NCBI RefSeq assembly: GCF_963576615.1
Contig: NC_088717.1
Coordinates: 35,853,802-35,917,801, forward strand
DNA length: 64,000 nucleotides
Reading direction: 5' to 3'
DNA from: Watersipora subatra
Taxonomy: Eukaryota > Bryozoa > Gymnolaemata > Cheilostomatida > Watersiporidae
The notes under the pieces are model-generated. The model ran no database searches, was not told the DNA's origin, and worked only from the letters and a program-made list of their open reading frames with translations. Made by a program: the position numbers and the translations under genes. Shown here piece by piece: positions 1 to 64,000 of this stretch (position 1 is its first letter; each line of letters begins with the position of its first letter).

Positions 1-729
1 CTCTGACATCATTATTCTGCCTGACTGAGCACGGCCCGGCTCGGCTTAGCTCAGCCCTAGGCTCAGCTCTCAGTGGATCACATTCCACAACAATACCACA
101 ATTATGATCAAGACAACTTTAATTATTATTAAACACTTTATGAATATAAAGGTTATCTTACCACTGTTGTCGTAATTACCAAACATCATTAAGAAAATTA
201 GTTAATATAAATAGAAGTTACCGAGTCACCGTAAAAAGTGAAATTGCATGTCCTGTCAAATAGAAAATTTTTTCTCAACTGACAAGCTCTTCATAAATAT
301 AATTCAATCCTAATAATAACAAATCAGGCCTAGGTTTTTCGAGACTCTCAGAAAGCTAGTCTTAGTGTAACAGCAGACTATTGCGGGGACAGGGTAACCA
401 ACCAGTAGTTGAAGGTTCACGACCAGCAAGCTACAAACTGAATCTCATTGACTCCCTAAATCCAGAAATCCATAACAATACAATACATCCAGTTATCCTA
501 CTAAAATCCCTATTAATAAATATTCGAACAAGTAAAATGTAAATCCTTTTATTATTTGCCCTCATGGTAACAATGAACTATTACAATCATGAGAGAGCAG
601 AGATTTAACAGATCTGCTGACATTCGCTGACCTCAATGCAGTAGCTGTACTATACCTGGTAGTGTGTAGCAGTATGGCTGAGTGTAGCAAGAGCATGGGT
701 CAAGGCACGTCTTTCTCGGTCGCTAGCAG
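1..729. other. No gene recognised; left edge
   Basis: No coding region or RNA gene could be supported here. The first ~55 bases are GC-rich and built from repeated GGCTC/GCTCAG words, unlike the AT-rich sequence that follows, and may be the cut end of a repeat that begins outside the window. The remainder is AT-rich intergenic sequence. Confidence 0.5.
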
Positions 730-1765
730 TAGAGATGCCCCGATTCTAATTTCACCAGCCGATTCAGATACCGATTCGATATACCGATTCTCGTTGACAA
801 ATAATCCGATTCAGATACCGGTTCAGATCTTTTGGGGTGCATAGATAATTGTTAATTTTATTATGTAAATATAATGCAAAGAAAATATAAATATTGATGT
901 ATTATTTGTTTGTATTTATGGAAAAAAAGACATACATGTATATACATATCACATACTGCCATACCGTGAATCCAGTAACAAAACAGTCCATGGTTCTTGA
1001 AATCTGTTATTAATAATGGTAATTACTGTAAGTGGTACAGCTTTATCTGTGATAATTAAGTCTTTCTTCTACTGCTGAATGAACTGCTGCGCCTGTACTG
1101 TTTAGAGCAAATAAATGTTTCGTTTAATTACCATTAGTGATTCAATTATCTCAGTGAGACGTCTTTATCTTCTATCACTATCGATGTAGCCAGTAGTACT
1201 GAAGAAGGACTCACTTGCCACAGATGATGGAGGACAGGCTAAATACCGATAAGCCACTGAGGTTATTTTATGCGATACAAATGATACATCATATAGTTAG
1301 AATTAAGAGAGAGATAAATAACTTTATGCATCAGCTGCTCAAATTACTTTTGTAATGCTAGTAAATAGAAACATTACACCGCATTCTTGTTTCTCATGAT
1401 TGTTCTTTTGCTCGTGATTGGCTGCAATAAATCATATCGCTGTAATTGGGAAATACCGCACTTTGTGATTACGTCCTGACTAAAGCCAAAATATTCCTCA
1501 GCTGTGTGGATGTTTATTAGGCTATAGACATGAAATAGATTGTGTGACAGGCTCGGAATTCATTAGGTAAAAAGAAGGAACTTGCAGCTGATGATTTGTT
1601 ATTAGTGTAGCAGGCTAAAATACGGTTTTCTGCTAAATAGTTGACCTGTAAAAAGTATCTGAAGTTTCCGATTTTTTAAGAAAAGATCGGCCGATACCGA
1701 TTCAGATACGTAACACCCATATCGGCACCGATACCGATTCCGAAATTAGCATCGGGGCAACTCTA
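730..1765. mobile_element. Non-autonomous hAT-type element with perfect 8-bp target duplication
   Basis: A 1,036-bp element is bounded by the perfect direct repeat gctagcag (722-729 and 1766-1773). The ends are inverted repeats: left TAGAGATGCCCCGATTCTAA, right (reverse complement) TAGAGTTGCCCCGATGCTAA. Subterminal regions on both sides carry the repeated word ATACCGATTC. Eight-base duplications with short TIRs are the hAT signature. The only coding trace is a hAT C-terminal fragment on the minus strand at 1165-1257, so this is a deletion derivative that would need a transposase from elsewhere. Confidence 0.85.
1165..1257 (-). pseudogene. hAT transposase C-terminal dimerisation-domain remnant
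   Basis: The minus strand encodes about 30 residues ending in a TAA stop at 1165-1167. They contain YRYLACPPSS followed by VASESFFSTGYI. This matches the hAT dimerisation-domain pattern, in which a small-residue/E/FFS motif lies near the C-terminus. No longer frame connects to it, so the rest of the transposase has been lost. It lies inside a TIR-bounded hAT element and supports that classification independently of the 8-bp duplication. Confidence 0.7.
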
Positions 1766-4067
1766 GCTAGCAGATTAAAGAGAGCGAGCTTGAGTGTCTT
1801 AAATCATCTTGTCTCGCTGTGTCACACTTCTGGGACTACCACAGCAGCTATCAGTTTCTTTGGCTGTTTCTGACAGCTGTATGCTACCATTAGCACTGAT
1901 ACCATCTTCTACTACAGACTGCAATAGCAAAAAGGTACTACATTTGTCTGTGAAACGTACACAGCGTGCAAGTGGGTTTAAGCCTTTTTCAGCCATGCCA
2001 CTGTTTTGTTCTTGTGGTATAGTCTGTCGAAATCATTGTCAATAGCTTCGTGTTAATGTTTAGCTCTGTTCTTAACCGAAACTTTATAGTCATTTTGTGA
2101 CGGTGAAACAGTATTATATTCTGTCTAGGACAACTGCATGTGTGTGGAATCTATGTTAGCGACTGAACTTAACATAATGAGCACATAGCCAAGCGCTTAT
2201 ATTGTTTGCAGGTGACCTGTCTGTGTGGCCTGCAAGCCAAGTCATTAGTGGTAATTCTCTTGTTGGCGGAAACTCGCTCTGTTTCAATGAAGTGGATAAT
2301 CCACATTTGGAGTTGTGCACGTGTTACGTTATCGTGTGATGAGTGTTTAAATGAACATTGGCTTATTACAGATTAATGCAGGCGTCTTTTAAAAAAGATA
2401 ATGATTTTATGCCACGTCATAGCGGCTCACTCATAACTAATCAAATTATGACAACTGACAACTATGACTAAAGATCTGATGATTCACTTGAATCAGACAC
2501 ACTATCCTCTAGTTGATAGGAATTCTGGATAACGATTTTACTCAAAAGCATAAGTGTAATAAAGTAGAGTTGGGTCTCAGTGAAATGTTAAGCTTATGGG
2601 TGTACCTTTGCATGGCTCTAACATATAACAAAATAGACTTAGATATTGAAAAAAGTGAAGATGTTGACGAGCATTACCGTAATGATAATCTTACAGCATA
2701 GTCTGTCTGTCTGTCGGACTATCGGTCTAGCACTCAGTCTCATGGTAGAAAGTATTGTTATCATTTTATGTCATCACCTTTTATTAACGTTTAGTACTTA
2801 CTTGAGAGTAAGTCTTATAACATCTGCTCCTGACACTTACCTAGAGCTCCTTGAACTAGTGGTGAGGTGAGAAAGTTGTGGAGTTGTAATATTATATCGG
2901 AATCATTGCAACATTTCTGAGAACTTACGCTGCAAGTTTTGTCAAGATGGCTGGTTTTGTTTAGACTGACTGATATGATACGAGTAGAATAACTCATATC
3001 CATTTATTCATTACTATTCCCAGCAGTGCCGGGTTGCTTATCACATAATTAGTGAGATTCGGAGTTGCCGCTCCATGATTATATTGTTGGCCTAGTGACA
3101 GACAACTCACCCTTGACAAGACAGTATAATAACAAGTGCATTTCTTTTCCTTGGGCAGTCTATACCGAGCTACTGAACAGACTACCCCTCAGAAAACATT
3201 ATACCTTTACTTACTGTTAACGACAACCAGGAACATGTAATTCTATAGTATACTAACCTAATATTAGCACTTACCCTAGTTATATAGAGGGAAGTGTTAA
3301 GGAGCGGAGAGTGAGATATCTAGTGGTGAGCTAGAAGATAGTTTCCAAGAAAGACAGACACTTGGCCACATGAAACCACAACTATTATAGAAAAGGACAT
3401 TAACTATATGCAGTAGTAGTCTTCCAAGCCACACAGACACTCGCCACAGAGAGAGACATATATTCGTCAAACCATATTCACGGCAAGGACAAAGGACATC
3501 GCTGGGTCGTGTTCTACACATAATACAAGAGGTATGACTATTAGTTAAATAGAAACTGAACATTTGAGTTATATCATGACTTCAGAAAAAAGCCTCACTG
3601 CCTGTATTATGGGCTTAAACTTATAGTAAAATGGTGGTCATTTGATAACTTACAGTGTATTTTCAGAATATTGCTACAGAATTATGATATAGCAAGCATC
3701 ATTTGCACAAATTTTATACAAAATCATTCCTGGATACTCCAAGAATGGGGCCAAAGAATAACAACTTCAACTCAAATGATCCAAAGATAGGCCTAAAAAA
3801 GTTCATTAATGCACATTTTTGTATTACTAACAGCAATATATTTATACTGCACTTACTCATTATCCTCTCATTCAAAAACAAACTACGATACCCTAGCACA
3901 ATGGCTCCTTCGAACAATGTAAAAGAGGCATTCAATAAAGTGTGGTGCTGTATTTTGGAACCTACAGTAGCGCTCTATTAGAGGTGGCATTCAAAGAGAG
4001 GAGGCATTCAAGTAGAGGCGGGGTTCATGTACAGGTTTTACGGTGTGTTCGTTCATCAATTGTATTA
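1766..4067. other. No gene recognised
   Basis: About 2.3 kb with only short open frames on either strand, none resembling a known family. A 65-codon minus-strand frame at 1799-1996 has a rather coding-like composition but no recognisable motif. I see no TIR pair, tandem array or RNA gene. Confidence 0.5.
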
Positions 4068-4208
4068 TCTACTATATAAACGGCAATCGTTGTCTGTCTG
4101 TGTGCGTGTTTGATTGAGTGTTTGCCTTATAGAGTACCGTACTTTTCGAACTATTACCCGTGACTAGGTATCTAGAGCGCATTAACGGGAATCTCCGGTA
4201 GTACGCGC
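4068..4208 (+). mobile_element. Possible Helitron-like 5' terminus
   Basis: The sequence starts TCTACTATATAAACGGCAAT directly after an A. It reads like the 5' end of a dispersed repeat, and a start in TC after A is what Helitron ends look like. A possible matching 3' end lies at 6911-6936. Another TIR element starts at 4209, so the two ends may not belong to one copy. The identification rests on recall of a widespread terminal motif and is weak. Confidence 0.3.
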
Positions 4209-4415
4209 CATAGAGTTATCTCCCCCTAGAGTGATAAATGTGCATTCAACAACACGAGCGTTTCCGGTGCCAACAAGGAGCGTTTAGGCCACGCCCCTTT
4301 TTTGTGCTAGTCACTCGTAGTGATTGACAGAACAATAACATCAGCCATGAGAATGATCATGAATTTGCACAGTTAAGATAGTAATTATTGCTCATATTAA
4401 AGAAATGATGATTAT

Positions 4416-5940
4416 CCCACGACCACACGAGCGGAAGTGTGGGAGTTTTTATGATAAATGCATGTGCACACAACTTACGAAAATTATTCATCAACAATGA
4501 GACGAACCCTCGTCAAGAAATTTCATCAAAAAATTTAAGCATCGGAATTTAAAGTCGTTAAAGTATAATAACGATACAAAACACATTTAAACCTATTTAA
4601 ATATGTTACCAAGTCTTTGTAAACCTACGATAATATCTTAAAACTTACCCATCTGATCGGATTATACACAAATAGACAGATTAATTTGAACGAAAATTGC
4701 CACAAAAAGCTTGAAAAGCTCGGTTTAATAAAAGTTAAGACCGAAAATTGAAACGCCAATAAAGCCGTGCGACCGATTGTAGAACTATTTAGCAGTGCGC
4801 ATTTCACGAGTATACCGTGCTCATTTCATCAGTCTATGGCATTTTTTACTTGTAATCAAATTTATTCGAAGGTTTCTGTAATAAACGTAGACCGTTTGAG
4901 GGGTAGACCGATTTACAGGTACGAAATTGTGGTACACAGTTTATCAGCCAGTGTTTTTTGTCCAATCACCGAAGGTTTCATTATTTGAAACGTTAGCCGA
5001 AATTCTTTACAACTTATGTACAAGCTAGGGCCGAACTACAATGCCTCTTCATGACGAGAACATTTTTTATTTTGCTACAGTTTTATACGCGTGAATGCTC
5101 TTATTCGCTTTCTGTTAAAGATCGCTTATCAAAACCATTCTACATTCAACGCAACCAACTTTCAAACTGTGTATAGTACACAGTAGCTTGCCATTTTACT
5201 TCTAATTTTGCATTTCAGAGTTATAATAAACATATTTCTTTATTGTTGTTGAATTACATACATTACAGTAAATTAGGCCTACAGCTTTATAACACTTTTA
5301 TAACAGCTTTTATTTTGCTGCAGTTTGCAGAAATCTTCGAGACGCATGAATGCTCATAGGTTTTCTATTATTGCTGTATTACTATATTAACAATATTGGT
5401 TATTTTAATAATATCAGTGCATTTTACTTATAATATTGGCCAAAATTGCATTTCTCCTATTGCAAGGGAGAGATATAAACGTGTAATTTTTTTTTTTCAT
5501 TGTTGTTGTTTGTCATGACCAAACACTTTTTAAATAAATTTTCTGAAAACCTATATAAATACCACAACTTCTCGATATTGCTACCTATTACGTTTTGAAT
5601 TGTAAACAAAATTGTGTATTGTTTTTCTATTATTACTATATTAATAAAATTGATTATTCTAAGAATATCAGTGCATTTTACTTCTAATATTGGCCAATAT
5701 TGCATTTCTCCTATTGCAGGGGGAAAATATAAACATCTTTTCCATTCATTATTGCTTATTGTTGTATATAATAACACCCACACCCAGTACATTACAGCTA
5801 CCATTGCAGTTATCCTATTGCACTGCAGAGCCATTTGATTGCTAATATTGCATTTCTCAACCATCAGTACCCTTTATTTTTTTGCCAATATCTCTGGCCA
5901 TCTCTTTGGTCGTGGGCTGTATGACACTGGAATTTCTAGT
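4416..5940. mobile_element. Secondary insertion within a TIR; carries left arm of the large inverted repeat
   Basis: This 1.5-kb block separates the two halves of a TIR that is continuous in the sister copy at 29518. Its right ~813 bp (5128-5940) recurs inverted at 7386-8199. Its left edge contains CCCACGACCA and its right part TGGTCGTGGG, a possible short inverted terminus, although the right boundary extends about 30 bases past that motif. No coding function was recognised; the ORFs in it are mirrored in the inverted copy and have no family resemblance. Confidence 0.5.
5128..5940. repeat. Left arm of ~813-bp inverted repeat
   Basis: Reverse complement of 7386-8199 with few mismatches seen by eye; 74-codon frames in the two arms translate almost identically on opposite strands. 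The spacer is about 1.45 kb. The arms begin near the AT(G)ATCAAAACC motif and end at the word ACTAGAAATTCCAG. Confidence 0.85.
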
Positions 5941-6078
5941 AGTTTATTACTCTAATATATGCTTATTATTCAAAGCAATTCAATACCTACATGCCTTGCA
6001 AAGACACTGAATAGACAGTGTTAAGTAAGTGAGTTAATGCAATCAGTAGATAGATACTCAGATACTGCATCCCAATAC

Positions 6079-6117
6079 ATATATATATACATTTATATAT
6101 ATATATATATATATATT
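6079..6117. repeat. (TA)n microsatellite
   Basis: An almost pure TA dinucleotide run with one interruption (a short CATTT). The reading frame across it is an artefact of the repeat. Confidence 0.9.
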
Positions 6118-6704
6118 ACTGGTGTTTATAAATTATCAGTCGTGAGAGAACTGATCTTTCCTTTCCCTTCCCCCCTCTACAATCAGCCTGTTGTGCTTTG
6201 TGATGTAGTGCTTTATCCTGATGTCAAGATATTTGCTGGCTACCATTCTCACAAGCTGGAGCCTATGTTCCAACTCCATCTCAACCAGCTCACATTGATG
6301 TGTAAAAAGCCTGGCTGGTTGATCCTCCATCAGGCTTTTGAACACCAATGCTTCTAGCTTAGCGACTACACACTTTTGAGTCAAAAACATAGGGTCCAGG
6401 AATGTGAGAATGACCTGCTCTAATATTTCACATATATAAAGATGTTGAAAGAGATACAGAATCAGTTATGAAATATTTGTGTCATCGACGCGTTGACAGA
6501 ACTAGAGCTATTGCAATAAATAAGTAATAGCTCTTGTTCTGTCAATGTCCTTTACAGAAACCTGTAGTGTCATGAGTTTTATATTGGTCGTTGAATAAAG
6601 AAAACGTTTTGCCTACTATGAACCATAAACAATATATTTATATAGATTTTGATGCTTACAATTGATTGCCTTGATGCATACTTTGAGGGTTGTTGATGCT
6701 TAAA

Positions 6705-6780
6705 AGGTCTAGAGCTTCGGGGCGCTACCCCGAACCCCGTTGGGGCTGCCACCGCCCCCCAAGCCCCCAGGTGTTCATAA
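6705..6780. repeat. GC-rich island in AT-rich repeat block
   Basis: About 75 bases with runs such as CCCCGAACCCCGTTGGGG and ACCGCCCCCCAAGCCCCC, in sharp contrast to the surrounding AT-rich sequence. It precedes a GGGCAACGCCGGGTA hairpin at 6911-6928 and may be the 3' region of the same degraded element. No gene or RNA structure was recognised. Confidence 0.5.
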
Positions 6781-6910
6781 CGAGTTGCCTAACATTTACA
6801 GTTCCAATTTGCAACCAGGGAATACAGTTTAAAAGTTAGAATGGTAAATGTTGTATACAGTATGTTATAATATGTAAAAATAAATTTTCTGTCCAAAGAC
6901 TTCTTTATTA

Positions 6911-6936
6911 CTTGGGCAACGCCGGGTAGTACAGCT
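6911..6936 (+). mobile_element. Possible Helitron-like 3' terminus with hairpin
   Basis: The word CTTGGGCAACGCCGGGTA folds as a short imperfect hairpin, followed by GTACAGCT. A GC hairpin a few bases before a CTRR-like end is how Helitron 3' ends look, though the final bases here are CTCA rather than CTAG. A related inverted motif (GTTGCCCGGGTA) occurs at about 50562-50573. Confidence 0.3.
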
Positions 6937-7385
6937 CATGGTTGATAGCAGTCAATTAGCTTTCCATCACACTAATGTAATACAACCCCAGTATGACCAT
7001 CTATCTTATCTATGAGTAACTGATTGCATTAACTCACTTACTTAACACTGTCTATTCAGTGTCTTTGCAAGTCATGTAAGTATTGAATTGCTTTAAATAA
7101 TAAGCATATATTAGGGTAATAAACTATAATCATCATTTCTTTAATATGAGCAATAATTACTATCTTAACTGTGCAAATTCATGATCATTCTCATGGCTGA
7201 TGTTATTGGCCGTTATGGTTCTGTCAATCACTACGAGTGACTAGCACAAAAAATGGGCATGGCCTAAACGCTCCTTGATGGCACCGGAAACTCTAGGGTA
7301 GTTATTACTCTAGGGGGAGATCACTCTATGGTACGCGCCTCTATACATAACCTATTCATCGTTTGCCCACAAAAATGACATAATA

Positions 7386-8199
7386 ACTAGAAATTCCAGT
7401 GTCATACAGCCCACGACCAAAGAGATGGCCAGAGATATTGGCAAAAAAATAAAGGGTACTGATGGTTGAGAAATGCAATATTAGCAATCAAATGGCTCTG
7501 CAGTGCAATAGGATAACTGCAATGGTAGCTGTAATGTACTGGGTGTGGGTGTTATTATATACAACAATAAGCAATAATGAATGAAAAAGATGTTTATATT
7601 TTCCCCCTGCAATAGGAGAAATGCAATATTGGCCAATATTAGAAGTAAAATGCACTGATATTCTTAGAATAATCAATTTTATTAATATAGTAATAATAGA
7701 AAAACGATACACAATTTTGTTTACAATTCAAAACGTAATAGGTAGCAATATCGAGAAGTTGTGGTATTTATATAGGTTTTTAGAAAATTTATTTAAAAAG
7801 TGTTTGGTCATGACAAACAACAACAATGAAAGGAAAATATTACACGTTTATATCTCTCCCTTGCAATAGGAGAAATGCAATTTTGACCAATATTATAAGT
7901 AAAATGCACTGATATTATTAAAATAACCAATATTGTTAATATAGTAATACAGCAATAATAGAAAACCTATGAGCGTTCATGCGTCTCGAAGATTTCTGCA
8001 AACTGCAGCAAAATAAAAGCTGTTATAAAAGTGTTATAAAGCTGTAGGCCTAATTTACTGTAATGTATGTAATTCAACAACAATAAAGAAATATGTTTAT
8101 TATAACTCTGAAATGCAAAATTAGAAGTAAAATGGCAAGCTACTGTGTACTATACACAGTTTGAAAGTTGGTTGCGTTTAATGTAGAATGGTTTTGATC
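7386..8199. repeat. Right arm of ~813-bp inverted repeat
   Basis: Inverted copy of 5128-5940. It lies outside the right end (7330) of the element that contains the left arm, so it is either a second inserted copy in opposite orientation or the product of a rearrangement. Confidence 0.85.
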
Positions 8200-8200
8200 A

Positions 8201-8905
8201 GAGCCGTATAGTTTCACAGAGTCCCGCGACTAACAGAAGCGTATACGGGATCTCGCTCGATTCCAAACAAACAGGCCACGCCTACTATTTTTATATAAGA
8301 TATAATGGAGAGGTCGCAACATTAATCAACAAAAACTACTCCCATTAGCAGTCACTTTGAAATTGATTGTTGTATCATGAACCATTTGAAAGAAAACAAA
8401 ATTTCCTACAAAAAGGTGCTAATAACGTTTTTGTAAAAACGTAAAGTAAATGCAAAAAAGAGCGGTATTGAGAGCGAGGTATGAATATTCCATTATATAT
8501 CAGTATGTCGATCGGGTTTGTTTGGAATCAGACGTTTTTGTTTCCGGTTTTGGTGGCGAGACTTTTTAAAGCTATATAACTCTGACAGTGCAGAGCTGTA
8601 TAACTTCACAGAGTTTTGCTGCTAACGGATGCGCATATCGAAGCTCGCACGGCTCCAAGCAAACAAGCCGCGCCCACTATTGTTTTATATAAATTATAAT
8701 GGAGATGCCGCAACACTAACCAACAAAAATTACTCCCATTGGCAGTCCCTTTGAAATTGATTATTGTATCATACACCATTTGAAAAAGGACAAAATTCTA
8801 TACAAGAAACGACCAATGATTTTTTGTAATAAAGTAAAGTAAATGCAAAAGAGTGAGATGTTGAGAGCGAGGTAAGAATATTCCATTAGAGATCAGTATG
8901 TGAGT
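8201..8905. repeat. Two diverged direct copies of a ~310-bp unit
   Basis: Copy 1 (about 8201-8510) and copy 2 (about 8592-8905) share an ordered series of words: CTGTATA/CCGTATA, CTTCACAGAGT, CGCC..ACTATT, TATAATGGAGA, ACTCCCATT, GAAATTGATT and GAATATTCCATTA. The offset is ~391 bp. Mismatches are frequent, so the duplication is old. Confidence 0.7.
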
Positions 8906-8984
8906 TATATAAGGTAACCATTTTTGTGCTGATCCTTGGTAAGATCCTTCTAGAGTTATCTCGATGTACGCGGTTTCGAATTAT

Positions 8985-9013
8985 AGATATATATATATAT
9001 ATATATATATATA
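8985..9013. repeat. (TA)n microsatellite
   Basis: A pure TA run of about 28 bases at the end of the duplicated block. Confidence 0.9.
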
Positions 9014-9342
9014 ACTCTAGCACAATAATAAAACTCAATTCGATTTCTTAATGAACAAAGTAGTAAACTTATAATTAAAATTTATATTGATTAAAAAAGA
9101 ACTAAATATTTTACTGATTTCTTCTCAAAAACAGTACTTTTTACCCAAAAACAAAAACCGTTTACTACCCGTTGCCTAGCAACATCTGTACAGCGACTCA
9201 AAGTAAAATTATTTATTTGCATTTTGTGCATGCACGGATTTTGAGCATTTTTTTTTTATTAATTTCGTATCTTTTCTTTCATCACTGTGATTTTCCACAC
9301 TTGTGATTCCTTGCTTTTAGTAAATTTTTACTTTGCCAATTA

Positions 9343-9440
9343 ACACAGATGATTATTAGTTGGCAGCCGGAACGGCCACGGTCGGGGTATGCTTGTCAGT
9401 CCGACCGTTGGCGTTCCGGCTGCCAACTAATAACCCTCTG
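9343..9440. mobile_element. 98-bp hairpin MITE, hAT-like termini, perfect 9-bp duplication
   Basis: The element is almost all stem. Left CAGATGATTATTAGTTGGCA and right (reverse complement) CAGAGGGTTATTAGTTGGCA continue through CCGGAACG and CGGTCGG to a short loop. It is flanked by the perfect direct repeat tgccaatta (9334-9342, 9441-9449). The CAG start suggests hAT, although the duplication is one base longer than the hAT norm. The small ORF in it is a shadow of the palindrome. Confidence 0.75.
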
Positions 9441-9449
9441 TGCCAATTA

Positions 9450-9969
9450 GCAAATTGTTTTATGATAACATTGTTCTATTATATGGCCATATATGACATG
9501 AGTCATGCAATTGGAAACATTGTGAAAAATATACGTTTTTAAATTTAGAATTTTATTATCGGTTTAACATTATAATATTGCCAGGATATTCTCGCTAGTT
9601 TGGTATCCAGCAGTTCTTGAAATGGAATGGGTATTCTCCTAGACACGGGCACTCAATAGTTACTCCTTCTCTTGCCGGGGATAACTGCCGGATGCCCGTG
9701 GTTATAGCATAATAATGGTCTAGTAACTAACAAGGTAAGCCTACTACGTAGCTAGACACTCAGGATCCACTCCCTTGGTCCAAGCAGTTGTCGCACAGCA
9801 GTTGTTGGTACCACAGTCAACTAAGCGCAACAACTAGTAGTAATTAGGGCTCTCAAATAATTAGTTGCGCTTAGGTGTCAGTGGCTAGCTGTTACCTTCG
9901 TCTCATCGTAAGGGCCGTAGGCCTGTTGTTATGTTATCATATCAGTCTTGTTCTCGGGTTGTTAGGCCT
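9450..9969. other. No gene recognised; short hairpins only
   Basis: Contains an 11-bp inverted pair CTAAGCGCAAC / GTTGCGCTTAG (about 9822-9874) and a CACGGGCA / TGCCCGTG pair (about 9646-9702). Neither has detectable flanking duplications. No coding sequence was recognised. Confidence 0.45.
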
Positions 9970-12697
9970 ACGTTTTAGTGTTTAACTTTTCCTCAATATG
10001 GAGCTTATACTCTCATCTCAGGATTTTAGCACTTATTTGGTTCTGTTTTAGTGTTTAAATCCTTCTCTATATGGCGCTTATACTCATCAGGATCTTGGGA
10101 CATATTTGGTACTTTTCTGGTTGGCAGAGTCTTTCGCTATGTGCAGTTTATGTTTTTTAGGATTTTAGCACTTATTTGGTTCAGTTTTAGTGTTTAAATC
10201 CTTTTCCAAATGGAGATTATACTCATCAGGATCTTGGGACATATTTGGTACTTTTCTAGTTGTAAAGTCCTTGGCTATGTGCAGTTAATATTTATAAGGA
10301 TTTTAGCACTTATTTGGTTCAGTTTTAGTGTTTAAATCCTTTTCCATATGGAGATTATAATCATCAGGATCTTGGGACATATTTGGTACTTTTCTGGTTG
10401 TAAAGTCCTTGGCTATGTGCAGTTAATATTTATAAGGATTTTAGCACATATTTGGTTCAGTTGTAGTGTTTAAATCCTTTTCCATATGGAGATTATAATC
10501 ATCAGGATCTTGGGACATATTTGGTACCTTTCTGGTTGTAAAGTCCTTGGCTGTGTGCAGTTAATATTTATAAGGATTTTAGCACTTATTTGGTTCTGTT
10601 TTAGTGTTTAAATCCTTTTCCATATGGAGATTATAATCATCAGGATCTTGGGACATATTTGGTACTTTTCTGGTTGTATGGTCTTTGGCTGTGTGCAGTT
10701 AATATTTATAAGGATTTTAGCACTTATTTGGTTCAGTTGTAGTGTTTAAATCCTTTTCCATATGGAGATTATAATCATCAGGATCTTGGGACATATTTGG
10801 TACTTTTCTGGTTGTAAAGTCCTTGGCTATGTGCAATTAATATTTATAAGGATTTTAGCACTTATTTGGTTCAGTTTTAGCGTTTAAATCCTTTTTCATA
10901 TGGAGATTATAATCATCAGGATCTTGGGACATATTTGGTACTTTTCTGGTTGTATGGTCTTTGGCTGTGTGCAGTTAATATTTATAATGATTTTAACACT
11001 TATTTGGTTCAGTTTTAGTGTTTAAATCCTTCTCTATATGGCGCTTATACTCATCAGGATCTTGGGACATATTTGGTACTTTTCTGGTTGTAAAGTCCTT
11101 GGCTATGTGCAATTAATATTTATAAGGATTTTAGCACTTATTTGGTTCAGTTTTAGTGTTTAAATCCTTTTTCATATGGAGATTATAATCATCAGGATCT
11201 TGGGACATATTTGGTACTTTTCTGGTTGTATGGTCTTTGGCTGTGTGCAGTTAATATTTATAATGATTTTAACACTTATTTGGTTCAGTTTTAGTGTTTA
11301 AATCCTTCTCTATATGGCGCTTATACTCATCAGGATCTTGGGACATATTTGGTACTTTTCTGGTTGTAAAGTCCTTTGCTATGTGCAATTAATATTTATA
11401 AGGATTTTAGCACTTATTTGGTTCAGTTTTAGTGTTTAAATCCTTCTCTATATGGCGCTTATACTCATCAGGATCTTGGGACATATTTGGTACTTTTCTG
11501 GTTGTAAAGTCCTTGGCTATGTGCAATTAATATTTATAAGGATTTTAGCACTTATTTGGTTCAGTTTTAGTGTTTAAATCCTTTTCCATATGGAGATTAT
11601 AATCATCAGGATCTTGGGACATATTTGGTACTTTTCTGGTTGTATGGTCTTTGGCTGTGTGCAGTTAATATTTATAAGGATTTTAACACTTATTTGGTTC
11701 AGTTTTAGTGTTTTAATCCTTCTCTATATGGCGCTTATACTCATCAGGATCTTGGGACATATTTGGTACTTTTCTGGTTGTAAAGACATTGGCTATGTGC
11801 AATTAATATTTATAAGGATTTTAGCACTTATTTGGTTCAGTTTTAGTGTTTAAATCCTTTTCCATATGGAGATTATAATCATCAGGATCTTGGGACATAT
11901 TTGGTACTTTTCTGGTTGTATGGTCTTTGGCTGTGTGCAGTTAATATTTATAAGGATTTTAACACTTATTTGGTTCAGTTTTAGTGTTTTAATCCTTCTC
12001 TATATGGCGCTTATACTCATCAGGATCTTGGGAAATATTTGGTACTTTTCTGGTTGTAAAGTCCTTTGCTATGTGCAATTAATATTTATAAGGATTTTAG
12101 CACTTATTTGGTTCAGTTTTAGTGTTTAAATCCTTCTCTATATGGCGCTTATACTCATCAGGATCTTGGGACATATTTGGTACTTTTCTGGTTGTAAAGT
12201 CCTTGGCTATGTGCAATTAATATTTATAAGGATTTTAGCACTTATTTGGTTCAGTTTTAGTGTTTAAATCCTTTTTCATATGGAGATTATAATCATCAGG
12301 ATCTTGGGACATATTTGGTACTTTTCTGGTTGTATGGTCTTTGGCTGTGTGCAGTTAATATTTATAATGATTTTAACACTTATTTGGTTCAGTTTTAGTG
12401 TTTAAATCCTTTTCCATATGGAGATTATAATCATCAGGATCTTGGGACATATTTGGTACTTTTCTGGTTGTAAAGACCTTGGCTATGTGCAGTTAATATT
12501 TATAAGGATTTTAGCACTTAGTTGGTTCAGTTTTAGTGTTTAAATCCTTTTCCATATGGAGATTATAATCATCAGGATCTTGGGACATATTTGGTACTTT
12601 TCTGGTTGTAAAGACATTGGCTATGTGCAGTTAATATTTATAAGGATTTTAGCACTTATTTGGTTCAGTTTTAGTGTTTAAATCCTTTTCCATATGT
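9970..12697. repeat. 138-bp satellite array, ~19.5 units, with 276-bp higher-order dimers
   Basis: The word GTGTTTAAAT recurs at 10051, 10190, 10328, 10466 and so on to 12674, giving 19 steps averaging 138 bp. Two unit types are seen: one reads TCTATATGGCGCTTATACTC, the other TCCATATGGAGATTATAATC. A second variable block alternates between AAAGTCCTTGGCTATGTGCAA and TATGGTCTTTGGCTGTGTGCAG. From about 10.8 to 12.4 kb the alternation gives a 276-bp higher-order unit whose copies are nearly identical. The array stops 49 bases before the first ATG of the Ulp1-like gene, so it lies in that gene's promoter, 5' leader or a leader intron. Open frames inside it are shadows of the period. Confidence 0.95.
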
Positions 12698-12745
12698 GAA
12701 ATCCTTTTTTATTGTTAACTGTGGCAAACTTTTTTTGACAGAAAT

Positions 12746-15700
12746 ATGGCTACTGAAAATAGGTACCGCAAGAGATTGGCTGCCTCTTCTGCATCTATTG
12801 GCACCCAGGTATGTTAACAGTATATTGACCTCACTGTTAATCTTCTTTGTTTATTACAAATAAATATGAATATAGCTGGAAGCATTGCTAGTTTGTGATG
12901 TATATTTGTAGTCACGAGGTTATTATATTAAAAGACTAATATTTTGACCAACACCCTGCTGGTCAAAATATAGGTCATTTGATATAACATTTTTCACAGT
13001 AACATAATCGAATAAATGGAAATCTTACAAGTATGTATTTCTTTTTTTTCATGGTAGAACAAGCAGTCAAAGAAAGAAAAACGGACATTGAAAGCTGTTT
13101 TAGAGCGGGTATGTATGGAAATGCAATTATCTTGACCTTCTTTCTAGGACTATGTTTCTCACAGGCCGGAACATGCCCAGTTAGGAGCATAAACCAGAAT
13201 GCTATATAGACATGTTTCCACCATTCCGGAATGGTCTCCGGAATATTCGCCCCAATTTTTTATTCTGCGTAAAAAGTGAAGATAGTTTTCGGAGGCTACG
13301 GTATGTGCATTGGAAACAGCATAGTAACGGTCTAACATTTGGTCTTAACATGGTTCAAGTGGAAAAATTGAAGTTAATAAAGTGATTAGTGTAAGTTTTT
13401 TGTAACTATGTGGTTTTCCAATGACGATTTTCACTTTGGAGCACACCACTTGCAGCAATGATCTCCTAGAAAATGTTTCATATTCATTGAAAACTGCACA
13501 GGTAATAATAATAATAGAAAAGTTCATTCTGCGCACCATTAATCATCAATCATTAATCATATTACAAAAATATGGCAAGCCACATAACGTCTTTTTGCTG
13601 TATAAAATGGCAAAATGAAATTATATATTCAGCTTTTCCATGGGCAGCAGAAGATTAGAACTGTCAGTGGTATTTCACAGTACTTTGCCCTGGTGGGCTA
13701 TTCGTTACACCATTGGTGCCATCTAATGGAAACCTATTATACATGTATTTTTGTTTCAGATTTTATAGGCCCCTATTAGGGCTGCAACAATTCACCAAAT
13801 TTGAAAATGATTCAATCTGATTCGATAAAGAGAAAATTTTATTGATTCGATTCAAAAACCAATTTGATTTTATAACAAAAATTGCATTATGTATGTCATG
13901 TGTGGCAGTTTGTTGTAGATAACATAAAATATATAGCCCATTTTTCAATAACTATACAAAAACAGTTGTGTTATTGAGGTTTGTTAATTCGATTCGGTTC
14001 TCTATTTCTAGTGGACAAATATCGAATTGAATCGTATCGAATCAGAGCTGTTTGTCAAAAAATCGTTGCAGGCCTAGCCCTTATAGGCTACGCCATTATG
14101 ATTTTAACGATAACTATGTATGATAAATTTGCTGTACAATTTAGTAACAGGTAATATTTTTCATATGCATGTAAATGTTATTGTAACTGTTCATTTCTCC
14201 CCTGTAGAGAGTTGAAAAGTAAAATACATTTCTTGATCTTATTGCTATTATAGTTTCAGGTGCTAGGGAGGAACTTGCCTTGTCTAGCTATTGTCAGAAT
14301 AGGCGGCCAAATTATGATGTCTGGTAAGAGTTTATCTATTAGATATTAGATTATCTTCTGAAGATTATTCAAGGCTATTTTCTTATTAAACTACGGTTAC
14401 TCTTTGAGAAGCAGTTTTGGTACCTCAAGCATTTTTGTTGCTTTATATCTGCCTAACCACTTAGAAAGAATACTGACACAAATACAACATTGTAGCTAAG
14501 TGGTTAGGCAGATACATAGCAACAAAAATGCTTTTCTTTTTATTTCATAAAACGTTCGCCTCTTGTTGAGTAATAATAACCTAAGTCTGCCATGCTTGCA
14601 GTCTGCCATGCTTGCTTGCTATTAGCAGCTTAAAAAATATAGTTTGTATGAAACATCATTTGGAAAAAATATTAAACCATTTTAAAATAATTGATTTATT
14701 CACAAATCAAGCTGATGGTGTTTTACGTCCAAATCAACTCACCAAATCAATCAAATCGTGATTTGATTTGAAAATAATCCAATTACATTTATTTTGGGCC
14801 AATTCTGGCAATTGGTAATGGGTTTTAGAAAGGGTCTGGCTCTCTGGCTCCGGAGAGCCAGACCCTGGCTAAATGGGTTTGCCACTGAAGTTAAAAGTTT
14901 GGCATTCAATCCTTGGTATTGTCATATTTTCTTTCTCATGGCTCTCAATTTTGTTGTGAAAAAATATCTTTTTAAATTTCGCATGATTTTCTTGTCAATT
15001 AAATTTTTCATTATCAGCAATCATTTTATTTTTTTCTAGGAATTAATCCGGAAGCCAATCATATCTAGTTTACATTGTGTTTGGCCAATTACGAGTTCTT
15101 CAAAATATCACTCTAATCTTTGTATAAGCTAACTGTTTTGTACTGTTTTACAGGCAGTGAGGAGTTTCTCACACAAAGTGATATGCTGATGCAGGTTCTG
15201 TCAAAACCTCCATCAGCATATCAGGTACATCTGTCAGAACCTGCATCAGCTGTTTTAACCTGTGGTGATGATGGAGCGGGCAGAGCCGAGCAGCATCCAC
15301 ACATATATTCTGATCATGAGATTGATGTTTTATCCCTGGACACAAAGAGGCGTTTGGTCAGCCAGGCAGTAAATCCAAGTATGGCCACATTGTTATATTT
15401 TACAATCCATTATGTCTCTTTTCTATATATTGAATATAATTATTATTTTATTTTCTAATTATTTTATAACAATGGATACATTACGATCAGTACACACACG
15501 TATATAATTATGCAAGGTGATCAATTTGTAAAGCTTCGGCCTTTCATTAAGATGGTAGTAATTTTTTTCTGTTCACTTTACAGAGAAAACTAAGAGCATC
15601 TGGGGAATGGAGGAGTGTAGGCCATTTTGGTGGCCTGCTATCATTCCCTTTGTTCAACCTAAAGAGAAGATAGGTAAACAAATTCTATTACCTGAAATAA

Positions 15701-18700
15701 TGTTTTTAGTTAAAAAGTTACTAGCCTTTTAAGATTTTCTGAAAGAATATTGTGTTTCAAACAAATACTTTTCTTATTTCTTAGCTTACAATGGTCAACA
15801 AATGATATTTTCAACAAATAATGCATTTGAATTGACATGTTTCTAGATGGTAAATATGTGCATAATGCAGAAACTCTGGCCATGGTGCTCAAAGCTTACT
15901 TCACTTACAGAAAGGTTCGTATCAAATGGATAACAAGTTTAATTAGAAGCATTTTTTTTGTATTTATACATGTATATATACTCTATGCTAATATTTTGAC
16001 TAGTGAGATACTACTAGTCATCAAGAGAATCCAAATGATGATGATGATGACTAGTACAGTTACAGTCAATAGTCGAAATATTAGTATATAATATAGGACC
16101 TTTGCAAAGGTTTTCTATGTTCCATAACGAATTACAAAATCAGCGAGTTACAAGACTTTCATATATTTAGTCTAACTAAGGTGAAATCCGACAATTTACC
16201 TCCACATGACATTTGACATTAAAGGAAACAAGTTGTATATATATAAATATATATTTGATATGTATATACTAATAATATATTTTACTTGATACTAATAAAA
16301 TATATTATTAGTACAGTATATAGCTTGCCCCAGTATTATTAATATTGTTGAGCACTCTAATTTTAGTAATACAAATCCATAGTTATTTATAGTTAATTTT
16401 ATATATCTAGATATAAGTAATTCCTAATAGGCCTACATGTGATATATAATGTTGTAGTCTGAATACAGATACATGCATGCAGGGGACAATTAATGGTATT
16501 GTTTTGTCTGTCATATTTATAGAAGTTAAAAACTCCTAAAGTTGTTTTGGATGAGCCAATTGAGGTTATTGCTGATACTGACCAGGAGGATCTAATGGTA
16601 CGACACTTTTGTAATTAATGCCATATTTTCTTGTTTTTGTTCTTTGTTGACAGGTGGTGGGCACTGTGCATTGATTTTCAGGCTTCAGACTTTGGGACAC
16701 TTGTACACTTGATGTCTTCAGCTGTATTTGATTCCTGTAACCTGTTAATTTTGATGGCGTGTGTCTAATTAGCACACTTTGGTGATAATTGGCAGCTTTA
16801 TTGGAATGTGTGTTGCAACTGAAAGTTTTGATATTTGAAACTATGTCATGCTACGTCAATCAATCCGAAATTTAGTCAAGTTTCGTTGCGATTATTTTTA
16901 TTTAACTACAAGAATTATGGAAACAGTTCTAGTTAACCAATCACCAAGAATAATACGAAAATGAAATTGGACCAAAGAGTTACGATGTTTTGTCTTATAC
17001 TCCGAATAGAATTGTATGGTAAGATGTACTACTTATGCTTTTGTCTGTTTTAAGCCCACAACATCTAGTACTAGTTATGTAAGGTATGTATGCATGCATT
17101 ACCTAAGTTGCTATTGCTTGTACTGAGTATCATTTCGGAGTTTAGAATATTTGAATGTTAACATTCTCATTATGCTACTTCATATAGTTGCTTTACATTT
17201 TTATTGATGTTTACTGTTCTTGTTACTGTCCTTGCACGACTTATGATACAATCCACTAGTTTAGTGCCATTATCCCGATGACCTCGATATCCTTTAGTGC
17301 ATGATCATAGAGATCCTTAGGTATAGCTTATCATTCTATGGTCGCATTGGACGTACACTACTTTTCTAATCCAATAATATCAGGTTTCCCAGAAGCTTCT
17401 CCATTCCTAGCAAGTCACTGGCTTTGCTGGACACTGATGAGTGGCTTGACAGTGACCTCATGGATCTGACATCAAGGTAAGACTGAATAAACAAAGCTTA
17501 TTGCTATCCTAAATTGCAACAATGACAGTCAGTATCTTATGACATTAGAGTTTCTATTTCGGTAAAATGACGAAAACTATCTTGAATGATTTACTAAATT
17601 ATTATAGAGAATGTAGGAATCTCTGTGACACATAGGTGATGTTCGCTGTTATTTGCAATCAAAGTTTTGTGTTTGTATTTACTTGTTGTATATGACTTTA
17701 CGATGACAAAATAACCTCTTTTTTCACTTTGGTAAATTATCATAAATAGCTGTGTGACTTGTGAGTATGGGTTGTAGTCTGCTGCAAGGTCAAAGGAGTT
17801 GCCAGTGGAAATTTCTATCGCCCTATATATATAACTATGAGAAGTAAGTAATCAAACCAAAGTTGACATTGTAGTAACCTTTGTGGCTATCTTATTGTAG
17901 TGGTGTGATGACGTTGTTTTCTCCTTTTGTAGTCAATGCAATTATATGGAAGGAATACAGCAGTATGGTGTATAATCATTTACCATATGTGCTACTAGAC
18001 TGGTACATCATTATTAGCCATGGGTCAGGATTTGGTCCTGTTCCTGAATTTCGGTTTTAGTCTCTCGGGTATGGGTGAGGTCGAGTATGAGGCTTTAATA
18101 GTCCTAAATACACAATAAAATAAACCTATATGTTAGTATCTTGACAATGTTTCCTCAGACGCATAGGATAGCTGTATGTTTGTGTTTGCAGCAGTGATGC
18201 AATTCCAGATCTGACCTGTGAAGGAGTAGGAGCAGTGATAATCTGCAATCCAGGGTAAAGATGAATATACTAAAAAATTTGTTTATCGTTTTTCATTAAC
18301 TAACTTCTGATCTGCAAAAATAATTTTAAATTCAGGTGCGTCCATCAGGCTTGTGCCACGTATAGTAAACTAAACAAAACTCCGCTTGGCGCAGGACTGC
18401 TAGTCTGCTAGTCCGTACCTAGACCACTGCCGCATTGTGCCAAGTGCATTCCTCTTGTAGCATTTTGGTCAGGCTTAGACACTCACACTCCAGTGTGAGC
18501 TATGCTACTGTGAGCCGTTATAGTGATTGCTTCTTGCTTATAAAAGTGAAACAGTCACTATTTAGTATTTACAGATTGACCTATTTGTTTGTTTTAAGTT
18601 ATGGCTTTAGTGTATTATTTTGCTGTAAACTAGGTAAACATGATTTAAAGCAATTACATGCTACGATTTTAGGTTTCACTGGTTTGTTGCTGTTCTCATG

Positions 18701-20181
18701 GAAGGCACAGTAGTCATTTTCGATAGCTTAAATCCTAAATGGGAGATGTCTACCAAACTAATGAGGTGAGAGTTTAAATGTTTGTTTGTGAACTGTTACT
18801 GCAGTTATTATATATTGAAGTATTTGTGTATGTCTAGTGGCTCCAAATTATGTATGGCTAGTCTTCTTTGTTTTGAAAATGCCTCAATTCGGCAGGAGCA
18901 TCTTTTTAACTTTTCTCATCTAGTCTGCCATGATTTGAGATTGGTGGCATTCCTGTCATCTATTGCCGTCTTATTCTGTCAGTGTCTTCCTCTTTCAGGC
19001 TACACTTCGCCTTTTCTCTAAACTGTATCACAACATTTTTGCCTGGGTATCCTTCTATTTTCCTCCTGCACCCTCATCTCCTCTACCGCTCTAATATTTT
19101 CTTTTTCATCTCTTCTGCGACAAGTTCATGCCATTAGTATTCGTCTCCGATCATTGAACTTTTTGCTTTCTATTTTTGGAACCGATAACTGCAATGAAAT
19201 TGAGAACTTTTTAGGATAGTATAAACACATTGTTCAAAGTGTGCCGTCTCTTTCTATTTTGTCTCTTTCTCTATTTATCAAATGTATATTTTATAATTAT
19301 TTCAGTATATACACTAAACTTGGCTATGAAGCAAGGCCTTCACTGATCAATAAGAAGGTAATAATTAGTTATTTTTATATTATACTAGCTGTATGAATAA
19401 CTCAAGTTAGCACTCTACAAATACATTTTACAAGTTGATAAATGAAAAATGCAATGTTTCTAATGCATTAATATTAACTGAGTGTTTTTTGGTTGTCTCG
19501 CTTAATGTTATCATTACTATGCTTGCCTTAATTTTCTACCGTATATCATTCACAATATACCTTTAGACAATAGAATAATATTTTGTGTCCATCCCTCAAC
19601 ATATCACTTTTTCCTATTCAATCTATCAAGTGGAAAATATTGCATTTATTACTTTCAGGTACCAACACAGCCAAACGGGTTTGACTGTGGGGTGTATGCC
19701 ATGGCATTTAGTAAATGGATCTCCCATGTAAGTAAGATGAGCCTGTCTTGACAACATGTTATGTTACCAAATCCTGTATTATGATGAACATGTTTAATCT
19801 AATTTATTTTGTAACATTTGCTGCTGCTCTTACATGTACTTCTTCCGAATATTGATTACATTATTAAGTATTATTAATATTTATGTTGCCCGCGCGACAT
19901 GGAATCCAGAGCTTTAGAGTATTATTGGTTTGAAGCGACAATTGGAGACATCCTTGTGTGGCATTTCGCGAGCCAAGAATGGTAAGCTAGATGACTTACC
20001 ACCATTAATTTAATAGTTCATTCTATTGCAGCCACAGGCACTAATTATAATGCATATGTATTTGTAGAGGGCCCCAAAAGATGTGTTATGCACAAAAGAA
20101 ATAGCTGCCAGCAGCTTAAACGTAATTTTATCCAGGAAATGCTGGCTTCATTGGCTGCAATCTCGTGCAGTTATAGAGTAG
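12746..20181 (+). CDS. Ulp1/C48-type SUMO protease-like gene, 15 exons, intact 402-codon frame
   Basis: Proposed exons: 12746-12808, 13058-13108, 13442-13501, 14260-14323, 15154-15378, 15584-15673, 15847-15914, 16523-16597, 17055-17083, 17384-17476, 18192-18254, 18673-18765, 19306-19357, 19659-19727, 20068-20181. Each intron is GT-AG, phases agree throughout, and the total of 1,209 nt is exactly 403 codons including the TAG. The C-terminal third carries the C48 cysteine-protease order: a DEWLDSDLMDL entry motif, GFHWFVAV (catalytic His), VIFDSLNP (Asp), and TQPNGFDCGVY (Gln and nucleophile Cys). Family members cleave SUMO/ubiquitin-like conjugates. Upstream, exon 6 encodes RPFWWPAIIPF, an unidentified conserved-looking segment. 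The start follows TTTTTTTGACAG, a good acceptor, so a non-coding leader exon is possible. Exon 3 is the least certain. It faces a convergent KDZ transposase gene and is probably its element partner. Confidence 0.8.
13777..14076. mobile_element. 300-bp hAT-type MITE in Ulp1-like gene intron 3
   Basis: Ends are TAGGGCTGCAAC (left) and TAGGCCTGCAAC (right, reverse complement). Flanking octamers gcccctat (13769-13776) and gcccttat (14077-14084) match at 7 of 8 bases. The interior is rich in GATTCGAT-like words near both ends, a typical subterminal repeat. Confidence 0.75.
14429..14531. mobile_element. 103-bp hairpin MITE in Ulp1-like gene intron
   Basis: An inverted repeat of about 38 bp: GCATTTTTGTTGC plus CTGCCTAACCACTTAG on the left, CTAAGTGGTTAGGCAG plus GCAACAAAAATGC on the right, with a loop of about 30 bases. 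No target duplication is obvious. Confidence 0.65.
14832..14865. repeat. Perfect 13-bp hairpin in intron
   Basis: GGGTCTGGCTCTC and GAGAGCCAGACCC flank the 8-base loop TGGCTCCG. It is much more GC-rich than the intron around it and is probably the core of a degraded foldback element. Confidence 0.6.
16267..16313. repeat. AT-rich hairpin in intron
   Basis: TACTAATAATATATTTTA and its reverse complement TAAAATATATTATTAGTA lie about 11 bases apart within AT-rich intron sequence. Confidence 0.55.
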
Positions 20182-22263
20182 GTTGGACGTGGAACTGAAC
20201 TCTGGACTGTAAACACATCTTACTCATTAGGTTGATTTTTAATATAGTTTTTATATGGTTTTATATCGTGAGATCTTTAGCTATTATACATTACATAGTA
20301 CAAGGACTATATGTACATATTTTTGGTATTAGTTTTATATTTTTAAGTGGTAAAATACTCATGCCAATTCAGTCAATTTAAAATATTTTTTTGTTAGTGC
20401 TGTCTTCTAATCGAAGATTATTCTTTGAAGGGATTAAAATCATGTTTGTAATATGATATACTAGTTTCGTAATGGTTATTCATTTCTTTCTCTAATTTTA
20501 TACATGCTGTTAACAGTTCAGTCAGTTGGCTAAATGTTCAATTTGATTAGCTGATTATAATATAACTCATTTGGGCATAAAAACATTGTGGATTTTATCA
20601 TATTTACTTACACATCGCATGTTGAAGATTAGCTTTATTAATATCAGAGCTGCATTTGACTGCAAATTTCCCGAAACAGGTACAAGTCTATAAGGAGTGT
20701 TAGTATTTTGAGAACCGAGTAGGCATACATGACTTCTTTTCAGATCAAAGCTGCCAAGAGTAGCTGTTACATTTATTGTGACAAGAAAGCAAGTGTATTA
20801 GCCCAAGCAGTTAAATACGAGAACTCATTGATTAGCCTGTTAGGCAACTGTACCAGCTTTCTCTGCTTAACAATTGCAATGCTGCTAAGAGCACGAATAG
20901 GAAGTGATAAAAAGCTGGACACGAAGCAAGGCACTGTTTTATTTAATAAATTTTTATTTCGTAAAATTAATCAGGCTTAACTGCTTACAGTACAGATTAT
21001 ATATATATTATAATATATACATGTATATATTATAACATACATGTATATATACAGATTATAATCGTCTTGATGTCAACGGAAAATAATGTGTAAGTGTTAA
21101 TGTAGATCAACATCATTATGATATATTAATTAAATACATACATGGAGAAATTTGGCCTATCGTGAAAAGCTTTGTTTCTTGGGTAAGAAACAAAGCTTCT
21201 CAGGATAAGTTAGTGAAATATTATATCCATGAGTAAAGTCGATAGGACAATATTGACTTTCTCATACCAACCATTAATACACATCAAGAAAACTTGGGGA
21301 GAGCTCAGAAGCTGATGATCCTGTATTAACTAGCTAAAGGTTCAACTGATAAATAATTCATTATTCAACACAATAACAAACTAAACAAATTATCTTATAC
21401 TTCTCTGGAATGGTAAGACCAAGAAACTAGATCATGAATTTACTTCTTTTATTAAAGTCATACAAGTAGACATGATACATAAAAACAAACTCACTGGGAA
21501 TTTTTCACTAGGCTTGTACCATCGACATACATTAGTATAAAGCACAGTGTAAATAGAACACAAAATTAAGGTTTCATTTTATGCATTTACTGCTTCCGAT
21601 GTGTATTTTTCTGCATTTAAAATGTACAGCACACTGATATGCACCGTTTAAAGGAAGACTGTTACTTGATAACAACTGGATGTTGGGTGCACGTACGGCA
21701 TAGTAGTACATGTGTATTGCTCGCAAATATCTGCTGTGTGATCATTGTGCTGTACAATTCAATCATAAAAATATATCAAAAGGAAGAGAGAATTTGATTA
21801 AATATGATTGGCCATGATTTGTCATGATTTGTAACAGAAAAGTTTAAAAAATTCTGCGAATCATATTTAACCAATTTCACAATCTCTTCTGTTAACATCA
21901 TTTTTTAACCAGATTCACGCTTTCTTCTTCAATCACAACGTTGCAGTAAATTTATTTTACCTAAGATATAACTAGCTTACTGTAGTATATATCTCCATGT
22001 AATAAATGTCTTTGCAAAAAATATTAGCATAGGTGAGGGCCAGTGAGAAATATAGAACTGAATTTGGTTAACAAATGATTTGTAAAAAGTAAAGCTTGAA
22101 ACTTTGCTTATTCTAAATGTTACATGTATATTATATTCAAATAGTGTATTTTAAGCAGCTGACTGCAGGCAGTATACATGTGCATTGTTTTTATCTTAGT
22201 ATAAGAGTGTGGAAATAGGTAGGCTATATTATAATTATATGGTAGCTCTAGCTGATACCAATG

Positions 22264-22408
22264 GCAGTATGCATGCCACACTATTATATGCAGTATGCAT
22301 GCCACACTATTGTATGCAGTATGCATACCACACTATTATATGCAGTATGCATACCACACTATTATATGCAGTATGCATGCCACACTATTATATGCAGTAT
22401 ACATGCCA
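22264..22408. repeat. 26-bp minisatellite, ~5.6 units
   Basis: The unit is GCAGTATGCATGCCACACTA plus TTATAT, with GCATGC/GCATAC variation between copies. Open frames through it in several frames are due to the repeat. Confidence 0.9.
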
Positions 22409-22630
22409 ATGGCACTCTCATGTGTATAGAAAGCAAACATGTTTAGGAGGCAAATGTGGTTACAGCTCATTATTGTACAATATCCTTTCTTTTTTATGCG
22501 AATTTTCACTTTAGCTGAGACGCTTAATAAAAAAGTCACACCCCTTGTAAATTTGTGACTCGGTAGATGCTTTATCATGATAAATCATTGAATTTGGACC
22601 AATTTATGATTAAAATGTTCAACATTTCAA

Positions 22631-22861
22631 CCCATTAGCTCCTAGAAATTTTCTTAAAGATCAAACATACCTCTGCCTTTTTATTTATAAAACATGATTC
22701 ACTGTAAGTGGGACATAAATCTAAAAATGTATCTTGTAGAATAGAGATTTGCCTACAAACTGAGCTAGCTTTCAAAATTGTAACTCAAATATTGTGAGAG
22801 CTACAAAGCTTGGAAAATTGCCTATGTCAGGGTGGCTGAGGGCGTTTTAGGAGCTATCGGG
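22631..22861. mobile_element. piggyBac-type MITE candidate (TTAA flank)
   Basis: Left end CCCATTAGCTCCTAG and right end (reverse complement) CCCGATAGCTCCTAAAA. The right flank is TTAA (22862-22865) and the left is TCAA, a one-base decay. TTAA duplications with CCC termini are typical of piggyBac-type elements. Confidence 0.55.
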
Positions 22862-23816
22862 TTAATGAAAAAGGATGTGTAAATTGCCAAATAAAATACC
22901 AATAAAATAAAGAGTTTGTTATATTAATCCGAGTAATTTGAAAGGCACTCATAGTAACAAGTTGACATGTGAAAGTGTTTGTTTTTAACACAAGTAATAA
23001 AGATTAAGCGATTATTTCAAATTAATGTTGAATTAATCGAGTTAATCTCATAACTAACTCCAAGGTTAAGTTAATGGTAAGTACTTGGCGAACCTGTCCA
23101 GAAAACAATATCATTTATTGTTTATTTGTATGATTTTAGAGTATCAGAAGTGTATAATAATATATGAATAACTGATTAGTATTATTAGCTCACCGTGAAG
23201 ATTAATCAGATTAATCTAAAAGCAAAGTGACAAACAGTACTAATTTTGTATCATATAGCTATTTATATTATAGTAGTATGATACAAATAAAAGCAGTAAA
23301 GCTGAAGTGGGATATTATAGGGTGAACACACATGAAAATGCAACATAAGCATTTGTGACTACCAATGCAAAGCAAAGCATATACTACTACATAATGAAAA
23401 GTGTATGCTTTGTTTGTGACAAAAATATGAAGACCTCATTTCCACAATTCAACAAGGGATACAAAAAGTAAGCTTAAAGATATGGGAAAAAAATGGAAGT
23501 AGGTTTGATTCCACTACTTCCGCCATAAATATGAATTTACAAAAAAATTGACAGACGCTCCATATAAAAGCTTAATACTACATGTACAACACTTAAGCTT
23601 TCATCAACAGCAATACATAAAATATATGTAGGTATCTCAATAAACCATATCATTAAAAATTATCTACCAACAGTCAGTCACCTCTCCGCAACTCCTTCCC
23701 ACCATGAAAGTAGCTGGGTAATTTTTTATTTGATACTATTCTTTGAACAGACTGCAGAAAGTTTCTCATAAGCATTGCAACAGTCATTGGTTTCACACCA
23801 CCAGAATCTGGAGTTA

Positions 23817-26800
23817 TCACAAACTTTTAAGCCTTCTTATAAGACTTTCATCAGCATTGCAAGGATCTCTCATATTAGTTATAGCAATAGCATTGTGAAA
23901 TGACAGAAAGACTCTGAGATGTTCAAAGAAATTCTCTTCATGCATGTAGCTGAGTGAACTTTTAAGTTTTTTTAGTGTAGCATTGCGTTGCTCTGCAACC
24001 TGAGTGTTGAGGTCCTTGTACTGAATGTAGCATCCTGAGTTGTATCCTGTGGTACATCCTGTACAAAAAGTAATCATATCCTCATGTAACAGTTATGAAT
24101 ATATATATTATTTATATTACCTACACCTGATTGTTATTACTGTTAAATAAACGTAGCCTACTACTTACAGCACCGCTAACATGCAACGAATAATGTAATC
24201 TTTCTCTTTGGCCAAAAAATTTTGCAATTTACTTGGGAATACACTTCGTTTGAAACAGAAAGTGGGCGGTCAATAAGTATAATTTCGCAATGCAAAACTA
24301 GATATAACTGATCTCCCTACGCAAAAATCAAAAGGCTTCCAGATACCACTGAATTTAATCAACGAGTAAAAGCTGCATTTATTGCAATAACATTGAGAGC
24401 ATTACGAAAGGGAATATATGTGTAGGCAAAATGAATACTCTGAGGATTGAACTCGACTTTCCACTTGGAGACAAAGCCAATACCCATTGCACCACAGTAG
24501 AGACTCTACTTTCCAATAATATAATATCCAACAAGAAGTCTAGGTTCCAGGCTGGTTTTCTGTGCAGTTTAACAAGCCATTACTCAAGCGATGCAACATC
24601 GAGATGAACTCTTATCCAGTAATGGAATTACAACTGAAACTTTGAGGCCATCTTCGAAAAAAGGATTGATGACACAGTTTATTCCCAAATAATGATTCCT
24701 GATACTTAATTTCTGATAATTTTCGGCTGCCGATACTGCTGCAGAGACCCCTTCCGTCTCTGCTAAAAAATAATCAATTATCAAGGGGAGAGGTTCATGT
24801 ACTAGCCCAAGGGTCTGGCTAGTTCTGAGATCACTGAGGCTAAAGTTTTATGAAATAAAAATAAAGATGTAAGACTGACAAAAACAATAGTCTTCCAGAT
24901 ATAATCTGGAACCATAATTAATTATTCAGTGACATGTTTTAAATCTTACAGAATGAGAATACTAACCTGTGTGATTACCCCAATGAAACCCATCCACTAA
25001 AAATTTTGTCTTTGCAAAGAACCCAGGATCTCTGTTTATGGCATATTTATGCAAGTTGCAGGCATTGTCATAGACTACTACCTCAGGAGCTGAAATAAAT
25101 GATAAGTATATATGCTTAGATGTAAAATCATTTGTTGTTTCAAATCATCAATAAACAAATGAAATGCAAAATTGAAGAATTGACCAATATGGTTTAATGA
25201 TTCATACCATGCTATAATAGTCCCTGCATACTAGTCAAGTGTGATTTTGTTTACACACTTTTCAAGATTGACAGTGTGATAATATTGTTAACCTTACTAG
25301 TTTGATAAGGCCTTCACATGGCACACTTATGTCTTTCAGGGCAACACCATTGCCTAAGAACCACATGTAGAACTAATATAACCTACCTGCTGTGAATCTA
25401 GTTCGAATAGCGGTAAATGGGGTGTTGGGCGACTCGTGATTATCCATGATTTCAAAGCCATAGCACACAGGTAAAATTTAATGACACAAAATTAATGGTC
25501 ACAAAGTACGGTTTATTTAAACAAAAAAGACAATATTTTGCCGAAAGTAGAGTATATTGTTTCCTCTATGAAAATAAATCACTCATCTCACAGTTACCAA
25601 TATTACACCAAAGTCTAGAGGAGATTTTTTAGCTATCAGCTGATATGCAAAATACTAAGATACTAAACATATCATGAACTTCATTCACCCTCTCTGGTTC
25701 ACCATTTGAGTAGAAATCTGAAGATGATGAGACAGCAGAGTACAAAGTAGCCTGTCTTGACAAACTGTTGTTTTTGCGGAGTTGTTCCCCCGTCGAGCAA
25801 GCAAGCAACACAACTGTTATGTTGCTCGCCCGGTCGATGGGGGAACAACTCCGCAAAAACAACAGTTTGTCAAGACAGGCTAAGTGCAAAGAAGCAAACA
25901 AATTACAATTTTTATCTTGCGCATAATAATATGTATTGGTAAATCATGGCCTGAACATAGTTGGATACCATACCGTGTGGACAGTGTACAAGAAACACCC
26001 CAGGAAGTAGATTCTTCTGCTGCTTTCCAATCTTGGAGCAGATTGACTCCCTCTTCCTATCTAAAGCATAGGTTCCCCTTACTGTTAACTTGGGTAAGTC
26101 GGGAAAACTTCCTTCACGATCTTTGTGCTGAGGAGGTAAGACTTCTAGGTCATGAGGCGGATAATTCTGCATATACTGTAATCTTTGTATGATGATATCT
26201 GTAATGGGTCTAATTAGCTTAAACTCCTTGACGGTAGCTTCTTTCAAGAGATCATACAGCAGTGGGCTAAGGAATCTGATAGCTGAAAGACTCTTGGAAT
26301 CTAGAAATAACAAACAAATCATCTGAACATTGCGAGAAACACTAAATGGAGGTCAAATAATCAAGTTTAAGCGAAGACACAAAATTAACAAAAAAAATTA
26401 CCCAAGTAGACATTAGTGTGAACTAAATCATGAACAATAATAATAGTAAATAATAGTAATTAATTTTATTTGTAAAGCGCTTAATAAAGCAGTAGGCCTA
26501 TGCTTTTTTAAGTGTGACACGTGACAAGCGTGAGATGTGACATCAACTAAATGGCTAGGGTTTAGGGCAGCAGCCATGACTCTGCTGAGCATTGAACCGC
26601 AAACCTTACAATTTATAATACGATATACTAGTGCTGAACCATGACAATTGAATCGCAAAACAGAGATTGACAGCGCAAAATCAACATTGGGTGGCTGTCC
26701 TGTTTTCTTGATTCTAATCATTCAGTCATACCTCTAAGTTCAAAGAATGTTTCCAAGGATGTATCCAGTTCTTCTGCTGCACATTGTATGCCCACGGCTG

Positions 26801-29800
26801 GAGAGTCTTTACACAGTTCTTTTAAGAAAATTCGCCAATGATCATAAAGTCTTTCTTTGGCCTCTAAGAAGATGGCTACGTGAATGAGTGGTGGAAAGTG
26901 GGCTACAGATAGTCTTTTTAGCTGCAAGAAATTTTTAGTTTATGGCACTTTCCATTTTTTCTATCTGATAGTTTTAAAGATAGAACATGCTTTGGTGAGT
27001 AATAATTAAAATTTAAATTTCCATATTGTGCTAGAGTATTGTTAAGTTTACGGATCTAATCATAATGGGTAATGCCCCGGTTACACAAGTGTCATTTGGT
27101 ATATGATAATATGCTCGTGTAACCAAATAAGTGGGCAAGCTGCAGTGAAGCTACAAATGGTTATCTTAATCAGACATATTTACCTCCTGTACATTTTCAG
27201 CATCAAAGTCCTTTTTCTTTATTACAGACATTATTGCTGCCCGAGCCACCTTACTTGGAATTACATGTGTGCTTGCAGAACTGTAGTAAAACCAGAGTCT
27301 AACAGATAAGAAATGAATATAGACTTTTTTACAACTACCACCCATTCTAATCTATGTGAAAGAAACCGATGCTTGGTCTTTATCAAGGAAAAGCTACTCT
27401 AATTTAATTAGCCTTACCCGCAGCCATCTAAAAGTTCTCCTTCCATTTCTGTCCTCTCCACAGGAATTCGGTGCAGCTTTTTAAATCCAAGAGTGAGGCC
27501 ATCACAAATTATTATGTTGGGAGAAGTAGTAAAAAGAGGACAGGAAAAGTACTTGTTTGATGGCAAAAGACGAATGAAGGAGTCCCAAGACATTCTCAGC
27601 TGATGATACTTTGGAGATACTGATTGTCCCAATTCCCAGCAACTCCATGTGGCAAATTTATAAAAGCCATGTAATGTCATTCTAAAAACGTAGTCATAAA
27701 AACTGCCTAACATAATGTATGTATCAGTGATGTAGAGGTGAGTATTCTCAGTTAGTCAGTGACTAACCAAGAGACTAACTGAGTTAAAATTTACCATTGG
27801 TATGTATTCAACATAATTCGTGTTTTAATGTCTTCATAATTCTACCCTTTAAAATCATAAGAAAAGCTTAGAAATTGAAATATATGAAAAAAAGAGAACG
27901 CACCTGGAATTAAACACATACACAAAGGATTCAACTTACCCTGCTGTAATAAACAGTTTTAGATAGTGACGTAGCAGCTTATGGGTGATAACAAAATCTC
28001 CCATATTCAGAACTCCTACATCTCCACCATCAGGTTGAACCAGATTGTGGCACTTTGGACACACAAAAGTTTGCACTGTAAACCAATGTACTATGTAATG
28101 TAATGTTTACAATCAAGGATCTAACTATAAAACTAGTACCAAATATGTACCTATAATTGGAATGATCCTATGTTTTAAGGATTATTAACTGTAAGTGCTG
28201 GATTGGTGGTTCAAGTAGTTGGTTTATGATTTGCGAATTTAGAGGACTGTATACGAGGTGTAGATTTAATGCTGAGAATTAGACTGGTTTGTTTTAGCTG
28301 AAAACTTAAAAACAGATTATATTTATTAAAAATTCAAACTTTCAATAGAAAAGGCAATAAAACATAAAATATATGAAGGCTAATCAAATCAATGGCTGAT
28401 GCTAATTGCGCAAGTCTAAAAATATAAAAAGTAATACAAGAGCAGAGTGATACCTAGAGCGTGAGTAAAATATGGAATTCGAATTGTTTCTGATCTACAC
28501 AGGCTCATATACGTTTGCCTAATCAGTCAGGCAACCGTCAAATCCGTAGATCACAGACGATTGGGCGCTGCAAAACTTCCTAGGCAGTAAGCGAGTAAGT
28601 ACAAAGAAGCAGATAACATTTATGCTGTGCAGTAAAATAGCAGGTGCTAGGAAGGTGGAATAACAAATCGGTGTGTCAGGCTACCAAGAGTCCAGAAAGC
28701 TGTTTCTTAATCATATCAAAAATGGTTAAATAAAAGGGTATGAGTGGCTCCGTAAGAGGTGTATAATACTCTTAGGACAGGATGCATAAATGCTAATATA
28801 GAAATTGAATAACATGAGTTCCTTTGTCTCATAATGACAGGTATTCATGGGCTGTGTAACTGAAGATTACAAATGCTGGGCGCTTCACATCTCCCCAGCC
28901 AACGAGTCTCTAGCTCTACATATAGCTTAGAGACCCATTCTGTCCCAGAATAGTAAAGAATAAAAAAGGTATATATGTATATATAGACAGGTAGAGTATA
29001 ATAATTTGTGGTACACATTCCGTGTGGTGATGTCAGTGTAATCTGGCTTCCATAGTCGGATTGAAAATAATTGTATAAGAATCATTGTTCGTTCTTGGTA
29101 GTTGAGGTTTAAAGTGGTAGTATCTGGACTATTGGTAGTTTCTGGACTATTGGTAATTGACACGTCGGATTTGTCCTTCCTTTACAATAATGGTACTGTG
29201 TCCAGACGGATCTACAATAATAGTCAAGCAGCAGAAAGTATGCAACTAATTAATATAATGTTATAATTGACCTTACAGAAGTAAACCTTATAATCCATAT
29301 TTTTGCACTACCTCTGTATCAAAAATATTTTATTACTACTTCAAAACGGGGTAGGCTATCAAATAGGAATTATAAAGCTTTTACAAATCAATTCTAAATA
29401 AAGGGGTTGTCTACTCGACTCAATGAAATATACTCGACTTTATGCATGTCTAAAACTAGTACCAAATATGTACCTATAATCCTTGTAATATGTAATGTGT
29501 ATAGCCAAGGGTCTAACCATAGAGTTATCTCCCCCTAGAGTGATAACTATAGAGCGTTTCCGGTGCCAACAAGGAGCGTTTCGGCCACGCCCCCTTTTTG
29601 TGCTAGTCAGTCGTAGTGATTGACTAGATCAATAACATCAGCCATGAGAATGGTTAAACAAGGATCATGAATTTCCAGTTAAGATAGTAATTAATGCTCA
29701 TATTAAAGAAATGATGATTATAGTTTATTACTATAATATATGCTTATTATTTAAAGCAATTCAATACCTACCAGGGATCGCTAAACATATTATGGAAATG

Positions 29801-32800
29801 TTTACTTTTCCATATCCATTTCCATAAACAAATATTTCCATAATTTTAGGGAAATGGATATGAAAATTTTATTTTAGAAATATGGAAATAGAAATAATAT
29901 GGAAATGAATTATGGAAATGTTATGGAATTGGAAATAATATAGAAATGAATTATGGAAATGTTATGGAAATGGAATTATTATGGGAATTAATAATGCAAC
30001 TTTTTTTTGAAAGTGGAAATAATATGGAAATGAATTGTGGAAATGTTATGGAAATGAAAATAATATAGAAATGAATGATGGAAATGGAAATAATATGGAA
30101 ATGAATTATGGAAATTTTATGGAAATAGAAATAATATGGAAATGAATTATATAATTTTAATTAATTAATTAAATTAATTAATTTTAAGTAATGGCTAAAT
30201 ATAATCTGTTTAGCTATGATTACAATAAATTATTTAATAAATAAAGTAATAAAAAAGTCTATTTTATTTTTAAATAATTATAATTTAGAATAATTTATTT
30301 TTATTTAACATATAACAACATTGACAATAACACATTGACACAATAACTCTAACTTTCAAACTTTTTGCTTGCTTACATCAAGCAAAGATGTCCACTAACT
30401 AGTGGACATCTTTGCTTCAAGCTAGTCTATGTGTTTGATTGATATGTATTGAAATCTAATATTACATGCAAGGGCCGTTTGTGAACTGTGGTGTCAATGA
30501 ATCACTCTATCACCATACAATGTCAATACTTTCAGTTGATGGCAGTCGATTAGCTTTCCATCACACCAATGTAATACAACCCCAGTATGACTATCTATCT
30601 TATCTATGAGCAACCAATGATATACAGCCCCCATGTGTGGGGGCTGTATATTATTGGAGTAACTGATTGCATTAACTCACTTACTTAACACTATCTATTC
30701 AGTGCCTTTGCAAGGCATCTAGGTATTGAATTGCTTTAAATAAAAAGCATATATAAGAGTAATAAACTTTTAATCATCATTTCTTTTATATGAGCAATAA
30801 TTACTATCCTAACTGTGGAAATTCATGATCATTCTCATGGCTGATGTTATTGTTCTGGCAAACACTACGACTGACTAGCACAAAAAAGGGGCGTGGCCTA
30901 AACGCTCCTTGTTGGCACCGGAAACGCTCGTGTTGTTGAAGGCGCAGTTATCACTCTAGGGGAGATAACTCTATGGATTTAACTATAAAACTAGTACCTA
31001 TTATGTATGCTAAATTTTTAACTGCTAAATCAACACTAATCCGCCAACATAAATACAAATAAAAATAGACGAAGGCCTACACACTCACCAGTCACATTAT
31101 AAGCTTCTAGTAAATCAAAGCATACTACGGTAGTCTTGAGAAAGTCTTCAGACATAAAGCCACAATTGCATGGAGAAGGTGGTATTTCTCTTAAGTTTGT
31201 TGAAGATCTAAAATGAGTGAAAAAATATCATTTTCACATAGAAGAATAATTCCAAGTTGTATCCCCTAAAGCTAAAAGGCATACTATGTAAAACTTAATC
31301 AGAGATGAAAAGTAATTGATAAATGCAAATATTTCCTGTATTAGTTTTATGTAACACTGGGTAGTAATAAAACAAACAAACCCAGTTAAGGTGAATGTGA
31401 GAGGTTTGGTTGATATTGCCATACGGTCCCATCTATATTTCAACTGGGTTTCCAGTGCCAATATCTCTTTCATCATCAACAATCCAGGTGACAGATCAAC
31501 AGATGTTAAAGCTCTTTTAACAGCATGCAGTGCAGGACAGCTAGACGTCAAGTTGCAACAAGAACATTTTAGAGAATTCTGAGCTGATACAGCTACTGTT
31601 GAAAACTTGTTCTTGAGCAGAACCAGGACCACACTGTCAGTGATTGAAAAGATCTACAATTATTGATATAGCTAGTAAATAATAATACACTAACACACCT
31701 AGCTATACGTTTTAGAGGGTAATGAAATCTACGCAGTACCAAGGTAATAAAATTGAAAAATTTAAATTGCTAAAAATAAAGCAAATGGAAATTAAGTGGA
31801 AGTTAATATGGAAATTAATATTTCTTTAATAGTGTTAAGAAATTAAATAAAAAAAAGAGCAAGCAAATAGGTTAGAACTAGTAGATTGAATAGCGTACCA
31901 TGAAAAACTAAGAAACTCATAATAATTATAATACCTTAACACCGGAGTCATCATTTTGTGGGTAAGCATGGTCATTTTCATCACTATTAACTGCACACCA
32001 TTCAGCTGCAAAAAAGGTTGCAAATATATAGTGTGAAGTTAGTTAGTATTAAGCACCAAAATACACTAAAATGCCCGCAAAAAGACACTATTTTTGTCTA
32101 TTCACATTGTCAATTTACTAAGCCAATGTGAGTGACAAAAAACACAACCAATTTTCTGTTATTGGCACTTGAGCCAGCAAAATGCCCACCAGCCAAAAAT
32201 TAAATTCTGAAGTTGGCTATTATCTTGCAGCATACAGACTTGCTTGCCTAACATCTATCAATAGCAAAACAACCATAGAAAAGCAAATTAATATAAAACC
32301 GAACATGTTCAATGCTAATCAGTGCAAGCTTCTTTCAGAAATACCTCCAACTCCCTTAGAGTATGCGTCAGAGCAGCTAATACTGAATATTAGATAAAAT
32401 TACAAGATACGTACATATGTTGCCAATAAGCTGAGAGTCGCTAACATACTCTAGATGGCAACATATTTTCTGGTCTTCAGGCTGACTAGCATAAGCTGGA
32501 TTGCGGATTGCTATTTCAACAGCACTGTCACACGAACAAAATAACAGTCCATTGACTTTGGTAATAGCCCTGTAGCAATTCTACAACATATCACATCACC
32601 ACCTTCAAGTCGATCTTTCATGTTGAATGAAGTTACAACAAATTTCTCATTTAATTAGTTGGTGATTTACTACTGTTAATTTGAGAATTCACAGTTTGAC
32701 CTATAGCCTACAATAAAATCCAAATGCATCAACAATGAAAATAAAATTATATTTCTGTATACTAATCACATAAATTATTCGTGTTCCTTATCCAACTTAT

Positions 32801-33123
32801 GATAGAACTCACTGTAAGCCTTTTGCTTTTGTCATCTAATTCTGGTAGTGCTAACACTCTGGACTCCACCAAGACTATATTTTCACTGTTATTTAGCAGT
32901 TTAAAATATAAAGTCTTTATAGGAATCTCAAAAGTCTCTCTAAAACAAAACATAATATGAGATTAACACAGTAAAGTAATGTGTATTTCAATGCATAAGA
33001 GTAAACAGATCTTTAAAACATAATACAATACACACATAATGCAACAGACATACTATGAGGTAGCGGCAACTTAGCACATCTTAGATAACAGTAGGCTAAA
33101 ATAACATGACCAACAGCAATAAG

Positions 33124-33165
<42 letters not shown>

Positions 33166-33174
33166 GGATGCTTG

Positions 33175-33222
<48 letters not shown>

Positions 33223-34154
33223 CAAGCATCCGTAACCCTAAAGCCCAAAAACAACCTTTGTTGCCGACCTAGATCTATATTAGATACAGTGATTTTGCCA
33301 TATTGCTCAAGCCTTTTGCAAAAGCAATTATTCTCTAAGTAAAGTAAGTAAGTATATATCAAGTCATCTGATGTATGTTCTCAAATATCTTTAATGATAG
33401 TAGGTAGCAATGGGCTATGTAACGGAAACTATAGATTCGTATTCTATAACACAAACTTCTCCATGATTAAACCTGATTAAACATACATTAACTTGGGAGT
33501 TGATGTTGAAGACTCCTCATCCTCATGATGAATAACCCCATCATGTTCATCATGGACTTCACCATGTTCATTCACACTTCTAGCTTTGTCCCCAATGCCT
33601 GTAACTACAGTGATGTTTATGTTATTTTGTAGGCCACTTCCAACAATGAATATCAACTAACAATATAATATATATATAAAAATAAAAGTTTAAGCATAAT
33701 CTGGTTATCAGTAGGGGGAAGTAGGTTATCAGTAGTTATCAGTAGGTTAACATGTAGAGCTCCTTGTTACAACTTTATAAATATTACGATCAAACAACGC
33801 TAGCACAATAGCATCTTTAGAATACCAGTATGCTATATATACCTGCACTATCGGACTGTAATTCTTTAGACTCTTTTACTCTTTTAAACGATGATCCTGG
33901 TGATCCTGTCTTATTATCCCGTGGTTAAGGACAGTGACGAAATGTAATAGTACCATCTGTTGATATTACTTGTCGCAAGGAACGGCGCTTTGATCTCACC
34001 TACAAGGCTTGTCAGTTTATAATCATTTAGGATAAAAAATCAAAAGCACGTTAACATTAACATTAACAAAGAAACATCATTCCCTTCCATATAGAAATTT
34101 TATTAACACCGTTATTTTACTTACCAGCTTGTTGTAATCAGACTCTGACATCAT
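23817..34154 (-). CDS. KDZ (Zisupton-type) transposase, 16 exons, probably inactivated
   Basis: Proposed exons, 5' to 3': 34154-34125, 33999-33843, 33598-33493, 32939-32813, 32580-32415, 32005-31935, 31653-31382, 31207-31089, 28075-27940, 27681-27418, 27280-27184, 26921-26732, 26300-25974, 25468-25387, 25089-24967, 24058-23817. Phase agrees at every junction except exon 13/14, total ~835 codons. The N-terminal half has Cys clusters (LFCSCDSAV, KCSCCNLTSSC, SPCNCGF, CPKCHNLVQPDGG) as in KDZ proteins. The core has IIICDGLTLGF, VHCPHG..CYGFEIMDNHESP, VYDNACNLHKYAINRDPGFF, GFHWGNHTGC and LNTQVAEQ, the family's order of catalytic Asp, Asp and Glu regions. KDZ enzymes mobilise their own DNA element. 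Defects: in-frame TAA at 33925-33927 in exon 2, and no AG acceptor before exon 14. Convergent with a Ulp1-like gene. Confidence 0.85.
25748..25882. mobile_element. 135-bp hairpin MITE in KDZ intron 13, 9-bp duplication
   Basis: The terminal inverted repeats TAGCCTGTCTTGACAAACTG... are about 44 bp and essentially perfect, closing on a short loop region. Flanks are agtacaaag (25739-25747) and agtgcaaag (25883-25891), 8 of 9 identical. It lies in the intron whose downstream acceptor is missing. Confidence 0.85.
26430..26655 (-). mobile_element. tRNA-derived SINE candidate in KDZ intron 12
   Basis: Read on the minus strand, a TGGTTCAGCACTAG stretch (about 26641-26628) resembles a pol III A box, and GCGGTTCAATGCTC (about 26600-26587) resembles a B box ~35 bases on. 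The element ends in AAGCGCTTTACAAATAAAAT followed by an ATT-rich tail. The order A box, B box, body, AT-rich tail is that of a tRNA-derived SINE. No clear flanking duplication was found. Confidence 0.5.
29780..30140. repeat. Degenerate ATGGAAAT repeat
   Basis: Repeated words ATTATGGAAATG, ATAATATGGAAATGAATT and GTTATGGAAATGG make up most of this stretch inside the TIR element, with irregular spacing. Confidence 0.8.
30379..30417. repeat. Perfect hairpin inside TIR element
   Basis: AAGCAAAGATGTCCACTA and its reverse complement are separated by about 3 bases. Confidence 0.7.
30616..30645. repeat. Perfect 13-bp GC-core hairpin inside TIR element
   Basis: TATACAGCCCCCA and TGGGGGCTGTATA are separated by TGTG. 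Confidence 0.7.
33126..33236. repeat. (TA)n tracts flanking a 15-bp inverted repeat
   Basis: Two pure TA tracts (about 33126-33164 and 33179-33219) surround CGGATGCTTGCTGTA; the reverse complement TACAGCAAGCATCCG follows the second tract. This could fold into one long cruciform. It lies in KDZ intron 3. Long ORFs of alternating Y and I across it are artefacts. Confidence 0.9.
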
Positions 34155-35289
34155 CAGCAGCCAGAATACCTGAACTGCAATAAACATGTTCATAATTATT
34201 GTAGTAAAACGTACTCATTTTTACATTACCCTACAACTACTAGTTTTTATTTCATCAATAAGTTGGCGGTCACACAAAAATGTTATATCTACTGGATTTT
34301 AATTTTGCTGCATTGAATGCCAGTTAGCAATACAGTGCTAGCAGCAGTAAAATGAAACTGGGCTATAAGATCAAACTGCCATACGCACAACTCCTAATAT
34401 AATAAGCAAGCGTGTAATAAGGACTCTATAAGACTGTATTTACTACCAATTTATTAAAGCTGTAAAACAACCAAATCTTTCTATTATTATAGCGTTTTGA
34501 GCACCAAACTCGCCTAATGAATTGATAAAACTGGTAGTATATTACAAATGAATGAAAATGATTTGGTAGTCTTTGGTAGAATAAAATTATTTTGGATAAA
34601 TGGGTGGAAACCAGGGAAGCAAAGAGAACCAGGGAGGTTGCATCCAAAACCAGGAGTCTCCAAAATGATCAAGAAAGGTTGTCAATGACAAGTTGTGTTG
34701 TAGGCTAAGTATGAAGATTTATTACACTGTAATTACTAATTAGGCCAAGCTGAACAAATAAATAAATACTGTTGTTATAAAAAATGTTGAAGTAGCTTAT
34801 TACGTAAAAAGCCTGACCTGCTTGCTGCTGCTACAAATGCTGCAGAGTAGTTGTGCAAAAGTAGTAGTGGCAGTAGTAGTAGTAGCCTAGTAGTAGTGAA
34901 GTACACCAAACCCTGTGCTGTGGCCGTTGGTGGTGCCACTTAGTAGATACATACCAACTGAACTGAAGTTGACCTCCAATGTGAAACTGCATGTGGTAAT
35001 CTAGATCTATTAGTAGATAGTAGAAGTACTCAGTTTTAGCAAAGAGTTATCATTAGCTTTTTTGAAAGTTTTTGAAAAAACGACAAAAATTTAAAAATGA
35101 AGCGCATGTGTGAGAATATAAAGATGAAATTAATGGAATCACTAAACTAAAATCGCACATTAGTGCAATCATACAGAGCTATCGATCGCGCAGTCTAGTA
35201 TTGCCCAGAGAAATAGCAATGTTTTACACCTTTATATTATTATTTAATATATTTTTGGCTGCTATTATCTCCACACACGCACCCTTGCA
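34155..35289. other. Upstream of KDZ gene; no gene recognised
   Basis: No coding sequence. Contains a (GTA)n-like trinucleotide stretch at about 34858-34900. This should hold the KDZ promoter and the right end of the element, but I could not match a terminal inverted repeat to anything left of 12.7 kb. Confidence 0.45.
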
Positions 35290-35320
35290 GCGCCTTCGGC
35301 GCCGCAGGCGCCGAAGGCGC
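35290..35320. repeat. Perfect 14-bp GC-rich hairpin
   Basis: GCGCCTTCGGCGCC and GGCGCCGAAGGCGC flank the loop GCA. Each arm is itself partly self-complementary. It is strongly GC-rich in an AT-rich setting. Confidence 0.75.
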
Positions 35321-35383
35321 CTTTTAATATGGTTTTATGTATTGGGGATCTTAGGACGGATTCTGTACCGATCTATTCCTCCT

Positions 35384-35528
35384 GTAGCGTAAGACGTCTC
35401 GTACGCCGCTGCGCGTTGGTGATTCAGTCCAACGCAGTGCTCCCTGAGGTAGGGATTGTTGCTACCTGTAGTGTAAGACGTTTTGTACGCCGCTACGTGT
35501 TGGTGGCTCAATCCAACACACTACTTAT
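35384..35528. repeat. 84-bp direct duplication
   Basis: GTAGCGTAAGACGTCTCGTA at 35384 and GTAGTGTAAGACGTTTTGTA at 35468 begin two related ~60-bp copies. Both include CGCCGCT and a GTTGG/CCAAC pair, so each copy can fold. Confidence 0.7.
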
Positions 35529-35650
35529 GTTTTTCTTTAGCGTTGTTATAACACTTACTACGTGTGTTATATTGTGTCGAAAAACCGAAGGATAACGGAT
35601 GTAGTATTTTCTACTCTATTTACTATTTTATACAGTGCAATCATGAAATT

Positions 35651-38126
35651 GAATTATGGACGGTTGGGCGACAGTCAATAGGGCGACAGACACTTAGGCG
35701 ACACTTTCGGTTCGAAAGGCGACAACTTCAGACGGAAAGGCGACACAGCGGACAAACAGGCGACAATTCTGGACATTGAGGCGACAATTCTGAGGGCAGG
35801 ATTAATTCAAATTATTAAGTCCTGCTATGGCCTGTTATGTTGTTGTGAATTAGTAGTGAACATTAACAAGACACCAACTTTATTGATGCCCAGATCGGAA
35901 ATCTTGCATTAGAATACTTTTTACGCATTGCTCCACCTTACTTCCTTGGCATCTATTACCTGCTTATATCCTCATTAATGCCATTAATCTGATTACACTA
36001 TTCTTTTGCACACAGTAGAATTTCATATTGTATTAATGAATGTACCAAATATTTATTTAATTGAGATAGTTGTTATTTAAAAAAACTGCTGAGATTAATC
36101 TGTCTTTGATCGCCCAACTATTCTTCTGTTCATCCTTTTCTACAAATTTAACTTTAGAGTCTGTCAACACGCTCAGAAGTCATTTAGCCAGTCACTATTT
36201 TCTTTTTCACTTCCTTCCTTGAATGCTTGGAAAAACTGGCAAGATGCTTATCAGTGTGGCAAGAGTCTGAGATTCCTTACCGCCTAATTTATGACATCAT
36301 AGAGGTACCAACTTTTTCAACCCCTTTGAAGCGATGCATTCTTGAGTCACTAGCATACCGCTGTTGATGAGTCATTATACTACCTTTGGCTCATGTATCA
36401 TATATTAGGACCCTCAGTAGTAGATCTCAAATTAATGTATATTCTTGTTCTGATTGCAGTATGAAAATAAATACATACATATGAGTTTAGCTTTATACAT
36501 TTTAATAAATTTGCTTTTTGGTATATTTATACAAATAGTAAAGCTGATTTTTATCATATAGAACTTTCAAAAATATGTATATCAATAGTTTGCAGCATTA
36601 ATTTTTTTTACAATGACTTTATTCTGATTGATAGTATGTAGATAAACCCATCTAGCGATAGAACTTCTCTTTCCTATCTAGAATGACGAGATCAGGTTCA
36701 CGGTTATAAATTGGCAACTGAATATTACTTTCTACTAATTCTAAAACTTACATGAAAAGATAATTTGAATTACAGGAGTATAATTGTACACAGTGACTCG
36801 CAGGTGCTCGAATGCACTTGCACTTCCAATCATACACAAAAATAATTGCAGGAAATTCCCTACACCACTATTTAATAAAGTTGTTATTAAAGTTCAAGCC
36901 AATGGCTGTCTATGTAATATCTTCCCATCTTTTCTGAAGTCTGTCTTTTGTTAAAATAGTCGCATATAAAAAAGATTCATAGTGCGTGTTAAAATGCAAA
37001 GTATAGTATATGATGTGGTACATGGCAGCATTAACCTGCAACTGAGTATATATCACAAAGGTCTTTAAGGTGTTGATCACTCCTCATTGTCTCAAACTAC
37101 AGGTTGTGTGTGCCATCGGGATCTGTGACAAGGGTAATTCGGTCAAACATCTCAAGTGACTCTAGGGTAACATGGCATCAGGACCAGTTAATTTCTATGC
37201 TTTGGAGTGGATCATTTCTCCATAAGCTTTCTGTGATGCTGTTTAGTCTTCTTGCAACAAGCTGCAGAAGTTAGTAAAATATGGATATATCTTAGACACC
37301 TATGTCAGAAAAAGCCTTCACTCTTCATACTCAAATAAAATCTCAACAAAAATAGATCCGTGTGAACCGCAATTTAGCCTATTGAGTCTGCATTATAATG
37401 ACATTGAATTATTATCATAATTGTAAAGAAACAAGATAAGGAAATCATTATTTCCACAAGTAAATGATAAATTACAATAATAGGGAATTGTCTTTTCATC
37501 TCACACAAAGAGCAAACTCTTCTCCCAGCTACGGTGAATTTTGACGATCGAAACCATAAAACTATTTCTTTTCGAGGTAAGATAACTCTAAAGTTTCAAC
37601 AATCAGAGAAGGGATAACTCTAAAGTTTCAATAATCAGAGACAAGATTGTCGACAATTCAGCCGAGAACGTGACTTTTCGAACTATTTTGAACAAACATG
37701 CTGATACAAAAACAAGTTTTGGTGTTTTAATTGAATAAGCTAGATGCATTTTTAGAAAAAAACCTTAATATTTTGTTAATTGTCTGGGCTAGCATAATTA
37801 GAGAAATCCCAATCCCACCAATGGCGTTTAAAAATACATGTTGCAATTTCGATTTATAAAAAAGTCTGTAAAAAAACAATAACACTTTCAAGGCTACGTT
37901 TCAAAAATATACGTAAGCATAGCACACAACGACAGCATCTCATAGTTTGTCAGTACATTACCTTGCCTTCAACCAAACAGCAAACCAATTTGTCGCCTTT
38001 TAGTCTAGAATTGTCGCCGGTTTGTCTGCCGTGTCGCCTTTCCGTCTGAAGTTGTCGCCTTTCGAACCGAAAGTGTCGCCTAAGTGTCTGTCGCCCTAAT
38101 GACTGTCGCCCAAAAGTCCAGTTACC
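35651..38126. mobile_element. 2.48-kb non-autonomous TIR element with phased GGCGACA iterons, 9-bp duplication
   Basis: The flanks are the perfect direct repeat catgaaatt (35642-35650, 38127-38135). The TIRs are ~140 bp. GGCGACA begins at 35667, 35682, 35697, 35718, 35739, 35759 and 35780; its complement TGTCGCC begins at 37991, 38012, 38032, 38053, 38074, 38089 and 38104. Spacings are 15, 15, 21, 21, 20, 21 on the left and the exact mirror on the right. The interior has no ORF. A 9-bp duplication and long TIRs suggest a MULE-type element. A related sequence at 45.78 kb lacks the insertion. Confidence 0.85.
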
Positions 38127-38395
38127 CATGAAATTTATGAAGAATGTGTATTATTATATTATATATTGGGAAGGTATTGCGAATCTATGGACAAAAAATA
38201 TCGAATAAAACTTACAAATCATCCGTGACTTCCAACAGCCGGCTTGAATGACTGACTTGCTGGACTCAGGGTCTAAACATTAAATTTGTCTCATTGAGAG
38301 CATCTTAAAACATTGCGAGATCGTCGCTGAGTGTGTTTTGATCCAAGGCCCATCGGACAACAAGCTGAAATTCACACTTCTCTCTATGCTCAGGA

Positions 38396-38572
38396 CCAGA
38401 CCTGCCAACCCAAGAGTGGGGCAATGCGTGAGATTTGGTTTTGAGGCAATTGATGTATCAATGATAGTATATATAAAATTGTGGAAATTAGGGCAAAAAT
38501 CTCATGCATTTTATTTTTTCTTTCAGGTGATTGCGTGAGTCTCACGCCCAATGCGTGAGAGTTGGCAGGTGT
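38396..38572. mobile_element. hAT-type MITE, copy 1
   Basis: Ends are CAGACCTGCCAAC and (reverse complement) CACCTGCCAACTCTC. The octamer gctcagga flanks both sides (38388-38395, 38573-38580). Orientation is opposite to copies 2 and 3. Confidence 0.85.
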
Positions 38573-38621
38573 GCTCAGGACAGCTGCTCATAAGTTTGCC
38601 ATTTTTTGCATTTACTGTGCC

Positions 38622-38799
38622 CATACCTGCCAACTCTCACGCATTGGGCGTGAGACTCACGAAATCACCCCAAAGAAAAAATGAAAATGCGTGAGATATT
38701 TGCCCCAATTTCCACAATTTTATATATACTATCATTGACACATCGATTGCCCCAAAACCAAATCTCACGCATTGCCCCACTCTTGGGTTGGCAGGTCTG
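38622..38799. mobile_element. hAT-type MITE, copy 2
   Basis: Begins CATACCTGCCAACTCTCACG and ends GTTGGCAGGTCTG. The octamer actgtgcc flanks both sides (38614-38621, 38800-38807). Highly similar to copy 1 in inverse orientation, about 50 bp away. Confidence 0.85.
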
Positions 38800-39326
38800 A
38801 CTGTGCCAAACTTTCCATTTTTATATACAGTAACCGTATTAGCTCTAATTGTAAATGTCTGAAAGAATAAGATAATATTTGATGCAAAGGACAAATCAAT
38901 AGATCAGAGATGTAGATTGCACTGCTTGAAATAAATAAGCTCCTTTCTTATTGATTACACCATAGATATGCATTAGGCCTACACACTTGATGTGAAAAAC
39001 GAAGACTCAAATATTTTCAATCAGAAACAGAGAATGCAATTCTGTTTTATGATAAAATAGTTTATTTTTGTATTTTTTGTAAACTGTTTTGAGGATGAGA
39101 ATCAAGGTTGAGTTGTCTGATCACTGCCTTCACCTGTATGTGTGTTATATTTTTATCCAACATCAAATTTGTGAGTAGTGCCGTTAATTAACATGATGTC
39201 ATTCTTATTCAAATCTTACACACCGGGCCCTAATAGACATTATGCTGTCTATACGTGTATTTCCAATGGGCCGTGTATGAGTGCCCCATGAGCATAGCAC
39301 TACTGGGGTACATGTATGTGTCTATA

Positions 39327-40091
39327 CAGTCAAACATGGATAACTCGAACTTCACGGGACCGAGCGAAAGTGTTCGAGTTATCAGAGCGTTCAAGTTATC
39401 AGAGCACTGTCACAAGTCCATGTATTTATTTATTTATTTATTAGTAGATACATGTACATATACAAACTATAATATAAATCAAAAGCACAAACGGCTTGTT
39501 TCAAATTAAATGCTTCTAATGTAAAGTTTAAAACGTTTTTATCAAAAAGTATAGAGATTTTTCTATCACTAGAGAATGGTTTGTTGTTTGAGGTGATGTT
39601 ATTGCCAGGACGTTTTTTAGATTGACATTGGCAAAACTTGATCGTTGTTGAAATGCTCAGAAGAAAAGACATCTTTTTCTTTTGAGCGTTTTAAGCAAGA
39701 TCAATTTTGCCGATTTTTCTTGAAGTTTATGCGAAGGTTACCTCACTTTTCCTTGCTTTCGAAGGGCAATCGCTAAGTGGATGTTTGGTAAAAATCAAAT
39801 TTTACCAAACCTTTAGAAAAGTCATTGACAAAAATATTTTGCTGATGGTGGTAATAACGATGCCTATGAATTACGAAATGCTGAAGTTCACCTCTATGGC
39901 TTAGAATAAAGTGATTTTCTAAAGCGATATCAACCGTTTCGGTAGCCGTTAGGCAAAAAATTGTTCGAGTTAACAGAGTTGAGGTCGAGTTATCTAAAGG
40001 ATTTTATCATTACATGGAAACGGACCAAAGAAATCGTTCGAGTTAACCATGTGTTTGAGCTATCCGAGGGCGAGTTATCCATGTTTGACTG
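39327..40091. mobile_element. pogo/Tigger-type element, TA target site, non-autonomous
   Basis: Left end CAGTCAAACATGGATAACTC, right end the inverted copy (GAGTTATCCATGTTTGACTG), with TA on each side (39325-39326, 40092-40093). GTTCGAGTTA(T/A)C words recur near both ends. TA duplication and CAGTCAAAC termini are typical of pogo/Tigger members of the Tc1/mariner superfamily. No transposase ORF survives. It ends about 26 bp from the last recognisable exon of the KDZ fragment to its right. Confidence 0.85.
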
Positions 40092-40117
40092 TATATTACA
40101 ACATGAGTTGAAGATAC

Positions 40118-41972
40118 CTCTGTTTCTGCCATAACTCCATAACTGTGCTCAGTGTCTTCCTTCAATGCAGCAGTCCTTTTCAACCAGCACACTACAAAAG
40201 GTGGTAGGAACAAAGAGCATGAAGTTCAATAGAGGTGTATGTAATACATGTTTAATTCAAGTAAACATATATGAGTGCTCTTCAAACTAAATTGTATCAC
40301 TTGTTTTTCATTATACTACAGCCCTTGGATACTTACACATTTCTTCTGCCGCACATGAATTCTCCAAGACTGACAGGTGACTGCAGCTTTCGGTATCTCT
40401 TACTTCTTGAGACGACAGCTCGAGAGAGTCAGCCGCAATCATTAGTCTTAATAGGTCAGACTGACAGCTGGCACACACCAAGCGCTCACCTATTTTTATA
40501 ACGTATGCGTAATCCATCGTCTGTAATAAAGAAAGTTAAAAGGCCTTAGTCTTACATATTGAGCTTTTTTGGTATATAGCAAAAAGTTAAATAATGCAGA
40601 TTGTTTATGTGACAACATTTTTGATGAAGCCTTGTGGTAAGACACAAATGTAGTCATAGAATGTACATGTATATAACCTTGTGGTAAGACACAAACGTAG
40701 TCATAGAATATATATAACGAGTAGCACACCTTCAGTTTTTGATTTTGAATTTTCATCACTGCCAGAAAACATCCATCCATAAACAACGTATTGTCTTCAA
40801 GGGTGGGGAGCAGGTTTGTGTAGAGATCATGCTGTGACGTCTGCAAATATGCAAAAAGGCAATAGTTACTATGAGGACACACACATATTTGAACAATAAA
40901 ATCTAGTTTCAGTAAGGGATTGGCTGATAGTAAATATCACTGCCCATGACATGGGTTGTGTTGTGTAAAAAACAATGTGAATGATATGACAGGAAACACC
41001 TGTCAGCATAAGACTATGCCAAAGTGCCCATGGCTGCTCAATCTGTCTCTGATAATTTGATGGAGATGAATTCAGTTACAAACAAAGAAATCTCATCATA
41101 AATACGACATTCACACATTTCTTAAAATCTGTGACTGTCTTAGTCCTCCCTATGACTGGGCTAGTCCTCCCTTTAAGTTTTAAACTGGACCCGTTTTTTA
41201 AAAAGAATACTTTTTCTGAGCTGTACCAAATCTACTGAGATCGATATGGGGGAGGGGGATTGTGCGTGCAAAAACTGGTGAATAGGAAGTAGTCCCAAAA
41301 ACTTACAAACAGCATATCATAATTGACTGTAGTGTTGCATCGCAGGTTATGACCCAGTAATACAAGTTCACCCTCCTCCGGCCGCTGTGGATTTCGTACA
41401 AGCAGTTATTTTCAGAGTACCTTTCATGGTGAGGGTACTTTTTTTGAATTACTGGGGTGATAATAGCATCTTTGCAAAGCAGTCATTGTTCCTCATAGTT
41501 GGTTGTGTCCAGGTATTGCTCTGAAAGTTGTGTCTTATTGGTATCATGTTCATCCACTGGCCATTCTTCCACAGCTATTGGGTTTTTGTGCTGTTTGATG
41601 GTAGTGTTCATACTCTTGCAGGAACTGTCTCTGCTGGTACTGGCAGATTCTAGAGAGAAAAAGTCACACTCAAGTTCCACTTTTTAACAAAAATGGCTCA
41701 TATAGATGGGTTTAAGCTGATCAAATCGTCAATCATCTTACTGACAAATGTTTCAAACTTCAGCATTTTCACTATGACATAACATCGTCTTTTTCTGAAA
41801 AATACCTTGAATTGTATTTTAAATGGCGTGATAGATGCGAGAAAAATCTATTATTTATCAAAGCAGAGGTTGTCAACATACGGGTATCAAAGTACATAGG
41901 GAGTTTTCGTGCCACATGAATCTGTCCATCTTCTTTTACAGTGAGTTCAAGTCTTTTTCTCTTCAGTCGAAC
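40118..41972 (-). pseudogene. Second KDZ transposase, N-terminal fragment (5 exon-like blocks)
   Basis: Five minus-strand blocks bounded by splice-like sites line up in order with the N-terminal exons of the 16-exon KDZ gene. 41972-41882 (RLKRKRLELTVKEDG, cf. RSKRRSLRQVISTDG); 41649-41483 (acidic, Ser/Thr-rich); 40840-40730 (TSQHDLYTNLLPTLEDNTLF); 40520-40320 (GERLVCASCQSDLL, cf. GLLFCSCDSAV); 40191-40118 (CWLKRTAALKEDTEHSYG, cf. EWCAVNSDENDHAYP). Block 2 runs into a TGA at 41483 with no donor in between. Nothing matching the catalytic half follows; a pogo/Tigger element lies directly beyond. Amino-acid divergence is high, so this is a different subfamily or an old copy. Confidence 0.6.
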
Positions 41973-42206
41973 CTGGTAGACAAGGAACAATGCATCAATA
42001 ACAAAAAAATCAATAAGTCCTAATAATACCTATTTGATAACATAATTTAGAGATGTGAGCCATGCTTGGAGAGCAGTCATTAGGAATAAATTCATTACGT
42101 GTTTCATGAAATCTTTTGCATCTTGAGACATTCTTAAAGGTTGAGAATCTTATGTTATAAATTGAGAAAGGAAACCTAGAAAAAAAGTGAAAGTATGATT
42201 TTACAG

Positions 42207-42314
42207 ACTTCATACACGTCTCCAAGAATGGACAATAACAGACTTCATACACGTCTCCAAGAATGGACAATAACAGACTTCATACACGTCTCCAAGAATG
42301 GACAATAACAGACT
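42207..42314. repeat. 35-bp minisatellite, left part (3 units)
   Basis: The unit contains AATGGACAATAACAGACTTC followed by ATACACGTCTCCAAG. It ends at the TTAA that begins a piggyBac element and resumes in related form at 44981. Confidence 0.9.
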
Positions 42315-42318
42315 TTAA

Positions 42319-44980
42319 CCTGGAAAGCCCAAATATAGAAAACCATCAGTATATTTTTTTCTTTTGGTTGTAGGTTGCTATTTTAGGCCTACTGATGGTA
42401 ATTCATTTATTATTTTTCGCATTTTGTTTTGATGAAAATAATTTTTGTAACATTTATGTACCATTGGGTAATTATGTCTTGGTTGGTCAGCATTAAAAGC
42501 ATGTAACAATGGGTTTTACTAACCTTTATTGAACATGACAATAATCTTTATACAAAACTTGACTCAGCATGAAATATTGTAACATTGGGTAAAACAATTC
42601 TGGTTAGGACAGTGTTACAAATGCAAAACATCAACAGTTCTCAATGGTGATAGTCAAAAAAGCAATTTCGTCCTTCAGTGAAGCACAACTTCACTGCACA
42701 CTTGGAGCATTGTGTATTAGTGAGATTGATAGAGCAGAGCTTACATCTTCCTCTCTTACTGTCTTTTAGTGGCCAGTGATCATGATTATCATGACTGGTG
42801 TCATAGGAAGGCCGGGTTTGCCGTTTTGGAGTTACCACAGTTGAATTACAAGATGCTTCTGAGGGCCGAACCCTTCTACGTTGAGCAACAATGTGCACTA
42901 GACTGTTTGCACTGTTGACTGGAAGTGAGGCTGAAGTAGAAGATCATCTTTTGGCAGTTTCAATAGTGAATGCTCTCTACGATACATATTCTATGCATTT
43001 ACCAAAGCAATATTGACGAAGTGCCAAAATATATGCATATATCACCGCCTAGATCGCATTTTGTACCTGTACTTGGCCAAGTAGGAATCAAGCAGATCAA
43101 TTCCCCCCATATTACGGTTATAGTCACCTATAACTGATGGCATGGTAACATCTTTTTGTTGTTTAGTAGTTTTGTCCCAGCGTTTAGCAGAGACAACTGT
43201 CTCACAGCCAGTCAGGGTGGAAAGCATAGCGACAGCACGATTATCAAACCAGCGTACAGCACTGATGTTGTGCGTTCTTTCAACTCTTTCATCACTAGCT
43301 CCGCGGCCTTGTTTTCTAATTTCTTTTTCAGATTTTAGCTCACATTTTCCCATTCTGTTTTGTCTCACTGTCCCGGTGTAAAACATACATTTTTATTTAG
43401 CTCAACTATCAATGGCATGCTTGTGAATAAATTGTCGGCATATATTTTGTAATTTCTGCCAGTTTCCAGTGTTGAAGTAAGCATCATCACAACATTCCCT
43501 CCTTGCCCAAGTTTGGTTCTTGTACCACTTCCTCCTTGGTAAACATCAAAGTCATATAGCATTCCAGCTGGATCTGCTCGACCCCAAATTTAGAGCCCCC
43601 ATGGATGAGGCTTGCCTTTGATGTATAGCCGTATGGAGCTAGTTTTTCCCCTGTAAGCACACATCATTTCATCAATGCTGCAGTGCTCGGATGGAGTGAG
43701 CTTGAGACAGTTTTCACGCATCTTATGTAACCAAGGCCTCAGCTTCCACAACCTGTCTTTCTTTTTAGTACAATCAGACACAGCCATGTTGTCCACAAAG
43801 TGTAATGTTTGAAGAATTTGCTGAAACCAGTTGCGACTCATTACACTAGCTACCGGATCATACCGAGTGTTAGTTGCCCAATATTGCCGAACTCAATCCA
43901 TGCGAACTAGGCCCATGTAAAAGTACATGCCCAAGACTTGCTCAATTTCTTTAGACGTAGTATTGATTGAAACTCCATTCTTCTGGACGCTGTACACATT
44001 TGTTTGATTCACTATGTTTTCAATCATTTCTTCCGTCACAAACCTTTGAAAGTAACCAAGGGGATTGTCGGTTTTTTGGTTATCAGTAGCAGCAACTTTG
44101 GTTCCAGTAAATTGACTATCAGGAGGTTTGAACTTTTTGTTTACCCATGTAAAAACTGGCGTTTCCATGTTCTTGGTAGACAATTTCGTCAATATTTTAG
44201 CAAGCGGTACATCATCATCATCACACTCTGAATCTTCCTAAAAAGCATGATAATGTTTTAATAGTAAAGATATTGTAGTGTGATAACTATTACAAAGCCT
44301 AGGTATAGTGCCTGTCATTTTGTTACTGCTTTTTACAAGTTATTGTACAACAAACTGCAAGAAAATTGATACTAGTGAACTACTAAGCTTCAAACTCACC
44401 TCTTCATTCAGTTCATCTGGTCTAAAGTCTTCATCAATTTCACTGTCATCACCTTCGCCATCTTCACTTTCATTACAATCAATACTTTCCAAAATGTCAA
44501 GAACTTTGTGATGATCAAAAAGATGCTTTGAGTTGGCCATAGCTGAAAAATAGCATTTGGCAACTCTAGTCAAAATTTCAGCCACTAAAGCCCATCGTTA
44601 CACTGGTGTAACATGGTATTGGAGTATCATTACAACATGCTCAGCAAAATTATTATTTTCACAAATTGAATTTTTTAGGTGTATCTACATCAACTGTACA
44701 CAAAATAATTAATTATTATCAAACTGGTACTCACCTTGTGTACAGTTTTGGGAATAAAGAAGAAGCTGTACTATTGTTCAAAAGCCATGCTGGAAGCCAT
44801 GTTGGTTTCTGCAATAGGATCATTGGAAGTTATTGTCCAATCAGATTGCAGTAAGTTTGTTGTTTAACTAGCACATGGCACTTTATGAAAACAAGCATTA
44901 GCTGATGGAAAGCATTGCTAAGTCCTGATTTAAAGGTACAAAGTTCATGTTACATATATGTTACAAAGGGCTTTCCAGGG
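42319..44980. mobile_element. piggyBac transposon, decayed
   Basis: Left end TTAA|CCTGGAAAGCCC (TTAA at 42315-42318); right end (reverse complement) ATAA|CCCTGGAAAGCCC, so the right-hand target site reads TTAT. Length is ~2.66 kb. It encodes a broken piggyBac transposase on the minus strand and sits inside a 35-bp minisatellite. Confidence 0.85.
42641..44540 (-). pseudogene. piggyBac transposase (DDE_Tnp_1_7), multiply broken
   Basis: The likely start is the ATG at 44540. Exon 1 (44540-44400) is acidic and joins across a 162-bp GT-AG intron to exon 2 at 44237. Family landmarks follow: KKFKPPDSQFTG, DNPLGYFQRFVTEEMIENIV, MSRNWFQQILQTLHFVDN, HCSIDEMMCAYRGK, KIYADNLFTSMPL, TGTVRQNR, NRNMGGIDLLDSY and a C-terminal Cys-rich finger (RCKLCSINLTNTQCSKCAVK). 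The enzyme catalyses TTAA-specific cut and paste. Breaks: TGA at 43893-43895, TAA at 43590-43592, a frameshift near 43385, stops after KMRSRR and after NIALVNA near 43040-42990, and a further frame change before the finger. It cannot make a functional enzyme. Confidence 0.9.
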
Positions 44981-45180
44981 TTATACAGCTAACCAATAAT
45001 GGAGAATAACAGACTTTATACAGCGAACCAATAATGGAGAATAACAGACTTCATACGACTAACCAATAATGGAGAATAACAGACTTCATACGACTAACCA
45101 ATAATGGAGAATAACAGACTTCATACAACTAACCAATAATGGAGAATAACAGACTTTATACACCTCACCAATAATGGTGA
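44981..45180. repeat. 35-bp minisatellite, right part (~5.5 units)
   Basis: Units read CTAACCAATAATGGAGAATA then ACAGACTTCATACGA. They share ATGGA(C/G)AATAACAGACTTCA with the units left of the piggyBac element, in the same orientation. Confidence 0.9.
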
Positions 45181-45577
45181 GGTAACTTTAGCAGAATAGC
45201 ATTTACGACAAGCAAACTTCATTATTTCTTAATAAATACCTATTTCAGCTATTCACAATTGACTTACATGTATCTAACCATTGAATATTAAAAATTAGCA
45301 AAATATACTAATATAAATAGAGCTCATACAATAGTCTGTTAAAAAGTCTGTAAGCCAATTTCGGTGCGGAAACATATCTGATATTTGGCTGCGATAAAAA
45401 ACTTTATTTGTTCGTTAAGTTTTACTCATGTGTGAAATTATGATGCTTTATACATTTTTGCGGGTGAAAGTTTGGCGTTGTCGCTACTTGTCTGACTACT
45501 ACTTTTTCTTTAGTGTTGTTAATTGACCTCACGTTACTACGTGTGTTATATTGTGCTTAGGAAGAAAAAGATAGAGG

Positions 45578-45739
45578 CATACCTGCCAACTCTCATGTAT
45601 TGGGCGTGAGACTCACACAATCACCCCAAAGAAAAAATGAAAATGATTTTTGCACCAATTTCCACAATTTTATGTATCCTATCATTGATACTCAAAAGAA
45701 AATCTCAAGCATTGCCCCACTCTTGGGTTGGCAGGCCTG
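45578..45739. mobile_element. hAT-type MITE, copy 3
   Basis: Begins CATACCTGCCAACTCTCATG and ends GGTTGGCAGGCCTG. The octamer gatagagg flanks both sides (45570-45577, 45740-45747). It is inserted in a sequence related to 35526-35650. Confidence 0.85.
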
Positions 45740-45912
45740 GATAGAGGGTGAAGTTTTTTCTACTCTATTCACTATTTTATACAGTGTAATCATGCAAATT
45801 ATGAAGAAAGTGTGTCAAACATTTAACTTGTCATAGACTTCATATAAATTTTCATTAACCCTTTCCAGTCAAATTTTTGATTCTTAGTACATTTTGTATA
45901 AAACTATTTCTT

Positions 45913-46062
45913 CCCTTTCCCAGGGTTCCTTTTCATTTCAATGCGTGCCATATGAGACCACACAATATCACAGTTGTCATCATCACAGGCTATCATTCTA
46001 CGACCATCATCTACTCCACCACAAAGGCTATATGTAGGTGATTTTTTTTGCGGTTTGTTCTG
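45913..46062 (-). pseudogene. PHD-finger-like remnant
   Basis: The minus strand encodes about 48 residues including SLCGGVDDGRRMIACDDDNC then DIVWSHMARIEMKRNPG. The spacing of CGG, MIACD, a second Cys, a Trp and a final basic stretch is that of a PHD finger of the kind found at the C-terminus of several transposon proteins and chromatin readers. Several metal ligands expected of an intact finger are not visible (His is kept, the following Cys is lost). No start or adjoining exon was identified. Confidence 0.4.
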
Positions 46063-46408
46063 GGGAAAAACCACATCCTAGCTCAAGCGCAATTACATTT
46101 CTAGAAATTCCATTCTTGCAACAGATGATAGACAACTGTTTTTTATCCTGGTGAATTTGTTCCATGTGAGTGGTGAAAAGGCTACATGCCAAAAATTGCA
46201 TAAAACAAGTTATAGAGTGACTAATTTATTGCACTACAATATTGTTTCGTATGGTTTAGAGTAAAATCAAAAGCACAGCATCATCAAATCTGAGCAAACT
46301 ACGCTTGTCAAGTGCTAAAACCATACTAAGTGAATGCAGTTGTACAAATCAGCTACCAAGATTAAAGCCCAATGTTTAAACTAATTATGTGTTATTGCGC
46401 AATAACAG

Positions 46409-46562
46409 TTTTCTTCTGTGTCTGCAAACACTGATCTACTTTTTTCTGGTGTTAAGAGTGCCAAGATTGTTGTTGCAGATGATGATATGCTTCTCAGTCA
46501 GGCAAAGATTGCATCGCTTGCTAGTTGTGGAGTATGGTCTTGCCTTTCTAATCACTTTCCAG
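46409..46562 (+). other. Possible exon, function unknown
   Basis: An open stretch between an acceptor-like AATAACAG and a donor-like CCAG|GTTACA, coding about 51 residues (SANTDLLFSGVKSAKIVVAD...). Composition is coding-like but no family is recognised and no partner exon could be joined. Confidence 0.25.
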
Positions 46563-49191
46563 GTTACATCCTATTTCTCTCCTGCATCTTTCAGGTTCTA
46601 TATAAATGATATCCTAACGATGTAACAGTCCTTTGATTCTCATTGATAAAAGAGCTCATATTATTTCATGTATCTATTTTTTAATGTACCAGCTGTTATA
46701 CTTACATCCAGTTTTTGTGCATTAAGCTCTGTTTTTAGGGAGGTCTGGTATATAATTGATTTGGCTGGACATTCTTCTTTAAAGGGGACGCTGGTTTTCA
46801 CCTGCTTCACAGTTGCATCTTCTCTCATTTTCATTGTTCAAGTATCTGGTTGGGATATATGGATGGGGACAAACGGATAGATGTTTTCGTCAGTTGATTT
46901 GGTTTATTCGTTTAATTCATTTGATGGGGCCAATAGTTAGGAGATATCTTCCAAACACTGGTAAGACTGTAATGTGCCCTAGTTGAAATAATATGATATA
47001 TTTTAAATTGTATAAATATTTTGTTGTTATAATGTATTTCTAAATTAGTCGTGATGTGGTGCAAAGCTACAGCTTTGTCACTGGAGAAAATTTAATAATA
47101 TTTTATAAATATATAAATAATTATTTAAACTTTAAATGGTTAAAGTTTAATAAAATGTAATTTATAAATGCACTCGTGTTTTTGTGTGGTTTTATATAGT
47201 GTTGTGTAAGGTAGCACTCCTGACTAATTTTCTCATGTAATAAATAAATTTTTCGAACTGGCAAAGTGGCTCTTCCTGCCAGGTAAAGAAATGTTCTCTA
47301 TATCAATCAACTGTCAAATCAATCCTGCGAATTTGAGTATGATCTGTTATATAATTATATCGTATTTGCAATTCTGACACAAGTTGTCTTCTCCTGAATG
47401 TTTTATACTTATCTGCCAGTTCAATAGTTGTTTTGCCTCGCTTGGGCACCTATGTTTGTTCCTCTGTAGAATGAGTGTTAGCTACTGTTGTATTACCAGT
47501 ATATAGCCTCTCTCGGGTGTCAATTTCAAATGCTGGTTGCAAACTCAAATATCGTTGTCGTATCAATAATAGATTGGCCTATTTCAGGCTTCGATATAAG
47601 GTATATTTATCAATAACAAGCCTCACTTGGGCATAAAACGAATGAAGAAAATCGTTCAAATAGTTCGTAATATAATAAATGTGTATCTCGTCAAAAATGA
47701 GCGATACAAAGGTGTCTTCAGAATCGTACAAGCATTATTGTAGTGTCCAGCCAAATGGCCTTATCTCCTCGAGGTAAAGCAGTAGTAAAAGGGGTATATA
47801 ATTTTACCCACTTGGCCTCCATGGCCTGCTCTCTCTCTGGCCTGTCCTGGCCTATCCTCTCTTCCCTGTTCTCTCTCTAATCGCTTTCAGAGACTCCTTA
47901 TATACAAGCCATCTGAGAATAACAACTTTTAATTGGCTTCTAGTCAGCATTTTGCAAACTTTGTGCAATTGCAGACTGGGCATATCGCAACTGATCAGCT
48001 GCTGTGGAGCATCTGAGCTCATCTTTCTGAGAAGCCCATGATGTTTGAAAAACTTAGCCAATTTTCTTAGTCATATTTTTAAAAAATTTATTCTAGCTGG
48101 GAAAATTATTAAAGCTTATTTTTTTAGAGGCTCTGCTTGGTGCTAGAAGCCAGCTCTTTTGGAAATTTCATGATAAAATGTAATCCCATGGAGACCTAGT
48201 TGAAAGGATTGTTTTTCATGAGTTCGATAGTTTCGGAGGACTGCTTTGAGGTTATATAAATTATTGTTTGCTATTATTAGTGCTAAGCGCCTATACACAT
48301 GAATTTTAGTGCAATGGAGGTATATGCATTGCATTTATCATATAAATATACAAGCTTTAGTAAAGATAATCCGGGGCCTAAAATATGGTGGGAAACAGAT
48401 CTAGAGATTGTTCCAGACTCTAAATAGTGGATGCTCTGAATGATATTTTCTTTGAAAGGTAGTTCATGTCCTAACCCCTATGATTACTTTTTTGTATTCA
48501 AGATCTCACATATGGCTCATTCATGAACAGTTTTAGTTATGGTGGCATAGCGTACAAAATTGCTAAATTATTCAGCCTTTGAACTGACTAAGATTTTCTT
48601 GAAGTGCTAATATTTTGTTCACTGCACTAAACCATCTTGCTGCTTGCACAGGAATCACTCTCTGCTGTTTGAACTGAAATCAATTGAATTGCCTGAAACA
48701 ACTGACCAACCATGCCCAATGTATCTTGGTTTCCATCTCTGAACAAATACGCTCTAAATTCACGTATCAAACGCTTTTTGTCAACTCTAAAATCCTTTGC
48801 AGAGTTCTTCAAGCCCACTTTTGGCAAATCCAAGATTCACCGTGTGTTCTGGAAATCTATTTCATTTTTGAAGAACTTGCATGTTTGACAAAACTGTCAT
48901 ACAAGGATTTATTTTCTTAGCATACATCTTCTTTATGGGTTGCTTTGTTGGACATGCTTTGTCGGACATCAAGGAAGTGACTCAAGAGTTGTAACACCTC
49001 GATTCTGTCAATCTTCTTTACTCTTTGCACAACATTAGCTAGTCGAATGCCCTGGCTTACTTGCCCATGTTGACTTTCACATTCATAATTTCTTTTTTGC
49101 CTTTAGGCTAACTAATAGCTGACTAGTGAGCAACAACTTTGAATTTTTGACAGAGACTTTTTGCAACTCTTGAGATGTTTCTAAAAGTTCT
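46563..49191. other. No gene recognised
   Basis: Short frames only. A segment near 49130-49180 (TTGCAACTCTTGAGATGTT) recurs near 50664-50685, so this sequence belongs to a duplicated or dispersed repeat. There is a small C/T-rich run (CTCTCTCTGG) at about 47831. Confidence 0.4.
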
Positions 49192-50020
49192 TTAACCCTT
49201 TGAACCTTGACCATCCTCATCAATGCGTGTCAGTATCCCTGGGCAATTTCACAAAAGGCAGGACATTTTTAATTTTTGATTAAATATACCTAAATTTGCT
49301 CATAATCAAGTTATATTTGGTGAACATTGGAAAACAAGTCTAAAAACCAACTGCAAGTATTTAAAAAAAGACAATTTTTCGGCAAAAACCATCAAAATTT
49401 ACACAATTTTGCAAAAAATAATAAAAAATATTTGAAAACTTGTATTAAAACCTTTTTAGATGACTAATAGTGAAAGTAAAACAAAGATTCATTTTCTTAA
49501 TTTATCTCAAATCTATTATTGGTAGGGTAATCTTGAAACAGTTGGTGTCTTCTAAACCGACACAGAAGAAAACGTTGCATGATGAGCACTTTCATCTAAA
49601 GAAAGTCGCTGCTCTGGAACATAAAATCGTCTAAATTTTTCCAGCAGCTGAACAGAAATCAGTCCGTTTTTGTAAATTTTCTCATTTTTGTCAAGGCTGG
49701 GGTCACGTTCAACAACACAAAGCAGCGTAGACCAGGTAGCAAGAAAACGATTGCGAGAAATTATTTTACCAAAGCCAGGGGTGCAGGTTATTTCGGGATG
49801 TTGCTCAAAATGAAAATAGGACTCATACCTATCCTTGTGCACAATCATCTCCATTAGTGTTCTTATTCCAAAGAAAGCCTTGAGCTCAGAAAGAGACAAC
49901 TTTTTGAATTGTTCAGCTACATAATTAGTCTTTGCTACTCGGACAGCTACAGCTTGTCGGTTAGTCATTACGACAGCTGAATTCCACAAATCCTCAGTCT
50001 ATAAAATCTCAAAGCATTTT
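49192..50020 (-). pseudogene. Second piggyBac remnant: transposase N-terminal core and terminus
   Basis: A 145-codon minus-strand frame (49989-49552) contains ELKAFFGIRTLMEMIVHKDR, ISRNRFLATWSTLLCV and RRFYVPEQRLSLDE, the ordered landmarks that precede the catalytic core of DDE_Tnp_1_7 proteins. It stops shortly after the first catalytic-region Asp. Only ~360 bp further on is TTAACCCTTTGAACC (49192-49206), which looks like a piggyBac terminus with its TTAA. The catalytic and C-terminal parts are therefore deleted. Upstream exons and the other terminus were not found. Confidence 0.65.
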
Positions 50021-50777
50021 AAAAATGTGACAACATTGAGAAAGTCAGCGGGTAAGCTCCTCATGCCAGGGTTTGCATTGGGAGTAAATGGTAACTGTTG
50101 AAAAGTAGCAGGATCCACTTGCTGCTAAAATTTGGTTTGAGCTTCTGTTCCTTTTTGTACATATAGCATGACTGTTATGGGAATTGGGCAGCATTTTTAA
50201 GGCTTCAATAATTCTAGGTATAAATGTGTAATGCAAAGCAAATCTGTCTTTTTCACATGTTTCATCCAACAGGCCATCATTCTCAAAGCTGTAGAATATA
50301 TTGACAAACTTATCACGAATGTTGTGATTTATATCCCTATCGAATCGCTCAACACGCTGGTTATGTACCGATGCTTCAAGTAATATTTGTAGTCCACTAT
50401 TACAACTAACTTCTATAATCTGTCATAATAACACTTTCTCTGTCCAATAATATGTCCTAATCCTTTTTGGGAGAATCCCAAAGAGATTTGCTGCTTTATT
50501 AGACAGCTCAAGAACAGTTTGGGATGCATCATCAACTAGCTGTGCCTGCCGGTGTTGCCCGGGTATTAAAAATCAGCTTGTAAACAATGAAAAGTGATGA
50601 GAGTTGCCTACCACTTGCTATTAGCCTGGCACATTGCCAGCAACACCTTTTAATTTTGACAGTTTGCTTGCAACTCTTGAGATGTTCTTTAAGAGAATCG
50701 CACATCAGTTCTAAATTTGTAACAAATGCTTAGCTAGACCTTCAAAAGTTTCTTGTTTTGATTGGGAACACCTAGTG

Positions 50778-53285
50778 CAGGGGTGTCAAACTCAAATTCA
50801 CAGTGGGCCAAAATCAAGCAGAGAAGTAAAGTCATGGGCCAAAGTCAATATTTATTGAAAAATTAACTGCAACTGATATGTAATGTTTAACCTTTTCATA
50901 TGGAAACAAACTTTAGTTTTGCTTAAACACAGAATTTGGAACAACCAAAGCTTTATATTACAAAAATGTGAGAAATTAAATTTGAAATAAAAGACACGGT
51001 GAAATCCATTTCATATTTAAATAAATAAAGTAGTATGTCTCTCCCCTTATCCTTTCCAGTTCCTTTTTCAAGTAAATCTTTTTCAAAGCCAACAACAGAA
51101 CCAAAAATAATAATGTCATTCGATAAAAATCCAACATTTCAACTATTGACAGACCATGCCTTGCAGTAGAAAAAGTGCATAAGAAACAGATATATTCAAG
51201 CTCAGTTTGCTACGCTCTGATTTACTCTACACATTGGTCTAAGCCAGATACCTGGCATCTTTTCTTAGATGCAAGTTCGTCAAAGTCTGGAGTCAGGCTC
51301 TGAGCTGAGGAAAGCCTCAGGACGGAGTGAAGGTGCTCATCAGTGAGTCGACTTCTGTGAGGTGTTTTGTTCACCTTCATCATAGAGAACAGTTGCTCAC
51401 ATGGATATGTGCTGCCGAACATTGAGAGCATCTGAGCAACTTGGGTGCGTAATTGAGGCATTGTGTCGGGGAGGAAACATGGAAACTGCGCAGCACCAAC
51501 AGAGTCATATTTTGATTTGAGCATGTCATTACATTGGAGTTCAATTAGCTCCATTTGGAGGCTGGTTGGTGCGCTTTCCACATCGATCGCAAACGGGTTA
51601 CTGAGCAGTTCAAATCTTCCTTTCTGAGCCTCGAAGTCGGCAAATCGCCGGGAAAACTCGGCGCTGAGCGCGTTGATTTTTTCAGCGAACTGTGCGCTAG
51701 GCAGCACGGCAGGAGAAATTTCCGCTGCCATGTTTTGGCAGCACGGAAAATGACCAAAGTTTCCTTGCACCATCTGTGTCTTCCACAGATGCAACTTAGT
51801 TTTGAAGGCCCTCACAGCTGCGTACATGTCTGTGATGACGTGGCCCCGTCCCTGAAGCTGCAGGTTAAGCACATTGAGATGGCTCACAATGTCAGAGAGA
51901 AATGCCAGCTCACACAGAAACTTTTCATCTCTCAGCTCTGTTGTGTCCTTCCCTTTGTTCTCCATAAACTGACAGATTTCCTCGCGCAGCTCAAAACATC
52001 TGTTCAGTACTTTCCCTCTGCTTAGCCATCTCACCTCTGTGTGATAAGGCACATCTCTGTATTCTGAATCCAACTCCTCCAGAAAAGACTTGAACTGCCG
52101 GTGCTTCAAACCCTTGGCTCTTATGAAGTTGACCACTCCTTTTATAGAGCTCATAACATGTTCCATTTGCAGAGCTTTGCCACAGAGCGCTTCCTGATGA
52201 ATGATACAGTGATAAACTGTAAGCTTACCTGCATTTTCCTCCCGCATCTTCTCCTGAATCCTGCCGACCAATCCACTCTTTTGACCGCACATTGCGGGCG
52301 CACCATCTGTTGTCAGTCCCACAAGTTTATCCCAAGGCAGGCTCATTTCAGTCATACATTTGGATACTTCTTCAAAGATATATTTTCCTGTGGTCGTTCC
52401 ATGTATTGATTTTAATCCTAAAAGTTCCTCTGTGACGCACAGGCTCGAGTCTACTCCACGGATGAAGATTGACAGCTGGGCAGTATCAGACGTGTCGCTG
52501 CTCTCATCCACAGCAAGGGAGTATGCAATAAAATCTTTTCCCTTTTTTATTAGTTGTTCATGTAGATTAGTGGAAAGCTCACACACGCGCTCAGCCACGG
52601 TATTTCTGCTCAGGCTCACGTTTAAAAATTCTTGCTTATCTGGGCACACGATGTCGCAAACTTTGACCATGCACTTTTTGACAAACTCTCCCTCACTGAA
52701 GGGCCAGGCTGATTTTGCGATCTCTGCTGCCACAATAAAGCTGGCCTTTACAGCAGCTTCACTTTTTGATTTTGCTTTCGTGAACAAGGTCTGCCTGCAA
52801 GCCAGACTTCTTTTCATCTCCTCCACCTTTTGCAGCTTCTGCTTTAGGTCCAGGTCCTTGTACTTTTCATAATGTTTCGTTTCATAGTGTCTTCTTATGT
52901 TACATTCTTTTATTACAGCCACGCTAGCTCCGCACACAAGACAAACAGGTTTGTCCTTTATAGTCGTGAACAAATAATTTGCCTCCCACCTGTCTTGGAA
53001 GGTCCTGTTGTCTATCTTTCGTTTGACCATTTTTGTGGAGGGTGAAATTATTAATTTGTCCGATGCGACCGGGGCATGGATGACTGACTGTAAACGGAAG
53101 TAAGGAGCGCTTGCCGGGTTTTACTGCGCGGCAAAATACTAGCAAAGCATTATGGGATTTGTAGTATTAGCGGCACAGTATATACCGCGGGCCAGCTCTA
53201 ATGCACATTTGATATGATCTCGCGGGCCAATTATAATCACACTGCGGGCCAAATTTGGCCCGCGGGCCTGAGTTTGACACATATG
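50778..53285. mobile_element. Complete hAT-Charlie-type transposon, perfect 8-bp duplication
   Basis: Left TIR CAGGGGTGTCAAACTCA and right TIR (reverse complement) CATATGTGTCAAACTCAGGC. The octamer acctagtg flanks both sides perfectly (50770-50777, 53286-53293). GC-rich GCGGGCCAAAT words repeat near the right end. It contains one uninterrupted transposase gene on the minus strand. Length 2,508 bp. Perfect duplication, complete TIRs and an intact ORF make it the best candidate for recent activity in this window. Confidence 0.95.
51222..53030 (-). CDS. hAT-Charlie-family transposase, intact 602 aa
   Basis: A single-exon gene of 602 codons. Residues ~10-55 form a BED-type zinc finger (CLVCGAS...IRRHYETKHY: C-x2-C and H-x4-H spacing). 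The RNase-H-like core shows YSLAVDESSDTSD (first Asp, ~170), GLTTDGAPAMCG (second Asp, ~250), the YHCIIHQEALCGK segment (~275), EVRWLSRGKVLNR (~330), and a C-terminal YPCEQLFSMMKVNK (Glu) followed by RSRLTDEHL, the hAT dimerisation region. All three acidic residues are present. The enzyme excises and reinserts hAT elements with 8-bp duplications. The sequence resembles the hAT domain fused in vertebrate GTF2IRD2 and related proteins. The gene is visibly richer in GC than its surroundings. The ATG chosen begins the only long frame and lies just upstream of the BED finger. Long antisense frames over it are shadows. Confidence 0.95.
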   Translation of the reverse strand: MVKRKIDNRTFQDRWEANYLFTTIKDKPVCLVCGASVAVIKECNIRRHYETKHYEKYKDLDLKQKLQKVEEMKRSLACRQTLFTKAKSKSEAAVKASFIVAAEIAKSAWPFSEGEFVKKCMVKVCDIVCPDKQEFLNVSLSRNTVAERVCELSTNLHEQLIKKGKDFIAYSLAVDESSDTSDTAQLSIFIRGVDSSLCVTEELLGLKSIHGTTTGKYIFEEVSKCMTEMSLPWDKLVGLTTDGAPAMCGQKSGLVGRIQEKMREENAGKLTVYHCIIHQEALCGKALQMEHVMSSIKGVVNFIRAKGLKHRQFKSFLEELDSEYRDVPYHTEVRWLSRGKVLNRCFELREEICQFMENKGKDTTELRDEKFLCELAFLSDIVSHLNVLNLQLQGRGHVITDMYAAVRAFKTKLHLWKTQMVQGNFGHFPCCQNMAAEISPAVLPSAQFAEKINALSAEFSRRFADFEAQKGRFELLSNPFAIDVESAPTSLQMELIELQCNDMLKSKYDSVGAAQFPCFLPDTMPQLRTQVAQMLSMFGSTYPCEQLFSMMKVNKTPHRSRLTDEHLHSVLRLSSAQSLTPDFDELASKKRCQVSGLDQCVE

Positions 53286-53293
53286 ACCTAGTG

Positions 53294-53400
53294 TTAGTGG
53301 CACCTTTGGCAAAGTGACAAAAAGTGTTTGAAACTCTGCCAAACAGCCTTCACAGTTTGTACACTATAGGTGAGCCATTGAATATTAAATGTTTTATCTA
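53294..53400 (-). pseudogene. hAT-like fragment adjoining the hAT-Charlie insertion
   Basis: The minus strand encodes FNIQWLTYSVQTVKAVWQSF, similar to the RWLS...AV..V..S segment in the middle of many hAT-type proteins, in a 94-codon frame (53578-53294). The frame ends at the edge of the hAT-Charlie element, so the insertion may have cut an older hAT-like gene. The continuation on the far side (below 50770) was not recognisable. Confidence 0.35.
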
Positions 53401-54193
53401 TTTTCAGTAAGTCGATGTCAGCTATTTTTGTTTGTTTTTTTTTGAGACGGAATACATTGAGTATAAGTTCTCCAAAAAGATCTTGGTTGCAATACAAGAA
53501 GAAACATCCTTCAGAGCATTCTCTACTGCATATTCTAGTCTGCGAGTCTCGCATAATGCGCCACATCTTGTGCTGCACTATTTGACAACAATGTCTGCGT
53601 TCATCATATTCTTCTCATTTGTACAAGCCTCAAGCGCAATGTTACTGTCTGACACCGGAGCATTAGTCTTGTCAACTTCACTACTCTTCTTCCTTCCGGG
53701 TCAACACTCTTCCATGATTTCTCTTTTTGTTTATTCTATCTGCCAAAACATGACAAATTTTGGTATAGTCTAACATGAACCACTTTGGTGAAATCATTTT
53801 TATACAGGAATTTTTAAACGGTAATAAAGACTATTTCAGGTAAACCTACCTGTCTTTGTAGTAAATCCTCAGTCATCAGTTGATCTTTTACTGGTTTATC
53901 AGTATGTACCAAGGACTTGCTTCGTTGTGATCTGCCTCGGGATTTTTTTTGTCCAGGCTTTCAGAGGTTGTTTTATTTCTTTTAAATAAAGAATAGTAGG
54001 ACTGGCAGCTGTAACTGGTTTAGCTGAGGCAGAGATTCAATTTGCTGTACTGTCACTCAACTCAGCAGTCAACATTTTAGTTGCTTTTATCATTAGGGTC
54101 AGCTCTATCTGTGACAATTGCTCCTAAAAAATCTTCATCTGTGAATGAGTCTGAGCTCACTGGCCATATCCCAGCTTTTCTAATGCACGGTGT

Positions 54194-56027
54194 CCGTAAA
54201 TCCTCATGCTCAAGCCGCGCGGCTTGTCGTTAGGCGCGGCTTTTGGTTCAAGGTCACAGACCGCAACTAAAGGCCAAACTTTTAAAACTTACGTTGGGCT
54301 CAGGGCGGCTTCTCGATAAATGTAGTCTCTGCTATAACCATAGAACCGAACTTATGATATGTAGTCATGTGGGGTAAGTGCACCATTGGGGCAAGTGCAC
54401 CAGCTGTTGATATTTTATCAGCCAATCACTGCATAGCTGTCTCCGAGTTGCAGGACTATTACCCATGATCCACCACGGGAAGCTATTATAGTCCCTGCAT
54501 GCTTGATTTCAAATTTTTTGTGAAGTGAGCAACAAAAACGTGAATGCACTATTTAAGTAGTTGGCTTTAAATCTAGAGCTGTGTACTGATAATTTTATAA
54601 CTTTCATTTTAGTGGATATTCGTTTTGGCTATCTATTGAGTGTAACTGGTTTTTATCCATAGAATACTTTTTTTATTGTTTAAATCCAAACAAATAATTT
54701 TGTATTATTTTAACTGGGGTGGTGCACTTGTCCCTGATAATTTTAGAGACAGGGGCAAGTGCACCTATGTAGTGCACATTAACCTATGTGCACCTTAACA
54801 TATAGCAGAGGCAGGGCAAGTGCACCACCCAGCACACATGTAGTTCCCCATCAAAAATGACAGTTCAGTTTCATTGCAAGTTCTCCCAATCTCTATAGTC
54901 TTTCTTGTTATACTTTTGAGTTAGTTTATGTCAAATTTGTGGTTCACTTGAGGGAAACTGGTCACTTGCATTGCAATGGTATAGAATTGCTAATTTTTAA
55001 AATTTTAATGTTCAATACGATCAATATTTCAATGGTGTGGTACAAGCTCAAAAATAATTTTTTTTCCTATTTCCATTGAATTTTATATAATTTCAATATC
55101 AGCAATTTGGTGCATTTGCTTCTGTTTATCAACCAATGCATAACAATGGCGAAGAGAGCTAGGTGGTGCACTTACCCCTGTATACGTGGTAAATGCACCA
55201 CCTAAACATACATTTTTAGCGCTTCATATAAAGCAATGATATTTAATTAACAGTCTTCTAGTGCTGATATTATTGCTCAGAACATTCTGGAGTTTCACAA
55301 TGACCATTATGAGACTCAAGTGTTTAGTTAAAGCAAAGCAGTAAGACTGTGAAATTGAATTACCCTTTTTCGATGGTGTACTTACCCCACTTGACCCTGC
55401 TTCTATGTACGGGGTTTTGGCGACCTACTCGTTTATTTTCAGAGATGAATTCGTGACACACGAGTGAGAGACAAGTGGTTGGAAGCGTGGTAATACCTGC
55501 TGACATCAAAGCAGAGACTATGGACTAAACTGAGTGCAAAACTCACCACATTAAACAAATTGCAGCAAGCCACAGGCGTTCAGTTATTTAACATCGTTAG
55601 TAGCAGCAAGACTGAACTCATTAACTTGATACAACCATGTCCACTAGTGCTAAACCTTCACGAAAAACCTACAGTGCAACCTATAAACCATCTAACAGCG
55701 CAATAAAAATTTAGCTGAGACATGTCAAGTAAGTTCTTGATGCAAGGGTTCAGGGTTTTTAGTTCGAACTTGGAAATAAAAGAAAATTCTTGTCACACGT
55801 ACTGATGTAGCCTGTTTTCTTATTCAAGAAGACGGGGTAGAGCAAAACCCGTCTCGACACTCGTTCCCAAAGGGGTCAAGGACGACACAACCTCAGTTGT
55901 TAGCCGCGGTCTGTGGGCATATGCGGCTTGTTGGTAAGGGCGGCTAAATACCACAGGATTATTTTTTCCTTCGTGAGTCATCTGTTTGCGAGCACAAGCC
56001 GCGCGGCTTGAGCATGAGGACTTACGG
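54194..56027. mobile_element. 1.83-kb TIR element with palindromic TIR core
   Basis: Left end CCGTAAATCCTCATGCTCAA, right end (reverse complement) CCGTAAGTCCTCATGCTCAA. Both continue into GCCGCGCGGCTTGT, itself a palindrome (AAGCCGCGCGGCTT). The TIRs are ~34 bp with one mismatch. More GCCGC/GCGGC words lie just inside both ends. No target duplication was recognised and no transposase is present; the superfamily is unknown. Confidence 0.7.
54364..55395. mobile_element. Nested TIR element with repeated GGGGCAAGTGCACC motifs
   Basis: Left end GTCATGTGGGGTAAGTGCAC, right end (reverse complement) GTCAAGTGGGGTAAGTACAC. It lies wholly inside the 54194-56027 element. The words GGTGCACTTGCCCC/GGGGCAAGTGCACC and variants recur at about 54393, 54721, 54765, 54812, 55161 and 55190 in both orientations. 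No ORF. Confidence 0.65.
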
Positions 56028-56059
56028 TAGCAGTTTGAATCCATATCCCTTTTGCAAGG

Positions 56060-57260
56060 GTTTAGGATGAGCTTTTCCAAGTAATCCACCATGTTGTGTG
56101 GAAACATGTCTGCCTGGGTGATTCAATACTGGGTGGTTGCTTGCTATGCCCACTTTCTTTCTTACACATGAAATGAATGAAGTGATATATGGATGGAAAT
56201 TTGTGGGTTGTTGATTCTATTTGAGTAGCTGTCTCAACCCAGCGTTTGCTGACTAAGAGAGACAACGTCAAGAGCATTCTTTCATTTTTACACCAGCCAT
56301 TTAAGAAGTATAGTTCAAGAAGTCGTCTTAGCTGTTTCGCATGACTCAATAAAATTTACCAGCTGGCTCGGTGCCTTATGGTCATGTTTTTGATAAGGGG
56401 GCCACTGCTTTAGCTGATTTCCATATGCTCTGGTGAGTATATGGAGTCTGCCATACTTATTGTCTAGTCTATGTTTGGTTTCTTGAAAGGCCCATTGTTT
56501 ACCAATTTGGGAAGCTTTGCATCTGCATACTTTGCTTTATCTCCTATTTATTGTTGAAAGAGCACCAACTGATGTAGCGGGTGTGGCTACCACTCTCAAG
56601 CAGGTCGTCTGATGTCACCTTATAATCTAAAGGCTCAAGAGGATCACCAAAAAATACTGACACTTGGATAGGCTAAAGTTCAGTTGTATGAAAAGCCTGT
56701 CTGAGCGAAATAGGCTAACAGTAAGTAGATATCACACAGATGCTTGGAAGGAGGTATCAGGGAACAAACAGATGAGCAGTTTGTGGTTGTAAGACATTGG
56801 TGTTGTAAGTCTGATGTGGTTGTTGCGGCATTGAAGGTGCAGCAATAATTGCGATCACAGGTATGTTATGTATTTGTAAGCATTGGGTATTATGTATTTG
56901 GTACGTTCACATTTATATCATAGTTGGAAGGTATATTGGCAGGTACAGCTATACCGTTTGATGACATTGTTGTTCCGATTGAATTCACATGAATTGAGGG
57001 CAAATTAATCAGGGAGACAGCATCTTTCCTCCAGTCCATGGGCAAAAACTTGCCTCTATCTGAGCTACAATAGCTTCATATTTGACCTGAAGCATGCGAT
57101 ACTCTGCATTTTTACCAAAATTGTTTTTGCTGTTAAAACTATCGCGGTTGTAGTTTTGGCTCTGCGTTTGCATATCTGGTGCCTGGAGCTTCCTCTGAAG
57201 CTTTGAGTTTTATTTGGTAAGCGGCCATGAGAGCTTTGGTTTCTAATTGCTTGAGTGGTT
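56060..57260 (-). pseudogene. BEL/Pao-type gag remnant (DUF1759-like)
   Basis: Two partial frames on the minus strand read in order. One (about 56520-56350) has KYGRLHILTRAYGNQLKQWP and SQLVNFIESCETAK, matching the DUF1759 pattern L..RYG....I..A....L..W...L..F. The next (56349-56062) has KNERMLLTLSLLVSKRW, ETATQIES and FPSIYHFIHF, resembling the following gag segment. Upstream at about 57180-57030 is a coding-like stretch with YRMLQVKYEAIVAQIEA, plausibly coiled-coil. Stops and frame changes separate them. No protease, reverse transcriptase or LTR was recognised. The TIR element ending at 56027 cuts it off downstream. Confidence 0.45.
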
Positions 57261-57701
57261 GATTTGCAATGAGATGAAGCTAATACAGAAGATTTACAGC
57301 AATATTTTGAGTTGATTGGTTTAGCTGTAAGAGTAAATGCTCTGGTTCTTAGGTCGATGGTCTTGCTACAGTCATTTTGTTCGTGTGAGTCATTACGTTC
57401 TCCGTGTGCTATGCATTTTCTGCTGCTATGTGGTGGAGTTTTTCATGTTTTCCAAATTAGATTCTATCTCACCTCATTTTGCACAATAATTTTCAAAGGT
57501 TTTGTCGATATGTCGGAATGGGGGTCGCTTGTTTAACATGTCTGTAGCTAGGTTCCATATGTACATGTACACAGAGAGAAATTTTGATTGGATTTTAAAT
57601 TATTAGTAAATCTAAATTCAGGGTGACAAAACTACTCAAAATTTGATTTAATTGCATTTAATAATGATTTACCAATGCCAACGCATACTGTGGCTATTGA
57701 A

Positions 57702-57850
57702 CCATATAATGATTGATAGTTAAGTTGTTGTACAGGTATGCTAGTGCCTCTTAAATGATATAATGATTGATAGTTGAGTTGTTGTGCAGTATGCTAGTGC
57801 CTCTTAAATCATATATTGATTGCTAGTTGAGTTGTTGTACAGGTATGCCT
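57702..57850. repeat. ~64-bp tandem repeat, ~2.5 units
   Basis: The unit contains ATAATGATTGATAGTTGAGT, TGTTGTACAGGTATGC and TAGTGCCTCTTAAAT, occurring three times with the last copy partial. Confidence 0.8.
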
Positions 57851-58181
57851 TTTGTGGAAATAACCAAAACTAAATCATTTTGTGATTTCTTGCTGTGTCA
57901 CTATGGATGCTCCCTGTTCACTCATGGTACTATCATTTTTAAATCACAATAAAATTGTAATTTTATACCAGGAGAAGACAATTACACACTTGGATGAGTT
58001 AGTTACTCTGAATGTCTTATTTGTATTTCCATGAAATACTAATGTTGATTAAATGTATAAGCATAATATAATATGGTAACATTAAAGCTATAATATGAAT
58101 AGAAAAGGTTTAAAAATGAACTGTTTTGCGATGATGTGTTTACATGTAAATGTTTTTAAATATAAAAGAGAAAATCTATTA

Positions 58182-58377
58182 ATTGAGTACTAGCGATACC
58201 AACCAAGACACCATCAGTTGGAGTTCTAGAGAAACTGTTACTGACTATCCCCCATCATTTGAAGAAGTCTCCTCTGCGATGCAGAGATTGTTGTCATCTA
58301 TGATGAGGGCAGCCGTAACAGATGTTCCACCAGAACCCCAACTGATGAATGGGCTTGGGTGTGGTACCTCTGGTTAA
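58182..58377 (+). other. Possible exon, function unknown
   Basis: A plus-strand frame of about 64 codons ending in TAA has a coding-like composition (TDYPPSFEEVSSAMQRLLSS). It follows an acceptor-like TACTAG. No family was recognised, and it could equally be a short stand-alone ORF. Confidence 0.25.
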
Positions 58378-58406
58378 ACACAAGCAAACACTTAACATAG
58401 GCCAGA

Positions 58407-58470
58407 AATGCATCTACCTCAGTTGCCATCGGTAACACTGCTTCCGTTGGCAGAACCAGGTAGATGCATC
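58407..58470. repeat. Hairpin with 12-bp perfect ends
   Basis: ATGCATCTACCT and AGGTAGATGCAT bound a 64-base segment whose inner parts (TTGCCATCGG / CCGTTGGCAG) also pair imperfectly. Possibly a tiny foldback element. Confidence 0.5.
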
Positions 58471-58704
58471 CCTATGCCTTTGTCAATACAATTGCTCCAA
58501 TGCTGGTATCATCCAAGATACTTTGCGGAAGTCTCTCCATTAACAGGCTGGTGGCTGCCGACTTGCCCCTCAAAACACATTTCTTTATATCCTCAAGCTT
58601 GTCACCTATAAGATCACAAAGGTAAATTCTTAGTTTTATGGATAAATAAAACTGTAGTTTTTATATGTGCTGTTGTAGTCATCTAACATGATGATGGAAG
58701 ATGA

Positions 58705-59415
58705 TGTAAACCTCTAGCTCATGTAAACTAAGCTACAACTAGTAATACAATTATGTGGGTAGGTGGGGTTTATGATTAGGAGTTATCTAACTCTATGTTT
58801 ACGGTCAGGAGTTATCTAGCTCTGTGTTAAGGTTTGGGTGATGATAATAATACAAGTCATAACCAATAGCTCATGCAAACTATGCTAAAACTATTAATAT
58901 AGTGATCTGGGTAGGTAGGGTTAATGATTAGGAGTTATCCAACTATGTGTTAAGGGTTGGGAGATGATAATAATACAAGTCATAACTAATAGCTCATGTA
59001 AACTAAGCTACAACTAGTAATATAGGGATGTGAGTAGGTAGGGTTAATGATTAGGAGTTATCTAGCTCTGTGTTAAGGTTTGGGTGATGATAATAATACA
59101 AGTCATAATCAATAGCTCATGTAAACTATGCTAAAACTATTAATATAGTGATATGGGTAGGTAGGGTTAATGATTAGGAGTTGTCTAATTCTGTGTTAAG
59201 GGTTGGGTAATGATAATAAAACAAGTCATAACTTATAGCTCATGTAAACTAAGCTACAACTAGTAATATAGTGATGTGGGTAGGTGGGGTTAATGATTAG
59301 GAGTTATCTAACTCTGTGTTAAATGTTGGGTGATTATTATAATACAATTCTTAAGTAAACTATGCTACAACTAGTAATATAGTGATGTGGGTAGGTAGGG
59401 TTGGGTGATGATTAT
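58705..59415. repeat. ~123-bp tandem repeat, ~5.5 units
   Basis: The word AGCTCATG recurs at about 58715, 58867, 58991, 59113 and 59237. Each unit also contains AAACTA(A/T)GCTA, TAATATAGTGATGTGGGTAG, GGTTAATGATTAGGAGTTAT and GATGATAATAATACAAGTCA. The first unit carries an extra ~30-bp internal duplication of the GGAGTTATCTA block; the last is truncated. Confidence 0.9.
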
Positions 59416-59506
59416 AGTCTATGTAACAGATTAAAACTAATTTAGGATATCGCTTGTAGGAGTGAGTATAGAGTTATAACCGTGGATGCCATGATTCTCA
59501 ACATAC

Positions 59507-60834
59507 CTTTCTTCTTTGTCATGATCATAACCATATCCGTAAAGTCATCTGCATTGGCAACATCAGTCTCCAAACCAATGATTAGTCTAAACTCGTACTC
59601 AATCTGTTTAATCAAATGACAATTATTAATTCAAGGCTACTGGCAAATAGTTGGGCTGGTATGTATGGTGCGACTATATATGGTCGCACCATACGATATG
59701 TATGGTGAAGCTGTCTTTGAATTGATTATCTATATCATTAGTATGAATACTACAATTGCACCCATAAAACAATCAGAAGGTTGGTGCATCAGATTGAGTC
59801 CATTTGAAAGGAGTGGGAATTGCCTCCTCCTCGTGCCATCGAACAGTACATCATTAGAAACAATGGGCAGTCCATTCAAACAGACTACAACATAATAAGA
59901 CAAAAACCTAAAGTACCAACCATTGCAAAGCCTCTTGTCAGGTGTGTCCATGCCTCAACGAATTTGGTTATGTCCATGTTCTCCTTTAGAAGTTGAGTTC
60001 TCTCGGTAAATGTTTCCCCAGTAGTTTCTTGCTCTCTTCATTGAGTGAATCCAGATCTTTCATGTTTGTTGCTGCTGAAATTTATATATCTCAAAATATT
60101 GTTGTGATTTTCTGTGTTGTATCAATGTGTGTTTCAATGAGCTACATGCAAATATGCAATCCGGAAGAAATAATCAATATATGCATATGTATGATAGGCT
60201 AATCGAGTGAAACCCATAACTTCCATATTTGACAACAAATTTGAATTCAAGGAGCATACCAGTTCAGTTTTGCCTTTTTGGGTGGCAGAGTATTCACACC
60301 TGCTCTCTTTTTCTTCATCGTCACCATAGCTCTCTTAATATTTTTGATAAAATAATCAATGGCCCCCTCCTTGAGTAGGCCTTGTGTGGAATAAGTGGCC
60401 CTGTGAAGGAAAATATGAAAACTGTCTAGTCTTGGGAATCTAGTCTTAAGAATCTCAATACAGCCACCTTTGCTTTTGCTCCAAGGAATGTGCCTGTGTT
60501 CTATGACTTTTTGTAATATCCAATAATGTAGTTCTCAGGAGTTTTACATTGCTTGGTTGCAAAAACATTAGTATGACATTTACGATAGATTTTTGGCTAA
60601 ATATTGCCATGTTGTATGTTATACAAACTCACGATGGCAGGCTTTCACAATTGATTCTCCAAATGACTGCAGAAAGTGTGATGGCATGGATGGTGCAAGC
60701 TCTTCATAGTTACTTGCTTGAATATTGTCTATGTCGTCACTACGATATGTTTGGGAATTATCTGAATAGTTGTCCATTGTGTTGTGTATCCTACTAGGTG
60801 ATCGCTTTAACAGCGTCAAGTTCAAAATAACCAT
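59507..60834 (-). pseudogene. Unidentified spliced gene, four exon-like blocks
   Basis: Minus-strand blocks with splice-like edges: about 60834-60633 (DDIDNIQASNYEELAPSMPS, then SFGESIVKAC), 60400-60260 (GLLKEGAIDYFIKNIKRAM and a basic tail KKKRAGVNTLPPKKAKL), about 60064-59933 (DLDSLNEESKK in one frame, TERTQLLKENMDITKFVEAW in another), and 59603-59507 (EYEFRLIIGLETDVANADDF). The third block needs a frame change, so the gene is damaged or mis-modelled. The order acidic region, basic nuclear-signal-like tail and helical WT/WP segment is reminiscent of SAM-domain-associated proteins that have expanded in invertebrate genomes, but no diagnostic residue set was seen. Function unassigned. Confidence 0.4.
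59663..59694. repeat. Perfect 12-bp hairpin
   Basis: GTATGGTGCGAC and GTCGCACCATAC are separated by TATATATG. Confidence 0.65.
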
Positions 60835-60840
60835 TGCCAG

Positions 60841-61935
60841 CTTTAATTCTACAATGATTATTTGAAAATGTCTCCCTTGTTTTCATTAGTCAATGCCATG
60901 AATAGGCTGCCCAGTGCCTGACCCGCTTATTGTCATCATAGATATTGGGCATTCATAACTGTAAAGCAAGACATGGCCAATTTGTTTTATTGAGCGAAAA
61001 TACTGTAAATAATAGTTCACCGTGGAATGCAATGATTTGGTTTTGTATTTTTAAACTAGGAATACAGAGAACTTAAAAAACCCCAAGATGGCAACATAGG
61101 TAGAAAATAGGCATAATGGCTGTGCGTTAGTCTGGGCGGGCTCTGTTGGAGGGGGAGAAAACCGTGCTTCCACCCCACCACGCAATATGTGTAGTGTAGC
61201 TATTTGATTTGACTTGAAAACAAATAGCTTATCTCATACTGAATATTGTATTATGGATAAATTTATCGTTTTAGTTGGGTTGAGTATCAGATAGATGGCG
61301 CAACAGTAGCAAAGATGTGCAGTGTCAGGAATGCATTACTATCAGGGTTTCTTCTTATTACCACGTAAATTAAATTTTGTGTATACATAGCACCAATAAG
61401 CAGCAAAATCGACATTTATATGATACTGTGTACCAATGTCAGGTCATGGCAGACCATGGCCACCGCCTTGGCTTACATATCACCACCTTAACTCCATGTT
61501 TTACCCAACACTTAAAAAGTCAAATAAACATACAGATTACAGATCTTCTGAGCACTACAAATGGCGATGCAACTTTATAAGGGGAATCAATCTTCACCCA
61601 GTAAAATAAAAGACACTAAAGGTTTCTATGCATCAGATTAAGTGAACACAATTGCCAGATCATTGCTCCCAACCAAATGTTTTGCTGGTATTAAGTGTAT
61701 TTTATCGATATCAGGCAAGGCAAAAATTCCTAAATAAATGTAATGCAGTAATTTAATATAGTATCTCATCCTATTAGCTCTGGTAGAAAGCTTACAGATG
61801 GTTTCACCAATACTATACTATTCACTTATCTTCGACTCCAAAAAGAATGTGTATCAAAAGAAGTAGAAAATAAAGGTTTATAAATCATAATATCTCATAA
61901 AACCATGGGGGCAGTTGTACATGTATTTGCAAATG
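60841..61935. other. No gene recognised
   Basis: About 1.1 kb with short frames only. A 67-codon plus-strand frame at 61377-61580 has no recognisable motif. Confidence 0.4.
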
Positions 61936-61939
61936 TCTA

Positions 61940-62262
61940 GATGGATGAACTATAGTTTTTCTTAGTGTGCCTTAATTTAAAACAAAATGCTGGGCACAAT
62001 GGGATGTGGCTACACTCTATACAACGATGTTTGGTTTCTTTTTGCTTTCTGCTAATTGGCTCCGATCGCTTGTAGTTGCTCTGCTACGCATTTTGCATGT
62101 TCTGAATTTCACCCTCCCAGGCTGTTCGGAACATTTGTTCAAGGATGGATAGCGGTCAGTACTATTCAGTTTAGCTAAACTATTGATGGAGCAAGGGGGG
62201 TCAACTGCATCTCCTCGACAATTAGTATTGTAACCTGCGTGATGCAGTAAGTAGCTGCTCAA
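61940..62262 (-). pseudogene. piggyBac C-terminal remnant
   Basis: On the minus strand a basic stretch (GRVKFRTCKMRSRATTSDRS) is followed, after a one-base frame change near 62040, by KHRCIECSHIPLCPAFCFKL. The C-x2-C...C-x3-C pattern near the end matches the C-terminal Cys-rich finger of piggyBac transposases. No catalytic core is present nearby. Confidence 0.5.
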
Positions 62263-62574
62263 CTTACTCCAAGCAATATTTCAGGCTGGTTATACCTGAT
62301 CTTGTGAGGTTCCGATAGATTACCGGTGAATTGTGAATCGATATGTCCAACAGAGAAAAAAAAGTTTTTTATGCCACTTTATTGATCTTTCAATGTGGTA
62401 ATACGTTAACATCTGGTCTGCCAAGTCAACACCTCCCATTTTTTGTTGTTATTGAGTATTGGAGCTGGCTTCCTAAATAGCCTGTCATTATACGTTTGTC
62501 GATCCAACTCCATGACCTCAAAGTCGTGATAATTTTAACAGAAGAGAATGAAATTTCGATTTTAGGTCACTTAT

Positions 62575-62670
62575 CCCCTGTCCATATACCCCCGTTCATT
62601 TACCCATACCCCCCCTAGGCTATATACCCCCAGGTCAATTACTCCCAGGTCAATTACTCCCACATAATAC
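62575..62670. repeat. Iterated TACCCCC/TACTCCC motifs
   Basis: CTTATCCCC, TATACCCCC, TTTACCC, ATACCCCCC, TATACCCCC, ATTACTCCC and ATTACTCCC follow each other within ~90 bp, with a CAGGTCA linker repeated. The array lies about 250 bp downstream of the MULE transposase remnant and may be part of its terminal region. Confidence 0.65.
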
Positions 62671-62925
62671 AGTTTAACTTAAATCAGTTGTTTTTTGGTT
62701 TAAATCACATGAACCACTTGCTAATTTGTCATGGTTTAATTAGTAGTTAATAATGAATAATTAACAATCCACCTAAAAATAAATGCATTTATTTACAAAC
62801 TAATCACAAAATTGTATTTTAATACAAACACAGTAATTTACATGTATTTGCAAAACGTGTACATATATGGGCATTTATTTTTAGACAATCATGAAGTTAC
62901 ATTTGAATATTGTGTGCTATACTAC

Positions 62926-64000
62926 GTAAGAATTCATTAATTGGTCTATTATCATAGTCAGCAACATTGTCTGTAGTCTTTGCGATATAGCTCGATATTT
63001 TGGCCTTTGTGTTGGTGCTGGCTCACCAGCTATCATTTGATTGATGGCGACTTCATTTAGTGCTTGCTCTCTACAAAGTTTGAGCAAGAAATGCCAGAAG
63101 TTGGGATGGTAGGCACTGATGTTTGCTTGCATGTGTCTGTGCCATCCTTCAACATTATTGTTTGTGCGAGGCAAGTTGTTAACAACTCTTTCATGAATAC
63201 TCCACATTGTGTGAGAAAATCTCGGTTCACATCAACCTCAACGTTGTTGTCGCCCAAAGTACGTGTCTTCAAAATAGTCCACAACTGGTTAGGTGACTTC
63301 AAGTATGTTATCTGAAAATGTCTCAAATGATTCCACAATGTCATTCACAGGCACGAATGTGAGAGCTGCCATAGAACGGATACACATATTTATATCTACA
63401 TCATTCTGATATTGGACATGGAGGCCTTCATTTTAAACTTCCCTGTAGATTGCCTGTGATAGATGATAAAAGCATCCTTGTATTGTAGTATCGGGGAATA
63501 CAATGTGAAGTGCATTTCTAATAGCATTTTCAAAGTCTATCATTATAGACGTGAGAGATAATTCCAGGTTCAATGCGTTCATCTGTCAAAAGAGATTCTC
63601 GTATGTTGTTTGCTGTTGTAGTGTAGTAGAGCATACACACAGGGTAGAATGCGATCTGCAGTAAGTGCATGAATTGTGAATAGCTCATAGAAGACACGTT
63701 AGACAACCTTGAATATACCATCACAGAACCAGTGAGATGAAGTTTGGAAAACCTGGAGATTTCTTCGTGTCGAAAAGAGTAGTATACGGTTTTCATTATC
63801 ACCTCCATCATACAATAGAAAATCTTCTCCATGTGATGTTACTTTGTATTCTTCAGGAATGACAATCTCCTCAGGGGTCTGGGAAACTGGGTGTGAGTTG
63901 CCCGCATGCTGGCAATATCTGCGTATTCCTCTGCGTATAGTGTGAATGGCTGGGATGTGTAGAAGCTTGCTCGGATATACATGTGTTTTCAAATTCTTGA
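62926..64000 (-). pseudogene. MULE (Mutator-like) transposase, broken, continues past right edge
   Basis: Minus-strand blocks in order: KLLHIPAIHTIRRGIRRYCQ, PEEIVIPEEYKVTSHGEDFL, SSHWFCDGIFKVV (first catalytic Asp; 63992-63699); then, in another frame, YELFTIHALTADRILPCVYA; then YFEDTYFGRQQR near 63270 and ERVVNNLPRTNNNVEGWHRH with HPNFWHFLLKLCREQALNEV (63207-62917). These are the ordered landmarks of the MULE transposase domain up to its C-terminus. Stops and at least three frame changes (near 63700, 63540 and 63240) make it a pseudogene. The N-terminal zinc-finger part would lie beyond 64000. MULEs move with ~9-bp target duplications. Confidence 0.8.

Follow-up and report, generated by a model that had tools for sequence, protein, structure and literature searches.

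In a window of 64,000 nucleotides from the bryozoan Watersipora subatra, the span 12746-34154 contains two convergent, heavily spliced genes, one encoding a Ulp1/C48 protease and the other a KDZ-type transposase, whose stop codons lie 3,635 nt apart (Table 1). It is judged close to an even chance that this locus represents one copy, decayed to some extent, of a giant transposon of the KDZ class rich in introns, in which a CxC4-KDZ transposase would be accompanied by an accessory C48 protease bearing an NRF1-type segment.

Table 1. Position and structure of the two genes, their domains and the spacer between them (numbering from the first nucleotide of the window)
Feature	Position	Strand	Details
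Ulp1/C48 protease gene	12746..20181	+	14 exons, 382 residues; 13/13 introns GT-AG, continuous phases, Pfam Peptidase_C48
Protease exons 1-7	12746-12808, 13058-13108, 14260-14323, 15154-15378, 15584-15673, 15847-15914, 16523-16597	+	
Protease exons 8-14	17055-17083, 17384-17476, 18192-18254, 18673-18765, 19306-19357, 19659-19727, 20068-20181	+	last exon ends in stop
NRF1-like segment, protease residues 136-163	exon 5, 15584..15673	+	WG.E.C.P.WWP..IP; PDB and Pfam matches
C48 domain match, protease residues 268-356	exons 10-14, 18192..20181	+	Pfam Peptidase_C48
Protease catalytic residues	H276 (18677), D291 (18722), Q326 (19668), C332 (19686)	+	complete Ulp1 set
Spacer	20182..23816		AATAAA/ATTAAA hexamers downstream of both genes: first at 20433, 20945 (+), 23730 (-)
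KDZ-type transposase gene	23817..34154	-	17 exons, 829 residues; phases continuous at 16/16 junctions, GT-AG in 15/16 introns
KDZ exons 1-9	34154-34125, 33999-33954, 33905-33843, 33598-33487, 32939-32813, 32580-32415, 32005-31935, 31653-31382, 31207-31089	-	
KDZ exons 10-17	28075-27940, 27702-27418, 27280-27184, 26921-26732, 26300-25974, 25470-25387, 25089-24967, 24058-23817	-	
KDZ exons 10-11	27418..28075	-	CxC4 cluster ends in exon 10; first catalytic aspartate D448 (27503) in exon 11
KDZ exon 15, 84 nt (AVCYGFEIM..RTRFTA)	25387..25470	-	11/12 relatives match; acceptor AC, not AG
KDZ exons 16-17	23817..25089	-	second aspartate D716 (25069), glutamate E772 (23993)

Both gene models are supported by frame, splice sites and homology. 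In the spliced coding sequences the modelled frame contains a single, terminal stop codon, as against 27 and 36 stops in the other two frames of the protease and 57 and 74 in those of the KDZ gene, and the GC content of the coding sequence exceeds that of the span in each case (0.440 versus 0.342 for the protease, 0.403 versus 0.343 for the KDZ gene). The convergent arrangement with a spacer of about 3.6 kb, put forward in the original prediction, was recovered with both genes. That prediction had also given the protease 15 exons and 14 introns in continuous phase; the continuity stands, with all introns GT-AG, but the count falls to 14 exons and 13 introns. Its 16-exon KDZ gene was correct in being multi-exonic and short by one exon, probably the 84-nt exon 15, and the KDZ junction that it had reported as out of phase is no longer so when the acceptor gttgtag/AATTGC at 32580 is used.

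On the evidence of its sequence, the gene on the reverse strand is a CxC4-KDZ DDE transposase. The CxC4 profile matches it at E 1.3e-9 with 38.4 bits (Pfam cut-off 26.9). Twelve relatives of the protein were found (E 4e-89 to 5e-6), five of them annotated with PF18758, and Pfam KDZ and CxC4 domains are present in several. The KDZ profile gave no match at E <= 1 to an 823-residue version of the protein itself, and even the relatives come out close to or under the cut-off of 26.6 bits: among five that were rescanned, P0001 (32.0) and P0009 (28.0) lie above it and P0010 (26.1) just below, and P0002 and P0003 gave no match. The relatives match exons 10, 11 and 14-17 by tblastn; no such match at E <= 1e-3 was obtained for exons 1-9, 12 and 13, and exons 1-5 are supported by frame and splice sites. 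The catalytic acids D448, D716 and E772 align with those of the relatives, and a scallop relative has a DDE-transposase-like fold in its predicted structure. The identity first proposed for this gene is borne out by its KDZ-domain relatives, its CxC4 cluster and its three aligned DDE acids.

Exon 15, which was probably left out of the 16-exon model, specifies the CYGFE..ESP..PF block, and a portion of this block forms a conserved core strand in the P0004 model (residues 421-426). Because an in-frame TAA lies four codons upstream of the GTG codon of this exon, no upstream acceptor is usable. Skipping of the exon keeps the frame at the cost of 28 core residues (802 as against 830 codons, including the stop). 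Barring an assembly error or an unusual splice site, this copy of the gene is probably splice-defective and would yield no full transposase, and it is probably non-functional because a conserved exon has no AG acceptor. The intron that precedes this exon also contains a foldback at 25748-25882, whose 67-bp arms are separated by a loop of 1 nt.

The gene on the forward strand is, by its domain match and active-site residues, a Ulp1/C48 peptidase for which SUMO cleavage is predicted. Peptidase_C48 matches it over exons 10-14 at E 8e-8 with 32.8 bits (Pfam cut-off 20.7), and the H-D-Q-C set is intact, in agreement with the original assignment; H276, D291, Q326 and C332 are the residues that we take to fill the catalytic roles of the Ulp1 family. 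Among protease chains of solved structure, yeast Ulp1 (1euv, E 0.11) comes nearest in a PDB search. In word-based searches no relative of the protease was found at E <= 1e-3 in a set of 5.8 billion proteins (2613 candidates), and none of residues 128-382 at E <= 10 among 872 candidates.

The protease also contains a segment, RPFWWP..IPF, that had been described as unidentified. It is similar to linker2 in the DNA-binding domain of NRF1, with a PDB match to human NRF1 (8k3d) at E 0.005 for the whole protein and E 0.0005 for an 84-residue piece. When this piece was compared with 177,635 PDB sequences, only two, both of NRF1, fell below E 0.5, the other being 8k4l (E 0.0015). The Pfam profile Nrf1_DNA-bind matches the protease at E 0.034 and 0.0052, both short of the 23.5-bit cut-off (16.9 bits for the latter), and the match takes in positions 149-174 of 213 only and covers linker2 alone. 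The match spans 26-28 residues, and by manual count the two proteins agree at 11 of 28 aligned positions. Linker2 of NRF1 (residues 218-249) is described as entering the major groove, with N242 and R244 touching bases and K221 extending to the minor groove (PMC10810270). By our own count along the alignment these three residues correspond to Q159, K161 and K138 of the protease, and the positions common to both proteins include the Trp-Trp-Pro core and K221. The NRF1 dimerisation domain was not matched in Pfam and PDB searches of the protease, which is not classed as a member of the NRF1 family. The similarity, weak but specific, suggests that the segment is probably an NRF1-type DNA-binding module and not the mark of an NRF1 orthologue. 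A chance look-alike, in which the protease would be a SENP-like enzyme of the ordinary type whose tail has no relation to NRF1, is compatible with any of the readings of the locus, and the sub-cut-off profile score and the short stretch covered would both fit it. It is nevertheless considered unlikely in view of the E value of 0.0005 and the restriction of the PDB matches below E 0.5 to NRF1, the shared Trp-Trp-Pro core and K221, and the presence of Q159 and K161 at published DNA-contact positions as we have mapped them. Because the NRF1-like segment is present, a chromatin-directed enzyme becomes more plausible, and the preferred reading of the protease is that of a predicted DNA-directed deSUMOylase.

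Several further repeats and coding fragments were seen in the window. A tandem satellite with a 138-bp unit of two diverged 69-bp halves (10020-12696; 19.4 copies, 93% match) stops 50 nt short of the protease start codon, and 5125-8201 is taken up by a palindromic element of 3.1 kb, its 816-bp arms being 99% complementary. KDZ intron 9 holds an element of 1.4 kb that has long inverted repeats (29552-30929; 71-bp arms, 96%), whose end sequence (ATAGAGTTATCTCCCC...) has similar copies, as judged by eye, at 4208-4237 and 7302-7331. Fragments of piggyBac-type transposases (Pfam DDE_Tnp_1_7) lie on the reverse strand at 43590-43889 and 49552-49995; the adjoining frames 43042-44237 and 50045-50422 may form part of them. 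An uninterrupted frame of 632 codons (51222-53120; 631 residues) is probably a hAT-like gene: its Spin-doc zinc finger exceeds the Pfam cut-off, and its matches to DUF4371 and to the hAT dimerisation domain fall short of theirs. The frame 62917-63228 (NNVEGWHRHMQANISAYHPNFWHFLLKL) presumably resembles FLYWCH/MULE-type transposon proteins; it has no Pfam match at E <= 1.

That the two genes form parts of a single element is inferred from their convergent layout and similar intron-rich build, and precedents in other transposons make a shared transposon plausible. Inverted repeats bracketing the pair do not rise above chance (the best scores 15, and five shuffles reach 15-17). The single-element reading is held near evenly balanced because layout, intron-rich build and precedent speak for it, and the lack of bracketing repeats and the nearness of other transposon genes against it. 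Of the original interpretation, the identities of the genes hold and the idea of an accessory protease fits the precedents; the claim of one large element is weakened by the same two points and by a transposase that is probably splice-defective. There is a substantial, though lesser than even, probability that the two are chance neighbours in a repeat-rich stretch, the protease being a host gene or that of another transposon family beside which a KDZ element inserted, or the reverse. The piggyBac-type fragments, the zinc-finger gene with its sub-threshold hAT matches (51222-53117), the palindrome at 5.1-8.2 kb and the lack of bracketing repeats above shuffles would all be expected from such a history, and Ginger1, Mutator, Crypton and CACTA elements are also known to carry Ulp1/C48 domains. 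Against it, none of them strongly, stand the convergent arrangement, the similar intron-rich build of the genes and the finding of no other transposase domain in either protein at E <= 1 (Pfam). It has also to be considered that the pair has been domesticated, what was once a KDZ transposase being kept, along with a SUMO protease that binds DNA, as an immobile host gene. Frames that remain open over 14 and 17 exons and GT-AG sites retained in 28 of 29 introns are consistent with this, but a conserved 84-nt exon without an AG acceptor argues against purifying selection on the KDZ gene, and domestication of the pair appears very improbable.

If the locus is a single KDZ-class element, the transposase, through D448, D716 and E772, would act at the element ends in a cut-and-paste manner. 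The NRF1-like segment would bring the protease to DNA, where it could strip SUMO or a related modifier from the transposase, from silencing factors or complexes or from repair factors, and such removal might ease the expression or mobility of the element. Both the substrate of the protease and any advantage to transposition are inferred. More specifically, a giant animal KDZ transposon may encode its own sequence-directed deSUMOylase, made up of an NRF1-type module and Ulp1, that would target either the element itself or host promoters so as to lift SUMO-dependent silencing or adjust repair in transposition; this proposal is tentative and on the unlikely side. A DNA-binding protease beside a KDZ transposase would, if true, offer a testable model of the local removal of a SUMO-type mark by a transposon-encoded enzyme, and KDZ would join the transposon groups that have acquired a C48 protease.

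The locus shares with the KDZ transposons of animals, algae and fungi a CxC4 cluster and a multi-exon transposase, a structure also described for Zisupton (PMC9297572), and its relatives have the KDZ-type DDE core. The resemblance extends to large overall size and the presence of accessory genes, in that the Ectocarpus KDZ elements reported in PMC12477816 reach 30.3 kb and many families of giant transposons in that genome have additional genes, the transposase gene often being predicted to be pseudogenised. Known KDZ termini have target duplications of 7-8 bp, with inverted repeats in Zisupton, whereas no bracketing inverted repeats above shuffles were found here; Kyakuja, too, is described as lacking inverted repeats (PMC12730594). 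The same source describes TET/JBP dioxygenases in some fungal KDZ elements, in place of which the accessory gene here encodes a C48 protease that contains an NRF1-like segment. That protease has the H-D-Q-C set of the SENP/Ulp1 SUMO proteases but, among 872 candidates, no relative at E <= 10, and it shares a linker2-like segment with NRF1, Erect wing and P3A2 (PDB 8k3d, 8k4l) but has no matched dimerisation domain, the segment being fused instead to a protease domain. None of the components is new in kind, and at most the combination of KDZ with C48 is new; the pairing is absent among the literature matches listed, and an earlier mention in the founding Zisupton/KDZ papers is possible. Ulp1 and OTU proteases have been reported in several unrelated transposon groups, their role in transposition being posed as an open question, and Ulp1 domains specifically in Ginger1 and Mutator (PMC2836005). 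C48 is likewise described in CryptonF-2_PS, and in an additional protein of some CryptonS elements (PMC3212892), and in CACTA elements (PMC8978399). In all of these a C48 domain accompanies a transposase or recombinase of a family other than KDZ. As described in these sources, the Ginger1 transposase carries Ulp1 as a C-terminal domain and some CryptonS encode the protease as an additional protein, and in the locus described here the protease is encoded by a separate gene.
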